A DNA stretch of 57,369 bases from Candidatus Poribacteria bacterium (GTDB lineage: Bacteria; Poribacteria; WGA-4E; WGA-3G): NCBI GenBank assembly GCA_022822275.1, contig JAJEBZ010000170.1, positions 1 to 57,369 on the forward strand. Direction: 5' to 3'. The notes beneath the pieces are model-generated. The model searched no databases, had not been told where the DNA came from, and was given only the letters and a program-made list of their open reading frames with translations. The first letter of the stretch is position 1. The number at the start of each line of letters is the position of its first letter. The position numbers and the translations under genes were made by a program. Below are positions 1 to 57,369 of the stretch, one piece after another.

Positions 1-4
1 CGTC

Positions 5-155
5 GGTCGGGTTGAGCATAAGCGAAACCCGACAAGGGTTCGACATGTCGGGTTTCGCTTATGCTCAACCCGACCTACAACACCATATAAATATTAACGG
101 TTGTGATAAAAAACAACCAAAACACCTAAAGCTAAATAACCCTGTAAAAAATGAA
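5..155. repeat. Interspersed inverted repeat with conserved tail
   Basis: Two 30-base arms (5-34 and 46-75) are perfect reverse complements around an 11-base loop, so RNA or single-stranded DNA could form a long hairpin. The following ~80 bases (ending near CTAAATAACCCTG) recur after a related inverted repeat at 44677-44820, and a fragment recurs near 45200. Recurrence in three places marks it as a dispersed element rather than a terminator for one gene. It carries no ORF. How it moves is unknown. Confidence 0.7.
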
Positions 156-187
156 CCACGCACCTTGAAATAGGTTGTAAAAAGTAA

Positions 188-216
188 TTGAAAATACCCT
201 ATTATCATGCTATCAT
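188..216 (+). promoter_or_regulatory. Candidate sigma-70 promoter for the GHMP kinase gene
   Basis: TTGAAA at 188-193 and TATCAT at 211-216 are separated by 17 bases, about 85 bases upstream of the kinase start. This is a pattern match only. Confidence 0.4.
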
Positions 217-271
217 AGATCATATATCTCGCTATTCTTTGCAAGCAATAACTTGGCTTCAGGAGATGTTA

Positions 272-337
272 ATGGTAAAGTGTCAATTGCAGGAGAACAT
301 TAATGTTAATCAGAACAAGAGCCCCTGTTCGTATTGA
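272..337 (+). CDS. Possible 21-codon upstream ORF overlapping the kinase start
   Basis: An ATG at 272 follows AGGAG (261-265) at normal spacing and opens a 21-codon frame that ends at TGA 335-337, overlapping the kinase start out of frame. Its ribosome-binding region (AGGAGATGTTAATG) resembles that of the kinase (AGGAGAACATTAATG), as if locally duplicated. It could act as a translational coupling leader or be chance. I do not recognise the peptide. Confidence 0.25.
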   Translation: MVKCQLQENINVNQNKSPCSY

Positions 338-1355
338 TTTCGCAGGGGGGTGGAGCGATGTCGCCCTTTTCACTGAAGAATCTAAAGGACTTGTTATCAA
401 TGGTGCGATCAATCGATACGCTTATGCAACACTTGTCTGTGAAAGCCAAACGGAGTTCCCCGACTCCGTTGAACTACAACGTGTTTTAGACAAGAAAATC
501 AGAATCTATTCTGCAGATTTTGATACGTTTGTTGAGGCAGAAGATGTGCGCCAACTCGAATATGATGGAAACATTGACCTCGTAAAAGCCGCTGTTCGAC
601 AGATGTCAATACAATTCGGAAGTTTTGACCTGATTACACAGTCCAACGCACCACCAGGAAGTGGCCTCGGCACATCCGCTGCAATGGGTGTCACACTCAT
701 TGGTGTACTCGGCGCGCTTAAGGACGTAACATATCTTCCATATCAATACGCCGAACTTGCAAGCAGTATTGAACGTCATGAACTCGGTATCCTCGGCGGC
801 AAACAGGACCATTACGCAAGTGCTATCGGAGGCATCAACTTTATGGAATTTCAGGGGGAAGACGTAAAAACTTCACCAATAAAACTGCCAGCGCACATCC
901 AATACGAACTTGAAAAAAACCTCGTCCTCTGCTACACCGGTCAGTCTCGTCTTTCAGGCAATATCCATCAGAACGTCACGCAAGCGTATAAAAGCGGTAA
1001 ACCGAGTGTTAGAAAAGCTTTAGAAAACCTAAAAGCAATAGCAGATTCAACAAAAACCGCTTTAATTCGCGGGCGTTTAACGGAGTTCGGTGAACTTCTA
1101 ACTGAAAATTGGCATAACCAGAAAAAACTACATGCATCTGTAACAAATGAACAGATAGACGAATTATTCAAAATCGCAATAGAACACGGGGCAATTGGTG
1201 GGAAGGCTTGTGGAGCTGGTGGTGGTGGCTGTCTCCTCTTTTACTGCCAACCCACACGCGAACACAATGTCCGACAAAAACTGGAAGAAGCAGGCACACG
1301 AATTATTGATTTTAACTTTGAATTTGATGGACTTCAAGTTTGGAGAGCGGAATAG
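303..1355 (+). CDS. GHMP-family sugar kinase (heptose-7-phosphate/fucose kinase type)
   Basis: Predicted ATP-dependent small-molecule kinase of the GHMP superfamily, 350 aa. Seen: N-terminal RAPVRIDFAGGWSDV, typical of the D-glycero-D-manno-heptose 7-phosphate kinase and fucokinase branch; the glycine-rich ATP loop PPGSGLGTSAAMG at about residues 117-129; and the C-terminal motif GGKACGAGGGGCLLFY near 298-313. The length fits HddA-like kinases. The start is ATG 303 with AGGAG eight bases upstream. Known for the family: phosphorylation of a sugar or sugar phosphate en route to activated nucleotide sugars. The exact substrate cannot be read from the sequence and no other heptose genes are adjacent, so I leave the symbol blank. 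Confidence 0.85.
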   Translation: MLIRTRAPVRIDFAGGWSDVALFTEESKGLVINGAINRYAYATLVCESQTEFPDSVELQRVLDKKIRIYSADFDTFVEAEDVRQLEYDGNIDLVKAAVRQMSIQFGSFDLITQSNAPPGSGLGTSAAMGVTLIGVLGALKDVTYLPYQYAELASSIERHELGILGGKQDHYASAIGGINFMEFQGEDVKTSPIKLPAHIQYELEKNLVLCYTGQSRLSGNIHQNVTQAYKSGKPSVRKALENLKAIADSTKTALIRGRLTEFGELLTENWHNQKKLHASVTNEQIDELFKIAIEHGAIGGKACGAGGGGCLLFYCQPTREHNVRQKLEEAGTRIIDFNFEFDGLQVWRAE

Positions 1356-1477
1356 TCATCTAACACTTTCAGCACGCCGCAATTTGTAAAATTATTCTGT
1401 TATCTCCGTGTGCTAATTCATTCAAAAATAAGCTTCATAGACTGAAATTTAACACAATATATACGGAAGGAAGATTG

Positions 1478-2491
1478 ATGGAAAACGACCACATTGAAAC
1501 TGATTTAGAAGCCGCAGAGTTCTTAAAAGCCGCTCGTGAAAATATTTTGACCGAACTAAAAAAACGTATCGTAGGGCAAAGCGATGTTATTGACCAACTC
1601 CTTATTGCCCTTTTCTCGCAAGGGCACTGCCTTCTTGTAGGCGTGCCTGGGTTAGCAAAAACCTTACTAATCAGCACTTTTGCCAATATTCTGGAACTCC
1701 CTTTCAATCGCATTCAGTTTACGCCTGACCTTATGCCTTCAGATATAATCGGAACGGATATTATAGAAGAAGACGTGAATACTGGTAACCGCGCATTCCG
1801 TTTTATCAAGGGGCCTGTCTTTGCAAACATTGTACTTGCTGATGAAATCAACCGCACACCACCGAAAACACAAGCTGCGCTCCTACAAGCGATGCAAGAG
1901 TATAAGGTGACAGCAGGTGGCAATACTTACGCATTGGAACTTCCGTTCTTTGTGTTAGCTACACAGAACCCAATCGAACAGGAAGGTACTTATCCACTAC
2001 CGGAAGCACAACTTGACCGCTTTATGTTCAATATTTACATTGATTATCCAAACAAAGCTGAGGAAAAAGAAATTGTGATGACAACTACCTCCGCTTATGA
2101 GCCCGACATACAACCGGTCATCACGGGTGAACAGGTGTTACGATTACAGCAGATTGTGCGCAAAGTGCCAATTGCAGAGGCGATGGTAGACTATGCGGTA
2201 GAATTGAGTTTGAATACGCGTCCAACACATCCCGATGCCCACGACTTTATCAAAGATTGGGTCAATTGGGGGGCAGGACCACGCGCATCTCAATACCTTG
2301 TTTTGGGGGCAAAGGCACGCGCAATCATGCACGGACGCTATCACGTCAGTTATGAGGACATCAAAGCAGTCGCAAAACCGGTTCTACGCCACCGAATCTT
2401 GACAAACTTCAATGCTGAAGCGGATGGCATCACCAGTCTTGATATTATCTCGCAGCTGCTGGAAAAGGTTGAACCGCCAGAAGCAAACTGA
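1478..2491 (+). CDS. MoxR-family AAA+ ATPase
   Basis: Cytoplasmic AAA+ ATPase of the MoxR family, 337 aa, thought to act as a chaperone that matures partner proteins, often with DUF58 or von Willebrand proteins. Seen: Walker A region GVPGLAKT near residue 55; Walker B-like ADEINRTPPKTQAALLQAMQE around 120; sensor region ATQNPIEQEGTYPLPEAQLDRF near 165. The track begins at TTG 1475, but the adjacent ATG 1478 fits the GGAAGG ribosome-binding site better. The usual DUF58/VWA partners do not follow; instead there is a small unknown protein and a Uma2 gene, so its client is unclear. Confidence 0.9.
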   Translation: MENDHIETDLEAAEFLKAARENILTELKKRIVGQSDVIDQLLIALFSQGHCLLVGVPGLAKTLLISTFANILELPFNRIQFTPDLMPSDIIGTDIIEEDVNTGNRAFRFIKGPVFANIVLADEINRTPPKTQAALLQAMQEYKVTAGGNTYALELPFFVLATQNPIEQEGTYPLPEAQLDRFMFNIYIDYPNKAEEKEIVMTTTSAYEPDIQPVITGEQVLRLQQIVRKVPIAEAMVDYAVELSLNTRPTHPDAHDFIKDWVNWGAGPRASQYLVLGAKARAIMHGRYHVSYEDIKAVAKPVLRHRILTNFNAEADGITSLDIISQLLEKVEPPEAN

Positions 2492-2530
2492 TTTTACACC
2501 TCAGTTATCATATAGGGGCAATACACTACA

Positions 2531-2767
2531 ATGAAAGCAAAAGATACTTCCAACACGCGCGACCAAAACGCCTATAAAATGGACAAAACCGCATTTTCTG
2601 TCACTACGCTTTTTGAAAAAACTGGTGACAAGGAATATTGGAAATCCAAGACACCACAGGAACGTATGGAAGTACTGGAATTGATGCGGCAAATCAACTA
2701 TGGCTACGATCCAACTACCGCCCGACTTCAAAGAGTTCTTGAAATTGTTGAACTCACATCAGATTAA
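2531..2767 (+). CDS. Small conserved-looking hypothetical protein
   Basis: A 78-aa acidic/basic soluble protein with no signal peptide or membrane segment. Its C-terminal half (YWKSKTPQERMEVLELMRQ, then INYGYDPTTARLQRVLEIVE) resembles a short protein family often found beside nucleotidyltransferase or toxin-antitoxin-like genes; this is from memory and weak. It lies 39 bases after the MoxR gene and 14 bases before the Uma2 gene on the same strand, so it is probably co-transcribed. No function can be assigned. Confidence 0.65.
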   Translation: MKAKDTSNTRDQNAYKMDKTAFSVTTLFEKTGDKEYWKSKTPQERMEVLELMRQINYGYDPTTARLQRVLEIVELTSD

Positions 2768-2781
2768 ATGAGAATTGCGAA

Positions 2782-3390
2782 ATGGAAGAAACAAAACATA
2801 TTCAACCCAGAACGAAATTGCCATCTGCACAACAGACACCATCTGCACAACAGACACTTCGAACCGCTGACGACCTCAGGAAACAAGCGGATGATGGTTA
2901 TCGGTATGAATTGGTGAAAGGAGTCATACGTAGAACGCCAGCAATTGGATTTGAACATGGTGTACTATCAGCTAAAATTGGCAGTTTCCTTGAAGAACAC
3001 ATAAATATGCATAACTTAGGTTCTGTTTGTGGTGCTGGCACAGGATTCAAGCTCTCTCAGAATCCTGACACCGTGCGTGCACCAGATGCAGCGTTTGTTC
3101 GTCAATCTGCAATTGATGAACAGGGAATTCCTGAGAGTTATTGGGAAGGTGCGCCTGATCTTGCTGTTGAGGTTATCTCTCCAAGTGATACTTACGCAGC
3201 CGTTGAAGAAAAAGTGGATGAATGGTTGATGGCAGGTTGCGCAATGGTATGGGTAATAAATCCGCGTAGAGAGACTGTGGAGGTGTATCGGTCACCTGAA
3301 GATATTACCATTTTGCATGGCGATGACATGCTTGATGGCGGGGATGTGATTGAAGGATTTCAGTGTCAAGTGAAAGCGTTATTTGTGTGA
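2782..3390 (+). CDS. Uma2-family (DUF820) PD-(D/E)XK nuclease-like protein
   Basis: A 202-aa protein with the Uma2/DUF820 layout, a restriction-endonuclease-like fold of unproven role that is expanded in cyanobacteria and Poribacteria-like genomes. Seen: the RYELVKGVIRR start motif; RAPDAAFV; the conserved PDLAVEVISPSD acidic strand; and EEKVDEWLMAGCAMVWVINP, which supplies the Lys and the typical end. An N-terminal low-complexity stretch PSAQQTPSAQQT comes from a perfect 18-base tandem duplication (2821-2856). The start could lie a few codons downstream, but no better RBS is visible. Confidence 0.85.
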   Translation: MEETKHIQPRTKLPSAQQTPSAQQTLRTADDLRKQADDGYRYELVKGVIRRTPAIGFEHGVLSAKIGSFLEEHINMHNLGSVCGAGTGFKLSQNPDTVRAPDAAFVRQSAIDEQGIPESYWEGAPDLAVEVISPSDTYAAVEEKVDEWLMAGCAMVWVINPRRETVEVYRSPEDITILHGDDMLDGGDVIEGFQCQVKALFV

Positions 3391-3422
3391 GATAGCAGCG
3401 AAGGATAGCGTTATTCCTGAAT

Positions 3423-4787
3423 TTACGGTTCATGTGTTTTGTTAGTATCCTGTTCATACTCATCCAGTTTGCGGTATAGAGTGCGAACCCCGATATCCAG
3501 AATCTTTGCTGCTTCTGTTTTGTTCCCGCCTGTTTCAGCCAGCGTTTTCTCGATGGCTTCCCGTTCAATCTGGGTCATTGTCATACCAACCTTGCCGATT
3601 GTATCCTCATCATCAATCACTGTAAGATATTCTCCACCTACCTTTTTTGAACCTTGCTGATGTTCATTATGTGTTGTGATGGGGATAACATCGTCTTGTG
3701 TGCGATTTTCAAGTGCCTTTGCAATAGTAGATAACACCTCAAGTGTTTTCCGCAAGACGATTGCCGTATCTTCGTTATCCGTTATCTGCAACCAACTGGT
3801 ATCATCTTCAGGAATTAAGGTTGGTATCTCAGTGTGATAGGTAGTATTCGGTTCAAGCAAACGAACTGCGGAGAGAATGAGCCCCAGAATTGTCTTGTAA
3901 ATGGTGACATTTTCTGCTGCTACTGTTTCGGTATTTTGGTTGATGACCTGTATAGATGTTCCCGGTTCGTCAAGAATTTTCACAGGATATTGAGGATATT
4001 CAGGTACTGGATGCGTGGAAAAATCTGTGAGTTCAAGTTCCTCGGTTGCTGCTAAGATAATAGCGGACTCAACGGCATTTTTGAGTTGACGGACATTGCC
4101 CGGCCAGTCTGCATCTTTGAGATAGTCATGTGCTTTTGGTGTTATACCGGTAACATCTTTGTTGTGTTTTTCGCTTAATTCGGAGATAAATGCATCTACA
4201 AAAAGGGGTATATCTTCGCGTCTGTCACGTAGGGGTGGAATTTGGATTTGGAAAAGGTTCAATCTATAGTAAAGATCTTGCCTAAATTTCTCGTCTTTAA
4301 CCGATTTTTCGAGATCAACGTTTGTTGCAGCGATAATTCGGACATCAACTTTGACGTTTCTCTCACCACCGAGTCGTGTGAATTCTTGTGTTTCTAAGAC
4401 TCGGAGGAATTTGACTTGTACTTCGGGGGACATTTCACCTATTTCATCAAGGAAGAGTGTGCCACCATCAGCAAGTTCAAATACACCGCGGCGTTGGTTT
4501 GTTGCACCGGTAAATGCCCCTTTTTCGTGACCAAAGAGCTCGCTTTGAAGCAGGTCTTGATAAAACACACCACAATTGACAGCTTTGAAAAGTCTATCTT
4601 TGCGGGTACTTTTCTTGTGGATTGTCTGTGCAACGACCTCTTTTCCGACACCTGTTTCACCTGTAATGAGGACAGTTGCATTTGTTGGTGCAACCTGTTT
4701 AACTTTGCGCCAAACTATCCGCATCGCTTCGGATTCACCGATAACGGGGAATGCATTGGACTCGGTAAGGGGTGTTGAGAGGTTCAT
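3423..4787 (-). CDS. Sigma-54-dependent transcriptional activator (AAA+/Fis)
   Basis: A 454-aa enhancer-binding protein that would remodel sigma-54 RNA polymerase. Seen: AAA+ domain at about residues 15-235 with Walker A GETGVGKE, the sigma-54-contacting GAFTGA loop, Walker B GGTLFLDEIGEM and the VRIIAATN sensor; and a C-terminal Fis-type helix-turn-helix (EREAIEKTLAETGGNKTEAA) in the last ~45 residues. There is no receiver, PAS or GAF domain in front, and the ~170-residue linker between AAA+ and HTH is unusually long and of unknown fold, so it may be the sensing part. The track's TTG start (4802) is rejected for ATG 4787, preceded by GAGGAAG. Confidence 0.92.
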   Translation of the reverse strand: MNLSTPLTESNAFPVIGESEAMRIVWRKVKQVAPTNATVLITGETGVGKEVVAQTIHKKSTRKDRLFKAVNCGVFYQDLLQSELFGHEKGAFTGATNQRRGVFELADGGTLFLDEIGEMSPEVQVKFLRVLETQEFTRLGGERNVKVDVRIIAATNVDLEKSVKDEKFRQDLYYRLNLFQIQIPPLRDRREDIPLFVDAFISELSEKHNKDVTGITPKAHDYLKDADWPGNVRQLKNAVESAIILAATEELELTDFSTHPVPEYPQYPVKILDEPGTSIQVINQNTETVAAENVTIYKTILGLILSAVRLLEPNTTYHTEIPTLIPEDDTSWLQITDNEDTAIVLRKTLEVLSTIAKALENRTQDDVIPITTHNEHQQGSKKVGGEYLTVIDDEDTIGKVGMTMTQIEREAIEKTLAETGGNKTEAAKILDIGVRTLYRKLDEYEQDTNKTHEP

Positions 4788-4818
4788 TTTTCTTCCTCGC
4801 AAACCAACATATTATTGG

Positions 4819-5565
4819 TTAACTCTTATTTAGAACAATCTCAATTAACCGCTGTGGATTTTGCTTCACTTCCTCAAACACCTGAAAACCATCACGGCAC
4901 GCAGCTTCACACAGTCTTCTGATGACAACACCTTTGAGTGCCCAGTTAGTAGTGCGGAGACCTTTCTGCAGATCCCTGCCAGTTTCAACAACATGGACAT
5001 TCGGTAAATCCTCATTCACTGCTTTTCTTTGGCTTTTTGGGAGGAGAAAAACCATCGTTACAGCACGTTCCACCTCAAAAACGCGTTGTAAGGATTCAAT
5101 ATCATCCTGTCTCAATAGCGAAATAACGAGATCATAACTCTCAAACAGATCGACTGTGCGTTCAGGGACTCCATTCTCACCGAATTCTAACACCTCAAGT
5201 TCGTGAAGGGGGGCAGTGTCAAAAGGCACGATCGTATCATTTTCACCAACCGGAATCATCTTCCCATCAACACGGCAATAATACCATGGAAAATAAAGGT
5301 CAATGGTGTTCTTACCGTATTGTTCGTGTTCACGTATCTGTTTCAGACCTTCCCTCAATTGAATAAACAGAGGTCCGGTAAACATTTCGGCAGCGGGTAG
5401 TCGATAATCCTTATCTTTATCATACCATCCTTCTGCGTTGAAACCGCACAGTTCTTTGATACGCGCCTTAAGACGATCAGGTGCCCTGCAATCTTCACTA
5501 CTCAAAGGATTGTCAAGCTTATGTTTTTGCCCAGTTGTATAAGAGTTAAAGACCAAAACTTTCAT
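4819..5565 (-). CDS. Uncharacterised protein coupled to secF
   Basis: A 248-aa soluble protein without signal peptide. It begins MKVLVFNSYTTGQKHKL and contains PAAEMFTGPLFIQLREGLK. The start resembles YaaA/DUF6884-type proteins that open with a short hydrophobic strand plus polar loop, but this is weak and I do not assign a family. The track start (5649) lies inside secF; ATG 5565, four bases past the secF stop, is far more plausible and implies translational coupling. It is the distal gene of secD-secF-orf and precedes the sigma-54 activator gene by 31 bases. Function unknown. Confidence 0.75.
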   Translation of the reverse strand: MKVLVFNSYTTGQKHKLDNPLSSEDCRAPDRLKARIKELCGFNAEGWYDKDKDYRLPAAEMFTGPLFIQLREGLKQIREHEQYGKNTIDLYFPWYYCRVDGKMIPVGENDTIVPFDTAPLHELEVLEFGENGVPERTVDLFESYDLVISLLRQDDIESLQRVFEVERAVTMVFLLPKSQRKAVNEDLPNVHVVETGRDLQKGLRTTNWALKGVVIRRLCEAACRDGFQVFEEVKQNPQRLIEIVLNKS

Positions 5566-5569
5566 GATA

Positions 5570-6736
5570 CTACGCCTTTGCTTGCTGTTGTCTTTGATGC
5601 CAGATGTGCAGGATTGGACTTGCGATGAAGACTGAGGAATATGTTCCAATTAACACACCTACAATGAGTGCTAAGGCAAACGTGTTAATCTCCTCTCCTG
5701 AACTGGATAAAGCAAAAATTACAACAACAACAAAGAGCGTTGTAATTGAGGTGATAACGGTTCGGCTGAGCGATTGATTGATGCTGCGGTTTAGGACATC
5801 TGTGTATTCCGTGCCACGTAGAGATATACCGTTTTCTCGGATCCGGTCAAATACGACAATTGTATCGTTTAGCGAATACCCGATAATAGTGAGAAACGCA
5901 GCGACGGTAGGCAAATTGATCTCTTTTGAAAACACAGCGAAAATCCCCAATGTGATTAGCACATCGTGCACAAGTGCTGCAATAGCACCGATGGCATAAC
6001 GGAATTCAAATCGCCAAGAGATGTAGATCAACAAGATTGCGATTGACGAAAGGACTGACCAGAGCGCGGACCATTTAAGGTCGCGCCCAACGCTGGGACC
6101 GACTTCAGTAACATTTACACTGTCGGAGACTGCTTTCCAACCGTCACCGCCTTCAAGGAGTGCTTCTGTGAGAATCCCACCGATGCTTGCTTGTATCTGA
6201 ATAGTTGCATTTGCTGTTAGATCTATCCCGACTTCGTTTGCAAAAGTCACCTGAATCGCAGTACCGTCTTCAGTAGGTGTTACAGTGAGGATTTCATTGC
6301 GTTGTTGTAAATCGCCATCAATCAATTCAACGTTTTCTCCAGGTTTCAACAGATGTGTTTTTTCTGCAGTGCTGCTTACATGTAGGGTTGTAGCCGTTGC
6401 ATCTCCAGGGTCTGCCATAATAGGTATATTAACCGACTGTTGCTGAAATTCTGGGCGATGCCCCATGGAGACAAAAGCTTTGTTTTCGCTCGGGGCGAGT
6501 TGTATTTTGACATCTTCGTAGCCTAATTCAGCTAGTTTAGTTTTCAGTTCATCTTCAGTTACTGTCCTGTCAAAGACAACTTCAACTTTTACACCGCCAC
6601 GGAAGTCGATACCAAAATTCGGTCCGCCATGAAATACAAGAAAAACGATACCGATTGTTATCAACACAGCAGAGAACAAAAATCCGGTACGATGCTTACT
6701 GATAAAATCAATGTTTGTATTTTTTAGAAATTCCAA
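5570..6736 (-). CDS. secF: Protein translocase subunit SecF
   Basis: Inner-membrane subunit that, with SecD, uses the proton or sodium gradient to help pull proteins through SecYEG. Seen: N-terminal membrane helix followed by FHGGPNFGIDFRGGVKVEV; the DLKWSALWSVLSSIAILLIY helix; and the signature SLNDTIVVFDRIREN in the C-terminal transmembrane block. At 388 aa it is longer than the usual ~300 aa because the periplasmic domain carries roughly 100 extra residues (about 80-190) between SMGHRPEFQQQ and VTEVGPSVGRDL. It lies 115 bases downstream of secD on the same strand. Confidence 0.95.
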   Translation of the reverse strand: MEFLKNTNIDFISKHRTGFLFSAVLITIGIVFLVFHGGPNFGIDFRGGVKVEVVFDRTVTEDELKTKLAELGYEDVKIQLAPSENKAFVSMGHRPEFQQQSVNIPIMADPGDATATTLHVSSTAEKTHLLKPGENVELIDGDLQQRNEILTVTPTEDGTAIQVTFANEVGIDLTANATIQIQASIGGILTEALLEGGDGWKAVSDSVNVTEVGPSVGRDLKWSALWSVLSSIAILLIYISWRFEFRYAIGAIAALVHDVLITLGIFAVFSKEINLPTVAAFLTIIGYSLNDTIVVFDRIRENGISLRGTEYTDVLNRSINQSLSRTVITSITTLFVVVVIFALSSSGEEINTFALALIVGVLIGTYSSVFIASPILHIWHQRQQQAKA

Positions 6737-6851
6737 TTTTTTATCCTTCTATAGTCGCTTTGCCCGATTGGAAGTAGCGTGTCTTATGTCGGGCAGTCTT
6801 AGATATTATATGATTCTTGACATATCGTTGGGATGCTTGTAATCTAAATCA

Positions 6852-8801
6852 TTAGATGCTTAACTTCTCTACATCTCTATTGCCGATTGCCAACCCGTAT
6901 ATCTCGCGAGTGACAATAATTGCTGTGAACATACTTGCAAGGATACCAATACCGAGCGTAACCGCAAACCCTTTAATGGGACCGGTGCCGAAATGGTAAA
7001 GGACAAGAGCAGTAAAGAACGTTGTGAGGTTAGCATCCAAGATCGTTATAAATGCGCGTTGATACCCGCTTGTAATTGCAGCCCAGACCTTTTTGCCTGA
7101 TCGCAATTCCTCCCGTATTCGTTCAAAGATAAGGACATTTGCATCAACAGCCATACCGATAGTAAGTACAAGCCCGGCGATACCAGGCAGTGTCAACGCT
7201 GCACCAAATCCTGCTAACGCACCGAGTATAATTATCATATTAAATACAAGTGCAATGATGGCAATCAGACCAGATAATCGGTAGTAGATTATCATGAAGA
7301 CCAAGACAAAACCTAATCCTATAATTGCGGCTTTGACTCCATTGTCAATAGATTTTTTACCGAGGGAGGGGCCGACAGTCCGTTCTTCTCCGACTTGCAC
7401 GCCGACCGGGAAAGCCCCCGCTTTCAAGATATTTGAAAGATATTCAGCTTCTTGAAAGGTAAAGTTCCCCTCAATAACTGCATTGCCTCTAATCTGTGTG
7501 TTGATGACAGGGGCAGATTGTACTTTATCGTCAAGCAGGATTGCAAGATGTTCACCGACGTGGTCGCCAGTGATTTTCGCAAATTTGCTTTCACCTTTAC
7601 TGTCAAAATCCATAAGAACAACGATTTCAAAACTTGTAGTTCCAGAAGAGGGTCTGGCATCATCAATGTTTTGTCCTGTCAGCAGCACCGGGCTCTCCAC
7701 AACATACCATCCGCCTGTTTCATGATGATAACGAATTTCAGTGTTTTCAGGGAGATCGTCCGGGGGAGGCGTATCTGCTGAACCCGCCCATATATTGCCG
7801 CCACTTTTCTCATTTTTGCTCACCATCTTGAATTCCAAACGTCCCATCGTTTGCACAATCCGAAGCGGACCGGATGAATCCTTTGCCCCCGGTAATTCAA
7901 TGATAATACGTGGACGGTTTGCTTCCTGACGAATAGACGGTTCTGCGACACCGAAAGCATCTACGCGATTGCGTAAGACAATCAATACCTGCTGAATTGC
8001 CTTGTCGCTGTATTCTTGCATTCCTTTCGGACTTAGTTGTAACTTATAGTTTAATTGTGTTCCCTTTTCAGAAATAACCTGGACATCCTCAAAGAATTCA
8101 ATATCGTTAAGAAGCTGGACAGTTTTCTCCAAATACTCCTTCTTTTGTTCAGGATCAGACCTGAGTCGAGATGGGATTTGAACGGGCACGTTGAGTGCGT
8201 CTTCACCACTCACTTGTTCAACTTCACGGCATAAGATCTCTTCTCCTCTCAACATATCAGGTATAGAGAATGCATTCGTTTTTAGCAATTCTCTTTTTGA
8301 CTTTTCAAGATCAACTTCAAGAACGAGGTGGACACCACCTTTCAGATCTAAACCTAACTTCAAACGGTTGTTGGGTAGTATCTTCCGCAACGTAATTGGA
8401 AGACTTCCGAATAGATGCATATTCTCTAACATTGTGGTGGGATCTTCTTTAGCTTTCTCAGAGATAAGTCTTACGAAGAATTCCTTTGTTTCTGTCGTAT
8501 CAAACTGATAGTCTACCTCTTCCTTGAATCCAAGTTTTTCCATTTGGACAATAAAGACATCCTGAATTTCATCGATCGCTTCTTGAAAACTTGTTCCTGT
8601 CGGTAATTTTACGTCAGTTAAGTCAACTTTGAAAGTACTATCATCTGTAACTTCAAAGGCGGGTAGTACCTCCTGTAAATTCAGTGGTAGATTTCCATAC
8701 AAAGGAAGGTAAAATCTATCTGGTGTAGGGATAAGGTATAAAACCGATAACAGCAATACACCTAAGATTAAAACAATTTTCCAGATATTGAATCTGTACA
8801 T
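6852..8801 (-). CDS. secD: Protein translocase subunit SecD
   Basis: Partner of SecF in the SecDF translocation motor, 649 aa. Seen: N-terminal membrane helix (WKIVLILGVLLLSVLYLI); the LGLDLKGGVHLVLEVD motif near residue 150; a large periplasmic region; and the C-terminal six-helix block with LTIGMAVDANVLIFERIREE. Start: the track uses TTG 8804, but ATG 8801 directly follows and has AGGAG at good spacing (TATAGGAGCATTTGATG). Order secD-secF-orf, all minus strand, suggests one operon. Confidence 0.96.
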   Translation of the reverse strand: MYRFNIWKIVLILGVLLLSVLYLIPTPDRFYLPLYGNLPLNLQEVLPAFEVTDDSTFKVDLTDVKLPTGTSFQEAIDEIQDVFIVQMEKLGFKEEVDYQFDTTETKEFFVRLISEKAKEDPTTMLENMHLFGSLPITLRKILPNNRLKLGLDLKGGVHLVLEVDLEKSKRELLKTNAFSIPDMLRGEEILCREVEQVSGEDALNVPVQIPSRLRSDPEQKKEYLEKTVQLLNDIEFFEDVQVISEKGTQLNYKLQLSPKGMQEYSDKAIQQVLIVLRNRVDAFGVAEPSIRQEANRPRIIIELPGAKDSSGPLRIVQTMGRLEFKMVSKNEKSGGNIWAGSADTPPPDDLPENTEIRYHHETGGWYVVESPVLLTGQNIDDARPSSGTTSFEIVVLMDFDSKGESKFAKITGDHVGEHLAILLDDKVQSAPVINTQIRGNAVIEGNFTFQEAEYLSNILKAGAFPVGVQVGEERTVGPSLGKKSIDNGVKAAIIGLGFVLVFMIIYYRLSGLIAIIALVFNMIIILGALAGFGAALTLPGIAGLVLTIGMAVDANVLIFERIREELRSGKKVWAAITSGYQRAFITILDANLTTFFTALVLYHFGTGPIKGFAVTLGIGILASMFTAIIVTREIYGLAIGNRDVEKLSI

Positions 8802-8865
8802 CAAATGCTCCTATATTCTAAAACGATATTTTTGTGCGGCAGAATACTGCAGAAAGTCTTGTAGG

Positions 8866-8938
8866 TGCGCCTGGGAGGAATCGAACCCCCGACACGAGGC
8901 TTAGGAAGCCCCTGCTCTATCCCCTGAGCTACAGGCGC
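8866..8938 (-). tRNA. tRNA-Arg (anticodon CCT)
   Basis: On the minus strand a 73-nt cloverleaf is readable. The acceptor stem GCGCCTG pairs with CAGGCGC, followed by discriminator A. The D arm contains AGCTCAGGGGATAGAGC. The anticodon loop TTCCTAA is closed by GGGGC/GCCTC, and the T arm GGGGGTTCGATTCCTCC is present. The CCA end is not encoded. It sits between secD and apt, same strand, and reads AGG codons. Confidence 0.96.
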
Positions 8939-9019
8939 GCTTACCGCTAAACCTTATTTTAGTTGCAATCTGTTGCATTCTGTTGATATGCGTAAAATGA
9001 AATTAAAGCACAGTCTCTG

Positions 9020-9535
9020 CTAAAATTCAACGAGAGAAAAGATCGGTTGATTTCCTACTTTCTTTCGTCCTTCGAATTCTGTAAGTTCTAACAACAGTGC
9101 AATGCCTACTATGTTCCCACCAACTTTTTTGACAAGTTCAACAGACGCTGCCAAAGTCCCACCGGTAGCTAAGACATCATCACATACAAGAACGCGACTC
9201 CCTATTGGAAAAGCGTCTCGATGGATAGCGAGTGTGTCAGCACCGTATTCAAGGTCGTAGGTCACTTCATAGCAATCAAAGGGTAACTTGCCACTTTTAC
9301 GGATAGGAACAAAGCCGATACCCAGGCGATGTGCCAGAGCTGCGCCGAGAATAAAACCCCGAGCGTCAATGCCTACGATGACATCTATCACATCAGATCT
9401 AAAACGGTTTACAAATACTTCAACTGCAGCATTAAAGGCTGATCCGTTTCCTAATAGTGGTGTTATATCTTTAAAAGACACGCCGGGTTTAGGGAAATTC
9501 GGTATGTCTCTTATAAATTTGGTAAAATCGCTCAT
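9020..9535 (-). CDS. apt: Adenine phosphoribosyltransferase
   Basis: Purine salvage enzyme converting adenine and PRPP to AMP, cytoplasmic. Seen: the N-terminal IRDIPNFPKPGVSFKDITPLL motif; DARGFILGAALAHRLGIGFVPIRK; and the PRPP loop VLVCDDVLATGGTLAAS near residues 118-134. At 171 aa the length is standard. It follows the two dehydrogenase genes on the same strand (31-base gap), so it may be read from the rpe promoter or its own. Confidence 0.96.
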   Translation of the reverse strand: MSDFTKFIRDIPNFPKPGVSFKDITPLLGNGSAFNAAVEVFVNRFRSDVIDVIVGIDARGFILGAALAHRLGIGFVPIRKSGKLPFDCYEVTYDLEYGADTLAIHRDAFPIGSRVLVCDDVLATGGTLAASVELVKKVGGNIVGIALLLELTEFEGRKKVGNQPIFSLVEF

Positions 9536-9566
9536 AGTTGTTTCTTGTTATTTGTGCTGCACTGTA

Positions 9567-10619
9567 TTATGTAGATGCAGCGTGAGGGTGAATCATAATC
9601 TTCATACCTTTTCGGGATTCCATTGCTTCAAAAGCTTTGTCAATTTCAACAAGTGGAAAATGATGTGTGATAAGTGGTTGTACACGGACTAAACCTTTTT
9701 CAAGAAGCCGAACCGCTAATTCATGGTGACGCGGCACACATCCATGTGAACCGGTAACAAAACATTCTTTATAGTGGATCGTGTTGGAAAGCACAGTCAT
9801 CGGACGGGTCGTTTTTGGCAATCCACCGAACAGATTGACATAACCGCGGTGTGCTACCATTTCAACACCCTGTTCGTGTGCTTCAACGGACGCGCATGTT
9901 GTGACGACTATATCCGGTCCCTCTCCATCTGTTTCTTCTCGGCAGCGTTCCACCACATCCTCCTCTTCAGAAGCGATATAGACATCCGCTTCGTAGAATT
10001 TCGCGATCTCCATTCGGAGTTTACTGCGTTGGATACCGATTACTTTAGTTGCCCCCATCACGCGAGCAAGGTCAATCATCATACAACCGATCGGTCCCAA
10101 ACCGATAATGACAACAGTTTTACCGAGAGACATATTGACTAATTCAAGTCCATTTATTGCACAGGCAAGGGGTTCAGCGAGGGCAGCTTCATCAAAACTG
10201 AGGGTCGTGTCAAATGGGGTAACAGGTCCTTCTTCCAAAACCAGCTGGGGGAGTTTCATATATTGCGCGAATGCACCAGGAATCTGGTAACCGATAGCGT
10301 AGTTAATTTCACAGTTGTTGCCGAGTCCGTCCCGGCACCAATGACATTGTCCACAAGGTACATCCGCACCGATGGAGACGCGGTCACCTTCCTTCACACG
10401 TGTCACATTTTTACCGACTTTGACAATTACACCTGAATTTTCGTGTCCGATAATTGTTGGGGGTTTGACTCGGGGGTTACCATGATGGAAGATACGAACA
10501 TCTGAACCACAAATACTGACTGCTTCAACGCGCATCAGTGCGGAGTCGTTATCTATTTCCGGTTCCGGAACATCTTGTACACTTAGATTTTCAAGGCTTT
10601 CAAGTATAGCCGCTTTCAT
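9567..10619 (-). CDS. Zinc-type medium-chain alcohol dehydrogenase
   Basis: A 350-aa medium-chain dehydrogenase/reductase predicted to oxidise a polyol or secondary alcohol with NAD(P). Seen: catalytic-zinc ligands in SICGSDVRIFHHG and IIGHENSGVIVKVG; the structural-zinc cysteine cluster CGQCHWCRDGLGNNC near residues 95-110; and the Rossmann glycine motif VIIGLGPIGCMM around 170. Start ATG 10619 has AAGGAA upstream. It is in line with a second dehydrogenase and an epimerase (rpe), suggesting sugar or polyol catabolism. The substrate cannot be told. Confidence 0.9.
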   Translation of the reverse strand: MKAAILESLENLSVQDVPEPEIDNDSALMRVEAVSICGSDVRIFHHGNPRVKPPTIIGHENSGVIVKVGKNVTRVKEGDRVSIGADVPCGQCHWCRDGLGNNCEINYAIGYQIPGAFAQYMKLPQLVLEEGPVTPFDTTLSFDEAALAEPLACAINGLELVNMSLGKTVVIIGLGPIGCMMIDLARVMGATKVIGIQRSKLRMEIAKFYEADVYIASEEEDVVERCREETDGEGPDIVVTTCASVEAHEQGVEMVAHRGYVNLFGGLPKTTRPMTVLSNTIHYKECFVTGSHGCVPRHHELAVRLLEKGLVRVQPLITHHFPLVEIDKAFEAMESRKGMKIMIHPHAAST

Positions 10620-10663
10620 AGTTTCCTTTGTTTAGTGTTAGTGCCTAAAACCTGTTGTCAATT

Positions 10664-11728
10664 TTATGTTGGATGGATAAGCACTTTTGCGTAAAATTCA
10701 CTTTTTTCCTTCATCATGTGTAGCATTTTTGTGCCATCTGTTAACGGAACCTTGTGTGTAATCAGTGATGAAAGGTCCAATTTGCCAGAAGCCACTGCTT
10801 GTAGCACTGTTCGCCAATCGTCATCGTTACCAGATGCGCTAAAATCGGAGTTCCATGTCCCTAAGACGCGAACCTCACGCCGCATCAGTTGTGAGATAAG
10901 CGATGCGGGGAGGGTTACATCTGCAATAGGGTTACCAAGCAAAACGACACTGCCACCGCGCCGCACACTACCTAACGCATGAAGAAAGGTTTGCGGGACT
11001 CCTGCTGCTTCAATACAAACGTGTGCTCCTTTGCCTTCAGTCTGTGCGTTCACTGCCTCAACGGGATATTCTAATCTGCTGTTAAAGACACCAGTAAAAC
11101 CGAGACGTTTTGCTAACTCAAGTTTCTCCGTGACAATATCAAACAAGAATAACTGTGCAGCCCCCATTATTTTTGCCCACTGCGCTACCATCAACCCTAT
11201 CGGACCTGCTCCGAAGATAGCAAATGTCTTGCCGGCAAGCGTATCTTGTACTCTCCGCAGTGCATGGAGTGCAACAGCAGCGGGTTCAGTCTGTGATGCT
11301 TCTTCTAATGAAACGCCATCTGGAACACGGATAATATTCTCTTTCGGTGCAACAACAAATTCGGCAAAAGCCCCGTCACTTCTCGAACCGAGGTAATCGT
11401 AGTCGCTGCATTGGACATATTTGCCTCTTTCACAGGCATCACAATTGCCACACCAGATCAGTGGGAAAACGACTACCTTATCACCTTCCGAGAAACCTTC
11501 AACACCTGAACCACATTTGTCTATTGTTCCAGCAAATTCATGACCACAGACAGTGGGAAAACTGTAAGTGCCTTTAGAGAATATCCTTGGAATATCTGAA
11601 CCACAAACACCACAAAAACCGATTTGAACGCGGACTTGCCCCTCAGAGACGTTTGGAATGGGTATCTGTGTTAACTGCAAATCCCCAACGTCATGCAGCA
11701 CAAGTGCCTGCATCAAACTGTTATGCAT
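10664..11728 (-). CDS. Zinc-type dehydrogenase, galactitol/sorbitol-dehydrogenase-like
   Basis: A second MDR-superfamily dehydrogenase, 354 aa. Seen: GFCGVCGSDIPRIF (zinc Cys), VCGHEFAGTIDKCG, the structural zinc set WCGNCDACERGKYVQC, and the nucleotide motif AIFGAGPIGLMVAQWAKIMGA. Its overall wording resembles galactitol-1-phosphate or L-iditol dehydrogenases; that is inference. The track start (TTG 11752) is replaced by ATG 11728, which follows AGAGGGTG and overlaps the rpe stop by eight bases (ATGCATAA), implying coupled translation with rpe. Confidence 0.9.
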   Translation of the reverse strand: MHNSLMQALVLHDVGDLQLTQIPIPNVSEGQVRVQIGFCGVCGSDIPRIFSKGTYSFPTVCGHEFAGTIDKCGSGVEGFSEGDKVVVFPLIWCGNCDACERGKYVQCSDYDYLGSRSDGAFAEFVVAPKENIIRVPDGVSLEEASQTEPAAVALHALRRVQDTLAGKTFAIFGAGPIGLMVAQWAKIMGAAQLFLFDIVTEKLELAKRLGFTGVFNSRLEYPVEAVNAQTEGKGAHVCIEAAGVPQTFLHALGSVRRGGSVVLLGNPIADVTLPASLISQLMRREVRVLGTWNSDFSASGNDDDWRTVLQAVASGKLDLSSLITHKVPLTDGTKMLHMMKEKSEFYAKVLIHPT

Positions 11729-12485
11729 CACACCCTCTTTTGGCAAGTCCAAGTGAAATTGCTTGATGTATCTTTTCTATATTTTCTGAGCGCGAACCTG
11801 TTTTATGAAAAACGCTACTACTGCCACCGACTAAGATGTCCGCGCCTGCTGCAACCATTTTAGGTATGTTTTCAAAACTAACGTTCCCATCTACTTCAAT
11901 GGGGATATTCACACCGCGTTCATTCAAAAATGCTCTACAATCCGCAATTTTTTGTAGCGTCGCTGGCACCAATTTCTGCCCCGCGAAACCCGGATTGACC
12001 GTCATAATCAACACAAAGTCAAGCCGATCAATAACATACTGCATCGCGAAAAGTGAGGTCGCTGGGTTCAAAGCGATGCCAGCTTTTATACCATGCTCTT
12101 GAATTACCGATAACGTTCTATCCAGATGCGTTGCAGATTCAGCATGGACAGCGATTTGTTGAACGCCAATGTCCGCAACTGCTTCCACGAAAAAATCGTT
12201 ATTTTCTACCATCAGGTGAATGTCAAAATCGCAATCTGTTTTTTGTCGTAATTGGTCAATGAGTGTCAATCCAATTGGCATATTTGGCACGAAGTGTGCG
12301 TCCATCAAGTCAAAATGTAGTAGATTTATCCCCGATTTCTCCAATTCCCGAATGCCTGTTTCCAAATTACACAAATCCGCACACATCACGGAGGGTGCTA
12401 TGCGAATCTTTTCATCTGTGGTATTAGGGTGTTGACTCTCATGAGTCGGCAAGATATTTCTCCAATCCAATTCAAGTTTACTCAC
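11721..12485 (-). CDS. rpe: Ribulose-phosphate 3-epimerase family protein
   Basis: Predicted cytosolic TIM-barrel epimerase acting on a ketopentose or ketohexose phosphate. Seen: IAPSVMCADLCNLETGI, LLHFDLMDAHFVPNMPIG (metal Asp/His), DIHLMVEN, VLIMTVNPGFAGQ, IEVDGNVSFENI and DILVGGSSSVF, all hallmark strands of Rpe. About 28 extra N-terminal residues precede the usual start, and the annotated GTG start is uncertain; a TTG codon six residues in is an alternative. It overlaps a polyol-type dehydrogenase gene, so allulose-6-phosphate-type epimerisation is possible instead of the pentose pathway. Confidence 0.9.
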   Translation of the reverse strand: MSKLELDWRNILPTHESQHPNTTDEKIRIAPSVMCADLCNLETGIRELEKSGINLLHFDLMDAHFVPNMPIGLTLIDQLRQKTDCDFDIHLMVENNDFFVEAVADIGVQQIAVHAESATHLDRTLSVIQEHGIKAGIALNPATSLFAMQYVIDRLDFVLIMTVNPGFAGQKLVPATLQKIADCRAFLNERGVNIPIEVDGNVSFENIPKMVAAGADILVGGSSSVFHKTGSRSENIEKIHQAISLGLAKRGCDA

Positions 12486-12493
12486 TTCTTAAT

Positions 12494-12522
12494 ATTATAA
12501 CATGAAATGTGCGAATTGTCAA
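12494..12522 (-). promoter_or_regulatory. Strong consensus promoter for rpe operon
   Basis: On the minus strand TTGACA (12522-12517) and TATAAT (12499-12494) are exact consensus boxes spaced by 17 bases. The -10 box ends only 8 bases before the annotated GTG, so the transcript would start one to three bases from the start codon, which is nearly leaderless. Confidence 0.8.
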
Positions 12523-12539
12523 ATTTTGGGAGACGTTCA

Positions 12540-12722
12540 GAGTGTGCAAAGTTTTTGTCACTATATAAGTCTAAGGGCGCGTCCATATTTGTTAATCGTT
12601 TATTTACGCGTTGCGCGGCTTGTGTAAGAGCGAGTTTTGCTCGCGACATCGGGCAAAAGGTCGAGAGCAAAACTCGCTCCTACAGAAGAAAAAACGGTTA
12701 ATGCCAAAAACTTTACACACCC
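12540..12722. mobile_element. MITE-like element with IS256-type terminal repeats
   Basis: A 183-bp non-coding element. The left end GAGTGTGCAAAGTTTTTGTC and right end reading GGGTGTGTAAAGTTTTTGGC on the opposite strand form imperfect terminal inverted repeats. The interior holds a 24-base inverted repeat (12622-12681). The same termini bound 56533-56827. Termini of this wording are typical of IS256-family elements as I recall. No target duplication is visible here, so it is probably old. It separates the rpe and HNH promoters. Confidence 0.65.
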
Positions 12723-12738
12723 TGATATCTGATTTTAG

Positions 12739-12767
12739 TTGCAATTCCCGTTCAGATGTGGTAAAAT
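12739..12767 (+). promoter_or_regulatory. Candidate promoter for the HNH gene
   Basis: TTGCAA (12739-12744) and TAAAAT (12762-12767) lie 17 bases apart, about 48 bases before the HNH start and just outside the MITE. Confidence 0.5.
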
Positions 12768-12814
12768 AATATGTGAATATACTCTGAACGCCTTGCTTGT
12801 AGGAGGAGAGGCGA

Positions 12815-13327
12815 GTGGAAGTCACCGTTTTGGTACTAAATGCAAGTTACGAAGCAATCAATGTTTGCAACCTCAGACGTGCCTTGAAGATGGTGTTCAA
12901 AGGCACTGCTCAGACAGAGGAAGTGTCTGATACAGAGATACAGTCACCATCAACTGCGGTCAAAGTCCCGCACGTGATCCGTTTGGTAAACTACGTCCAT
13001 GTGCCGCGCAGTGTTGTCAAGTTCTCACGCAAGAACGTCTTGGCGCGCGACAACCATACTTGTCAGTACTGCCATCGTGTACTCTCTGCATCCCTACTCA
13101 CACTTGACCATGTTATTCCCATCTCAAAGGGAGGGAAAACGACATGGGATAATGTTGTAACTGCATGCAAACGATGCAATAACAAAAAAGGCAGTAGGAT
13201 GCTTGATGAGACGCAGTTTAAGTTGAAACGTGTGCCGAAAACGCCTTCAATTCTGACGTATTTGCAACTCAACCGTCATTTTAGAGGTTACCATCCGTCT
13301 TGGAAAAAGTATCTTTATATAAACTGA
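12815..13327 (+). CDS. HNH endonuclease-family protein
   Basis: A 170-aa protein of the widespread McrA-like HNH family, predicted to bind zinc and nick or cut DNA; the cellular role of these stand-alone copies is unproven. Seen: N-terminal TVLVLNASYEAINVCNLRRA; zinc pair CQYCHR; the HNH core LTLDHVIPISKGGKTTWDNV; and a second zinc pair ACKRCNNKKG; then the usual ending with YLQLNRHFRGYHPSWKKYL. The start is GTG 12815 preceded by TAGGAGGAG. It lies upstream of rnpA on the same strand. Confidence 0.9.
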   Translation: MEVTVLVLNASYEAINVCNLRRALKMVFKGTAQTEEVSDTEIQSPSTAVKVPHVIRLVNYVHVPRSVVKFSRKNVLARDNHTCQYCHRVLSASLLTLDHVIPISKGGKTTWDNVVTACKRCNNKKGSRMLDETQFKLKRVPKTPSILTYLQLNRHFRGYHPSWKKYLYIN

Positions 13328-13425
13328 AAGGTAGAGTAACCGCTTTGTTCAATACGCAAGTAATGGCGGGAAGAGATGTCGGACCTTACGCTGCATTCGC
13401 AGCGAAAAAGGTAACAACAATATGA

Positions 13426-13803
13426 ATGTATCTTGACGTTATGTCCTATCAACCACATCCGGAAAGACTGAAGAAGTCATGGGAATTTCAAAGAACGTAT
13501 AAAAAGGGGAAGAAGTGCTGGGATGCTTACTTCGTGATCTATGTCTGCAAAACACAACTGCGGTATACGCGTTTAGGGATTACAGTGAGTAAAAAAGTAG
13601 GTAATAGTGTTCAGAGAAATCGTGTCAAGCGACTCATACGTGAAGCGTTTCGCTCGCTCAAGTCAAGCCTTTTACCCCACCGCGATATTGTAGTGGTAGG
13701 TAGACATGCTGCTTGTGGTCTTTCGGGTCAGCAAGCGCAAGAAAGTTTGCGAAGGTTGTTCCATCGGGCATCAATCGTTGAAATTGGTAATACAGATAAA
13801 TAA
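13426..13803 (+). CDS. rnpA: Ribonuclease P protein component
   Basis: Protein subunit of RNase P, which matures tRNA 5' ends. Seen: the family core RLGITVSKKVGNSVQRNRVKRLIREAFR (residues ~46-73), the RNR motif that contacts P RNA, and a preceding aromatic strand YFVIYVCK. Length 125 aa is normal. Two in-frame starts compete, ATG 13426 and ATG 13441; neither has a strong RBS. The usual upstream neighbour rpmH is absent: the ~100 bases before it contain no L34-like frame. It begins the rnpA-yidD-yidC-jag-mnmE cluster. Confidence 0.93.
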   Translation: MYLDVMSYQPHPERLKKSWEFQRTYKKGKKCWDAYFVIYVCKTQLRYTRLGITVSKKVGNSVQRNRVKRLIREAFRSLKSSLLPHRDIVVVGRHAACGLSGQQAQESLRRLFHRASIVEIGNTDK

Positions 13804-13924
13804 TGTAGTGTTCGGTTTGGATATCTGCCATGTAAACGAAAAAACTTTCAGCGCGGATAGTACCTTATGGGTTGATTGGGGATTATAAAAATATTATCAA
13901 GTACGCGACAACAATAAATAAAAA

Positions 13925-14134
13925 ATGAACCGCCTCATTCTTTACACAATCCGCGGGTATCGACGCTTTATCTCTCCGCTTTTTCCACCAACGTGTCGCT
14001 TCTATCCGACCTGTTCACAATATGCACAACAAGCTTTTGAAAAGTATGGTGTCTTCAAAGGTATCTGGTTGACCATAAAACGTTTGGTAAAATGCCATCC
14101 TTATCATCCAGGAGGGTTTGATCCACTTGAATAG
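13925..14134 (+). CDS. yidD: Membrane protein insertion efficiency factor YidD
   Basis: Small 69-aa inner-membrane-associated protein that aids YidC-dependent insertion. Seen: [20 protein letters not shown] followed by [14 protein letters not shown], and the C-terminal [13 protein letters not shown], all diagnostic. Position between rnpA and yidC is the classic order. RBS is weak. Confidence 0.95.
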
Positions 14135-14210
14135 CAGAACTTACCCCTTCAATGAAAAGAAACACATGGAATTTAATCTAAAAACTGTAAAGAGGAGTAT
14201 CTAACTTTAA

Positions 14211-16070
14211 ATGGGAGCACGTTATATTCTTGCACTCGTCCTGATGATTGCTGTAATGGTCACATGGACTTTGTTAATCGGTGATCGTTTCGCACCAGAA
14301 CAGGATGAATCGCCGACATCTCAAGAAACACAACAAGATGGAACACAGGATGATACAAACACAGAAGATCAGGGAGAAGAACACATTGATAGTGAACCTT
14401 CCAAAATTCTGCAAGACTATCCAGATGACGAAATGGTGCATGTCAAAACAGATACTTACGACATTACATTTAATGCGGAACTAGCAATCGTAAAGAAATG
14501 GGAACTGGTGGAAAAACGAGAAAATGGTAATTTACGATTTCCAGACAGGTCTAACACTGCCAAAGACGTACCTTTTAACCTGATCCCTGAAACAGCACTT
14601 AGATGTCTTGCGCTAAGACTGGGAAATGAGAATTTACAAAACAAAATAGATTTGCGTCGTGCTACCTGGAAAGCCGATAAAAACAGTATTGAACTCTCCG
14701 ACGCTAAACTTCAGGATACAATGACTTTCACAACAACAATTGGTGAGAAATTGAAAGTCCAAAAAAAGTTGACTTTCTATAACAACAAGAGTTACACAGT
14801 TGATTTGGATATGACTTTTGAAAACCTTACCGATGATTCTGAACCGTTACGTATCGGAGGAAATGATGCCGCCACTGGTTACGAACTGCTGTGGGGACAA
14901 GGGATAAATGCTGACCTGCTTATACACGAAAAAGATTCTGGAAAACGCGGACGTTTCGATCCTAAAAAAGTAGGTGCTAAAACCTATATCGGCACAGGAA
15001 AACCTAAAAAAGAGTTAAAAGACGAATTTGCAAACGAAACAGTACTATGGGCAGGGTTAAGTAACCAATACTTCGGCACATTTATAATTCCAGACCCAGC
15101 ACTTCAAGCAACATATAGACTGGAAAATCCAGAACCCAAAACGCCTCCAGATATATTCGTAACTGCCCCTACCGAGACCGCTGTCCTAACAATACCCAAT
15201 TTTCCACTTCCATCACAGAAAACACAAACGCATTCGTTTCGTATTTACGTTGGTCCTAAGGACGATACACTGCTGAAGCAAATCACCGCACCAAATAAGT
15301 CTGAACAACCTATCAACCTTTCCAAAGTCATTGATTTCGGTTTTTTCGGACCTGTGGCATGGGCAATGCTGTGGTTAGTTAAAATGCTACACAATGTATT
15401 TGGAAACTATGGTATCTCAATCATCATTTTGACTGCGTTAGTAAAGGTAATCTCTTTTCCACTTACACGTAAAGCGCATGTCTCTATGAAAAAGATGCAG
15501 CAACTTCAACCGCAATTGCTTGAACTGAAAGAAAAATACCGGGATGATCCGCAAAAACTGAATAAAGCGACAATGCGGATATATAAAGAAAATGGTGTAA
15601 ACCCATTGAGTGGGTGTATCCCATGGCTGCCTCAGATACCCATTTTCTGGGCACTCTTTGCGTTGCTTGGGACTGCAGTTGAATTCCGCGGAGCACCATT
15701 CCTCTTTTGGATAAACGACTTGTCGGCACCAGATGTTCTGGTTGAACTTCCATTTACGATACCGTTGATCCTTTTGGAAATAGATGCTATCCGGTTCTTA
15801 CCGATATTAAACGGGTTAACGTCTTGGTTACAGCAAAAATTTGTGGGAGGAATGTCTGCCACACCACCGACATCTAATATGCAGACAAAAATCATGCAGT
15901 TTTTGCCACTTATTTTTGTCTTCATGTTTTATAACTGGGCATCAGGTTTTGTGTTATACTGGTTATGTAATAACGTCTTTACTGTGGCTCAACAATTGAT
16001 ACAAACAAAATATTTCCATGATGGTGAAACCGTTATACAGGAAACTACATCAAAGCGAAAATCAAAATAA
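14211..16070 (+). CDS. yidC: Membrane protein insertase YidC
   Basis: Inner-membrane insertase, 619 aa. Seen: an N-terminal membrane anchor (ILALVLMIAVMVTWTLLIG); an acidic low-complexity linker; a large periplasmic domain typical of Gram-negative YidC (about residues 60-370); and the conserved C-terminal block with FFGPVAWAMLWLVKMLHNVF, the amphipathic loop KMQQLQPQLLELKEKYRDD, and PLIFVFMFYNWASGFVLYW. The large periplasmic domain indicates a diderm cell. An RBS (AGAGGAG) precedes ATG 14211. Confidence 0.96.
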   Translation: MGARYILALVLMIAVMVTWTLLIGDRFAPEQDESPTSQETQQDGTQDDTNTEDQGEEHIDSEPSKILQDYPDDEMVHVKTDTYDITFNAELAIVKKWELVEKRENGNLRFPDRSNTAKDVPFNLIPETALRCLALRLGNENLQNKIDLRRATWKADKNSIELSDAKLQDTMTFTTTIGEKLKVQKKLTFYNNKSYTVDLDMTFENLTDDSEPLRIGGNDAATGYELLWGQGINADLLIHEKDSGKRGRFDPKKVGAKTYIGTGKPKKELKDEFANETVLWAGLSNQYFGTFIIPDPALQATYRLENPEPKTPPDIFVTAPTETAVLTIPNFPLPSQKTQTHSFRIYVGPKDDTLLKQITAPNKSEQPINLSKVIDFGFFGPVAWAMLWLVKMLHNVFGNYGISIIILTALVKVISFPLTRKAHVSMKKMQQLQPQLLELKEKYRDDPQKLNKATMRIYKENGVNPLSGCIPWLPQIPIFWALFALLGTAVEFRGAPFLFWINDLSAPDVLVELPFTIPLILLEIDAIRFLPILNGLTSWLQQKFVGGMSATPPTSNMQTKIMQFLPLIFVFMFYNWASGFVLYWLCNNVFTVAQQLIQTKYFHDGETVIQETTSKRKSK

Positions 16071-16147
16071 GTTACATACATATTGTCCTACTATCATTTT
16101 TTCAGTTACAGACATAATTCTTTTACTGACAAAAGGAGGGGTGCCAC

Positions 16148-16774
16148 TTGCAAAACTATATTGAATCTGAAGCAGAAACTGTTGAAGAGGCAATTGAAAT
16201 TGCTCTCACCGAACTTGATACAACTCGAGAAAAAGTTAACATCATCATTATAAATGAACCGACAAAAGGCATCCTGAGTTTTGGCGCGAAACCCGCAAAA
16301 GTACGCGCCACGTTAAAGGAAGATATAACAAATGCACCTGAAACTGTCCTGAAAGAGATACTCAAGCGAATCGGAATTGATGGTGAAGTTGAATCCGACT
16401 TTAGTGATGGCAGTTTACACCTTAATATGGTTACCGACTCCCCAGCTCTTCTAATTGGAAAGCACGGGCAAACACTTGATGCTATTGAACGGATCCTCAA
16501 TTGTATCATCAATAAAAACTCACTCGCCAAAAGAAAAGTTTTTGTTGATACTGAAGGTTACCGTGAACGCCGCGAGAATATGCTCGTTGACCTTGCTCAT
16601 CAGGTTGCAGCAAAGGTCAGACGCACAAGACAGGATGTTGTCCTTTCCCCTATGTCTGCTAAGGACCGCCGCATCGTTCATATTACCTTACAATCGGACG
16701 ATTCCGTTTCAACCTTCAGTCAAGGAGAAGGGGATATGCGCCGAGTTGTTATTACAAGACAAGATGATTATTGA
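16148..16774 (+). CDS. jag: Jag/KhpB RNA-binding protein
   Basis: A 208-aa cytoplasmic RNA-binding protein. Seen: Jag-N domain (residues 1-50, ESEAETVEEAIEIALTEL); a KH domain with LLIGKHGQTLDAIERILNC (the GxxG loop reads GKHG); and an R3H domain with DRRIVHITLQ near the end. The start is a TTG at 16148, supported by AAAGGAGGGG seven bases upstream; a nearby GTG is out of frame. Known partners in Gram-positives regulate cell envelope mRNAs; here it follows yidC and precedes mnmE. Confidence 0.93.
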   Translation: MQNYIESEAETVEEAIEIALTELDTTREKVNIIIINEPTKGILSFGAKPAKVRATLKEDITNAPETVLKEILKRIGIDGEVESDFSDGSLHLNMVTDSPALLIGKHGQTLDAIERILNCIINKNSLAKRKVFVDTEGYRERRENMLVDLAHQVAAKVRRTRQDVVLSPMSAKDRRIVHITLQSDDSVSTFSQGEGDMRRVVITRQDDY

Positions 16775-16870
16775 CCAGGTATTAGCACAACATAGTCAAG
16801 TGTGAACGACATTACCGAATGATAATCTCATTTACCGCATCCAGTACATTCGTAGAACAGGAATTGCGAC

Positions 16871-18259
16871 ATGAAATATGAGGATACCATTGCCGCCATC
16901 GCAACACCGCGAGGTGAAGGTGGCATAGGGATCGTGCGGGTCAGCGGTCCACTTGCAATTCCAATCGCTTGCCAGTTGTTTCGTCCCTCACGCCCAGTTG
17001 AAACTGATAAACTCGCTACCCATACACTCACACACGGGCATGTTATAGACACATCCGCATCCGATGAAGTCGTAGACGAAGTACTTCTCGGCATTATGCA
17101 TGCCCCACATACATACACCACTGAAGATATTGTCGAATTCAACTGCCACGGTGGTGTCGTTCCACTAACTAATGTACTCGACTTAGTAGTAAAAGCAGGG
17201 GCAAGACTTGCCGAACCTGGTGAGTTCACCAAACGTGCCTTTCTCAACGGTAGACTTGACCTGGCACAAGCTGAAGCCGTTGCTGAACTCATCAGCTCCA
17301 AAACAGAACTCAGCAGCAAAATCGCAATTGATGCACTATCGGGAAAACTCTCAGAGACCGTTAATACCCTTAGTGATAGACTTGCAGATCTGCTTGCGGA
17401 GATTGAAGCATCCATTGATTTTCCAGACGAAGCCCTTGACTTTATGAAGGTTGAAGCGCAACTTCATGCCACACGTGCTGTTCAAGCAGAATTAGTGTCC
17501 TTGTTAGAAACTGCAATGGAAGGACGAATTATCAAAGAGGGTGTCAATGTTGGCATTTTGGGTAAACCAAATGTCGGCAAATCAAGCTTATTCAATGCAC
17601 TGATTGCCACAGCACGGGCAATTGTAACGGACATCCCAGGCACCACACGCGACACAATTGAGGAGACAATAAATATCGGTGGAATCCCGATCAATCTCGT
17701 TGATACTGCCGGCATCAGAGATACAGACGACATCGTTGAACAAGAGGGTGTTCAGAGAAGTAAAGATGTTCTCAATAAGGCAGAACTACTGCTCTTCATG
17801 TTTGACGCATCACAATCCCTAAATGATTCAGATATTGAATTATTGCAGACTGCAAATTCTCACCGCGCAATCCTGATTCTAAATAAGATTGATCTCCGTA
17901 CTATTGTCCAACCGGAGATTTTGTCTAACCACTGTCCTAAAGCGTGTGTTGTTCAGACTGCAATTACAGAAGACATCGGTATTGATACACTGAAAACTAC
18001 TATCCGTGAGGAGTTACTCGGTGGTGAATTCAGCGTGGGGGAATCCCCGATTGTTACCAACACCCGTCATCAAGATGCCCTGCGTCGGGCACACGAAGCA
18101 CTTGCGGATGTAATATCAAGTTTAGAAAACGAGATGCCACCAGACCTCGTTTCTGTTGACCTGCGTATAAGTCTTGATGCCCTCGGTGACATCGTAGGCA
18201 AAACAACGACCGAAGATATACTGGATCGTATCTTCTCACAGTTCTGCATTGGCAAGTAA
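16871..18259 (+). CDS. mnmE: tRNA uridine-5-carboxymethylaminomethyl modification GTPase
   Basis: GTPase that, with MnmG, modifies the wobble uridine of certain tRNAs using tetrahydrofolate. Seen: N-terminal folate-binding domain starting DTIAAIATPRGEGGIGIVRV; the G domain with GKPNVGKSSLFN (~220), the DIPGTTRD switch, DTAG, and NKID; and the invariant C-terminal FCIGK. Length 462 aa is standard. Its RBS is AGGAA before ATG 16871. It closes the rnpA-yidC cluster. Confidence 0.97.
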   Translation: MKYEDTIAAIATPRGEGGIGIVRVSGPLAIPIACQLFRPSRPVETDKLATHTLTHGHVIDTSASDEVVDEVLLGIMHAPHTYTTEDIVEFNCHGGVVPLTNVLDLVVKAGARLAEPGEFTKRAFLNGRLDLAQAEAVAELISSKTELSSKIAIDALSGKLSETVNTLSDRLADLLAEIEASIDFPDEALDFMKVEAQLHATRAVQAELVSLLETAMEGRIIKEGVNVGILGKPNVGKSSLFNALIATARAIVTDIPGTTRDTIEETINIGGIPINLVDTAGIRDTDDIVEQEGVQRSKDVLNKAELLLFMFDASQSLNDSDIELLQTANSHRAILILNKIDLRTIVQPEILSNHCPKACVVQTAITEDIGIDTLKTTIREELLGGEFSVGESPIVTNTRHQDALRRAHEALADVISSLENEMPPDLVSVDLRISLDALGDIVGKTTTEDILDRIFSQFCIGK

Positions 18260-18300
18260 ACGCAATTTATAGTAAAAAATATAATTAATGGGGCACTTTT

Positions 18301-18356
18301 GTAGCACAAACTGTTAGTTTGTGCAGATGCGGACACAAACTAACAGTTTGTGCTAC
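18301..18356. repeat. Perfect 23-bp inverted repeat (GCACAAACT family)
   Basis: Arms 18301-18323 and 18334-18356 are perfect reverse complements (GTAGCACAAACTGTTAGTTT...), loop 10 bases; each arm is itself nearly palindromic. Diverged copies of the unit (GCACAAACTNNNAGTTTGTGCTACA) lie at 22173-22229. It could terminate mnmE transcription, but lacks a following T-run and is dispersed, so a repeat element is the better reading. Confidence 0.7.
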
Positions 18357-18781
18357 AACACCCCGGTAGGTTCGGTTTCCTAACCGAACCTAACAAATGT
18401 CCAATTAATTCTAAAGTCTACTATAAACACACTTCGTTTGTTATGTTCACATGTATGTTTTCGTTAATGCAACCTTTAATAAGATACGGTGTAATTCAAA
18501 TATATTACCAGATTGTTTTGATTTCAATCTAACGATACGCGTATCGTATTTATCAGGAAACCACACCTACCGTCGGAAAATAGGTGATACACCATAAATT
18601 CGCTATAAGGTACATCACGAAAATAAATTTTGTTCTGGACAGACTTTGTTTTATATGTTATTATGTTATCAACTCTTGAAGCGATATCAATGTTGCGTGG
18701 AATTTCTGCTCAACACCATAATTTAGGTTCATGCCTAATTGATCGCACAAATACGCACAAATAAATATAAGGAGAGAATTA
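18357..18781. other. Intergenic stretch with a perfect 16-bp palindrome
   Basis: No plausible gene is seen between mnmE and the thioredoxin-like gene. The only ordered element is ACGATACGCGTATCGT at 18532-18547, a perfect palindrome that could be an operator for a dimeric regulator of the downstream gene, about 235 bases before its start. The rest is AT-rich, as expected of an upstream region. Confidence 0.4.
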
Positions 18782-19921
18782 ATGATTAATTCTGTTTTTC
18801 ACCGATACGCTCCCTGTCTGGCAGGATTCTGCGTGCTTTTGCTACTGACGGTATCAATACCTGTCCTTGCAGAAGGTGAAGGGGAAGCCAAACAAGACGA
18901 AAGCGAAGTCAAACAAGTCGTATGGGGAATGTCTATTGAGGAAGCAACCAAAATGTCCATTGAAACGGGTAAACCGATTATGATGGACTTCTATACAGAG
19001 TGGTGAGGATGGTGTAAGCGGCTGGACGCCGACACATTCACCGATGAACGTATAGTTGCTATTGCTGAGAAGTTCGTCCCCGTAAAGGTTAACCCTGAGC
19101 TCAAAGAACATCCCGAAAATGCGGAAGCCCAGAAAAAATACGGTGTTAGAGGATTTCCCGCAATCCTATTCATCGCCCCCGATGGTGGTGTTATCAAAAA
19201 CATCTCTGGCTACAAACCACCGGATCAATTCTTACCGGAAATGGAAGATGTTCTGAAAAAAGAGAAGGCATACCAAGAAGTATTAACGAAATTAAAAAAG
19301 ATGCCTGATGATCCGAAACTGAACAGCCAGATTGCTGTTTTCTATGTACAACGAGAACAACTTGATAAAGCGATGCCAATCAGTGAGAAGATGCCTGATG
19401 ATGTTGATCTGAACCGTGCTTTTGGTATACACTATCTTGGCAAAAATCAAATGGAAAAAGCACTCAAAATCAGTGAGAAGATGCCTGATGATATTGAGTT
19501 GAACACGGAATTTGCGTTGACGTACCTGAAAACAGCTAAGATAAAAGAAGCACTCCCGTACAGTGAGAAGGTCATGGCAAAAGACCCTGAAAACGAATCC
19601 GGACTTCTGCCGAAATTGCACACTCAAATCGGCCTCGCTTATGCCATGCAACTTCAACGTAAACCTGGCGATGCAAATCTTGCCAAGAACGCTGAAATGC
19701 ACTTCAAAAAAGTGGTTGACATGTATCCGAAAAGCGACGAATATGAACATGCTCAATACTATCTGGGTGTTACATACATGCTCAATAAGCAATATGATAA
19801 AGCAACAGAAGTACTTGAGAAGTTAGTCAATCACGCTACCAACGAACAGATGAAACTCAGTGCGAATAGTGCTCTGCAACGTCTGAAGCAATTGGCTACA
19901 GAAGGCGAAACCGACAACTAA
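18782..19921 (+). CDS. Exported thioredoxin-fold/TPR protein, probable selenoprotein (UGA = Sec75)
   Basis: Predicted periplasmic thiol/selenol redox protein, 379 aa if UGA 19004-19006 is read as selenocysteine. Seen: signal peptide (LLLLTVSIPVLA); thioredoxin-fold lead-in GKPIMMDFYTEW; then UGA followed by GWCKRLDADTF, so the TGA stands exactly where the first Cys of CGWC belongs; cis-Pro region GVRGFPAILFIAPDGG; then TPR-like repeats with recurring EKMPDD. The frame stays open for 304 codons after the TGA. Just downstream, 19012-19035 can fold as GTGT/ACAC and CGGC/GCCG around loop TGGAC, 16 bases past the UGA, fitting bacterial SECIS spacing. ATG 18782 has AAGGAGAG. Alternative: a nonsense-mutated pseudogene. 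Confidence 0.75.
19012..19035 (+). promoter_or_regulatory. SECIS-like hairpin downstream of the in-frame UGA
   Basis: GTGT (19012-19015) pairs with ACAC (19032-19035), and CGGC (19019-19022) with GCCG (19028-19031). A 3-base 5' bulge AAG separates the two stems, and the apical loop is TGGAC, with G as its second base. Position and loop G agree with the general description of bacterial SECIS elements. The pairing lies in coding sequence and could be fortuitous. Confidence 0.5.
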
Positions 19922-20664
19922 ACTTTTAAATTAGCAACTTCTGCAGGGGTAAGAAATCGATATTGCCCTTGCGGAAGATTGCCCAACCGCAACATGCCGA
20001 TACGTATCCGTTTCAAACGGGTCACTCGGTGTCCCACCGCCTTAAACATCAGGCGTACCTGTCGTTTTTTTCCTTCGTGTATAATTACCCTATATTTTGC
20101 TACTATTCCATATTTGTTTGCTTTCTTTTTAACAGGTATATTAAGATCGTTTTTCACATCAAGTAGTTTTATGTTAGCAGGTGCTGTTTTCCCGCCTGTT
20201 ATTTCCACGCCGTTGCGTAGACGTTCAAGTGCGCGTTTGCTCAGAACACCATTCACCCATGCAATATACGTCTTATCAATCTCATAACTGGGATGCATCA
20301 ATTGGTAAGCGAAATCGCCATCGTTGGTGAATAGTAAAAGCCCTTCTGTCTCCAAATCTAAACGTCCCACTGGATAGATGGATTTAGGTAGTTCTGTTAG
20401 CAGGTCCATCACGGTTGGTCGTCCACGTTCGTCATGACGGGTTGTTATATAACCTGCTGGCTTATTCAACATGAGATAGATGCGTTCAGTAAGGGGTTCA
20501 ACCTGTCTTCCTTCAAACCGAATGCAATCCTTTTCCACATCAATTGGGTGTCCGGGAATGAGGATTGTTGTGCCGTTAACAGAGGCGTTTCCCTCACGAA
20601 TGGCTCGCTTGATTGCGCGCCGCGATGCGATACCTGCGGAAGCGATATATTTTTCAAGACGCAC
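19918..20664 (-). CDS. RsuA/RluB-family rRNA pseudouridine synthase
   Basis: A 248-aa enzyme that isomerises a uridine in ribosomal RNA. Seen: N-terminal S4 RNA-binding domain (MRLEKYIASAGIASRRAIKR); YLMLNKPAGYITT; the catalytic motif YPVGRLDLETEGLLLFTNDG with the key Asp near residue 100; and KTYIAWVNG and EGKKRQVRLMFKAVGH. It could be RluB-, RluE/F- or RsuA-type; the site is not decided by sequence. Its TAG stop shares two bases with the TAA of the convergent selenoprotein gene. Confidence 0.93.
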   Translation of the reverse strand: MRLEKYIASAGIASRRAIKRAIREGNASVNGTTILIPGHPIDVEKDCIRFEGRQVEPLTERIYLMLNKPAGYITTRHDERGRPTVMDLLTELPKSIYPVGRLDLETEGLLLFTNDGDFAYQLMHPSYEIDKTYIAWVNGVLSKRALERLRNGVEITGGKTAPANIKLLDVKNDLNIPVKKKANKYGIVAKYRVIIHEGKKRQVRLMFKAVGHRVTRLKRIRIGMLRLGNLPQGQYRFLTPAEVANLKV

Positions 20665-20683
20665 GACTGTTCACCATCCATGA

Positions 20684-21319
20684 CTACGATTCTATTTTCC
20701 AATTTCTTTCTGTTGCTATTCTGCGGAGTTCACGATCAGGATTTACAGCGACTGGATTTCCGAACAATTCCAGTTTATAGACATCTGAGTGGTGGTTGCC
20801 ATACGCATAAGAGTCACTGAGATCAAACCCATGTGTTGTTGCAAGTTTTCTTGCCAGTGCTGCTTTGTTCTGTGCGTAAGGTCGCAAACCAACGCGGTTT
20901 CCGGTAAATCTTCCATTCGTCACCTCCAGTTCGTCCGCTACCATGATGTCGGTTTCAAAGTGATTATGAAAGTGTTCAACAAGGATTGACAACGAACCAG
21001 ACATCAGGATAACCGCACGGCCTGCATTGCGATGGGCATGTATGAGTGTTGATATATGAGGAACAATGCTTGCACGAAGTGAATTGACAAAGCAGTCACG
21101 GGCAAGGTTACTCAGGTGGTTTTCCTCTAAACCGCGTAGGTGAACTTTGTTTGATTTTGCATCGGGAAAAGACCTGACCTTGATGAAATAGGAGGTCCAC
21201 GCAAGCAAATTCGATATTGGAATCTCACCCTGTTTCAACAGATGTTTGAGAAAGACCTTCTCTGAAGAACGACGTATTAGTGTTCCATCAAGATCGAAAA
21301 TAGCACATGTGTTTTTCAT
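20684..21319 (-). CDS. HAD-IB family phosphatase
   Basis: A 211-aa haloacid-dehalogenase-type hydrolase, subfamily IB (phosphoserine-phosphatase-like). Seen: motif I FDLDGTLI with nucleophile Asp; motif II LMSGS; and motif III/IV SYAYGNHHSDVYKLELFGNPVAVNPD. Such proteins dephosphorylate small metabolites; some process lysophospholipids. ATG 21319 is preferred over TTG 21325 of the track. It follows the LamG gene with a nine-base gap, so the two are probably co-transcribed. The substrate is unknown. Confidence 0.88.
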   Translation of the reverse strand: MKNTCAIFDLDGTLIRRSSEKVFLKHLLKQGEIPISNLLAWTSYFIKVRSFPDAKSNKVHLRGLEENHLSNLARDCFVNSLRASIVPHISTLIHAHRNAGRAVILMSGSLSILVEHFHNHFETDIMVADELEVTNGRFTGNRVGLRPYAQNKAALARKLATTHGFDLSDSYAYGNHHSDVYKLELFGNPVAVNPDRELRRIATERNWKIES

Positions 21320-21328
21320 ATTCAATTC

Positions 21329-22105
21329 TTATCGTATAAACAATTTAAGGTTTGCCCATGTCGTAGCCAGTTTGCCATTAGGAGTTACATCAAACAGTAC
21401 CCCTTCGTCCATATCCTGTTTGATTTCATCAGCGGAGAGGGCACGGTTGTAAATGGCGACCTCGTCTACATAACCTATTGCACCACCGAGAGATGTTTGC
21501 GATTTTCCAATGCGGAAGACAGCATCAACGCTGGTAATGTTTCCAGCTGGTGCATCGATTTCAACATCTAATTCACCATCAATATATTGACGAACCTTTT
21601 CACCATCATAGGTAGAAGCGACATGATGCCATTCTTCTAACTCAGGTTTAATCGTTTGTTTGTCGCGTGTTCCCTTATATCCTGCAATGTCTATCCACGT
21701 TTCAATTTGCGGTGAACCTGTAAACTCTGAGCTCCACTGAAGAACATACCCGCCTTTGTTTCCAGATGTCCTCCGTCCCATCAAATTAGAATCATTTTGT
21801 GATTCTTTAGGGAAAAACCACGTTTGAATCGTTATTTCGCCAGTGATGTCAAGTTCGTCAACGTCTTCAATTTCTACGTAATGTTCAGCACTTTCCAAAT
21901 GAATGCAACTCCCAATTTTTCCATCTGTAGACCATGTTGCACCATTTAGGGTTGCTTCCAGATTACTTTCGCTTGCATCCATTGCCATATCTCCACTTCC
22001 CTCATCAAAAGGAAGATATAACACAAGTGCCTTGTCGTCTTTTAGTGCCCAGGCATTGGCACTGAAGATAAGAACAAATATGAGAAAAGTCGTAATAAGT
22101 TTCAT
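21329..22105 (-). CDS. Exported LamG-domain (concanavalin-like) protein
   Basis: A 258-aa secreted or periplasmic protein. Seen: signal peptide MKLITTFLIFVLIFSANAWA; then one LamG/pentraxin-like jelly roll from LVLYLPFDEGSGDMAMDAS through EITIQTWFFPK, EWHHVASTYDG, RQYIDGELD and the typical ending GYVDEVAIYNRALSADEIKQ. These domains usually bind carbohydrate. The C-terminal ~30 residues are a short non-LamG tail with NGKLATTWANLK. RBS AAAGGAG precedes ATG 22105. Confidence 0.92.
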   Translation of the reverse strand: MKLITTFLIFVLIFSANAWALKDDKALVLYLPFDEGSGDMAMDASESNLEATLNGATWSTDGKIGSCIHLESAEHYVEIEDVDELDITGEITIQTWFFPKESQNDSNLMGRRTSGNKGGYVLQWSSEFTGSPQIETWIDIAGYKGTRDKQTIKPELEEWHHVASTYDGEKVRQYIDGELDVEIDAPAGNITSVDAVFRIGKSQTSLGGAIGYVDEVAIYNRALSADEIKQDMDEGVLFDVTPNGKLATTWANLKLFIR

Positions 22106-22172
22106 CTCAAACTCCTTTGTAGCAGTAAGGTTATACTGATTGATAAATAAACTTTGTATGTCTACATAAGAT

Positions 22173-22229
22173 GCACAATCTAACAGATTATGCTACAAAA
22201 TATCGCACAAACTGAAAGTTTATGCTACA
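22173..22229. repeat. Two diverged GCACAAACT-family repeat units
   Basis: Units 22173-22197 and 22205-22229 share GCACAA...TATGCTACA and match the arms of the inverted repeat at 18301-18356. They lie between the LamG and TPP genes. Confidence 0.55.
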
Positions 22230-22254
22230 CAAGTTCTATAGTTAATTTTCCATG

Positions 22255-23889
22255 TTAGAATTTTGAAATTTGTATTTCTTTCGCAGTAATAAACTCTAAT
22301 AGTGCCGGGGTCCCTTCCTGTGTTTTTTGGATACCGCGCTGGATCGCAGGAATAATTTGGTCTGGTGTTTCAACGCGTTCCCCATAACCCCCGAATGCTT
22401 TAGCCATATCTGCGTAATTACCGGAGATATCTGTACTGCGATATTTCTCAGTAGATACAGGCATAATCGGAATCTCAATTGCCATGGAGAAGTTGTTAAA
22501 AAGCACAGAGAGTATCGGTATTCTTTCCCGTACGGCAGTTTCAAAGTCCATACCGGTAAATCCGATAGCTGCGTCCCCCCAGACATTGATGCAGAGTGCG
22601 TCCGGTTTAGCGAGTTTCGCTCCCATTGCCAGACCGAGTCCGTATCCGAGTTGAGTTGTTTTCCCCCAACCGATATATGTAAGTGGGTTTTCACACTGCC
22701 AGAACGGGGAGAGTTGATCGCGCGGACTTCCCGCATCGTGTGTGATAATCGTGTTTTTGACATCAACGGTATGAAGGAGGTCCCAAATTACGCGATAGGG
22801 AGTCATCGGTACTTCCGTAGATGTAAGTTTTGGTTTCCACTGTTCCAACCATTCTGCTTTTACTGTACGGATCTCTTCAACGATAGCAGTCTTTTTTGTG
22901 TCTGATGTGCCATTGGAACGGTCACGCACAGCCGCCACCAATCCTTCCAAAATCAACCGGGCATCACCGACAAGGGCAGCATCCACAGGGACATCTTTGT
23001 TGATGTCTGCGGGGTCTAACGTTGCATGGATGACGCGTTTACCTTTAGGAATCGTTACTCCAAAATGTGTCCTACTAAAACTGCACCCGATTCCAAAAAG
23101 CAGATCCGTTTTTTGAAGGAAATGATGCACCGGTTTTGGAACGGAACGTCCACCTGAACCGAGTGCGTAAGGATGATTTTCTGGAAAGGCACTCTTTCCG
23201 CCTAAACTCGTAGTTACTGGTGCTGCGAGAAGTTCTGCGAGGTCTCTTAAAGCATCCCATGCTTGTGCATAGTGGACACCTTGTCCCGCATATATGACAG
23301 GACACTCGGCATTGATTAACGCATCTGCAACCGCTTCAATTTCTGCACTGCTTGGACCGTAGCGAACTCTTGGAACTGGTGTCGGCTCAAAGGGTTCAGG
23401 CACTTCTTGTGACATTAAATCTGTTGGAATTTCAACGAGTGCAGGCCTGGGTCTGCCGTTTCGGACTTGTGTGAAGGCACGCCGCATCACCTCTGGCAGT
23501 GCTTCTGGCACCGTGAGTTGTTCGCATGATTTTGTCACATGCCGATAGTTAAGTGCCGAATTGAAGTTCGGTTGGATTTGGGTCAATGGGCGCGCATATC
23601 CCATCGGTAAGACGAGGATGGGTGCTGAATCTCCATAAGCCTGTGCGACACCTCCGAACGCGTTTTCTGAACCAGGTCCGCTTTGCATGCAGAACACACC
23701 AATTTGTTGGCCAGAGGTCATCCTACTCATCGCGTCTGACATGTGTAGTCCAATACGTTCTTGACGAACAATGACAGTGCGTATGTCAACTTTTGCAGCT
23801 GCTTCAATTATAGGGTTGACAGGATACGCAAATAGATATTCCACTCCCTCTGTCTTTAGGACCTTGGCGACCGCATCAACAACTTTCAT
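22255..23889 (-). CDS. Thiamine-pyrophosphate enzyme (acetolactate-synthase-like)
   Basis: A 544-aa TPP-dependent enzyme of the acetolactate synthase/benzoylformate decarboxylase superfamily. Seen: N-terminal PYR domain with the activating Glu in TVIVRQERIGLHMSDAM; central domain; and C-terminal PP domain with GWGKTTQLGYGLGLAMGAK and the TPP/Mg motif starting GDAAIGFTG and ending LFNN (GDA rather than GDG). The amino-acid pathway partner (small IlvN subunit) is absent, so a decarboxylase or lyase of another 2-oxoacid is likelier. It follows the dioxygenase gene by nine bases with TAGGAGAT as RBS; the two should work in one catabolic step series. Confidence 0.9.
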   Translation of the reverse strand: MKVVDAVAKVLKTEGVEYLFAYPVNPIIEAAAKVDIRTVIVRQERIGLHMSDAMSRMTSGQQIGVFCMQSGPGSENAFGGVAQAYGDSAPILVLPMGYARPLTQIQPNFNSALNYRHVTKSCEQLTVPEALPEVMRRAFTQVRNGRPRPALVEIPTDLMSQEVPEPFEPTPVPRVRYGPSSAEIEAVADALINAECPVIYAGQGVHYAQAWDALRDLAELLAAPVTTSLGGKSAFPENHPYALGSGGRSVPKPVHHFLQKTDLLFGIGCSFSRTHFGVTIPKGKRVIHATLDPADINKDVPVDAALVGDARLILEGLVAAVRDRSNGTSDTKKTAIVEEIRTVKAEWLEQWKPKLTSTEVPMTPYRVIWDLLHTVDVKNTIITHDAGSPRDQLSPFWQCENPLTYIGWGKTTQLGYGLGLAMGAKLAKPDALCINVWGDAAIGFTGMDFETAVRERIPILSVLFNNFSMAIEIPIMPVSTEKYRSTDISGNYADMAKAFGGYGERVETPDQIIPAIQRGIQKTQEGTPALLEFITAKEIQISKF

Positions 23890-23898
23890 AACTATCTC

Positions 23899-24705
23899 CT
23901 AAGGATTGGTAGGACTTCCCGCGTCCATCACAAGCGGAAAATGATCGCCCGCCAATTTGTCACCATCATCGACTGTGACAAAACGTTTCATCACATGATT
24001 GCCACTTGCATCGTAAAGGGTCTCACTTGTCATATAATGGACTGCTATAGCGCGACGGGGTTGACCACTGCTGTTAGCGTGTGAACCGTGCCACGTCAAT
24101 GAATGATGGAAATGCACATAGCCTTTTGGCACTGGACATAACTCAACTTCTAACTCATGCTCTTCAAAACGGTCTGGCATAGAATAGATGTCCTTGACAG
24201 AATGGAGAAAGGAAATTTGATTGCCCCAGTGGTAGGACCCTGGCACCATCCGCATGCATCCATTGCTTTCGTCGACATCGTCTAATGCAACCCAAGCGGT
24301 GACTTGGCTGGTCTTTGGTGTAAGGATGGGCCAGTAGGGTGAATCTTGATGCCACATGTTCACACCACCCACTTGCGGCGGTTTGTACTGTATTTGGTCG
24401 TGCCACACACGCACCTCTGTAGCAGATGTGAGTTGCCCAATTTCTTCAACAATGATAGGGTTATGAACCAGTTTGCGATAGGCGGGACTTGCCTCCCAGA
24501 TATTCACTATTTGCCAAACCGGTGTCTCTTCTCTACCACCGAGATTTACAATGTGTACCGGCTGCGGAATATCCTCTTTTTTGTAATCATCTATGACACG
24601 TGCCAATTCTGATCGTAATTCATCTACCTCTTCATCGTTCAAAACACAACTTCCAAGCAGAAAGCCCTTTTCGAGAAACGCGTGGATTTGGGCTTGGTTT
24701 AGCAT
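23899..24705 (-). CDS. Phytanoyl-CoA dioxygenase (PhyH) family protein
   Basis: A 268-aa Fe(II)/2-oxoglutarate-dependent oxygenase, a family strongly expanded in Poribacteria. Seen: the start LNQAQIHAFLEKGFLLGSCV; metal ligands His and Asp in MWHQDSPYWP; AWVALDDVDESNGCMRMVPGS; and the second His with the oxoglutarate Arg in HHSLTWHGSHANSSGQPRRA. Cytoplasmic, no signal peptide. Co-transcribed with the TPP enzyme. RBS ATAGGAGAC before ATG 24705. The substrate is unknown; the name does not imply phytanoyl-CoA. Confidence 0.92.
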   Translation of the reverse strand: MLNQAQIHAFLEKGFLLGSCVLNDEEVDELRSELARVIDDYKKEDIPQPVHIVNLGGREETPVWQIVNIWEASPAYRKLVHNPIIVEEIGQLTSATEVRVWHDQIQYKPPQVGGVNMWHQDSPYWPILTPKTSQVTAWVALDDVDESNGCMRMVPGSYHWGNQISFLHSVKDIYSMPDRFEEHELEVELCPVPKGYVHFHHSLTWHGSHANSSGQPRRAIAVHYMTSETLYDASGNHVMKRFVTVDDGDKLAGDHFPLVMDAGSPTNP

Positions 24706-24736
24706 ATTTGTCTCCTATAGTTTTTTTATCTTACGC

Positions 24737-24765
24737 ATTATAGCATTTTTATTGACTTATGTCAA
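24737..24765 (-). promoter_or_regulatory. Consensus promoter for the PhyH-TPP operon
   Basis: On the minus strand, exact TTGACA (24765-24760) and TATAAT (24742-24737) with a 17-base spacer, about 32 bases before the ATG. Confidence 0.8.
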
Positions 24766-24781
24766 CGTGTAGATTTGTGAG

Positions 24782-24802
24782 GGGTGTGTAAAGTTTTTGT
24801 CA
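24782..24802. repeat. Solo IS256-type terminal repeat
   Basis: GGGTGTGTAAAGTTTTTGTC matches the ends of the elements at 12540-12722 and 56533-56827, but no opposite end is found downstream. It looks like a remnant of a decayed or truncated element. Confidence 0.55.
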
Positions 24803-24827
24803 CCCAGAAGCGCGGATTACACGGCGT

Positions 24828-24990
24828 GTGTGCGGAATCGCGGATTACACGGATTTCACGGAGTGCGCGGATAAGACTGCTGCATTAGATCGTCTTGCTT
24901 AGAGAACACTTATCCGCTGTCATTACGATCTCAGGCTGGTATCTTATCCGCGCACTCCGCGTAATCCGTGAAATCCGCGATTCCGCACAC
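24828..24990. repeat. Large imperfect inverted repeat
   Basis: Arms 24828-24876 and 24942-24990 are 49 bases long with three mismatches (GTGTGCGGAATCGCGGATT...), separated by 65 bases. The arms are built from short GGATTACACGG-like units. No ORF inside. It lies next to the solo terminal repeat at 24782, so it may be the interior of a decayed MITE. Confidence 0.75.
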
Positions 24991-25147
24991 AATGGTAAAA
25001 TACTTGAAAAAAAACACGTTTTTGCTATTATATTAGGGTATAAGACATTGTTGGGAGCAATTAGCAATTCCCTGTGCTCCCACCTATCATTCGTCTTTAG
25101 GTTAGTTTGTATATTTAGGCAAACAAAACAGATCGGAGGATCATACA

Positions 25148-25291
25148 ATGAAATTCAAACATAAGTTAGGATATATATTTATCGGGTGTCTATTCACAAT
25201 CGCAGGATACATCCTCGCATCACTGGGCGGTATTACCACACATGCACAACAAGAGAAACAAGTGATTGACGAAATCGTTTGTAGAAAATAG
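25148..25291 (+). CDS. Short exported/membrane-anchored ORF, possibly a truncated gene
   Basis: A 47-aa frame missing from the track: MKFKHKLGYIFIGCLFTIAG then a hydrophobic continuation and THAQQEKQVIDEIVCRK. It has GGAGGATCATACA as RBS and reads like a signal peptide with only ~14 mature residues. The abrupt end just before the T5orf172 gene suggests the 5' remnant of a longer exported-protein gene. I cannot name the family. Confidence 0.5.
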   Translation: MKFKHKLGYIFIGCLFTIAGYILASLGGITTHAQQEKQVIDEIVCRK

Positions 25292-25316
25292 GAAGGAAGT
25301 AAAAGGAGATGTTTTT

Positions 25317-25937
25317 ATGGATAATCAATATACTCATGATGGAAAGCGTTTGGTTCTTTCAATAGCACGAGAACTTATCCTTGAGTTATTCAAAGGAAAA
25401 TCTAATGTTAGGAAACGAGACATTGATAACAAAGTTGAAGAAGTGCATAGGAACAGGGGTGGACTGGAGCATATAAAAAAAACCCATCCTGTTACTGATG
25501 CCTTGGACTCTCTCAAGAAAAACGGACAAGCAAATAATCTAAAAAGAGGGTATTGGAATATTTTTGCTGAAGAAAGTAAAGGCAATGATGATAAGGGTTG
25601 TGTCTATGTTTACTATTATCCAACCTACAAAGAACAAGCTAAATCTAAAGGTGAAGACAGATGGCCGTGTAAGATCGGATCCCATGCATCCTTGGATCCA
25701 AAGAGCAGAATAGCAGAGCAAGTGACAGGGATGCCAGAAGCACCGCAAACAGAGATTGTTATGTATACAGAAAACCCCCAACATATTGAACGTATTATAC
25801 ACTCTATTCTAAAGTTAAAGGAAAGGAATAGACACATTCAGGATGCTCCGGATAGTGAATGGTTTCTGATCTCACCAGATATTGCGAAAAGAGTCGTGAA
25901 GGAATTTGAAAACTTCCTAAATAGGATAAATATTTAG
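25317..25937 (+). CDS. T5orf172/GIY-YIG-like domain protein
   Basis: A 206-aa protein. The N-terminal ~90 residues are charged and helical, perhaps DNA-binding (RKRDIDNKVEEVHRNRGG). The C-terminal half matches the T5orf172 pattern of the GIY-YIG nuclease superfamily: VYVYYYPTYKEQ, RWPCKIGSH, RIAEQVTGMPEAPQ, HIERIIHSILK and SEWFLIS. The Glu/His following the second strand fits a GIY-YIG-type fold, but activity is not proven. Start ATG 25317 is chosen over 25266 because of AAAGGAGAT just upstream. It looks like an accessory, mobile-type gene. Confidence 0.75.
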   Translation: MDNQYTHDGKRLVLSIARELILELFKGKSNVRKRDIDNKVEEVHRNRGGLEHIKKTHPVTDALDSLKKNGQANNLKRGYWNIFAEESKGNDDKGCVYVYYYPTYKEQAKSKGEDRWPCKIGSHASLDPKSRIAEQVTGMPEAPQTEIVMYTENPQHIERIIHSILKLKERNRHIQDAPDSEWFLISPDIAKRVVKEFENFLNRINI

Positions 25938-25980
25938 GAGTCCGCTCCAATGAACGACGATATGCTATCCGTGTCTCGTA

Positions 25981-26009
25981 TTGACATAAAACCCCAACAC
26001 TGCTATATT
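25981..26009 (+). promoter_or_regulatory. Candidate promoter for the TPR gene
   Basis: Exact TTGACA (25981-25986), 17-base spacer, TATATT (26004-26009), about 90 bases before the TPR start. Confidence 0.65.
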
Positions 26010-26098
26010 GAGAAACATGAAAAAACAGATCGGAAGAGTGATAAAATATCGTAACAACGATACATATAACATCCCAACAATATGAAAAGGAAGTATCA

Positions 26099-27130
26099 AT
26101 GAAGAATAATTTTTCGGATTATGACAAAGCTATTCGGCTTAATCCTGATGATGCCAATGCATATTTCAATCGGGGAATGGCGAAGTCTGAATTAGGACAA
26201 TACGCAGAGGCGATTGCGGATTATGACACTGCTATTCGGCTAAATCCTGATGATGCCAAAGCATTCCACAACCGTGGTGCAGCAAAGAGTGAGTTAGGAC
26301 GGCATGCTGCTGCGATTGCAGATTATGACATCGTTATTCGGATCAATCCTGATGATACCTCGGCATACACCAACAGGGGATTTGAAAAGATTCAGTTAGG
26401 ACAGCACGCTGATGCGATTGAGGATTTTGAAATCGCTATACAACTCGCACCTGATGATGCCTCGGCATACCTCAACCGGGGAAGTGCAAAGCATGACTTA
26501 GGACAGCACGCTGATGCGATTGAGGATTATGACATCGCTATACAACTCGCACCTGATGATACCACGGCATATCTCAACCGGGCATTAACGAAGATTCAGT
26601 TAGAACAATACGCTGATGCAATTGCGGATAGTGAAATCGTTATTCAGCTCAATCCTGATAATGCCGATGCATACCAATATAGGGGAATGGCGAAGTTTGA
26701 GTTAGGACAACACGCTGATGCGGCTGCGGATTTTGACATCGCTATTCGACTCGAACCTGATGATGCCAAAGCATTCCTAAATCGGGGACTTCTGAAGTAT
26801 CGGTTAGGACTACACGCTGATGCGATTACGGATTTTGACTCCGCTATTCGCCTCAATCCTGATTTTGCCAAAGCATACTACAATCGCGGAAATGCGAAGA
26901 CTGAGTTAGGACAGCACGCTGCTGCGATTGCAGATTATGACTCTTATATCCGCCTCAATCCTAATTTTGCCAAAAAAGCATACTACAATCGGGGAAATGC
27001 GAAAGCTGAGTTAGGTCGAGCATTGAAAGCGAAGCAGGACTTCCAAACTGCTTTACAGCTTGCGATAAAAGCAGACGATGCAGAACTGAAAACTGATGCC
27101 GAGAAAGCACTGCGTATTCTTAATGAGTGA
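26099..27130 (+). CDS. TPR-repeat protein (nine tandem repeats)
   Basis: A 343-aa cytoplasmic protein without signal peptide made almost entirely of 34-residue tetratricopeptide repeats of the form AYxNRGxAKxELGQHAxAIADYDxAIRLNPDDA; nine units are countable. TPR arrays are protein-protein scaffolds. The DNA repeats every 102 bases with high similarity, so array size may vary between strains. The last unit carries one extra lysine codon (FAKKAYYNRG), breaking the 34-aa register. The C-terminal ~30 residues cap the solenoid (KAKQDFQTALQLAIKADDAE). RBS AAAAGGAAG precedes ATG 26099. Partners are unknown. Confidence 0.92.
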   Translation: MKNNFSDYDKAIRLNPDDANAYFNRGMAKSELGQYAEAIADYDTAIRLNPDDAKAFHNRGAAKSELGRHAAAIADYDIVIRINPDDTSAYTNRGFEKIQLGQHADAIEDFEIAIQLAPDDASAYLNRGSAKHDLGQHADAIEDYDIAIQLAPDDTTAYLNRALTKIQLEQYADAIADSEIVIQLNPDNADAYQYRGMAKFELGQHADAAADFDIAIRLEPDDAKAFLNRGLLKYRLGLHADAITDFDSAIRLNPDFAKAYYNRGNAKTELGQHAAAIADYDSYIRLNPNFAKKAYYNRGNAKAELGRALKAKQDFQTALQLAIKADDAELKTDAEKALRILNE

Positions 27131-27267
27131 GTAGGAGCACTTTATGTAATATGAGATTGCACTATCCTATAACTGTAGGGGCATGTAAGAAGGTTTTACA
27201 AAGTAAACTGTGCTATGCTTGATAACGTTCTATTATTCTAAAATCACTTTGAAAGAGGGTAATCCTC

Positions 27268-27372
27268 GTGGCGAAATCTAAAGGCGGAAAAGGTGGTAAC
27301 ACGCGCTATCCACAGAACAAGCCGTCAACAACCGGTAATAAGTCTGGTGGCGGGGTCTCCCCGCCCGTTTAG
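27268..27372 (+). CDS. Tiny Lys/Gly-rich conserved-looking peptide
   Basis: A 34-aa frame with GTG start and GAAAGAGGG upstream: MAKSKGGKGGNTRYPQNKPS followed by TTGNKSGGG. This resembles small proteins ending TTGNPSGGGRGNNPP that I recall from many bacteria. Here the last six residues (VSPPV) run into a dispersed GC-rich repeat, so the native C-terminus may have been replaced. Function unknown. Confidence 0.5.
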   Translation: MAKSKGGKGGNTRYPQNKPSTTGNKSGGGVSPPV

Positions 27373-27416
27373 AAAGCCTTTCTATATAGGGACGAGGTAA
27401 CCTCGACCCTACAATA
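27345..27416. repeat. Dispersed GC-rich repeat with small inverted arms
   Basis: GGCGGGGTCTCCCCGCCCGT is followed by AGGGACGAGGT/ACCTCGACCCT arms (27392-27416). It looks like a mobile short repeat that has landed on the end of the tiny ORF. The remaining gap to glyA holds two small hairpins (GGGATGT/ACATCCC and GTAACG/CGTTAC, ~27440-27492) without T-runs. Confidence 0.5.
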
Positions 27417-27530
27417 AAGGTGTGATATTATGATTTATGGGATGTACTGTAGCACATCCCCAGAATTTTTGAAGTAACGAAAATCCGTTACCACTAATAT
27501 AACATGTCCGCGTTAATGTGCCAACTTTTC

Positions 27531-27559
27531 TTGAAATTGTGTCAAATCTGTGTTAAAAT
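27531..27559 (+). promoter_or_regulatory. Candidate glyA promoter
   Basis: TTGAAA (27531-27536), 17-base spacer, TAAAAT (27554-27559), ~50 bases before glyA. Confidence 0.6.
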
Positions 27560-27609
27560 TTCATTTTCACAAATTCAACCTGATAGTAAGTAACTTACGG
27601 TGAAAAGAA

Positions 27610-28863
27610 ATGAATAAATTATTAGCAGAGGTCGACCCACAAATCGTTGAAATTACCTCTAATGACTTAGCACGTCAGCAAAATTCGTTGATGCTAATTC
27701 CATCCGAGAACTATGCAAGCCGTGCCGTAATGGAAATACAGGGAAGTATCTTAGCGAACAAATATGCTGAGGGGTATCCTGGAGAACGTTACTATAACGG
27801 TTGCGAGTTTATGGATGGCGTAGAATCGCTTGCAATTGAACGGGCAAAGGCACTCTTCGGTGCGGAACATGTCAACGTCCAACCGCATGCTGGCACACAA
27901 GCGAATATGGCAGCATACCACGCCCTGCTTGATCCAGGGGATACGATCTTAGCCATGTCCCTTAGCCACGGAGGACACTTGAGTCATGGCGATAAGGTGA
28001 ATTTTTCAGGACGATATTACAATGTCGTTGCTTATGGCGTAGATGCGGAAACGGAACGTATTGACATGGATGAAGTAGCACAACTTGCTGAACAGCACCG
28101 TCCAAAACTTATTGTTGTCGGGGCAACTGCGTATCCCCGTCTCTTTGACTTCGCTACATGGCGAAAAGTTGCAGACACTGTTGATGCTTATTTGCTTGCT
28201 GATATAGCACACATCGCGGGACTTATTGCTGGCGGCGTTCATCCTGATCCAGTACCTCACAGCGATGTGGTTACGACAACAACGCACAAAACCTTACGCG
28301 GTCCTCGTGGGGCAATGATTATGTGTAAGGAGGAGCATGCAGCGAAGATTGATCGGGCAGTATTTCCCGGCTTGCAAGGCGGTCCTTTTCTACATACAAT
28401 CGCTGCGAGAGCTGTTGCTTTCAAAGAAGCAAGCGAACCCGAGTTTAAAACATATCAAGCACAGATCGTCAAAAATGCGAAAGTGCTTGCTGCAAGACTC
28501 ACCGAAAATGGATTTAGGTTAGTGAGTGGCGGCACAGAAAATCACCTGATGTTAATTGATCTAACAACTAAATATGAGAAATTAAGTGGTAGACAAGCAG
28601 CGGATCACCTTGAAGATGCTGGCATTATTGTCAACAAAAACACGATACCGTTTGATAAAAGAAAACCGAAGACGACAAGTGGAATCCGTCTTGGCACACC
28701 GATGGTTACGACGCGCGGTATGAAAGAAGATGAGATGGTTCACATCGCCGATTTTATCACTGAGACGCTTGAAAATAGGCAAAAGTCCGCGATAAAACGT
28801 AGAATCAAGGAAAAGGTACACGAATTCTGCACACAATTCCCAATATATGAATACCTAAATTAG
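27610..28863 (+). CDS. glyA: Serine hydroxymethyltransferase
   Basis: PLP enzyme interconverting serine and glycine with tetrahydrofolate, 417 aa, cytoplasmic. Seen: [59 protein letters not shown]; and the PLP lysine motif [17 protein letters not shown]. Length is typical. ATG 27610 follows GGTGAAAAG. The next gene is folC only nine bases on, so two folate/one-carbon enzymes are co-transcribed. Confidence 0.97.
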
Positions 28864-28871
28864 CACCTTGT

Positions 28872-30254
28872 GTGCCGTTACCGATAACACCAAAATTGGA
28901 TTATAAATCTGCACTTACATATATTGATCAATTCATTGACTATGAAAGAAGTCCGGATTTTGCGCGTCAGGCACGGTTCTACAATCTGAATCGCATCTCG
29001 CAGCTGTTAGACCTACTCGGTAACCCACACGACAAACTAAAAGTTATTCACGTCGCGGGAAGTAAGGGAAAAGGGTCAACAGCAGCGATTATCGCTTCGG
29101 TGCTAACACATGCAGGATACAGAACGGGGTTATTTACGTCCCCACACCTCATCACACCGCGAGAAAGGTGTCGTATTGATAATGAACTTATATCGGAAAC
29201 TGAGGTTGCATGCTACATAGATAAACTCAAACCGGCAATAGAAACTGTTTCCGCTTCCAAATTTGGGCGTGTTTCGTTTTTTGAAATATACACAGCACTT
29301 GCATTTACCTATTTCGCAGACAAAGCAACCGATTTTGCTGTCCTTGAAGTTGGTTTGGGGGGAAGACTTGACGCGACAAATGTTGTCTCACCCGTAACGA
29401 CTGTCATTACGCAAATTGGTTTAGAACACACAACGATATTAGGAGAAACTTACGCTCAGATAGCAAGCGAAAAAGCAGAAATCATAAAACAGGGATGCCC
29501 AGTCGCGCTTGCACCGCAACACCCTGAAGCACGTGCTGTTATTGAAAAGGTTGCAGTTGAACGCAACGCACCAATTGTTCAGGTCAAGAATTTTATAGAA
29601 CGAGATCCGGAAGTGTCTGTGTCGCAATCCGTACAGAACTCCAAAGGTATACCTACTGCACAACAATTTAACGTGGAAACAGAGTCAGAAAGTTATTCAC
29701 AACTAAAATTGCCACTACTTGGACATCATCAATATGTGAATGGGACAACTGCCATCGCTGCGATTGAATGTCTGAAACAGGAAGGATATAAGGTTTCCAA
29801 AGATACTGTATACGAAGGATTTGAGAACGTACACTGGCAGGGACGAATCCAACGGGTTATGTCCGCCCCCCTTGTAATACTTGACGGTGCACATTCTCCT
29901 GTCTCTATGAAGGCGTTATGCCGTGCTATTCGTGAATACTTTTGTTACACAAAAGCGATTTTTATCGTTAGTATTATGAAGGATAAGGATTTAACTGAAA
30001 TTGGCGAAATTGTCTCAGAAATAGCGGATTCCGTGATTGTTACAGAAGTTTCTGATAACCCGCGTGTTATGCCTACAGAAATAATACAGGATACTTGGTC
30101 AGGTATATGCAAACAAATAACAAATTGCCCAAATATAAAAGAAGCAATCACGACAGGATTATCAGCTGCATCTCCAACAGACCTTATCTGTGTCACAGGT
30201 TCACTTTACCTCGTTGGAGAAGCACTTAAACATTTCAACTTGGAATACAAATAA
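28872..30254 (+). CDS. folC: Folylpolyglutamate synthase/dihydrofolate synthase
   Basis: Mur-ligase-family enzyme adding glutamates to folates (and possibly making dihydrofolate), 460 aa. Seen: HVAGSKGKGSTAAIIASVLT ATP loop near residue 60; GLFTSPHL; FAVLEVGLGGRLDATNVV; TTVITQIGLEHTTILG; LDGAHSP. The GTG start at 28872 is uncertain, since family members usually begin near DYKSALTYID, where a TTG (28896) could serve. Immediately downstream of glyA, consistent with one-carbon metabolism. Confidence 0.94.
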   Translation: MPLPITPKLDYKSALTYIDQFIDYERSPDFARQARFYNLNRISQLLDLLGNPHDKLKVIHVAGSKGKGSTAAIIASVLTHAGYRTGLFTSPHLITPRERCRIDNELISETEVACYIDKLKPAIETVSASKFGRVSFFEIYTALAFTYFADKATDFAVLEVGLGGRLDATNVVSPVTTVITQIGLEHTTILGETYAQIASEKAEIIKQGCPVALAPQHPEARAVIEKVAVERNAPIVQVKNFIERDPEVSVSQSVQNSKGIPTAQQFNVETESESYSQLKLPLLGHHQYVNGTTAIAAIECLKQEGYKVSKDTVYEGFENVHWQGRIQRVMSAPLVILDGAHSPVSMKALCRAIREYFCYTKAIFIVSIMKDKDLTEIGEIVSEIADSVIVTEVSDNPRVMPTEIIQDTWSGICKQITNCPNIKEAITTGLSAASPTDLICVTGSLYLVGEALKHFNLEYK

Positions 30255-30276
30255 ACATATAAAAGAGAGGTTTTTA

Positions 30277-32682
30277 ATGCATGAAATCTTATGCAAAAGA
30301 CGGTGGCTAAATTGGAGATTAATTCTAATCTGTTTAACTGTATTTTGTTTAGCCACCGTAGCTTTTGCCCAATCAGACACTAATCCAAAAGAAAATCCTG
30401 CAGTGCCGGCAATATGGTGGATTGCCCCAATCGGTGCACTGATTGCTTTGGGTTTTGCATACCATTTCTATCGTTCCGTGATGAAACAGGACGAAGGCAA
30501 TCCAACAATGCGTGACATCGCCCAATCTGTCCGCGAAGGGGCAATGGCATACCTTAGACAACAATATAAAGTCGTTGGTATTGTTTTTGCTGCCCTCTGT
30601 CTTATCTTCATCTTCATGGCTTTTGTCCTTGACGCTCAAAATAAAGTTGTTCCGTTTGCATTTCTAACAGGCGGTTTTTTCTCAGGCCTCTGCGGTTTCT
30701 TGGGTATGAAAACCGCGACAAATGCCTCTGCACGTACAACAAGTGCTGCCATGCAAGGACTTAATGCAGGACTAAGAGTCTCGTTCCGCGCTGGTGCTGT
30801 TATGGGATTGATCGTTGTCGGATTCGCTCTGCTGGACATTACAGGGTGGTTTCTCATACTCTATTACATCTTTCCAAAGGTCCTGCCCGGATTTTTAGAG
30901 GTCAACCCATTACCACAAATTACAGTCATTATGCTCAGTTTCGGTATGGGTGCTTCGACGCAAGCACTGTTTGCACGCGTTGGTGGCGGCATCTATACCA
31001 AAGCAGCCGATGTGGGGGCAGACCTTGTGGGCAAAGTTGAAGCAGGAATCCCAGAAGACGATCCACGCAATCCTGCTGTCATCGCAGATAACGTTGGTGA
31101 TAACGTTGGCGATGTTGCAGGTATGGGTGCTGACCTCTACGAATCTTATGCAGGCTCAATCCTTGCGACTGCTGCCCTCGGTGTTGCTGCAGTGGCTGCC
31201 CAAGACCATGATAACATAGCACTACAGTTAAAATACCTCTCTGCTCCAATGATTATCGCTGGTATCGGTGTAATCCTCTCTATTTTAGGTATCTATATGG
31301 TGCGGACAAAAGAGGGCGCGACAATGAAACAGCTGATGGGTTCCTTGAACCTCGGTATCAACGGCAGTGCAATCGGCATCGCAATCTTCTCACTCCCTGT
31401 TCTTCTCTATCTCAATCTGGATAACAAGTGGCAAGTTTGGGGAGCAATTGTCGCTGGGCTTGTCGCTGGGTTGGTTATAGGTAAGGTTACCGAAATCTTT
31501 ACCTCTCACGAATATAAACCAACTCGTGCCATTGCGAAACAAGCACAAACCGGACCGGCAACAGTCATCATTGAAGGTGTTGCTGTCGGTATGGAATCTA
31601 CCGCAATCCCTGTCCTAACAATTATCGCAGCGGTTGCAATCAGCTACTACCTGCCCGGTGGTGCAAGCGAACCGCTTATGGGGCTTTACGGTGTCGGTAT
31701 TGCTGCTGTCGGCATGCTTGCAACACTCGGGATTACACTTGCTACTGATGCTTATGGTCCCATTGCAGACAACGCTGGTGGAAACGCCGAAATGGCAAAA
31801 CTGGATGAAAGCGTACGAGGACGAACAGATCAGTTAGACGCACTTGGTAATACGACCGCCGCAACAGGCAAAGGGTTTGCTATCGGTTCTGCTGCACTCA
31901 CAGCACTTGCACTCCTCGCAGCCTATCTTGAAGAAATACGCTACGGACTCATCCACTTGGTATATAAGGGTAAGGAGTTAGGGGATACAGTGGATCTTGA
32001 TGGTGAAGGTCCATTTCCATCCATTAAGATTGAGGAAATTGCTGGACTTACGGTGGGGCAATTCATGGATATCTATAACGTCACCTTGATGAATCCACAG
32101 GTTCTGATCGGTTTATTTATTGGTGCAGTCATGGCGTTTTACTTCTGCGCTTTGACGATGAAAGCAGTCGGACGTGCTGCAGGTGCTATGGTAGAAGAGG
32201 TTCGCCGTCAATTCCGTGAAAAACCCGGTATCATGAAAGGTGAGGAGAAACCAGATTACGCCCGATGTGTGAGTATCTCAACTGTAGGTGCACAACGCGA
32301 GATGATTTTTCCATCACTCATCGCCATCGTTGTACCTGTTGCTGTAGGATTGTTATTTAATGTTGCGGGTGTGCTCGGTTTACTTGCAGGTGGGTTAGCC
32401 ACAGGTTTTGTCTTAGCAATTATGATGGCAAACGCAGGCGGTGCATGGGACAACGCGAAAAAGTTTATTGAAGAAGGTAAACACAAAGACGAATACGGCG
32501 AAAAAGGCTCAGAACAGCACAAAGCCACTGTTGTTGGTGATACCGTCGGCGATCCGTTCAAAGATACTTCAGGTCCTTCCCTTAACATTCTCATAAAATT
32601 GATGTCTATGGTTTCTGTTGTGTTTGCAGGTCTCATCGCAAAATATGGTGGTGTATTCAGTAATTGGCTGGGTATGCAGTAG
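30277..32682 (+). CDS. hppA: Membrane-bound ion-pumping pyrophosphatase (K+-dependent type)
   Basis: Integral membrane pump coupling pyrophosphate hydrolysis to H+ or Na+ export, 801 aa. Seen: many membrane helices; the PPi/Mg site DDPRNPAVIADNVGDNVGDV; the second acidic motif TDAYGPIADNAGGNAEM; and the C-terminal GDTVGDPFKDTSGPSLNIL. GNTTAATGKG carries Ala where K+-independent enzymes have Lys, so the K+-dependent class is expected. The track start (30190) lies inside folC; ATG 30277 with AGAGAGG is chosen. An N-terminal ~30-residue hydrophobic segment ending in ATVAFAQ looks like a signal peptide or extra helix. Confidence 0.95.
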   Translation: MHEILCKRRWLNWRLILICLTVFCLATVAFAQSDTNPKENPAVPAIWWIAPIGALIALGFAYHFYRSVMKQDEGNPTMRDIAQSVREGAMAYLRQQYKVVGIVFAALCLIFIFMAFVLDAQNKVVPFAFLTGGFFSGLCGFLGMKTATNASARTTSAAMQGLNAGLRVSFRAGAVMGLIVVGFALLDITGWFLILYYIFPKVLPGFLEVNPLPQITVIMLSFGMGASTQALFARVGGGIYTKAADVGADLVGKVEAGIPEDDPRNPAVIADNVGDNVGDVAGMGADLYESYAGSILATAALGVAAVAAQDHDNIALQLKYLSAPMIIAGIGVILSILGIYMVRTKEGATMKQLMGSLNLGINGSAIGIAIFSLPVLLYLNLDNKWQVWGAIVAGLVAGLVIGKVTEIFTSHEYKPTRAIAKQAQTGPATVIIEGVAVGMESTAIPVLTIIAAVAISYYLPGGASEPLMGLYGVGIAAVGMLATLGITLATDAYGPIADNAGGNAEMAKLDESVRGRTDQLDALGNTTAATGKGFAIGSAALTALALLAAYLEEIRYGLIHLVYKGKELGDTVDLDGEGPFPSIKIEEIAGLTVGQFMDIYNVTLMNPQVLIGLFIGAVMAFYFCALTMKAVGRAAGAMVEEVRRQFREKPGIMKGEEKPDYARCVSISTVGAQREMIFPSLIAIVVPVAVGLLFNVAGVLGLLAGGLATGFVLAIMMANAGGAWDNAKKFIEEGKHKDEYGEKGSEQHKATVVGDTVGDPFKDTSGPSLNILIKLMSMVSVVFAGLIAKYGGVFSNWLGMQ

Positions 32683-32707
32683 TTAGTATCCCTAAAGGAG
32701 CAAAAAC

Positions 32708-33244
32708 ATGAAAACAAACAACACTTTCGGACTATTCTTGAGTTTACTCGTTCTTTTCACAATAGGGCTTTTCACAATAGGGTGTCAGCAGGTACAGAAT
32801 CAGATAAAGGGGGAACCTGATGATACTACCGTATCTGTTTCAGTTGATGACGTTCCACATGATATAGAACCTTATGTCGGTAAGGTTTTCATTGGTGATG
32901 CAGATGGAAGATTCGGTACAGACGATTATGCTTTGAATTCTGCTACCATCACAAACGACACGTTAACTGTCAGTGTATCTTACAGCGGGGGATGTGAAGC
33001 GCATCATTTTACCTTAGTCGCTTCGGATACATTCCTTGAGTCATTTCCAGTACAACTCCATGCTTACATTGCACACAATGCTAATAATGACAACTGTGAA
33101 GCATATCCAACTGTAAGTTATCAGTTTGATTTAACGCCAATCAAAACAATGTATCAAGAGGCTTACCAACAGGAAGCAGGCACAATTGTTCTACATCTCA
33201 AAGACGCTCCAGACGGTGAACTCGTCTATGAATTTACAATGTAG
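32708..33244 (+). CDS. Putative lipoprotein, copy A of tandem pair
   Basis: A 178-aa exported protein with a lipoprotein signal ending in FTIGC (lipobox), so likely membrane-anchored. The mature part begins QQVQNQIKGEPDD and includes YVGKVFIGDADGRFGTDDYA and SGGCEAHHFTLVAS; no recognised domain. It is ~95% identical to the next gene, and differs by an in-frame 15-base tandem duplication in the signal peptide (LFTIGLFTIG, 32753-32782). AAAGGAGC RBS. Function unknown. Confidence 0.8.
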   Translation: MKTNNTFGLFLSLLVLFTIGLFTIGCQQVQNQIKGEPDDTTVSVSVDDVPHDIEPYVGKVFIGDADGRFGTDDYALNSATITNDTLTVSVSYSGGCEAHHFTLVASDTFLESFPVQLHAYIAHNANNDNCEAYPTVSYQFDLTPIKTMYQEAYQQEAGTIVLHLKDAPDGELVYEFTM

Positions 33245-33393
33245 TCATCATTATTAAAATCTTTATAAACAGGACTTACGCATTCCCTCGCTTGCGGGAG
33301 GGAGGGATAAAGGGGGCGGTCACCACCTGAAAATGACAAAAAATCAAGGATAAAATCCTTGAAAAAACAAAATTCTAAAAAGGAGCAAGCAAT

Positions 33394-33915
33394 ATGAAAA
33401 CAAACAACACTTTCAGACTATTCTTGAGTTTACTCGTCCTTTTCACAATAGGGTGTCAGCAGGTACAGAATCAGATGAAGGGGGAACCTGATGGTCCTAC
33501 CGTATCTGTTTCAGTTGATGACGTTCCACATGATATAGAACCTTATGTCGGTAAGGTTTTCATTGGTGATGCGGATGGAAGATTCGGTACAGACGAATTT
33601 GCCTTGAATTCTGCTACCATCACAGACGACACATTAACTGTCAGTATATCTTACGGCGGGGGATGTGAAGCGCATCATTTTACCTTAGTCGCTTCGGATA
33701 CATTCCTTGAGTCATTTCCAGTACAACTCCATACTTACATTGCACACAATGCTAATAATGACACCTGTGCAGCATATCCAACTGAAAGTTATCAGTTTGA
33801 TTTAACGCCAATCAAAACAATGTATCAAGAGGCTTACCAACAAGAAGCAGGCACAATTGTTCTACATCTCAAAGATGCTCCAGACGGTGAACTCGTCTAT
33901 GAATTTACAATGTAG
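33394..33915 (+). CDS. Putative lipoprotein, copy B of tandem pair
   Basis: A 173-aa paralogue of the preceding gene, same lipobox (FTIGC) without the 15-base insertion. Identity is so high that the duplication must be recent. The duplicated block includes the RBS region (AAAAAGGAGCAAGCAAT). Conserved acidic/His segments (DADGRFGTDE, CEAHHFTLVASD) might bind a metal, but this is speculation. The 149-base gap between the copies holds a GGGAGGGAGGGATAAAGGGG-type dispersed repeat. Confidence 0.8.
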   Translation: MKTNNTFRLFLSLLVLFTIGCQQVQNQMKGEPDGPTVSVSVDDVPHDIEPYVGKVFIGDADGRFGTDEFALNSATITDDTLTVSISYGGGCEAHHFTLVASDTFLESFPVQLHTYIAHNANNDTCAAYPTESYQFDLTPIKTMYQEAYQQEAGTIVLHLKDAPDGELVYEFTM

Positions 33916-33993
33916 TCATCATTATTAAATCTATTAAATAAACACTTCTCTGTCTCAGACCGCCCTTATTTATACCTGTAGGAGAACAAGACA

Positions 33994-35673
33994 ATGCCCA
34001 ACAAACTGAAACCCCGAAGTTCTGTGATTACTGATGGACCTGACCGAGCTGCAGCGCGTACTATGCTAATGTTCGGTGATGGTGGACTGTCCCCTGAAGA
34101 CCTTGACAAACCGATTATCGGCGTGGCAAATACATGGATTGAAATCGGACCTTGTAACTTCCATTTACGGAGACTCGCTGCGAAGGTCAAACAGGGAATT
34201 CGTGATGCAGGCGGAACACCTCTTGAATTCAACACCGTTAGCATCTCCGATGGTATCACAATGGGAACAGAGGGCATGAAAACCTCACTTATCAGCCGGG
34301 AGATCGTAGCCGACTCAATAGAATTAGTTTCCATCGGCAACATGTTTGATGCTGTTGTGGCACTGTGCGGATGCGACAAGACCGTTCCCGGGACCGTTAT
34401 GGCATTGGCACGTTTGGATATCCCATCTCTCACGTTATACGGTGGTTCAATTATGCCGGGTAAATTCCAAGGACGTGATGTCACTATCCAAGACGTTTTT
34501 GAAGCGGTCGGTCAACATGCAGAAGGGACTATCACAGTAGAAGAATTGGACGATCTGATAAGCAAAGGATGCCCCGGTCCTGGTGCTTGTGGCGGACAAT
34601 TCACTGCGAATACGATGGCAACTGCTGTTGAAATGCTGGGTATCGCACCGATGGGTAGTGGTAGTGTGCCTGCTGCAGTAGAAGAAAAAGACGATGAGGC
34701 ATACAAAGCGGGACAACTCGTTATGGATATGCTCGCTGCTGACCGTAGACCGAGTCAAATCATCACACGTAAATCTCTTGAAAACGCAATTACCTCAGTT
34801 GCCGCGACAGGCGGTTCTACCAACGGTGTTCTACACCTACTCGCTATCGCACACGAAGCACAAATCCCGTTAACACTTGAGGACTTCCACACTATTAGTC
34901 AGAGAACGCCTGTATTAGCAGACCTAAAACCCGGAGGACAGTTTGTCGCTACTGATCTATACGAAGCAGGTGGGATTCAGTTCTTAACCAAACGTTTGGC
35001 AGAAGCTGGTCTGCTGCACACCAATGAACTTACCGTCACAGGAAAGACGATTGGTGAAGAAGCGAACGCAGCCACCGAAACTGCTGGACAGAAAGTTGTC
35101 CTACCCGTAGACGAACCCCTCAAACCCACCGGTGGATTTGCTATCTTGAGAGGCAATCTTGCACCAGATGGATGTGTTATCAAGTTAGCAGGCCAGAAAA
35201 AAACAATCCATCGCGGGCCTGCACGTATTTTTGAACGTGAAGAGGACACATTCGCTGCAATCAAAGGTGGGGAAATTAAACCCGGGGATGTGGTTGTCAT
35301 TCGTTATGAGGGACCGATCGGAGGTCCCGGCATGCGTGAGATGTTAGGTGTTACAGCAGCAATCGTCGGTGCAGGTTTAAGCAAAGATGTAGCACTACTG
35401 ACTGATGGTAGATTCTCTGGCGCAACACACGGCTTTATGATCTGTCATGTTGCACCTGAAGCAGCAACCGGCGGTCCTATTGCTATTCTCGAGGAGGGGG
35501 ACGAAATCGTGATTGACGCAAAAGCTCGCCGACTTGATGTCACACTCACCGATGCAGAAATACAAGCGCGTCTTGAAAAATGGACACCTCCCGAACCTCC
35601 CTATACACGCGGTGTCATGGCGAAATATGCTAACTCTGTTTCTTCCGCATCTGAAGGTGCTGTGACAGGGTAA
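33994..35673 (+). CDS. ilvD: Dihydroxy-acid dehydratase
   Basis: Iron-sulfur enzyme of valine/isoleucine synthesis, 559 aa. Seen: [28 protein letters not shown] and [17 protein letters not shown] bearing the cluster cysteines; [17 protein letters not shown]; and the C-terminal [32 protein letters not shown]. The cytoplasmic enzyme converts 2,3-dihydroxy-3-methyl acids to 2-oxoacids. Neighbours are not other ilv genes, so it is a solitary copy here. Confidence 0.97.
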
Positions 35674-35783
35674 AATCTGGCGGTTCACGTAAAGAATGAG
35701 TGTTAACGGGAAATTTAAACCCGTATGCCCATCATGTTCATTGAAAACAACAGCACACACTTTTTACATGAGCGAAGGTTCTT

Positions 35784-36554
35784 ATGAGTCAATATATTGT
35801 TATCCTAATCATCTCCACAATACTGTTATCTTGCCCACCAAAAGAAACAGAAACCTTCATAGATAAACAGCAAAAGTACCCCCGTGTTCGCACAGCTATG
35901 TTAGAAAAGGACAGTTTACTCCGCAAACGGTTTGAAGACAAAGGACTTATATATCCACCTCAGCATCTGTTTATCCGAGTTTTCAAACAGGAAAAAGTTT
36001 TAGAAGTTTGGACTTTATCGGAATCAGATGGTATCTTCAAAAAAGCCCACGACTATCCAATCTGCCGCACATCGGGGAGCTTAGGTCCAAAAAGACGAGA
36101 AGGTGATTTACAGATACCGGAAGGCTTTTATCATATTGACAGGTTTAATCCCAAAAGCAATTTCTATCTCTCTCTTGGAATCAATTATCCAAACCGTTCA
36201 GATCAGATTTTGGGCAAAAAAGGTGATTTAGGAGGAGATATATTTCTGCACGGCGGGTGCGTTACCATTGGGTGTATTCCAATCACCGATGAATATATCA
36301 AAGAGGTATACTTGTTAGCGGTGCATGCAAAGTCTAACGGTCAGGCAAAAATTCCTGTCCACATTTTCCCATCAAGATTAGATAGACGCACGATGTCACA
36401 GTTGATGAAAAAGGCTGGCACAGATATAAACTTGGTTAAATTCTGGAAAAATCTGCAGATCGGATATCAGTGGTTTGAAAAACACCGCAACCTACCAAAA
36501 ATCTCAGTAAATTCAGATGGCAAATATCAGTTCTCAACTTCTACATCACAATAA
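35784..36554 (+). CDS. L,D-transpeptidase (YafK/YkuD-like) lipoprotein
   Basis: A 256-aa envelope enzyme predicted to cross-link peptidoglycan or attach proteins to it. Seen: short signal with lipobox-like ILLSC; a β-rich domain LFIRVFKQEKVLEVWTL; TSGSLGPKRREGDLQIPEGFY; and the catalytic YkuD motif FLHGGCVTIGCIPITDEYI with active-site Cys in GCIP. This wording is closest to the YafK-type branch. Long C-terminal helical tail. ATG 35784 follows AGCGAAGGTTCTT. It is flanked by ilvD and an RluD-type gene. Confidence 0.88.
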   Translation: MSQYIVILIISTILLSCPPKETETFIDKQQKYPRVRTAMLEKDSLLRKRFEDKGLIYPPQHLFIRVFKQEKVLEVWTLSESDGIFKKAHDYPICRTSGSLGPKRREGDLQIPEGFYHIDRFNPKSNFYLSLGINYPNRSDQILGKKGDLGGDIFLHGGCVTIGCIPITDEYIKEVYLLAVHAKSNGQAKIPVHIFPSRLDRRTMSQLMKKAGTDINLVKFWKNLQIGYQWFEKHRNLPKISVNSDGKYQFSTSTSQ

Positions 36555-36653
36555 ACGGTATTAAATCATATATTGCGAAACGTAGTCAGGAGCAACTATG
36601 CTTCGGCAACAACATCTCAACTTCAGCTGATTAATTCCAATCTTTGCACAGTT

Positions 36654-37634
36654 ATGGAAACCGCAGCACAAATCTACCACATTCAAACAGAGCACAAAGG
36701 GAAACGGTTGGATCAGTTTCTGATGAGTGCTATTGAAGACGTATCGCGCACCTATCTCCAGAAACTGATACGCGATGGGGCGGTTACCGTCAACGATAAA
36801 GTATCCAAACAACCCAGTTACGCGCTCCGTTCTGGCGACCAAGTTCGTCTTTCGTTTTCCGATTCTCGTCCTCTGGAAACTTTAAAACCTGAGAATATAT
36901 CGCTTGATATTCTTTACGAAGATAACCACTTAATTGTTCTAAACAAACCTGCGGGCATGCTTGTGCATCCGGCAAGCGGTGTGAATTCAGGGACACTTGT
37001 TAACGCACTCTTGGCACATTGCAACGACCTGTCTGGTATCGGTGGCGTAGAGAGACCCGGTATCGTCCACAGATTAGACAAGGATACGTCGGGTGTGCTT
37101 GTTGTTGCGAAAACTGATGTTGTGCATCGTGAGTTGTCCGTGCAGTTTGAAAAACACACCATCACGCGTCAGTACGTTGCGGTTGTGTGTGGCGTGCCTG
37201 CTGAAGTCGTAGGAACGATTGACGCACAAATCGCACGGAGCCGTAGGGACCGAAGGCGAATGACCACAGTCAATAACAACGGTAGACGCGCTGTCACACA
37301 TTATCGGGTTTTAGAAAGTTACAACAGATTCTCACTCGTTCAACTCACATTAGAGACCGGAAGACTCCATCAAATTCGTGTGCATCTGCAGCACATCGGA
37401 CATCCAGTTGCAGGCGATCCCATTTATGGGGGTGAACAACGTGCTTTAAACGATGCCGATGTGCTTCCCGTGAAACACGCACTCATACACCTAAAACGGC
37501 AGGCATTGCATGCACGCACACTTCAATTTGAACATCCTGCCACACATAAAACTTTAATGTTATCAGCACCGAAACCAGAGGATATGGAAAGACTTATTGA
37601 TGCTTTGCGCACATTAACACGAACACATCTATAG
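36654..37634 (+). CDS. RluD-family rRNA pseudouridine synthase
   Basis: Pseudouridine synthase of the RluA/C/D branch, 326 aa. Seen: S4 domain (GKRLDQFLMSAIEDVSRTYL...VTVNDK); LIVLNKPAGMLVHPAS; the catalytic motif PGIVHRLDKDTSGVLVVAKT; ARSRRDRRRM; and GRLHQIRVHLQHIGHPVAGD. These match RluD, which modifies 23S rRNA helix 69. The track begins at TTG 36573, but the homologous region starts at ATG 36654, which lacks a good RBS. A 10-codon ORF with a good RBS (CAGGAG, ATG 36598) precedes it out of frame. Confidence 0.92.
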   Translation: METAAQIYHIQTEHKGKRLDQFLMSAIEDVSRTYLQKLIRDGAVTVNDKVSKQPSYALRSGDQVRLSFSDSRPLETLKPENISLDILYEDNHLIVLNKPAGMLVHPASGVNSGTLVNALLAHCNDLSGIGGVERPGIVHRLDKDTSGVLVVAKTDVVHRELSVQFEKHTITRQYVAVVCGVPAEVVGTIDAQIARSRRDRRRMTTVNNNGRRAVTHYRVLESYNRFSLVQLTLETGRLHQIRVHLQHIGHPVAGDPIYGGEQRALNDADVLPVKHALIHLKRQALHARTLQFEHPATHKTLMLSAPKPEDMERLIDALRTLTRTHL

Positions 37635-37644
37635 GAGAAAAATA

Positions 37645-38631
37645 ATGGAATATGTCAATTTTGGTAAAGCAGGTGTTAAGGTCAGTCCACTTGCATTGGG
37701 ATTAGGACTTAGAGGGCAATCTGACGAAAACGCTGCACAACGATTGATTGAACACGCCATTGATAGCGGCATCAACCTGATTGATTGTGCTAATATATAT
37801 GGTCCAATGGATGACCGTGCCAATATTGGTCGTTCTGAGATTATCCTCGGAAAAGCACTCAAAGGGAAACGGGATGATGTGGTGATTACCTCCAAGGTCT
37901 GTAGTCACGTAGGTCAGGGCCCAAACGACTACGGATTATCACGATACCATATCATGCGGGAGATAGACCGTTCATTGACCCGTCTCGGCACTGACCACAT
38001 TGATGTCTACCTGATTCATGTTCCTGATGACACAACGCCGCAAGAGGAGACGATCCGTGTGTTAGATGATCTGGTGCGTTCTGGTAAAGTACGCTACCTG
38101 GGATGCTGCAACCATCAGGCATGGCAAGTCTGTAAAGCACTCTGGATTGCGGATAGCATCAACGCAACACCGTATATGTGCGTTCAAAATATGTATAACT
38201 TGCTAAATCGGGATTTGGAAACCGAAATGTTCGGATTAGTGCGTGAGGAAGGGCTTGGCGTGATGTGTTATAGTCCGTTATCGGTTGGCTTATTGAGTGG
38301 TGTCTATTCACCTGATGAACCACCACCTGCTGGCACGCTTTGGGCAAGGCGTTACCCAGAAGAATATGACCGCAGAATGCGTGGTGCTACTGGAAAAGTC
38401 CTTGCAACGCTCAAACGCCTTGCGGATGAGTTAGGAAAAACACCCGCACAACTTGCAGTTGCATGGGTGGTATCACACCCTGAAGTCACCGTTGCTATCA
38501 GTGGGAGTGATACAATTGAACAACTGGACGACACACTTGGTGGTGTCGGTTGGGAATTAGATGCGGCTGTTCGGGATGAGTTGGATGAGGTGTCGCGTTC
38601 GTTTGTCCGTTTGACTGCACCACCTTTTTAA
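37645..38631 (+). CDS. Aldo/keto reductase
   Basis: NADPH-dependent oxidoreductase with the AKR barrel, 328 aa, cytoplasmic. Seen: the start VNFGKAGVKVSPLALGLGL; catalytic Asp/Tyr in NLIDCANIYG; Lys in VVITSKVC; His in IDVYLIHVPD; and the nucleotide end VAISGSDTIEQL. Family members reduce sugars or aldehydes; the YajO/Tas-type branch is likely. RBS ATAGGAG with normal spacing, ten bases after the RluD-type stop. Confidence 0.93.
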   Translation: MEYVNFGKAGVKVSPLALGLGLRGQSDENAAQRLIEHAIDSGINLIDCANIYGPMDDRANIGRSEIILGKALKGKRDDVVITSKVCSHVGQGPNDYGLSRYHIMREIDRSLTRLGTDHIDVYLIHVPDDTTPQEETIRVLDDLVRSGKVRYLGCCNHQAWQVCKALWIADSINATPYMCVQNMYNLLNRDLETEMFGLVREEGLGVMCYSPLSVGLLSGVYSPDEPPPAGTLWARRYPEEYDRRMRGATGKVLATLKRLADELGKTPAQLAVAWVVSHPEVTVAISGSDTIEQLDDTLGGVGWELDAAVRDELDEVSRSFVRLTAPPF

Positions 38632-38643
38632 GTTCACGTAAGG

Positions 38644-39021
38644 TTAATCTTCATCTTTATGTCTAATTCTGATTCGGGTTTCTTCCACGACTACTAACGC
38701 ACCCTGCAAGAGATCTATGTCGTGATCAAGAAGTTGGTTACAGACAGTTATAATATTTTGTGAATTCATATTCCTGACTCTTAGGAGGATGATACCTACA
38801 TACCGTTTACCTTCATGAATCGCCAAAGTTCCAAAATCCGTATCATGTGTAAACATCCATCGGTTGTCTTGATACGCTATTTCAAGCAATTCGTCATCCT
38901 TCTTCCCGAACCATCCTTGCTCCTTCGTATCTAACACGTCAATCCCGCTATTTCTGAGAAAAGCCACGACCTTGGGAGATACGTTTTCATCGGTAAGGAT
39001 TCGTAGCTCATCAAATTTCAT
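38644..39021 (-). CDS. DUF5615 PIN-like protein (putative toxin)
   Basis: A 125-aa protein of the DUF5615/Mut7-C-like PIN fold, predicted ribonuclease. Seen: ILTDENVSPKVVAFLRNSGI (first acidic pair), DDELLEIAYQDNRWMFTHDTDFG (second acidic patch) and GIILLRV. It overlaps the DUF433 gene by four bases (ATGA), the usual arrangement of this putative toxin-antitoxin pair, where the DUF5615 protein is the toxin candidate. Confidence 0.88.
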   Translation of the reverse strand: MKFDELRILTDENVSPKVVAFLRNSGIDVLDTKEQGWFGKKDDELLEIAYQDNRWMFTHDTDFGTLAIHEGKRYVGIILLRVRNMNSQNIITVCNQLLDHDIDLLQGALVVVEETRIRIRHKDED

Positions 39022-39245
39022 GCTTCCGACTTCAACTCAAGATATATTTCATTCCTATGACACCGCGCGGCATATCTCAGACACGCGTGAATATCTGATT
39101 TGGTTATATGTTGGTAGTCCTCAAGAATCTCTTCTTCACTCACGTTGGACGCGAGTAAATTTAGGATAAACTCAACCGATAAGCGAGTTCCTTTGATAAT
39201 TGGTTTTCCTCCCAGAATTCTTGGATCCACAGTGATTCGTTCCAT
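39018..39245 (-). CDS. DUF433 protein (putative antitoxin)
   Basis: A 75-aa protein with the DUF433 pattern MERITVDPRILGGKPIIKGT, then LSVEFILNLLASNVSEEEIL and SDIHACLRYAARCHRN. It contains a predicted helix-turn-helix, so it likely binds its own promoter. ATG 39245 with GGAGGAAAT is chosen over 39278. First gene of the two-gene operon with DUF5615. Confidence 0.9.
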   Translation of the reverse strand: MERITVDPRILGGKPIIKGTRLSVEFILNLLASNVSEEEILEDYQHITKSDIHACLRYAARCHRNEIYLELKSEA

Positions 39246-39332
39246 TTTAATTTCCTCCAATACATTATTATAGCACATCGGGAAGTATAATCACCAATAA
39301 ACTTTCTGCCGAAAGGTGTTAATTTAAGGTAA

Positions 39333-41213
39333 TCATTCAGGTGTGAGTTCCCATAACAGCACGGTGCCATCAAAACTCCCGCTTGCGAGCGTTTTACCAT
39401 CCGGACTGAACACTACGCTGCTAACACGAGCTCTATGTCCTGTCAATGTCAAGAGATGTGTACCTGTTTGCACATCCCATAAACGAATGGTATTGTCCCA
39501 ACTTCCACTGGCAAGTACCTTTCCTTTCGGACTGAATACAACACTACCTATATTATTCGTATGTCCTGTCAATACACTAATAGATGCTCCCGTTTGTACA
39601 TCCCACAAACGCACAGTATCGTCCCAACTCCCACTGGCAAGTGTCTTTCCATCCGGACTAAAGGCAACACTCGTGACTCTATCACTATGTTCAGTCAATT
39701 CATGCAATGATTCCCCTGTCTGCACATCCCACAAACGCACAGTATCGTCCCAACTCCCACTGGCAAGTGTCTTTCCATCCGGACTGAAAACAACACTAAC
39801 AATTTCATGTGTATGCCCTGTGAGTGTTCTAATCGTTTTACCAGTCTGTATATTCCACAAAAGCAAGTTATTTTCAACACCTTGACTTGCGAGTATCTTT
39901 CCATCTGGACTGAATGCAATGCTCTCGATCCCATCCGTATCCTCTTTGAGTTTCTGAATAGATGTGCCTGTCTCAACATCCCATAGAAACACAGTGTCGT
40001 CATCGTCCGAATAACTTCCACTTGCAAGGGTTTTGCCATCCGGACTGAAAACAACACAAGAGACTTCCCACTTATGTCCTATCAACGTGTGAAGTAACTT
40101 CCCTGTTTGCACATCCCACAAATGCCCAGCTTTGTCCGAACTTCCACAACTCGCCAGTGTAGAACCATCCGAACTGATTGCTATATCCCTGATCCTACCC
40201 GTATATCCTGTCAGTTCCCGAAGATGCGCGCCTGTTTTCACGTCCCATAGACACACAGTTTCAGATATGCTTGCAGTTGCAAGGGTTTTGCCATCCGGGC
40301 TGAACACTATGCTGCAGGTATCATCTGTATGCATATTCAATACCCGTTGGGATTCACCGGTTTTCGTATCCCAAAAGCAAACCCTTTTATCCCAAACGCC
40401 TGCACTTGCAATTGTCTTACCATCCGGACTGAATACAACGTCTATAACTCCACCTGCCGTATGCCCTTTCAATGTTTGAAGAGATGCACCGGTTTCTGTA
40501 TCCCACAGTCGCACGGTTCTATCCCAACTTGTGCTTGCGATTAACTTGCCATCCGGACTAAACGCTACAGCCAAGAGATGCTTCTCATGTCCTGTGAGAG
40601 TTCTTAGAGATTTACCAGCCTGCACATCCCATAACCGGGCAGTTTTATCCCAACTGGCACTTGCAACTGTCTTGCCATCCGGACTAAACGCGACACTCCA
40701 AATCCTTTGTGTGTGTCCTGCAAGTGTCTGCAGAGACATTCCCGTCCGCACATCCCACAGACGGATAGTGTTGTCATCACTCCCACTTGCGATTGCTTTA
40801 CCATCAGGACTGAATACAACACTATTAACAGGAAAGGTATGTCCTTTCATCGTCAGAAGAGGTGTACCTGTTCGCACATCCCACAGACGAACGGTAGCGT
40901 CCCAACTTCCACTGGCAATTGTATATCCATCTGGACTGAATGCCACGCTTTTCACATCAGATGTATGCCCTGTAATTAGGTTCATTTCCTCTCCTGTCTG
41001 TGCGTCATAAATCCAAATACCGATACTACCTGCTACTGCCAAACGCTTCCCATCAGGGGAGTACGTTATTTCATTTATAGAACCTTTACCAAGACGTGCC
41101 TTCGCTCCATCGGGTAACCCCCATTGTGTATAGTCTTGGGCAAAGGTGTGTGGGATTAGAGGGAATATTGAAAGCCCAAAGGTTAAAACCGAAAACAATA
41201 TATAATTTACCAT
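39333..41213 (-). CDS. Exported WD40-repeat protein (14 repeats)
   Basis: A 626-aa secreted or periplasmic β-propeller protein. Seen: signal peptide NYILFSVLTFGLSIFPLIPHTFA; then 14 WD40 units of the form GHTxxVxSVAFSPDGKTLASGSWDDTVRLWDVQTG, enough for two seven-bladed propellers; it ends at LLWELTPE. WD40 scaffolds mediate protein contacts. Start ATG 41213 with AAAGGACAAACTTT, instead of 41279. Neighbouring units are nearly identical at the DNA level, so repeat number may vary. Paralogue of the next gene. Confidence 0.93.
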   Translation of the reverse strand: MVNYILFSVLTFGLSIFPLIPHTFAQDYTQWGLPDGAKARLGKGSINEITYSPDGKRLAVAGSIGIWIYDAQTGEEMNLITGHTSDVKSVAFSPDGYTIASGSWDATVRLWDVRTGTPLLTMKGHTFPVNSVVFSPDGKAIASGSDDNTIRLWDVRTGMSLQTLAGHTQRIWSVAFSPDGKTVASASWDKTARLWDVQAGKSLRTLTGHEKHLLAVAFSPDGKLIASTSWDRTVRLWDTETGASLQTLKGHTAGGVIDVVFSPDGKTIASAGVWDKRVCFWDTKTGESQRVLNMHTDDTCSIVFSPDGKTLATASISETVCLWDVKTGAHLRELTGYTGRIRDIAISSDGSTLASCGSSDKAGHLWDVQTGKLLHTLIGHKWEVSCVVFSPDGKTLASGSYSDDDDTVFLWDVETGTSIQKLKEDTDGIESIAFSPDGKILASQGVENNLLLWNIQTGKTIRTLTGHTHEIVSVVFSPDGKTLASGSWDDTVRLWDVQTGESLHELTEHSDRVTSVAFSPDGKTLASGSWDDTVRLWDVQTGASISVLTGHTNNIGSVVFSPKGKVLASGSWDNTIRLWDVQTGTHLLTLTGHRARVSSVVFSPDGKTLASGSFDGTVLLWELTPE

Positions 41214-41461
41214 AAAGTTTGTCCTTTTGAATTTGAGTGGTATACTGCGTTTCAAAATAGCGTATTTACAGTTACACAATTATGGATGCACAAATTGGTA
41301 TATATGGTAAATAATTATTTTAGTTGGTAAAGAGAAATGTTGGGTGTGTTTTAGAATCGCGGGTTATGTAGATTAGGAAGGACAAGCTGATATATTGCAG
41401 TACATAATTTTTTGTAGGTAAAAAGAAGGGATTCCCGCTTATCGAAATGTTGCATCAACAC

Positions 41462-43339
41462 CTAATCCACTGGTTCAGGCGTTAGCTCCCACAGCAGGAA
41501 GCTGCCGCCACGACTCCCGCTTGCGAGGGTCTTGCCGTCCGGACTGAAGACAACTGTATAAACCATCCTTGAATGTCCTTTCAACGTCCTAAGATGTGTG
41601 CCTGTTTGCCCGTCCCATAAACGCACATCAGTGTCTCTACCCGCACTTGCGAGTATCTTGCCATCCGGACTGAAGACAACGGACCATACACCATCTGTAT
41701 GTCCTGTTATTGTCCGCATGTGTTCTCCAGTCTGTGCATTCCAAAAACGGATCGTTTTATCATCACTTGAACTCACAAGGGTCTTGCCATCCGGTCTGAA
41801 GACAACACCAATAACCGACTTTGTATGTTCATTCAGTGTCCGTATAAGTTTTCCAGTCTGCACATTCCAAAAACGGATCGTTTTATCATCACTTGAACTC
41901 ACAAGGGTCTCGCCATCCGGACTGAACACTACGCTATTGATACTTTCCCTATGATCTGTCAATGTCAATAGGCGTTTTCCTGTCGCTACATCCCACAAAC
42001 GCACATCAGTGTCATTACTTCCGGTTACGAGTGTCTTACCATCGGGACTGAACGTAACACAATTGACAAAGTCACGATGCTCTGTCAGTATGTGTAGAAG
42101 TGTACCTGTCTTCACATCCCATAAACGTGCTGTTCTATCCCAACTTGAAGTTGCGAGGGTCTTGCCATCAGGACTAAACACAAGACCTACTACATCAGCT
42201 TTATGTCCTTTAAGTCGCAGGCGTTCTTCATCGGTTTGCGTATCAAACAGAGGAACAGTCTCATCCCAACCAGAACATGCTAACATTGATCCATCGGGAC
42301 TGAACGCAATGCTCCTGACGCAGAAGACGTGATCTGTGATTGTCTGACGTGATGTCCCAGTTTGCACATCCCACAGACGCACAGTACTATCACCACTCCC
42401 AGTTACCAATGTAGACCCATCCGGACTAAACGCAAGGCTTGTAACTTTTCTCGTATGTCCTTTTAGGACCTGAAGGGGTGTACCTGTCCGCGCGTCCCAC
42501 AAACGCAGGTCTGTGTCAAAGTCCATTGCAGTACTCACAAGAAATTCACCATCTGGACTAAATAGGACGTTAGTAATCCTTCCCGTATGCCCTATGATTG
42601 TACGAAGAGATTCACCTGTTTGCATATCCCACAAACGAATGGTTTTGTCCATACTCGAACTTGCAAGGGTCTTTCCATCTGGACTAAACGATACCCTACT
42701 CATAGCAGCTGTATGTTCTGTAAGCGTTTGAAGACATGTCCCGGTTTGCACGTCCCACAAACGCACAGTAGTATCCCAACTCGAACTTGCCAATATAGAC
42801 CCATCTGGACTGAACACAGCATAATTAACCCTGTCCGTATGACCTGTAAGTGTACAAATAATTTCACTTGTTTGCACATCCCACAGACAGATGGCATTGT
42901 CATCACCTGCACTTGCCAATATAGACCCACTTGGACTGAACACAACGTTATTTATACGACAGTTATGCTCGCTCAACGTCCGGATATGTGTGCCTGTTTG
43001 CACATCCCACAAACGGATGGTTCTGTCACCACTGGCACTTGCCAATATAGATCCGTCTGGACTGAAAGACACGGTAGTGACATCAAGTGTATGTCCTGTG
43101 AGTAGGTTAAGTGCTTTTGCCGTCTGTGCGTCGTATATCCAAATACCGATGGCACTTGCTACCGCTATAAGCTTTCCATCAGGGGAATATGCTATCTCAG
43201 GCGGATTTAGGACATCACTTATCCTGCCTTTGCCGAGACGTGCTATCACACCTGTGGGTAGATTCCATTGTGTGCAATCTTGGGAAACGGTGTTTGAGTC
43301 TAAAGTATGTAAAGAAATAGAGGGTTGTGTTTTTTTCAT
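41462..43339 (-). CDS. WD40-repeat protein, paralogue without signal peptide
   Basis: A 625-aa protein with 14 WD40 units (two seven-bladed propellers), closely similar to its neighbour; both begin with QW(N/G)LP...ARLGKG and end with LLWELTPE. Unlike the neighbour, it starts MKKTQPSISLHTLDSN with no hydrophobic signal, so it would stay in the cytoplasm unless the start is elsewhere. The two genes are 248 bases apart and no other domain is visible. RBS is weak (AGAAAGCG). It probably arose by tandem duplication and then lost its export signal. Confidence 0.92.
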   Translation of the reverse strand: MKKTQPSISLHTLDSNTVSQDCTQWNLPTGVIARLGKGRISDVLNPPEIAYSPDGKLIAVASAIGIWIYDAQTAKALNLLTGHTLDVTTVSFSPDGSILASASGDRTIRLWDVQTGTHIRTLSEHNCRINNVVFSPSGSILASAGDDNAICLWDVQTSEIICTLTGHTDRVNYAVFSPDGSILASSSWDTTVRLWDVQTGTCLQTLTEHTAAMSRVSFSPDGKTLASSSMDKTIRLWDMQTGESLRTIIGHTGRITNVLFSPDGEFLVSTAMDFDTDLRLWDARTGTPLQVLKGHTRKVTSLAFSPDGSTLVTGSGDSTVRLWDVQTGTSRQTITDHVFCVRSIAFSPDGSMLACSGWDETVPLFDTQTDEERLRLKGHKADVVGLVFSPDGKTLATSSWDRTARLWDVKTGTLLHILTEHRDFVNCVTFSPDGKTLVTGSNDTDVRLWDVATGKRLLTLTDHRESINSVVFSPDGETLVSSSDDKTIRFWNVQTGKLIRTLNEHTKSVIGVVFRPDGKTLVSSSDDKTIRFWNAQTGEHMRTITGHTDGVWSVVFSPDGKILASAGRDTDVRLWDGQTGTHLRTLKGHSRMVYTVVFSPDGKTLASGSRGGSFLLWELTPEPVD

Positions 43340-43445
43340 AACGCTTTCTGTCTTGTAATTTTACTCGTTTCACGCTATTCTGAAACGAAAATTAGTAAAT
43401 TGAGGTTCAGACATAATTTACAGTGTTACTATATAGAATTGTTCT

Positions 43446-44492
43446 CTAATGTACCCCTACTCCTAAAACAGCACTGAGAATTATGACCGCAAGCCAGACT
43501 GCGACTAAAACAACTCCAAAAGGTCGTTTTAACTGGCTGCCTGAAACGAAAATACCGTATCGGAAAACAATGAGGATAAACAACATTGCTGGGAAAGCGA
43601 ATTGGAAAAAATGCGGTTCTGCTTTTAAGCCACCGCTCGTCGCTGCGGCGGAAACTCCTGCAACAAACAGCACGTTAAGAATATCTGCACCGATAATGTT
43701 CCCGACCGCTAACTCGCCATGTCCACGCCTCACTGCTGTAATTGCTGTTACAAGTTCCGGGAGCGAAGTCCCGAATGCTACCAATGTCAACGATATAATT
43801 GATTCTGGCACGTTAAATTTTGTAGCAAGAACACTTATAGTCGGAATGAGAATTTGGGCAGAAATAACGACAATTGCGATTGCCCCGATGAGTTTCAGAA
43901 GTGTAAGGAAAGTACTTGATCCGACTGCTTCTGCCTTTTCTTGGTCTTCAGGATCGGGTGCTGTTGAACCTGCCCATCGGATAGACTGCCATATATACAA
44001 TCCCAACAGCACAACAAAGACGAATCCCATGTATTGTGGAAGCACACCGCCTCCATCTTCTTTTAAAAAGGCTTTTGCTGGAGATGACCAAGGAAAACAG
44101 GCTAATACTAAGAGAATACCAGCACCTACCTGGACATTGGACAACCGCGAGGCTAACTGACGATTGAATGATAACGGTGCAATTAACGATGCTAAACCTA
44201 AAATCAGTCCTGTATCACATATAATCGAACCGACTGCATTTCCGAGTGCAAGCCCCGGTTTTCCTTGAATTGCCGACAACACAGAAACGGCTGCTTCGGG
44301 TGTTGTTGTGCCAATACTTACAATCGTTGCACCGATAACTGCTTTTCCTAATCCCCATTGCGTGGAAAGTGATACCGCTTCATCTACCAGCCAGTCTGCG
44401 CCTTTGCCAAGTGTATAAAGCATTATAGCTACAATAAGAAAAAGGACTACGCTGGGTAATCCTACAATAAATTGTTCAATCCAATGTTCCAT
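43446..44492 (-). CDS. Calcium/sodium antiporter (CaCA family, YrbG-like)
   Basis: A 348-aa inner-membrane cation exchanger with ~10 membrane helices. Seen: two inverted α-repeats, ATIVSIGTTTPEAAVSVLSA and TLVAFGTSLPELVTAI, whose acidic residues bind the cation, plus GNAVGSIICDTGLILGLASL and GNIIGADILNVLFVAG. It likely exports Ca2+ against Na+ or H+. RBS AAGGAAC before ATG 44492. Confidence 0.93.
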   Translation of the reverse strand: MEHWIEQFIVGLPSVVLFLIVAIMLYTLGKGADWLVDEAVSLSTQWGLGKAVIGATIVSIGTTTPEAAVSVLSAIQGKPGLALGNAVGSIICDTGLILGLASLIAPLSFNRQLASRLSNVQVGAGILLVLACFPWSSPAKAFLKEDGGGVLPQYMGFVFVVLLGLYIWQSIRWAGSTAPDPEDQEKAEAVGSSTFLTLLKLIGAIAIVVISAQILIPTISVLATKFNVPESIISLTLVAFGTSLPELVTAITAVRRGHGELAVGNIIGADILNVLFVAGVSAAATSGGLKAEPHFFQFAFPAMLFILIVFRYGIFVSGSQLKRPFGVVLVAVWLAVIILSAVLGVGVH

Positions 44493-44532
44493 TAACTGTA
44501 TATGTTCCTTCCAATCTGATTATAATAAACAT

Positions 44533-44561
44533 AGATTATCACATAGACTCAGCAATGTCAA
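44533..44561 (-). promoter_or_regulatory. Candidate promoter for the antiporter gene
   Basis: Minus-strand TTGACA (44561-44556) and TAATCT (44538-44533), 17-base spacer, ~40 bases upstream of the start. Confidence 0.6.
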
Positions 44562-44676
44562 ACAAATTGAAGTCTCACAAGGTAATTTAGTTTGGGGAAT
44601 ACCATTGGGCAAATGCGCGTATGGCATTCGCCATGATTCATACCGTTGATTTCTTAGTTTCTTGATTTCTTGGTTT

Positions 44677-44820
44677 CGGATAGAGATCGTTAGCGAAACC
44701 CTTACAAGGGTTGGACGTGTTGGGTTTCGCTAACGCTCTATCCGACCTACGACACTACACAAACTATTAACCGATTGTGATAAAAAACGACTAAAATGCC
44801 CAAAACTAAATAACCCTGGG
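44677..44820. repeat. Second copy of the inverted repeat plus tail
   Basis: Arms around CGGATAGAG.TCGTTAGCGAAACCC (44677-44701 against 44722-44744) and the tail ending CTAAATAACCCTG match the element at 5-155. A third fragment, GGGTTTCGCTAACGCACTGCC, lies near 45202-45222 with ATTCATACCGTTGATTT shared at ~44637 and ~45243. Confidence 0.65.
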
Positions 44821-44849
44821 TTGACATTTTTGGCAACCAATATTATAAT
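44821..44849 (+). promoter_or_regulatory. Consensus promoter P1 of the cmr operon
   Basis: Exact TTGACA (44821-44826), 17-base spacer, exact TATAAT (44844-44849). Its spacer ends GGCAACCAATAT, nearly the same as P2. Confidence 0.75.
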
Positions 44850-44867
44850 ACCGATATAATTTTTAGC

Positions 44868-44896
44868 TTGACACCTTTTGCAACCAATATTATAAT
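44868..44896 (+). promoter_or_regulatory. Consensus promoter P2 of the cmr operon
   Basis: Exact TTGACA (44868-44873), 17-base spacer, exact TATAAT (44891-44896). The spacer ends TGCAACCAATAT as in P1, so the two boxes form a 47-base duplicated unit. Confidence 0.75.
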
Positions 44897-44992
44897 CAAG
44901 AATACAACATTCGGTTTGACATAAATATCAGGGATTTTCATACATAGTTCGATTTTCAATCCCAAAAACACAAACCGAATCACAAGGACGAA

Positions 44993-45125
44993 GGATCTGA
45001 GCAACGGCAACAAATGCCCGGATCCGGCACTTTTAGGTTGGTTGAATAGATTCCTACGGAACCCAGAATCTGTTCCACATTTTTCATTGAGTTACTATAG
45101 GGTGTGAACGTGCGATAAAACGCAC
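44993..45125 (+). other. Hairpin-rich leader upstream of cmr1
   Basis: Three foldable segments follow the tandem promoters: GGATC/GATCC enclosing GGCA/TGCC (44993-45025), AGATTC/GAATCT (45048-45071) and GTGCG/CGCAC (45110-45125). No ORF of note. They could be an untranslated regulatory leader or an unrecognised small RNA. Confidence 0.35.
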
Positions 45126-45275
45126 ATCAGCTCGAAAATGTTAACGTAATACCAACATAACTCTTATTTATGGTAAAATCTGAAATTATCTTTACACGGA
45201 TGGGTTTCGCTAACGCACTGCCCGGGGAATGCCAATAAGGTATTCATACCGTTGATTTGGACCTACAACACTACA

Positions 45276-45325
45276 TAGATATTAAGGACAGCACAATGAA
45301 TAGATATTAAGGACAGCACAATGAA
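45276..45325 (+). repeat. 25-bp tandem duplication of the cmr1 start region
   Basis: TAGATATTAAGGACAGCACA plus ATGAA occurs twice head-to-tail (45276-45300, 45301-45325), so the RBS AAGGAC and an ATG are duplicated. The first ATG (45296) opens a four-codon peptide (MNRY) ending at 45310; the second (45321) starts cmr1. Confidence 0.9.
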
Positions 45326-46262
45326 AAAGACTGCGTTAAATCTTGAAACCGTTACGCCGATGTTTCTACACGGTCACGACAATACGATTCTTGAACTACG
45401 TCCCCCGCCCTTTAAAGCACTGTTTCGCTATTGGTGGCGGACTGTGCAGGATTGTAGTTGGAAATCGCTTCGAGAAAAAGAGACTAAGTTATTTGGCAGC
45501 ACAGATCGTAAAGCCCGGTTTTCAATTCGTATTTCAGGAACAACAAATTTGAAAATTATCCAGAAAAAACTGTTATCGCATAAAGGCGGCACTCCCATAG
45601 ATGCATTCGCAGCAGACCAGCCATTTGGGTTGCAACTGATTACAAAGAGCAAATCAGATGCTAAGTATTACAAACAGATTGCAAAACTCGGTTTTCTGCT
45701 TGGCGGTGTTGGCAACCGTTCACGTCGCGGATCTGGCTCAATTCGTGAAACATGCTGGAATTTCAAAAATATTTATGATATGCAAGATGAAGTTTTAAAG
45801 ACACTCAACACCGTAGCAAAAACTGATAGATTCCAGAAAAACAACAGTTTTAATATAAAAGGCAGAACCGTTGAGATTATTGAATCAAAATGGCGCACCA
45901 GCAATACTTCAGGTAATGCTATACATCATGTTAATCGCCAATATCCTGTAATTCGACGAATCTTTTTTGGAAAATTAACAAAAAATCTTGACGATCTATT
46001 AAAGGAAATCGGTAATAAAACCTCTGTTGCGAAGGCTCATAACAGAGATTTTACACTTGGAGATGGGAACCCACGTATGGCATCGCCTGTTGTCGTCAGA
46101 ATTCAGAAGATAGACAGTCAATACATACCGATTGTGACACAACTTTATCCAGTCTATCCCGAACTAAATCCTGACCGAGACGATATTCGTAAGATACCGA
46201 GTAACGCACCAATCAAGCAGCTGAAATTCATCAATGACATTATCAAATTGGAGATTCCATGA
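45321..46262 (+). CDS. cmr1: Type III-B CRISPR RAMP protein Cmr1
   Basis: Backbone subunit at the 3' end of the crRNA in the Cmr complex, 313 aa. Seen: N-terminal LNLETVTPMFLHGHDNTILE and LRPPPFKALFRYWWRTVQ, the Cmr1 signature; KETKLFGSTDRKARFSIRIS; and the glycine-rich RAMP loop FLLGGVGNRSRRGSGSI. First gene of the operon; its stop overlaps the cmr2 start by four bases (ATGA). Start ATG 45321 is supported by AAGGACAGCACA. Confidence 0.92.
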   Translation: MKKTALNLETVTPMFLHGHDNTILELRPPPFKALFRYWWRTVQDCSWKSLREKETKLFGSTDRKARFSIRISGTTNLKIIQKKLLSHKGGTPIDAFAADQPFGLQLITKSKSDAKYYKQIAKLGFLLGGVGNRSRRGSGSIRETCWNFKNIYDMQDEVLKTLNTVAKTDRFQKNNSFNIKGRTVEIIESKWRTSNTSGNAIHHVNRQYPVIRRIFFGKLTKNLDDLLKEIGNKTSVAKAHNRDFTLGDGNPRMASPVVVRIQKIDSQYIPIVTQLYPVYPELNPDRDDIRKIPSNAPIKQLKFINDIIKLEIP

Positions 46263-48196
46263 CTGAAAACCAACCAAAACGCCTCATGCTCATGTTCACG
46301 ATAGGTCCCGCGCAATCCTTCATTAAAGCTGCTCGAAAGACAGAAGATATGTGGATGGGCAGCTATATCTTGTCTTATCTTACCGCAACGGCAATGGAAA
46401 AGGTTAAAGGGGATGATGGTGTTGAAATAATCTATCCTGCTATTAAAGAACAATCACCATTTGAATTTTGGGAGAAACAAGACCCTACAACGCCTTCCAT
46501 CCCGAACCTCTTTTTAGCAATTGGAGATGATAATATTTCTCAAGATGATTTGGCTGAACGTGCAAAAGAAGCTGAGAGTGTAGTAAACAAAGTATTTAGG
46601 CAGATGGCAGAACGCGTGCTTGATAAGGCATTTGAAAAAAAATGGCGTAAAACTTATGTTGAAGATTTGTTCAAAAACCAGATCCCCGATTTCTTTGATG
46701 TCTATTGGGTGATTACACAGGAGCAACCGGATCAATCTTATGGAAAGTGGTATGAATACACCGCAAGTAGTCTCGCTGCAATCAAAAACTGCCGGGTATT
46801 TAAACCAATGGAAGAGATGGGACGAAAATGTTCACTTGATGGCACACGCGAAATTTTACATTTGGAAGAAAAAGAATCCATCAAACAAGCAATGAAATGG
46901 TGGGAGAATTTTGCCAGAAACTATCCAAGACATTGCCGACAAAAGGAAGCTCTTTGCGCTGTCTCGTTAACCAAACGGATGGGAAGGCATTACTTGGAAA
47001 ATTACTCCAGATTCAAAGACAAATTTAAAGATAAAAGTGACCGTCCGAAATTTCCATCAACTTCAGAGGTAGCAACAGCGGCATTCAAAGAACGGATCCT
47101 ATGCAGCATCCCCGCTTTTGAGACTTATCAAGATTTTTGCAAAGAAGTCAAGAAATTAAAAGCAACCAATGCGGGTATCCCAATTATTGATCCCTTACCG
47201 AAAATAAAATGTCCGATCCCGAATAATGTTGATGGTGAATGGCTTTATGAGGAAACTTACAATGACTCCTATCTCGAACGTTACTATGATATTGATGCGT
47301 CCAAACAAAGAGACCAAATTGAGCAGTGTAAGAAATTGCGGAAAAAACTTGTCGGGTTGGTTGAAGGCGAACCGGGCAAATACTATGCCGCTATCGCACT
47401 GGATGCCGATAACATGGGAGAGGTGAACCGTAAGGCTAAAGATAAGAAAGAACATGAAGCGAATAGCACGCAGCTAATTGAATTCACGAAAGATGCCCGC
47501 CGAATTGTTGAAGAGGAACATCTTGGCAAGTTGACTTATGCGGGAGGTGATGATCTTCTTGCACTCGCAAATCTCAGAGACTTATTGCCGATATTAAAGA
47601 AATTGCACAAAGCGTTTCCTGATGATCTCACAACTATTTCCGCTGGCGTGTGTATTGCCCATAACAAGATGCCACTTACAAATGTACTTGAACATGCACG
47701 GCGAATGGAAAAGAAAGCGAAAAAAGTAGATGGGAAGGATGCACTTGGGATTGCATTATTCAAGCATTCTGGTAACGTTAGCGAGACCGTGATGAAGTGG
47801 AGATATAACTCACAGAAAGTGCTGCAAGTTACCATGGACACAAATGGTGATTTCAAGACGAAGTCGGGATACGACGGTCTAAAAGTAATTCCTATCGGGA
47901 TGAAATTAGTCAAGTTGTTGCAAGACGATGAAGTCTCCAAAAATTTCTTATACGCTTTCCGTGATGGGGTTGCCAAATTAATAGATAAAGATGGAAAACT
48001 CATTAGTAAAGTGCCGCTTGTCCTTGTTGAGGTAGAGTTTAAGCGTCTCATTGAACGTGCATATAAGAGAGATGAAGTAAATCAAGCGACAATCCAAAAA
48101 ACTGCTGAATTGTTGCATTACATAAGTCCGAGACCTTTCAAGCATTTCCTCGGTTTCTTAGAAATCATTACTTTTATTGCAAGGGAGTCAAAATGA
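46259..48196 (+). CDS. cas10: Type III-B CRISPR Cas10/Cmr2, HD-less, GGDD intact
   Basis: Large subunit of the Cmr complex, 645 aa. Seen: the protein starts almost directly with LMLMFTIGPAQSFIKAARKTEDMWMGS, the first palm-like region; the cyclase motif YAGGDDLLALANL places GGDD at residues 429-432; and LDADNMGEVNRKA precedes it. The N-terminal HD nuclease domain found in many Cmr2 proteins is absent, which also explains the short length. Expected activity: synthesis of cyclic oligoadenylate on target RNA binding, without DNA cutting. The stop overlaps cmr3 by four bases. Confidence 0.94.
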   Translation: MTENQPKRLMLMFTIGPAQSFIKAARKTEDMWMGSYILSYLTATAMEKVKGDDGVEIIYPAIKEQSPFEFWEKQDPTTPSIPNLFLAIGDDNISQDDLAERAKEAESVVNKVFRQMAERVLDKAFEKKWRKTYVEDLFKNQIPDFFDVYWVITQEQPDQSYGKWYEYTASSLAAIKNCRVFKPMEEMGRKCSLDGTREILHLEEKESIKQAMKWWENFARNYPRHCRQKEALCAVSLTKRMGRHYLENYSRFKDKFKDKSDRPKFPSTSEVATAAFKERILCSIPAFETYQDFCKEVKKLKATNAGIPIIDPLPKIKCPIPNNVDGEWLYEETYNDSYLERYYDIDASKQRDQIEQCKKLRKKLVGLVEGEPGKYYAAIALDADNMGEVNRKAKDKKEHEANSTQLIEFTKDARRIVEEEHLGKLTYAGGDDLLALANLRDLLPILKKLHKAFPDDLTTISAGVCIAHNKMPLTNVLEHARRMEKKAKKVDGKDALGIALFKHSGNVSETVMKWRYNSQKVLQVTMDTNGDFKTKSGYDGLKVIPIGMKLVKLLQDDEVSKNFLYAFRDGVAKLIDKDGKLISKVPLVLVEVEFKRLIERAYKRDEVNQATIQKTAELLHYISPRPFKHFLGFLEIITFIARESK

Positions 48197-49338
48197 AACT
48201 ATTTCTACAACCTAACGACACCTTCTTTTTTCGTGACGGAAAGCCTTTTACAAAAGGAGAGCAATCGGAAGGATATTCAATTTTTCCGCCGCTCCCATCT
48301 ACAATCCTGGGTGCGTTGAGAACCGCCTACATTGCTGAACACGGTGATTTACCATCATTTTATGCTGGAAAAATGGTGGAGACTATTGGCACCCCAAACT
48401 CACTCGGATTTGTGCGTCTTAAAGGCGTTTTTCTCGCTGACAGGAATTCAGGCATTTATTACCCAATACCGCTCGATCTTGTTGTGAAAACATCTGTGAA
48501 AAAGGATGATAAAAATAGGTTATACCCACTTGAAGTATGTCCCAACAATGCTAATATGAGATCTAATGCTTCACTTAAACTTAAGTATCTTTTGAGATGG
48601 AATGGAAAAGAAGACGTTGAAGCTGAGACAAGTGGTAAGCTCAAACCGCTCTATATGCAGCAGTATTTATTGGGTGAAGATAGGCCTATTAGATTCAATT
48701 CGAATGAGGATTTTGTTTGTGATGAACCAAAGATCGGAATCCAACGAAGCCGCGAAACCTTAGCGTCTGAGGATAACATGTTGTATCGGATTAATATGTC
48801 GCGTTTTCAATCACGATATCGAGATATGTCTGAATTGGGATTTATTGCGGATTATGAATGTAATACCCTGTTACCGGATAATAAAGGGTTGTTACCGGAT
48901 AAAGGACTGTTGAAACTCGGTGGGGAAGGAAAAAGTTTTCTTTATGAGTCGAGTATTCATAACCCAAACCCTTTTCCAACAAAAAATGACGTAGATAAAC
49001 TTAAGAAAGCGATCAAAGATTCTGGTGGTTTCAAACTCTATTTTGCAACGCCTGCAATCTTTAAAGATGGGTGGTTACCAAAAACAAATTTAAAGTCAAT
49101 TGAATTTGTTACAGCAGCGGTTGGCAAACCGATTGCTATTGGTGGTTGGGATATGAAAAAGAATAAGCCCAAATCGACTCGGCGTGCCGTTCCTGCTGGG
49201 AGCGTCTACTATTTTAAGATACTCGACGGTTGTTGCGTAGACGAAATTATTAACACTTTTCACTATAAAAACATCAGCGACTATCAGGCAAAAGAGGGAT
49301 ACGGGCTCTGCTTTGTCGGTGTTGCTGAAGGAGTATAA
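48193..49338 (+). CDS. cmr3: Type III-B CRISPR RAMP protein Cmr3
   Basis: Subunit binding the 5' handle of crRNA, 381 aa. Seen: the Cmr3 opening LFLQPNDTFFFRDGKPFTKG; FPPLPSTILGALRTAYI; KIGIQRSRETLASEDNMLYRINMSRF; and the late glycine-rich GKPIAIGGWDM followed by RRAVPAGSVYYFKI and KEGYGLCFVG. It is tightly coupled to cas10 (ATGA overlap) and the CARF gene two bases on. Confidence 0.92.
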   Translation: MKLFLQPNDTFFFRDGKPFTKGEQSEGYSIFPPLPSTILGALRTAYIAEHGDLPSFYAGKMVETIGTPNSLGFVRLKGVFLADRNSGIYYPIPLDLVVKTSVKKDDKNRLYPLEVCPNNANMRSNASLKLKYLLRWNGKEDVEAETSGKLKPLYMQQYLLGEDRPIRFNSNEDFVCDEPKIGIQRSRETLASEDNMLYRINMSRFQSRYRDMSELGFIADYECNTLLPDNKGLLPDKGLLKLGGEGKSFLYESSIHNPNPFPTKNDVDKLKKAIKDSGGFKLYFATPAIFKDGWLPKTNLKSIEFVTAAVGKPIAIGGWDMKKNKPKSTRRAVPAGSVYYFKILDGCCVDEIINTFHYKNISDYQAKEGYGLCFVGVAEGV

Positions 49339-49340
49339 TC

Positions 49341-49952
49341 ATGACAGTTGTTATAACACCCGTTGGGACATCTCTCTTTACCAACGGGGGAAAGGAAAAT
49401 ACTACTATTTCCAATCTTTTTGCTGACATAGAAGATCTGGATGGAGACCAATGGAATCTCTATCCAACTGCAATCAATCTGCTCAGAACAGAAAGCGTGG
49501 ATTTTATCAACGAAAAACAGGAGTCTGCTGCTGCCGAGCTCCAGAGTAGCATGGCTATTCGCAGCCAACAAGGTCACAACATCACAGTTCGTCTTCTCGC
49601 CTCGGATACGGTCGCTTCAAGGTTAGCTGCAGAGATTTTACAGTCGAGTGCGGCAGCAGTTTTGGGTCCCCAATGCACTTTTGAATTTAATCCTGACACT
49701 GATGTAATTCAAGGGTTACAGGTTTTGTATCCTATGCAATTTCGGAATGACGGTATTCCGAATTTAAAAGATCGTCTGAATACAATTTACTACAATACCT
49801 CTGAAAACGAGATAAATCTTGCTATAAATATTACCGCTGGGTACGGGGCGTTCGTTCCACCTATGATGCTATTTTCACAAGGTATTGGAGGAATTCCACT
49901 ATACTACCACTTCAAGGATTCTCACATGGTCCTTGATCTTTCTAAAATTTGA
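49341..49952 (+). CDS. Stand-alone CARF-domain protein (TIGR02619/APE2256-like), in-operon
   Basis: A 203-aa protein built from a single CARF-like Rossmann fold. Seen: VVITPVGTSLFTN at residues 3-15 (first strand and nucleotide loop); RLLASDTVASRLAAEIL at 84-100, matching the 'L.SDT...AAE' pattern of this family; VLYPMQFRNDGIPNLKDRL; and NITAGYGAFVPPMMLF at 163-178, where the usual NITGGFK reads NITAGYG. There is no HEPN, PD-(D/E)XK or membrane effector domain. Translationally packed between cmr3 and cmr4, it likely binds cyclic oligoadenylate; a ring nuclease or sensor role is inferred. Confidence 0.8.
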   Translation: MTVVITPVGTSLFTNGGKENTTISNLFADIEDLDGDQWNLYPTAINLLRTESVDFINEKQESAAAELQSSMAIRSQQGHNITVRLLASDTVASRLAAEILQSSAAAVLGPQCTFEFNPDTDVIQGLQVLYPMQFRNDGIPNLKDRLNTIYYNTSENEINLAINITAGYGAFVPPMMLFSQGIGGIPLYYHFKDSHMVLDLSKI

Positions 49953-49964
49953 GGATAAACCAAA

Positions 49965-50987
49965 ATGTTCAAACAAGCAAAACCCCTATTTCTAATCGTA
50001 GAAACGCCGCTCCATGCTGGCAGCGGCAGTGACCTCGGCATTGTTGATTTGCCGATACAACGCGAAAAACACACGGATTACCCGAAAATAGAAGCATCCG
50101 GACTAAAAGGCAGTATCCGTGAAATTTTTGATACAAAAGCAAAGAGTGGAGAAATAAAAAAGGACGAAATTAAACTCGTGTTCGGTCCAGAAGAAGGAGA
50201 CCTGCACGCGGGTGCCTTAGGATTCACGGATGCACGACTCTTACTCTTTCCAGTGAAGTCTGTCAAAGGCGTGTTTGCATGGGTAACATGCCCAGCAGTT
50301 CTGGAACGTCTCAAACACGATCTCTCCATTTGTAAGGAAAGTATTAATTTTGATATTCCTGGTGCCAATACAATTCCAAATGAAAATAAGTGCGATCTGA
50401 TTGTGAAGGACAATAAAATTGTCCTTGAAGAGTACACATTTCCTGTCACACCTAACAACGAATGTAATGAAGTCGCCAATTGGATTGCAGACAACGTTCT
50501 ACCAGCAGATGTTCCAAGTTACGATTATTGGCAAAAGAAAATGAAAAAGGACATCGTTGTGTTGAGCGATGACGATTTCCGTGATTTCGTTATGCTCTCA
50601 ACAGAAGTTATCGCCCGAACCAAGATTGATAATAAGAAAGGCACAGTTGTAGATGGTGCACTATGGTATGAAGAATACCTACCAACCGATTCAATTCTTT
50701 ATTCACTTGCGTTGACGACACCTTTATTCATAAAACCAGAAGGAAATACCGATGAAGAAAAAGAGACGGATGAGAAGAAGAAAAAAGGACAATTCTATGT
50801 TGGGAAAGTAGATAACAAAAATCAACTTGAGGCTGAGAAGGTAATGAAATTCTTTGCGGATGGATTACCAGACATCATTCAAATTGGCGGCAATGCAACC
50901 GTTGGCAAAGGAATAGTCCGGACAAACGTTTATCAACAGGAAGGAGGAAACAATGGCACAGGAAGTGACGACACTCAAGGGAATTGA
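49965..50987 (+). CDS. cmr4: Type III-B CRISPR RAMP nuclease Cmr4
   Basis: Backbone subunit that cuts target RNA at six-base intervals, 340 aa. Seen: PLFLIVETPLHAGSGSDLGI; VDLPIQREKHTDYPKIEASG with Asp28 in the position of the catalytic Asp; GLKGSIREIF; LVFGPEEGDLHAGALGFTDA; and the C-terminal IQIGGNATVGKGIV. A Lys/Glu-rich insertion (NTDEEKETDEKKKKGQ) sits near residue 265. It overlaps cmr5 by 35 bases. Confidence 0.94.
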   Translation: MFKQAKPLFLIVETPLHAGSGSDLGIVDLPIQREKHTDYPKIEASGLKGSIREIFDTKAKSGEIKKDEIKLVFGPEEGDLHAGALGFTDARLLLFPVKSVKGVFAWVTCPAVLERLKHDLSICKESINFDIPGANTIPNENKCDLIVKDNKIVLEEYTFPVTPNNECNEVANWIADNVLPADVPSYDYWQKKMKKDIVVLSDDDFRDFVMLSTEVIARTKIDNKKGTVVDGALWYEEYLPTDSILYSLALTTPLFIKPEGNTDEEKETDEKKKKGQFYVGKVDNKNQLEAEKVMKFFADGLPDIIQIGGNATVGKGIVRTNVYQQEGGNNGTGSDDTQGN

Positions 50988-51327
50988 ACAGGGACGCGCC
51001 ACTTATGCTTTCAAGGCGGTGCAAGCGGTTAGTCCTTCTCTGCAAAAAGAATACAAATCCTCAGCAAAGAAACTCCCTGTTTTGATAAAAACGAATGGAC
51101 TTGGACAATCCCTTGCATTCATCAAGAAAAGGAACGCTTACGATAAATTATACGAGCAAATTGGAGACTGGCTCCAAAAAGAAGATGATAAGCAATTGGT
51201 TCCGAAAGGCGAACTCGTTGAACAAGTTATTAAACTCAAATCACCTGTTTATCGGCAAGCCACCGTCGAAACACTCGCGCTACTCAATTGGATCCGCCGT
51301 TTTGTGGATGGACTTATTGAAGACTAA
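50953..51327 (+). CDS. cmr5: Type III-B CRISPR small subunit Cmr5
   Basis: Small helical subunit of the Cmr complex, 124 aa. Seen: TLKGIEQGRATYAFKAVQAV; KKLPVLIKTNGLGQSLAFIK; the typical ending YRQATVETLALLNWIRRFVD. Start ATG 50953 is preceded by GGAAGGAGG within the end of cmr4. Cmr6 follows after 13 bases. Confidence 0.93.
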   Translation: MAQEVTTLKGIEQGRATYAFKAVQAVSPSLQKEYKSSAKKLPVLIKTNGLGQSLAFIKKRNAYDKLYEQIGDWLQKEDDKQLVPKGELVEQVIKLKSPVYRQATVETLALLNWIRRFVDGLIED

Positions 51328-51340
51328 GAAAGGACAACCG

Positions 51341-52438
51341 ATGCCTAATTACCACCCATCTGACACTGTTAGTATAGTGCAATTCAATCAAATTGATAAC
51401 TTCGCCCTACGTTATCAACATTTCTTGCGGATTGATAGACCAAGGAACAATGACCCAAAATACAAAGTTAACTTTCAGCGTTCTGCTGATAGACTGGAGA
51501 GTTCTTCCATGAAATTGGTTACGCAATTGAGAGAACGACAAAAAGCACAACTCCAGCAATTCGCTCAGCAAGGCATCAAACTTTACTGCGTCAATGCAAC
51601 CGTTGATTGGCGGTTAATAGTCGGTCTCGGCGGTGAACATGTGCAAGAAACGAACATGACACTTCATCACATCTACGGCATCCCATATATACCCGGTAGT
51701 GCCGTAAAAGGTGTCCTGCGGCATTGGTGGTTAGAGAAAGACTTTTCTGATAAGAACGGCAAAATTTCTGAAGAAAAAGCCCTGAAGGATTCCGTTTTTC
51801 TCTCAATTTTCGGCAGCCAAGAACAGCGCGGGGAGGTGCGATTCCTTGATGCCTATCCTGAGAAAGTCCAGTTTGCAACCGACATCATGAATCCTCACTT
51901 TGGTGATTATTACAGTGGTACAAAACCACCAACAGACAATCAAAATCCAGTACCTATCAATTTTCTAACAGTAGAGAAAACTGTTTTTCGATTTGTTTTC
52001 TTGGCGAAGGATCAGGATCCTCTTGAAAAAATAGAAGAGCGGTTTGAAGAGGCGTTGGAATTAAAGGGTGTTGGTGCGAAAACTGCTGTCGGCTACGGGT
52101 ATTTCCGCGATTTAAAAGACAAGACTGATACTATCACTGCCGAACTCAAACAACAACAGGAAGCAGCTGAAAAACAACGAGAAGAGAAGCGGTTAGCAAG
52201 TCTCTCTCCTATTGAACAACTTACTGAAGAAGTGAAAAGTCTCACCAACAGTCAAGTGGACGAAGAGCGTGCTACCGAAATTTACAACAAACAACTTCCA
52301 TCGCTTGAAGAAGATGACAAACAATTAATTGCGCGGGCATTGAAAGCTTATTGGCAGCGCATCAATAAGTGGAAAGACGGTTCCGACAAACAAAGACAAA
52401 AAGTGATAGCGGTTAAGGCGATTTTAGAGGAAAATTGA
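51341..52438 (+). CDS. cmr6: Type III-B CRISPR RAMP protein Cmr6
   Basis: RAMP subunit capping the Cmr filament, 365 aa. Seen: VGLGGEHVQETNMTLHHIYG; IPYIPGSAVKGVLRHWW; FGSQEQRGEVRFLDAYPEK; and the glycine-rich GVGAKTAVGYGYF. After ~240 residues there is a charged, probably coiled-coil extension (QQQEAAEKQREEKRLASLSP...) unusual in length. The track ORF starts 82 codons too early inside cmr5; ATG 51341 with AAAGGAC is the right start. Confidence 0.92.
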   Translation: MPNYHPSDTVSIVQFNQIDNFALRYQHFLRIDRPRNNDPKYKVNFQRSADRLESSSMKLVTQLRERQKAQLQQFAQQGIKLYCVNATVDWRLIVGLGGEHVQETNMTLHHIYGIPYIPGSAVKGVLRHWWLEKDFSDKNGKISEEKALKDSVFLSIFGSQEQRGEVRFLDAYPEKVQFATDIMNPHFGDYYSGTKPPTDNQNPVPINFLTVEKTVFRFVFLAKDQDPLEKIEERFEEALELKGVGAKTAVGYGYFRDLKDKTDTITAELKQQQEAAEKQREEKRLASLSPIEQLTEEVKSLTNSQVDEERATEIYNKQLPSLEEDDKQLIARALKAYWQRINKWKDGSDKQRQKVIAVKAILEEN

Positions 52439-52459
52439 ATTCCCAATAAAGTCATAGTC

Positions 52460-53428
52460 ATGCTCAAAAACTTCCAATTCACCCACTACCGCCTCACCTA
52501 CACCGTCCAAGAACCGCTCAAGATGCCGCCCTACAAAGGCAACATCTTCCGCAGCCGATTCGGATACCTACTCCACCACATCGCATGCATCGGCGACACA
52601 GAAGAATCGTGCCAAGAAAAGTGTCAATACCCTGACCGATGCATATATTCAAAATGCTTTGAAACGCCTGTTCCTAAAGATAGCCCTATCCTACGAGGAC
52701 AACCGTATGCACCACATCCTTTCATCCTCCAACCACCCCGCACATCTAAGATGGAATATATCCCAGGCGACACCTTCACCTGCCACCTGCTTCTCATCGG
52801 AGAAGCAATCAACTTATTGCCCTGGATAGTGTTTGCTTTTTATGAGATGGGTAAAAGGCGTATCGGACTACAAGGCAAACGCGGGCAATGCCAATTGGAA
52901 AAAGTAGAAAGCCTCTCCGCACATGATAACCAGCAATCACAGACGATTTACACAGCAGAAACCGAGATGTTGACAGATGACGGACTGATCCTCCGACTTG
53001 ACGATGTGATGGACAACGCACCTGATGTCACCGATACGATTGAACTTGAGTTTATCACACCTACCAGCATCAAGGTGGATGGAAAATGGACAAAAGATTT
53101 GACGTTTGAACATCTTATCCGCAACCTGCTTAGGCGTATCCGATTTTTGAGTTACTTTCATTGTGGTGAGGATTTAGATGTAGACGCGCATGCGTTGATT
53201 GATGCTGCACGTGCTATTACACACGAACCCCATTTCCATTGGCTCAAGTCCAATCGCTACTCTTATCGTGCGGAGAGTTCTATTCCAATGGACGGGTTTA
53301 TTGGGAAAGTTCATTATTCAGGGCAGTTTGAACCGTTTTTACCGTTCATCTATCTTGGCGAGTATTTGCATATCGGGCATCACACAGCATTTGGGTTTGG
53401 ACAATATCGTATCACTTCACCGTCTTAA
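52460..53428 (+). CDS. cas6: CRISPR endoribonuclease Cas6
   Basis: Processes the pre-crRNA at repeats, leaving an eight-base 5' handle; 322 aa. Seen: FQFTHYRLTYTVQEPLKMPP start; FRSRFGYLLHHIAC; a cysteine cluster CQEKCQYPDRCIYSKC near residues 50-66, probably binding metal; and the C-terminal glycine-rich loop LGEYLHIGHHTAFGFGQYRI. The motif fits the PF10040-type Cas6 branch. Last gene of the packed cmr operon (21-base gap after cmr6). Confidence 0.9.
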   Translation: MLKNFQFTHYRLTYTVQEPLKMPPYKGNIFRSRFGYLLHHIACIGDTEESCQEKCQYPDRCIYSKCFETPVPKDSPILRGQPYAPHPFILQPPRTSKMEYIPGDTFTCHLLLIGEAINLLPWIVFAFYEMGKRRIGLQGKRGQCQLEKVESLSAHDNQQSQTIYTAETEMLTDDGLILRLDDVMDNAPDVTDTIELEFITPTSIKVDGKWTKDLTFEHLIRNLLRRIRFLSYFHCGEDLDVDAHALIDAARAITHEPHFHWLKSNRYSYRAESSIPMDGFIGKVHYSGQFEPFLPFIYLGEYLHIGHHTAFGFGQYRITSPS

Positions 53429-53612
53429 AAAGATTCTCAAACCAATCAAACAGTGCCGACTGTGTCACTATACCGAGACAGACAAGAATCACGAAAATAA
53501 TGGAAACCCAAATCAGCAGCTTAACTGCACGCTTAGCAATACCAATGATAAGGATTATCGCAAATATAGCGGAAACAATCAAAAAGGGTGGGGAACTAAT
53601 GAATTCTGGCAT
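53412..53612 (-). CDS. Small two-helix membrane protein, antisense between cas6 and cas2
   Basis: A 66-aa frame: FLIVSAIFAIILIIGIAKRA and LLIWVSIIFVILVCLGIV are two hydrophobic segments separated by a short basic loop, with a soluble tail FDWFENLFKTVK. Coding sense is supported by this clean topology, not by homology. Its stop overlaps the cas6 end by 17 bases, tail to tail. The RBS is poor. It may be a small membrane gene unrelated to CRISPR, or a membrane partner of the signalling pathway. Confidence 0.45.
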   Translation of the reverse strand: MPEFISSPPFLIVSAIFAIILIIGIAKRAVKLLIWVSIIFVILVCLGIVTQSALFDWFENLFKTVK

Positions 53613-53678
53613 ATCAAAAGTATACCATTTATACAGTAAAAATGAAACATCTCACTAAACTAAATTAGAGGTAATACA

Positions 53679-53954
53679 ATGTTATATGTTATTTCTTATG
53701 ACATCCCAGATGACCGAAGACGAAACCAACTCGCGAAAGCACTAAAAGGATATGGCACCCGCGTCCAGTACAGTGTATTTGAAGCACATCTGAACAAAGC
53801 AGAATTTGAAGAACTGAAACAGGAAGTTGCTAATGTTATAGATTCTTCAGAAGATTCAGTACGCTATTACGCGCTATGCAAAACTTGCGCAAACCAAATT
53901 GAGGTGCCTGCCGTTGGCGACTTAACCTCTGTCCCCAACACAATAGTTGTTTGA
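53679..53954 (+). CDS. cas2: CRISPR adaptation protein Cas2
   Basis: A 91-aa ferredoxin-like protein that forms the spacer-integration complex with Cas1. Seen: MLYVISYDIPDDRRRNQLAK with the conserved Asp at the end of strand one; GYGTRVQYSVFEAHLNKAEF; DSVRYYALCKTC. TTAGAGGTAATAC RBS. No cas1 is found in the window: the next genes are unrelated. Either cas1 lies beyond the right end or is supplied from another locus. Confidence 0.95.
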   Translation: MLYVISYDIPDDRRRNQLAKALKGYGTRVQYSVFEAHLNKAEFEELKQEVANVIDSSEDSVRYYALCKTCANQIEVPAVGDLTSVPNTIVV

Positions 53955-53967
53955 AGCATTGGCAGCC

Positions 53968-54056
53968 CCCCTTCCACTCTTCCACCCTCCCCCCTTCCAA
54001 TCTTCCCTCTGTTCCTTCCACTCTTCCAATCTTCCCTCCTTCCAATCTTTCCGTTT
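53968..54056. repeat. Pyrimidine-rich low-complexity tract
   Basis: CTTCCAATCTTCCCTCC-type units (CTTCCA, CTTCC) repeat imperfectly over ~90 bases just after cas2. It contains no purine-rich runs on this strand and no credible gene; the short ORFs on either strand are artefacts. Confidence 0.75.
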
Positions 54057-54100
54057 AATTCCCTGCTCTCGGAAACAACGGGATAAATATGAGCCCCGCG

Positions 54101-56005
54101 CTACTTGGATTGACTTTGCATTATTTCTACTACTTCATCAAGTTTGTGTTTTTCCGCGGCATACAGTGGGGTTCTTCCTTTAGCATTCTGAATATTGGGG
54201 TCCGCCCCATGATTTAGCAATAGCAATATGTAATCGACATCTACATAAGAGTTACCAAAAATTGCCCGCATAAAACGTTTTTCTACTCCATACCAATGTA
54301 TTGTTTCGTGGAGTGGCGTATTGCCACCAGCGTCCTGTGCGTTGACATCCGCACCCCGAGATAGTAGGACTTTTGTTGTCCCTTGATACGCCTTTTTGGC
54401 AGCGATGTGTAGCGGGGTATATCCATAATTGCCCGGGATATTGATATCCGCGCCATGATCCAGTAAGATATTTGTGACCAATATCGTCTCACCTCTAACT
54501 GCGTCGTGCAATGGTGTATCACAATTGTTGTTCTCAATCTGGATGTCCACCCCGTTTTTTATCAACACTTTAAGTGCATCGACGTTGCCGTGTCTTGCTG
54601 CGAGTTGCAGAGGCGTGTTTCCACCCTTGTCCATTGCATGAACATTCGCGTTATATTTGAGCAATAATTCAATTGTCTCAGAAGTAGCTCTACGTGCTGC
54701 TTTGTGTAATGGTGTTTGCCCATCAATATCCTTTACCCCTACTTTTGCGCCGAGTTTTATGAGTGTGTCTATTGCTATATAGCCGTTTTTAGTGGCTTCG
54801 GCTGCATTATGCAGTGGAAATGTTTCATAGATATTCTGTGCGTGGATATCTGCCCCGTTTCTGATGAGGATATCCATTATTTCAGGGTCACCGTGCCACA
54901 TTGCAAAATGTAGTGGAGTATCCGACTCGTCATCTTTACTTTTGACTTGTGCACCGCATAGTATCAAGTGTCGGACCATCGGATAGGCATCATGGTGTCT
55001 TACGGCAAAATGCAGTGGCGTACTGCCAAAATAATCCTTAGCATTTATCGCCGCACCATTGTCCATAAGTGTTTTTGCTATTCTCTGGGCATTCTTCTTA
55101 GCTGCGATGTGTAGCGGTGTTTTCTTAAGACTATTTTGTATATTTATCTGTGCACTGTATTGTATAAGGAGTACTACAAGGTAATATGCATTTGGGTATC
55201 CAGCCAGAAAATGTAATGGTGTTTCATTATCAGAGTTTTTAACGTTTATCGCCGCGCCATTTTCTATAAGTATCTTTGCGGTTTTTTGCGCGTTGTTTTT
55301 TGCTGCGATATGTAGTGGTGTATTAAAACGATAATTATCTACTATGTTGACCTCTGCGCCGTGCTGTATGAGGAGCTCTACAAGGTGATATGCACTTGGG
55401 TATCCAGCCAGAAAATGTAATGGTGTTTCATTATCAGAGTTCTTAACGTTTATCGCCGCGCCATTTTCTATAAGTATCTGTGCCGTTTCCTGTGCGTTTT
55501 TCTCTGCGGCGATGTGTAGTGGCGTTTCATTCCGATTATTCTTAACGTTTGTCTCAGCACGATTTTCTATGAGTATCTGTACCGTTTCCTGTGCGTTTTT
55601 CTCTGCGGCGATGTGTAGTGGCGTTCTGCTATATTTACCTTGTATGTTTATTTGTGCGCCGTGCTGTATGAGGAGATCTACAAGGTGATATGCATTTGGG
55701 TATTCAGCCAGAAGATGTAATGGTGTTTCATTATCAGAGTTTTTAACGTTTATCGCCGCGCCATTTTCTATAAGTATCTTTACTGTTTCTTGTCTGTTGA
55801 ACTCTGCTGCGATGTGTAGCGGTGTATTGCCTCCATAGTCTACTTCGTTGACATCTGCGCCGCTTGCAATGTGTTTTTGAATTGACTCAACAGCGTAAAA
55901 CTTTATTATGGCTTGGTGCAAGGGGGGTGTGGTTCTTTCTTGGCTGACTGTTCCCCTTCTTCCGTGCCTTCTATTTCTGCGATTGGCGTTATTTTGATCG
56001 TCCAT
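54101..56005 (-). CDS. Ankyrin-repeat protein (about 17 repeats)
   Basis: A 634-aa protein without signal peptide composed of 33-residue ankyrin repeats (TPLHIAAEKNAQETVQILIE... form), about 17 units, after a basic N-terminus NRRNRRHGRRG. The first half shows a higher-order unit of two repeats (NETPLHFLAGYP... plus TPLHIAAK.NAQ...), ~66 residues or 198 bases, copied about four times. Ankyrin solenoids bind proteins; in symbionts they may meet host targets. RBS AAGGAGGAAAC before ATG 56005, nine bases after the upstream gene. Confidence 0.93.
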   Translation of the reverse strand: MDDQNNANRRNRRHGRRGTVSQERTTPPLHQAIIKFYAVESIQKHIASGADVNEVDYGGNTPLHIAAEFNRQETVKILIENGAAINVKNSDNETPLHLLAEYPNAYHLVDLLIQHGAQINIQGKYSRTPLHIAAEKNAQETVQILIENRAETNVKNNRNETPLHIAAEKNAQETAQILIENGAAINVKNSDNETPLHFLAGYPSAYHLVELLIQHGAEVNIVDNYRFNTPLHIAAKNNAQKTAKILIENGAAINVKNSDNETPLHFLAGYPNAYYLVVLLIQYSAQINIQNSLKKTPLHIAAKKNAQRIAKTLMDNGAAINAKDYFGSTPLHFAVRHHDAYPMVRHLILCGAQVKSKDDESDTPLHFAMWHGDPEIMDILIRNGADIHAQNIYETFPLHNAAEATKNGYIAIDTLIKLGAKVGVKDIDGQTPLHKAARRATSETIELLLKYNANVHAMDKGGNTPLQLAARHGNVDALKVLIKNGVDIQIENNNCDTPLHDAVRGETILVTNILLDHGADINIPGNYGYTPLHIAAKKAYQGTTKVLLSRGADVNAQDAGGNTPLHETIHWYGVEKRFMRAIFGNSYVDVDYILLLLNHGADPNIQNAKGRTPLYAAEKHKLDEVVEIMQSQSK

Positions 56006-56014
56006 GTTTCCTCC

Positions 56015-56419
56015 TTATTCCAATATGATTGTTCTACCAACATCTTCTATATTTGGAGCGCGACCATGTTCGGAGGCCCACCGACTTTCAGAGACAACAC
56101 ATAACTTTGTTCCGTTGTCGTAACTGTAGTCATCTATCATAAGGGCGATAAAATCCGTTGACCATGCGATGATGGGCACGCCTTCCGGCGGATCGTATTC
56201 ATTTCCACTCTGACAAAGATAGCAGTTTAAACTCGAGATAGTTGAGAACCTTCTGAGGAGGCGGAGGGGAATGCTGTAACCTACTATTTCTTTGCCAAGA
56301 TTTGCGGCATCTGGTGTGATATGTTCATCAAAGAGTTGTTGAAATCTGTCTGCAAGTGATGGCATTTTATCTGTTTCGCAACTGGTTTGCTCTGGCGTAC
56401 GTCGTCTGGTGTTGCGCAT
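56015..56419 (-). CDS. Unrecognised protein upstream of the ankyrin gene
   Basis: A 134-aa soluble protein. Notable segments: SLADRFQQLFDEHITPDAAN, YSIPLRLLRRFSTISSLNCY, and VPIIAWSTDFIALMIDDYSY. Its general layout recalls SMI1/KNR4-like or bacterial immunity proteins, but no motif is conclusive and I assign no family. It is the first gene of a two-gene operon with the ankyrin protein (nine-base gap) and has AGGAGGA ahead of ATG 56419. The gap toward the MITE carries its promoter. Confidence 0.6.
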   Translation of the reverse strand: MRNTRRRTPEQTSCETDKMPSLADRFQQLFDEHITPDAANLGKEIVGYSIPLRLLRRFSTISSLNCYLCQSGNEYDPPEGVPIIAWSTDFIALMIDDYSYDNGTKLCVVSESRWASEHGRAPNIEDVGRTIILE

Positions 56420-56489
56420 GTTATATTTATCCTCCTATGACGTGATATTGTAGTTGGGGGACAAGTTGTAGTGTGTGTTTCGGGTGTTA

Positions 56490-56516
56490 ATTATAGCAAA
56501 TGTTTGGGGGTGTCAA
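56490..56516 (-). promoter_or_regulatory. Candidate promoter of the ankyrin operon
   Basis: Minus-strand TTGACA (56516-56511) and TATAAT (56495-56490), both exact, but with a short 15-base spacer. About 70 bases before the start. The short spacing may weaken it. Confidence 0.5.
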
Positions 56517-56532
56517 GTTTTTTGTCTAAATC

Positions 56533-56827
56533 GGGTGTGTAAAGTTTTTGTACTAACTTCCCGCGAACTATTGTAGGGCAGGAGTTCTATGCCCCGCTAC
56601 ATGATTGTCATTTTATGGATTTTCATGTTGTGCTCTTCAGTCCCGCCAGAAGCCATACGCGCTTCTGGCGTTGATTTGGTAGGGACGCTATGTTTATTCT
56701 TCTATGCCGTTCCTACGGAACTCAAGACGGGGGAAACATTGTTTCTATAAACATAGCGTCCCTACGGGACTAAAGACACCACTCTACAAAACGAACTGCC
56801 TCTTTTGTACAATAACTTTACACACCC
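56533..56827. mobile_element. MITE with IS256-type termini and 9-bp target duplication
   Basis: A 295-bp element with ends GGGTGTGTAAAGTTTTTGTA and (reverse) GGGTGTGTAAAGTTATTGTA. It is flanked by a perfect nine-base direct repeat GTCTAAATC (56524-56532 and 56828-56836), so it moved in as a unit. The interior has hairpins CGCCAGAAGC/GCTTCTGGCG and GTAGGGACGCTATGTTTAT with its inverse. No ORF. A transposase must be supplied elsewhere. Confidence 0.85.
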
Positions 56828-56949
56828 GTCTAAATCTCAGATGACGTATGAGTTCAGATTAACCATTAGCCTTCAGTTGTCAACCATCAACGAATATGTC
56901 TCTTGAAATAAACCACTTTGCTGACTGCTAATAGCCGATTGCTGATTGC

Positions 56950-57210
56950 CAATACATTCCCTTCAAACGGGAAGGACTTTCCGAACTGAAAATGAAATTT
57001 TTATTTTTGAATCTGATAGTTTTGTTTCAATTCCCTTCAAACGGGAAGGACTTTCCGAACCCACTACCAAATTAAGAGGTATCTTCTAATGACAATCAGT
57101 TTCAATTCCCTTCAAACGGGAAGGACTTTCCGAACTGTATCCAACTCGGTAAGAAAATGTATGAAAGCATGTAGTTTCAATTCCCTTCAAACGGGAAGGA
57201 CTTTCCGAAC
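56950..57210 (-). CRISPR. Type III CRISPR array end, four repeats and three spacers
   Basis: Three exact 37-base repeats (57024-57060, 57099-57135, 57174-57210; plus strand begins GTTTCAATTCCCTTCAAACG, ends AAGGACTTTCCGAAC) and a degenerate one (56950-56986) that matches only from 56956 on. Spacers are 37, 38 and 38 bases. On the minus strand the repeat ends ATTGAAAC, the typical eight-base type III crRNA handle, so transcription runs right to left. The degenerate repeat is then the terminal one, and the leader lies to the right. No spacer matches the window by eye. Confidence 0.93.
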
Positions 57211-57247
57211 TTGCAAACAGTGTCACTGAACTAGTGGTCTGTCTATA

Positions 57248-57369
57248 CTAAAAGTTTGGGTATAGATGTTTTAATTTGACCCGTGCATCTTCTGTTGTAA
57301 ATTGCCAATCTACTTGTTTTTGTTCTGCATTTCGCCTTTTTTGCCACGCTTTTGTCTCTCTACGAAGTG
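57248..57369 (-). CDS. IS630-family transposase, C-terminal fragment cut by window edge
   Basis: The last 39 residues of a minus-strand frame are readable: LRRETKAWQKRRNAEQKQVD then WQFTTEDARVKLKHLYP and a TAG stop at 57248. This WxFTTEDAR.KLK.LYP ending is characteristic of IS630-type transposases. Not in the track because it is open at the edge. It begins 37 bases past the last repeat, on the leader side. Confidence 0.8.
   Translation of the reverse strand, partial: LRRETKAWQKRRNAEQKQVDWQFTTEDARVKLKHLYPNF

What the first reader, a model, noticed from the sequence alone, without database searches (positions are those of the whole stretch)
46259..49952. HD-less Cas10 with intact cyclase plus a stand-alone CARF protein inside the cmr operon
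Loss of the HD domain but preservation of GGDD points to a system that relies on signalling rather than DNA cutting. A CARF protein without effector domain is translated from inside the structural operon, between cmr3 and cmr4, at stoichiometric position. That suits a ring nuclease or a complex-associated sensor. No CARF-HEPN or other effector is visible, so the output of the signal is missing or unconventional.
Basis: partly seen in the sequence, partly recalled or inferred. Interest (0 to 1): 0.72.

Follow-up and report, generated by a model that had tools for sequence, protein, structure and literature searches.

The report
CRISPR signal sensor without its toxin
A Poribacteria genome carries a type III CRISPR operon in which an alarm-triggered toxin (a Cami1-type CARF-RelE protein) has lost its toxin half and kept only the alarm-sensing half, which still looks protected by selection; the alarm can probably still be answered by a second, complete toxin elsewhere in the same genome.

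Summary
The Cas10/Cmr2 at 46259-48196 has no HD domain and an intact GGDD. The 203-aa protein at 49341-49952, between cmr3 and cmr4, is a stand-alone CARF of the CARF7/Cas_APE2256 family. Comparison explains it. In four related Poribacteria the same slot of the same operon holds a full-length CARF7-RelE protein (403-453 aa, Cami1-type mRNA interferase). In the window, and in one other genome, only the CARF half remains, so this is a toxin-less Cami1. The RelE half was not found elsewhere in the genome. The CARF keeps motif I (GTS) and the conserved glutamate. The lysine needed for cA4 cleavage by characterised CARF7 proteins is glycine (G169), so Crn1-like ring-nuclease activity is doubtful. 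A codon model rejects neutral drift on the window branch (omega about 0.2). HD-less Cas10 is common. Best reading: a CARF-only attenuator or sensor derived from Cami1, with output supplied in trans. The origin is nearly certain; the biochemical role is inferred. Novelty: new variant of a known kind.

The parts
45321..46262 (+). cmr1
   Evidence: RAMPs PF03787 E 2e-11; PADLOC Cmr1 E 2e-29
46259..48196 (+). cas10/cmr2, HD-less, GGDD at residues 429-432
   Evidence: Cmr2_N from residue 11, palm2 375-496; motif positions; best PDB sequence match 9arw, a 612-aa Cmr2 aligned from its residue 20
48193..49338 (+). cmr3
   Evidence: PF09700 E 5e-61
49341..49952 (+). stand-alone CARF (CARF7), 203 aa: CARF half of a CARF7-RelE (Cami1-type) protein with RelE lost; GTS 9-11, E66, G169 in place of the ring-nuclease lysine
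   Evidence: PF09651 E 7e-12; PDLC01936 E 6e-44 on the CARF half only; full-length homologues in the same slot; fold match to SSO1393, Sis0811, Cami1
49953..49964 (+). 12-nt gap between CARF stop and cmr4 start; no RelE remnant (full-length relatives carry about 200 more codons here)
   Evidence: sequence; lengths in relatives
49965..50987 (+). cmr4
   Evidence: TIGR02580 E 7e-73
50953..51327 (+). cmr5
   Evidence: PF09701 E 2e-33
51341..52438 (+). cmr6 (likely start ATG 51341 after GAAAGGA; the listed ORF from 51095 is too long)
   Evidence: TIGR01898 E 2e-49 over ORF residues 171-337; sequence at the cmr5 stop
52460..53428 (+). cas6
   Evidence: PADLOC Cas6 E 3e-91
53679..53954 (+). cas2
   Evidence: PF09827 E 1e-26
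56949..57211 (+). short CRISPR array, 4 repeats, spacing 74-75 nt; the same repeat recurs about 20 times on contig C139

Best explanation
The gene at 49341-49952 is a toxin-less Cami1. An ancestral CARF7-RelE mRNA interferase, which relatives keep between cmr3 and cmr4, has lost its RelE ribonuclease half, leaving an intact cyclic-oligoadenylate-sensing CARF domain translated within the operon. Proposed working: the HD-less, cyclase-positive Cmr complex senses target RNA and makes cyclic oligoadenylate (inferred from GGDD; cA4 is inferred because the effectors found in relatives are of cA4-type families). The free CARF dimer binds that messenger and lowers its level, by sequestering it or cleaving it slowly, so it acts as a brake rather than an effector. 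The toxic output is given in trans by the complete CARF7-RelE of the type III-A locus in the same cell. Shown: the homology, the loss of RelE, conservation of the slot, purifying selection, the K-to-G change and the second locus. Inferred: messenger identity, binding, the brake role and the cross-talk between loci.
For: CARF7 assignment by Pfam and PADLOC and by fold. Same operon order with full-length 403-453-aa CARF7-RelE in G046, G030, G056 and G021 (RelE-family model matched over most of its length in G046 and G021) and a second stand-alone CARF in G081 (52% identical). In G081 an IS-like element sits at the 3' end, and its flanks read together give a stop right after the CARF, so RelE had gone before the insertion. 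No RelE half elsewhere in the genome (best E 0.19). Codon model: window branch omega 0.18-0.22 against 0.21 elsewhere; omega=1 rejected, 2 delta lnL about 17.7. GTS and E66 kept. Complete CARF7-RelE with III-A in the own genome; G081 likewise has III-A plus a full-length CARF7-DUF2103 on another contig. Published analysis: cyclase-positive, HD-less loci without effectors tend to lie in genomes with several type III loci (PMC11229360).
Against: G169 replaces the lysine needed for cA4 cleavage, and thought to be needed for binding, in SyCsm6 (PMC9676260), so the protein may neither cleave nor bind cA4 well. Three full-length relatives also have G there, so the change is not tied to the loss of RelE. 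Stand-alone CARF branches are about twice as long, relative to the operon genes, as those of full-length relatives, which can mean relaxed constraint. Part of the window branch may predate the RelE loss. Only two stand-alone cases exist in this set, so the trans-effector pattern is anecdotal.
Confidence: 0.55

Rival explanations
1. Active stand-alone ring nuclease (Crn1-like) that cleaves cA4 and resets the response.
For: CARF7 is the family that includes Crn1 (PMC12409355). Motif I GTS and the glutamate are kept. The closest folds are the ring nucleases SSO1393 and Sis0811. A CARF7-RelE protein, SyCsm6, is a ring nuclease (PMC9676260).
Against: The motif-II lysine is G169. The aligned residue is also G in 7pqa, which the PDB names the S12G/K169G mutant of Sis0811, and K167A abolishes cleavage in SyCsm6 (PMC9676260). 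The NCBIfam ring-nuclease model scores far below its cut-off (20 vs 600 bits).
Confidence: 0.25
2. Remnant without function: RelE was deleted and the CARF is decaying.
For: A toxin half lost from an effector gene is a plausible first step of decay. Long branches of both stand-alone CARFs. IS-like insertion at the G081 gene end. In Syntrophomonas an in-frame TGA separates CARF and RelE.
Against: Open frame with a good ribosome site (GGAG), omega about 0.2 with neutrality rejected, and motifs kept in two genera.
Confidence: 0.2
3. Complex-associated sensor: the CARF binds the Cmr complex and feeds back on Cas10.
For: Gene lies between structural subunit genes with short spacing. A CARF-RelE protein of Synechocystis sediments with crRNAs (PMC9676260 discussion).
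Against: The slot is explained by descent from Cami1. No extension is seen in the 203 aa beyond the CARF fold. Not testable here.
Confidence: 0.1

Closest known systems
Cami1 (CARF-RelE; PDB 8phb, 8phj)
   Same: CARF7 domain; ancestral form in the same operon slot of relatives; fold match
   Different: RelE ribonuclease half absent; lysine of GGFK replaced by G
Crn1 ring nucleases (SSO1393, Sis0811, Sso2081)
   Same: Stand-alone CARF7-type protein with the GTS motif; top fold matches
   Different: Motif-II lysine lost; no wHTH domain as in SSO1393/Sis0811; different descent (truncated effector)
SyCsm6 (Sll7062), CARF7-RelE ring nuclease of Synechocystis (PMC9676260)
   Same: CARF7 with conserved S and E
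   Different: Full-length with RelE and with K167
HD-less, cyclase-positive type III loci without effector (133 counted in PMC11229360)
   Same: Same Cas10 make-up; effector probably in trans from a second type III locus
   Different: Here the disarmed effector is still visible in the operon

Membership tests
Type III-B (Cmr) CRISPR-Cas | cas10/cmr2 with cmr1, 3, 4, 5, 6 | tested here: met
Type III-B (Cmr) CRISPR-Cas | HD nuclease domain in Cas10 (optional, not defining; 39% of type III loci, PMC11229360) | tested here: not met
   Cmr2_N begins at residue 11; no HD dipeptide
Type III-B (Cmr) CRISPR-Cas | Cyclase GGDD | tested here: met
   residues 429-432
CARF7 / Cas_APE2256 | Profile and fold match | tested here: met
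Cami1 (CARF-RelE) | C-terminal RelE ribonuclease domain | tested here: not met
   203 aa, profile coverage 1-186 of 356; RelE half not found in genome
Cami1 (CARF-RelE) | Descent from the same gene (homology and position) | tested here: met
Crn1 ring nuclease | Motif I G-T-S | tested here: met
   residues 9-11
Crn1 ring nuclease | Motif II lysine | tested here: not met
   G169
Crn1 ring nuclease | cA4 cleavage to A2>P | not testable with these tools
   needs purified protein

The most novel reading that the evidence does not exclude
A host-encoded, non-catalytic cyclic-oligoadenylate sponge that arose by removing the toxin from Cami1 after its ring-nuclease lysine had gone, kept by selection to set the threshold of a shared messenger pool made by two type III systems.
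Probability: 0.2. Interest if true: 0.65.

Novelty: new variant of a known kind. Interest (0 to 1): 0.43.

Why it matters
It gives one operon in armed and disarmed versions among close relatives, so the effect of removing a Cami1 toxin while keeping its sensor can be tested directly. It also gives a concrete case for cross-talk between two type III loci in one cell. And it warns that short CARF-only proteins in type III loci need not be ring nucleases: catalytic residues must be checked before that label is used.

Tried and rejected
(1) RelE half moved elsewhere (split effector): not found. (2) Csx1, Can2 or SAVED effectors for this system: Csx1 absent; the Csx1/Csm6 model gives only a weak hit at C110 whose frame looks like a coiled-coil protein; Can2-type absent; the one SAVED protein is an HNH-SAVED effector with its own CD-NTase and E2-like gene, that is CBASS. 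(3) IS-like insertion as the cause of RelE loss in G081: rejected, the stop precedes it. (4) One versus two RelE losses: unresolved. The CARF tree favours window+G081 (p-AU 0.94, but 0.15 for the other tree), while cmr2+3+4 rejects that pairing (p-AU 0.03); recombination or long-branch attraction are both possible. (5) SAM-AMP as messenger: considered because some III-B systems make it (PMC11229360, PMC12255297); no CorA-like gene was seen in the operon and relatives carry cA4-type effectors; not tested. (6) A scan of 85,000 species genomes with the CARF alignment found only the Poribacteria set and one Syntrophomonas locus, but its two short peptide patterns limit reach.

Full report
What is there. 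The window is the whole of contig C116 of a Poribacteria metagenome-assembled genome (phylum from relatives' record titles). The + strand carries cmr1, cas10/cmr2, cmr3, a CARF gene, cmr4, cmr5, cmr6, cas6 and cas2, then a short CRISPR array at 56949-57211. Cas10 is 645 aa, begins with Cmr2_N at residue 11, has GGDD at 429-432, and has no HD domain. Its best PDB sequence match is a 612-aa Cmr2 (9arw) aligned from residue 20 of that chain. All five operons of the same kind in relatives have a Cmr2 called at 620-706 aa, of similar size, and only 39% of type III loci have an HD domain in Cas10 (PMC11229360). The HD-less state is therefore probably a lineage trait and not unusual.

The CARF gene. 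The 203-aa product matches Cas_APE2256 and, best, the CARF half of the PADLOC CARF7--CARF_RelE model (1-186 of 356). A structure model (pLDDT 83.7, pTM 0.85; only one of five models was confident, and the alignment had five sequences) matches SSO1393, Sis0811 and Cami1 and little else.

Where it comes from. A phylum-wide search found relatives in 8 of 85 genomes. In G046, G030, G056 and G021 the operon order is identical and the slot between cmr3 and cmr4 holds a 403-453-aa CARF7-RelE protein. In G081 the slot holds a 200-aa stand-alone CARF, 52% identical to the window's. A transposase gene flanked by inverted repeats lies at its 3' end; with the flanks read together, a stop codon directly follows the CARF, so RelE was lost before the insertion. 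In Syntrophomonas, outside the phylum, the same slot holds a CARF7-RelE gene with an in-frame TGA between the two halves. In other Poribacteria cmr operons the slot is empty, and some of them carry a CARF7-RelE gene after cmr6. The window protein is thus a Cami1-type effector that has lost its toxin half. Only 12 nt separate its stop from cmr4, and the RelE half is not found elsewhere in the genome.

Is it still a gene? A codon model on 188 shared codons gives omega 0.18-0.22 on the window branch, like the full-length lineages (0.21). Fixing omega at 1 costs 2 delta lnL of about 17.7 under either tree. The stand-alone branches are nevertheless long: CARF to operon branch ratios are about 3.6 for the window and 3.0 for G081, against 1.2-1.9 for full-length relatives (my arithmetic from the trees). 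Whether RelE was lost once or twice is unresolved.

What it can do. Motif I (GTS, 9-11) and E66 are kept. The lysine of the last CARF motif (K169 in Sis0811; K in Cami1; K167 in SyCsm6) is G169 in the window, A in G081, G in three full-length relatives and K in G021. K167A abolishes cA4 cleavage in SyCsm6, and the same paper reports that the matching change inactivates Sso1393 (PMC9676260). A Crn1-like ring nuclease is therefore not the default reading. Binding without cleavage, or slow cleavage, is my preferred reading, at moderate confidence; it is inference.

Where the output is. Contig C127 of the same genome holds a type III-A locus with an HD+GGDD Cas10 and a 428-aa CARF7-RelE effector (E 3e-134), and a type I system. 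No Csx1 or Can2-type effector was found, and the one SAVED protein belongs to a CBASS locus. G081, the other genome with a disarmed slot, also carries a III-A locus with a full-length CARF7 effector (DUF2103 type) on another contig. This fits the published statistical hint of inter-locus signalling (PMC11229360), but two cases prove nothing.

Verdict. The thing is a new variant of a known kind: a toxin-less Cami1 in its original operon slot.

Noticed in passing
L024:7710-8946 (Syntrophomonas MAG): CARF7-RelE in the cmr3-cmr4 slot with an in-frame TGA between the CARF and RelE halves: a possible further disarmed case, or a sequencing error.
   Followed up: partly
L059 (G000:C139) 7816-12161: Array of about 20 copies of the window's CRISPR repeat next to cas1 and a reverse transcriptase gene, while the window itself has cas2 without cas1; suggests an RT-Cas1 adaptation module for this III-B system.
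   Followed up: partly
L062:8601-11688 (G000:C255): CBASS locus: HNH-SAVED effector, E2-like gene and CD-NTase.
   Followed up: yes
L005:4502-6486 and 9603-11459 (G000:C127): Type II restriction-modification pair, and a HEC-01B-like gene beside an AAA/SMC-type ATPase gene, next to the III-A locus.
   Followed up: no
L018, L019, L054, L055: Relatives carry a CARF2-HEPN-CARF (Csx1-type) gene upstream of cmr1; L018 also has a CARF4-PDDEXK (Can2-type) gene between cmr6 and cas6, so accessory effectors vary around a constant cmr core.
   Followed up: partly
window 39333-43339 and 54101-56005: Large WD40-repeat proteins upstream of the operon and an ankyrin-repeat protein between cas2 and the array.
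   Followed up: no
window 51095-52438: The listed cmr6 ORF starts too early; the likely start is ATG 51341.
   Followed up: yes
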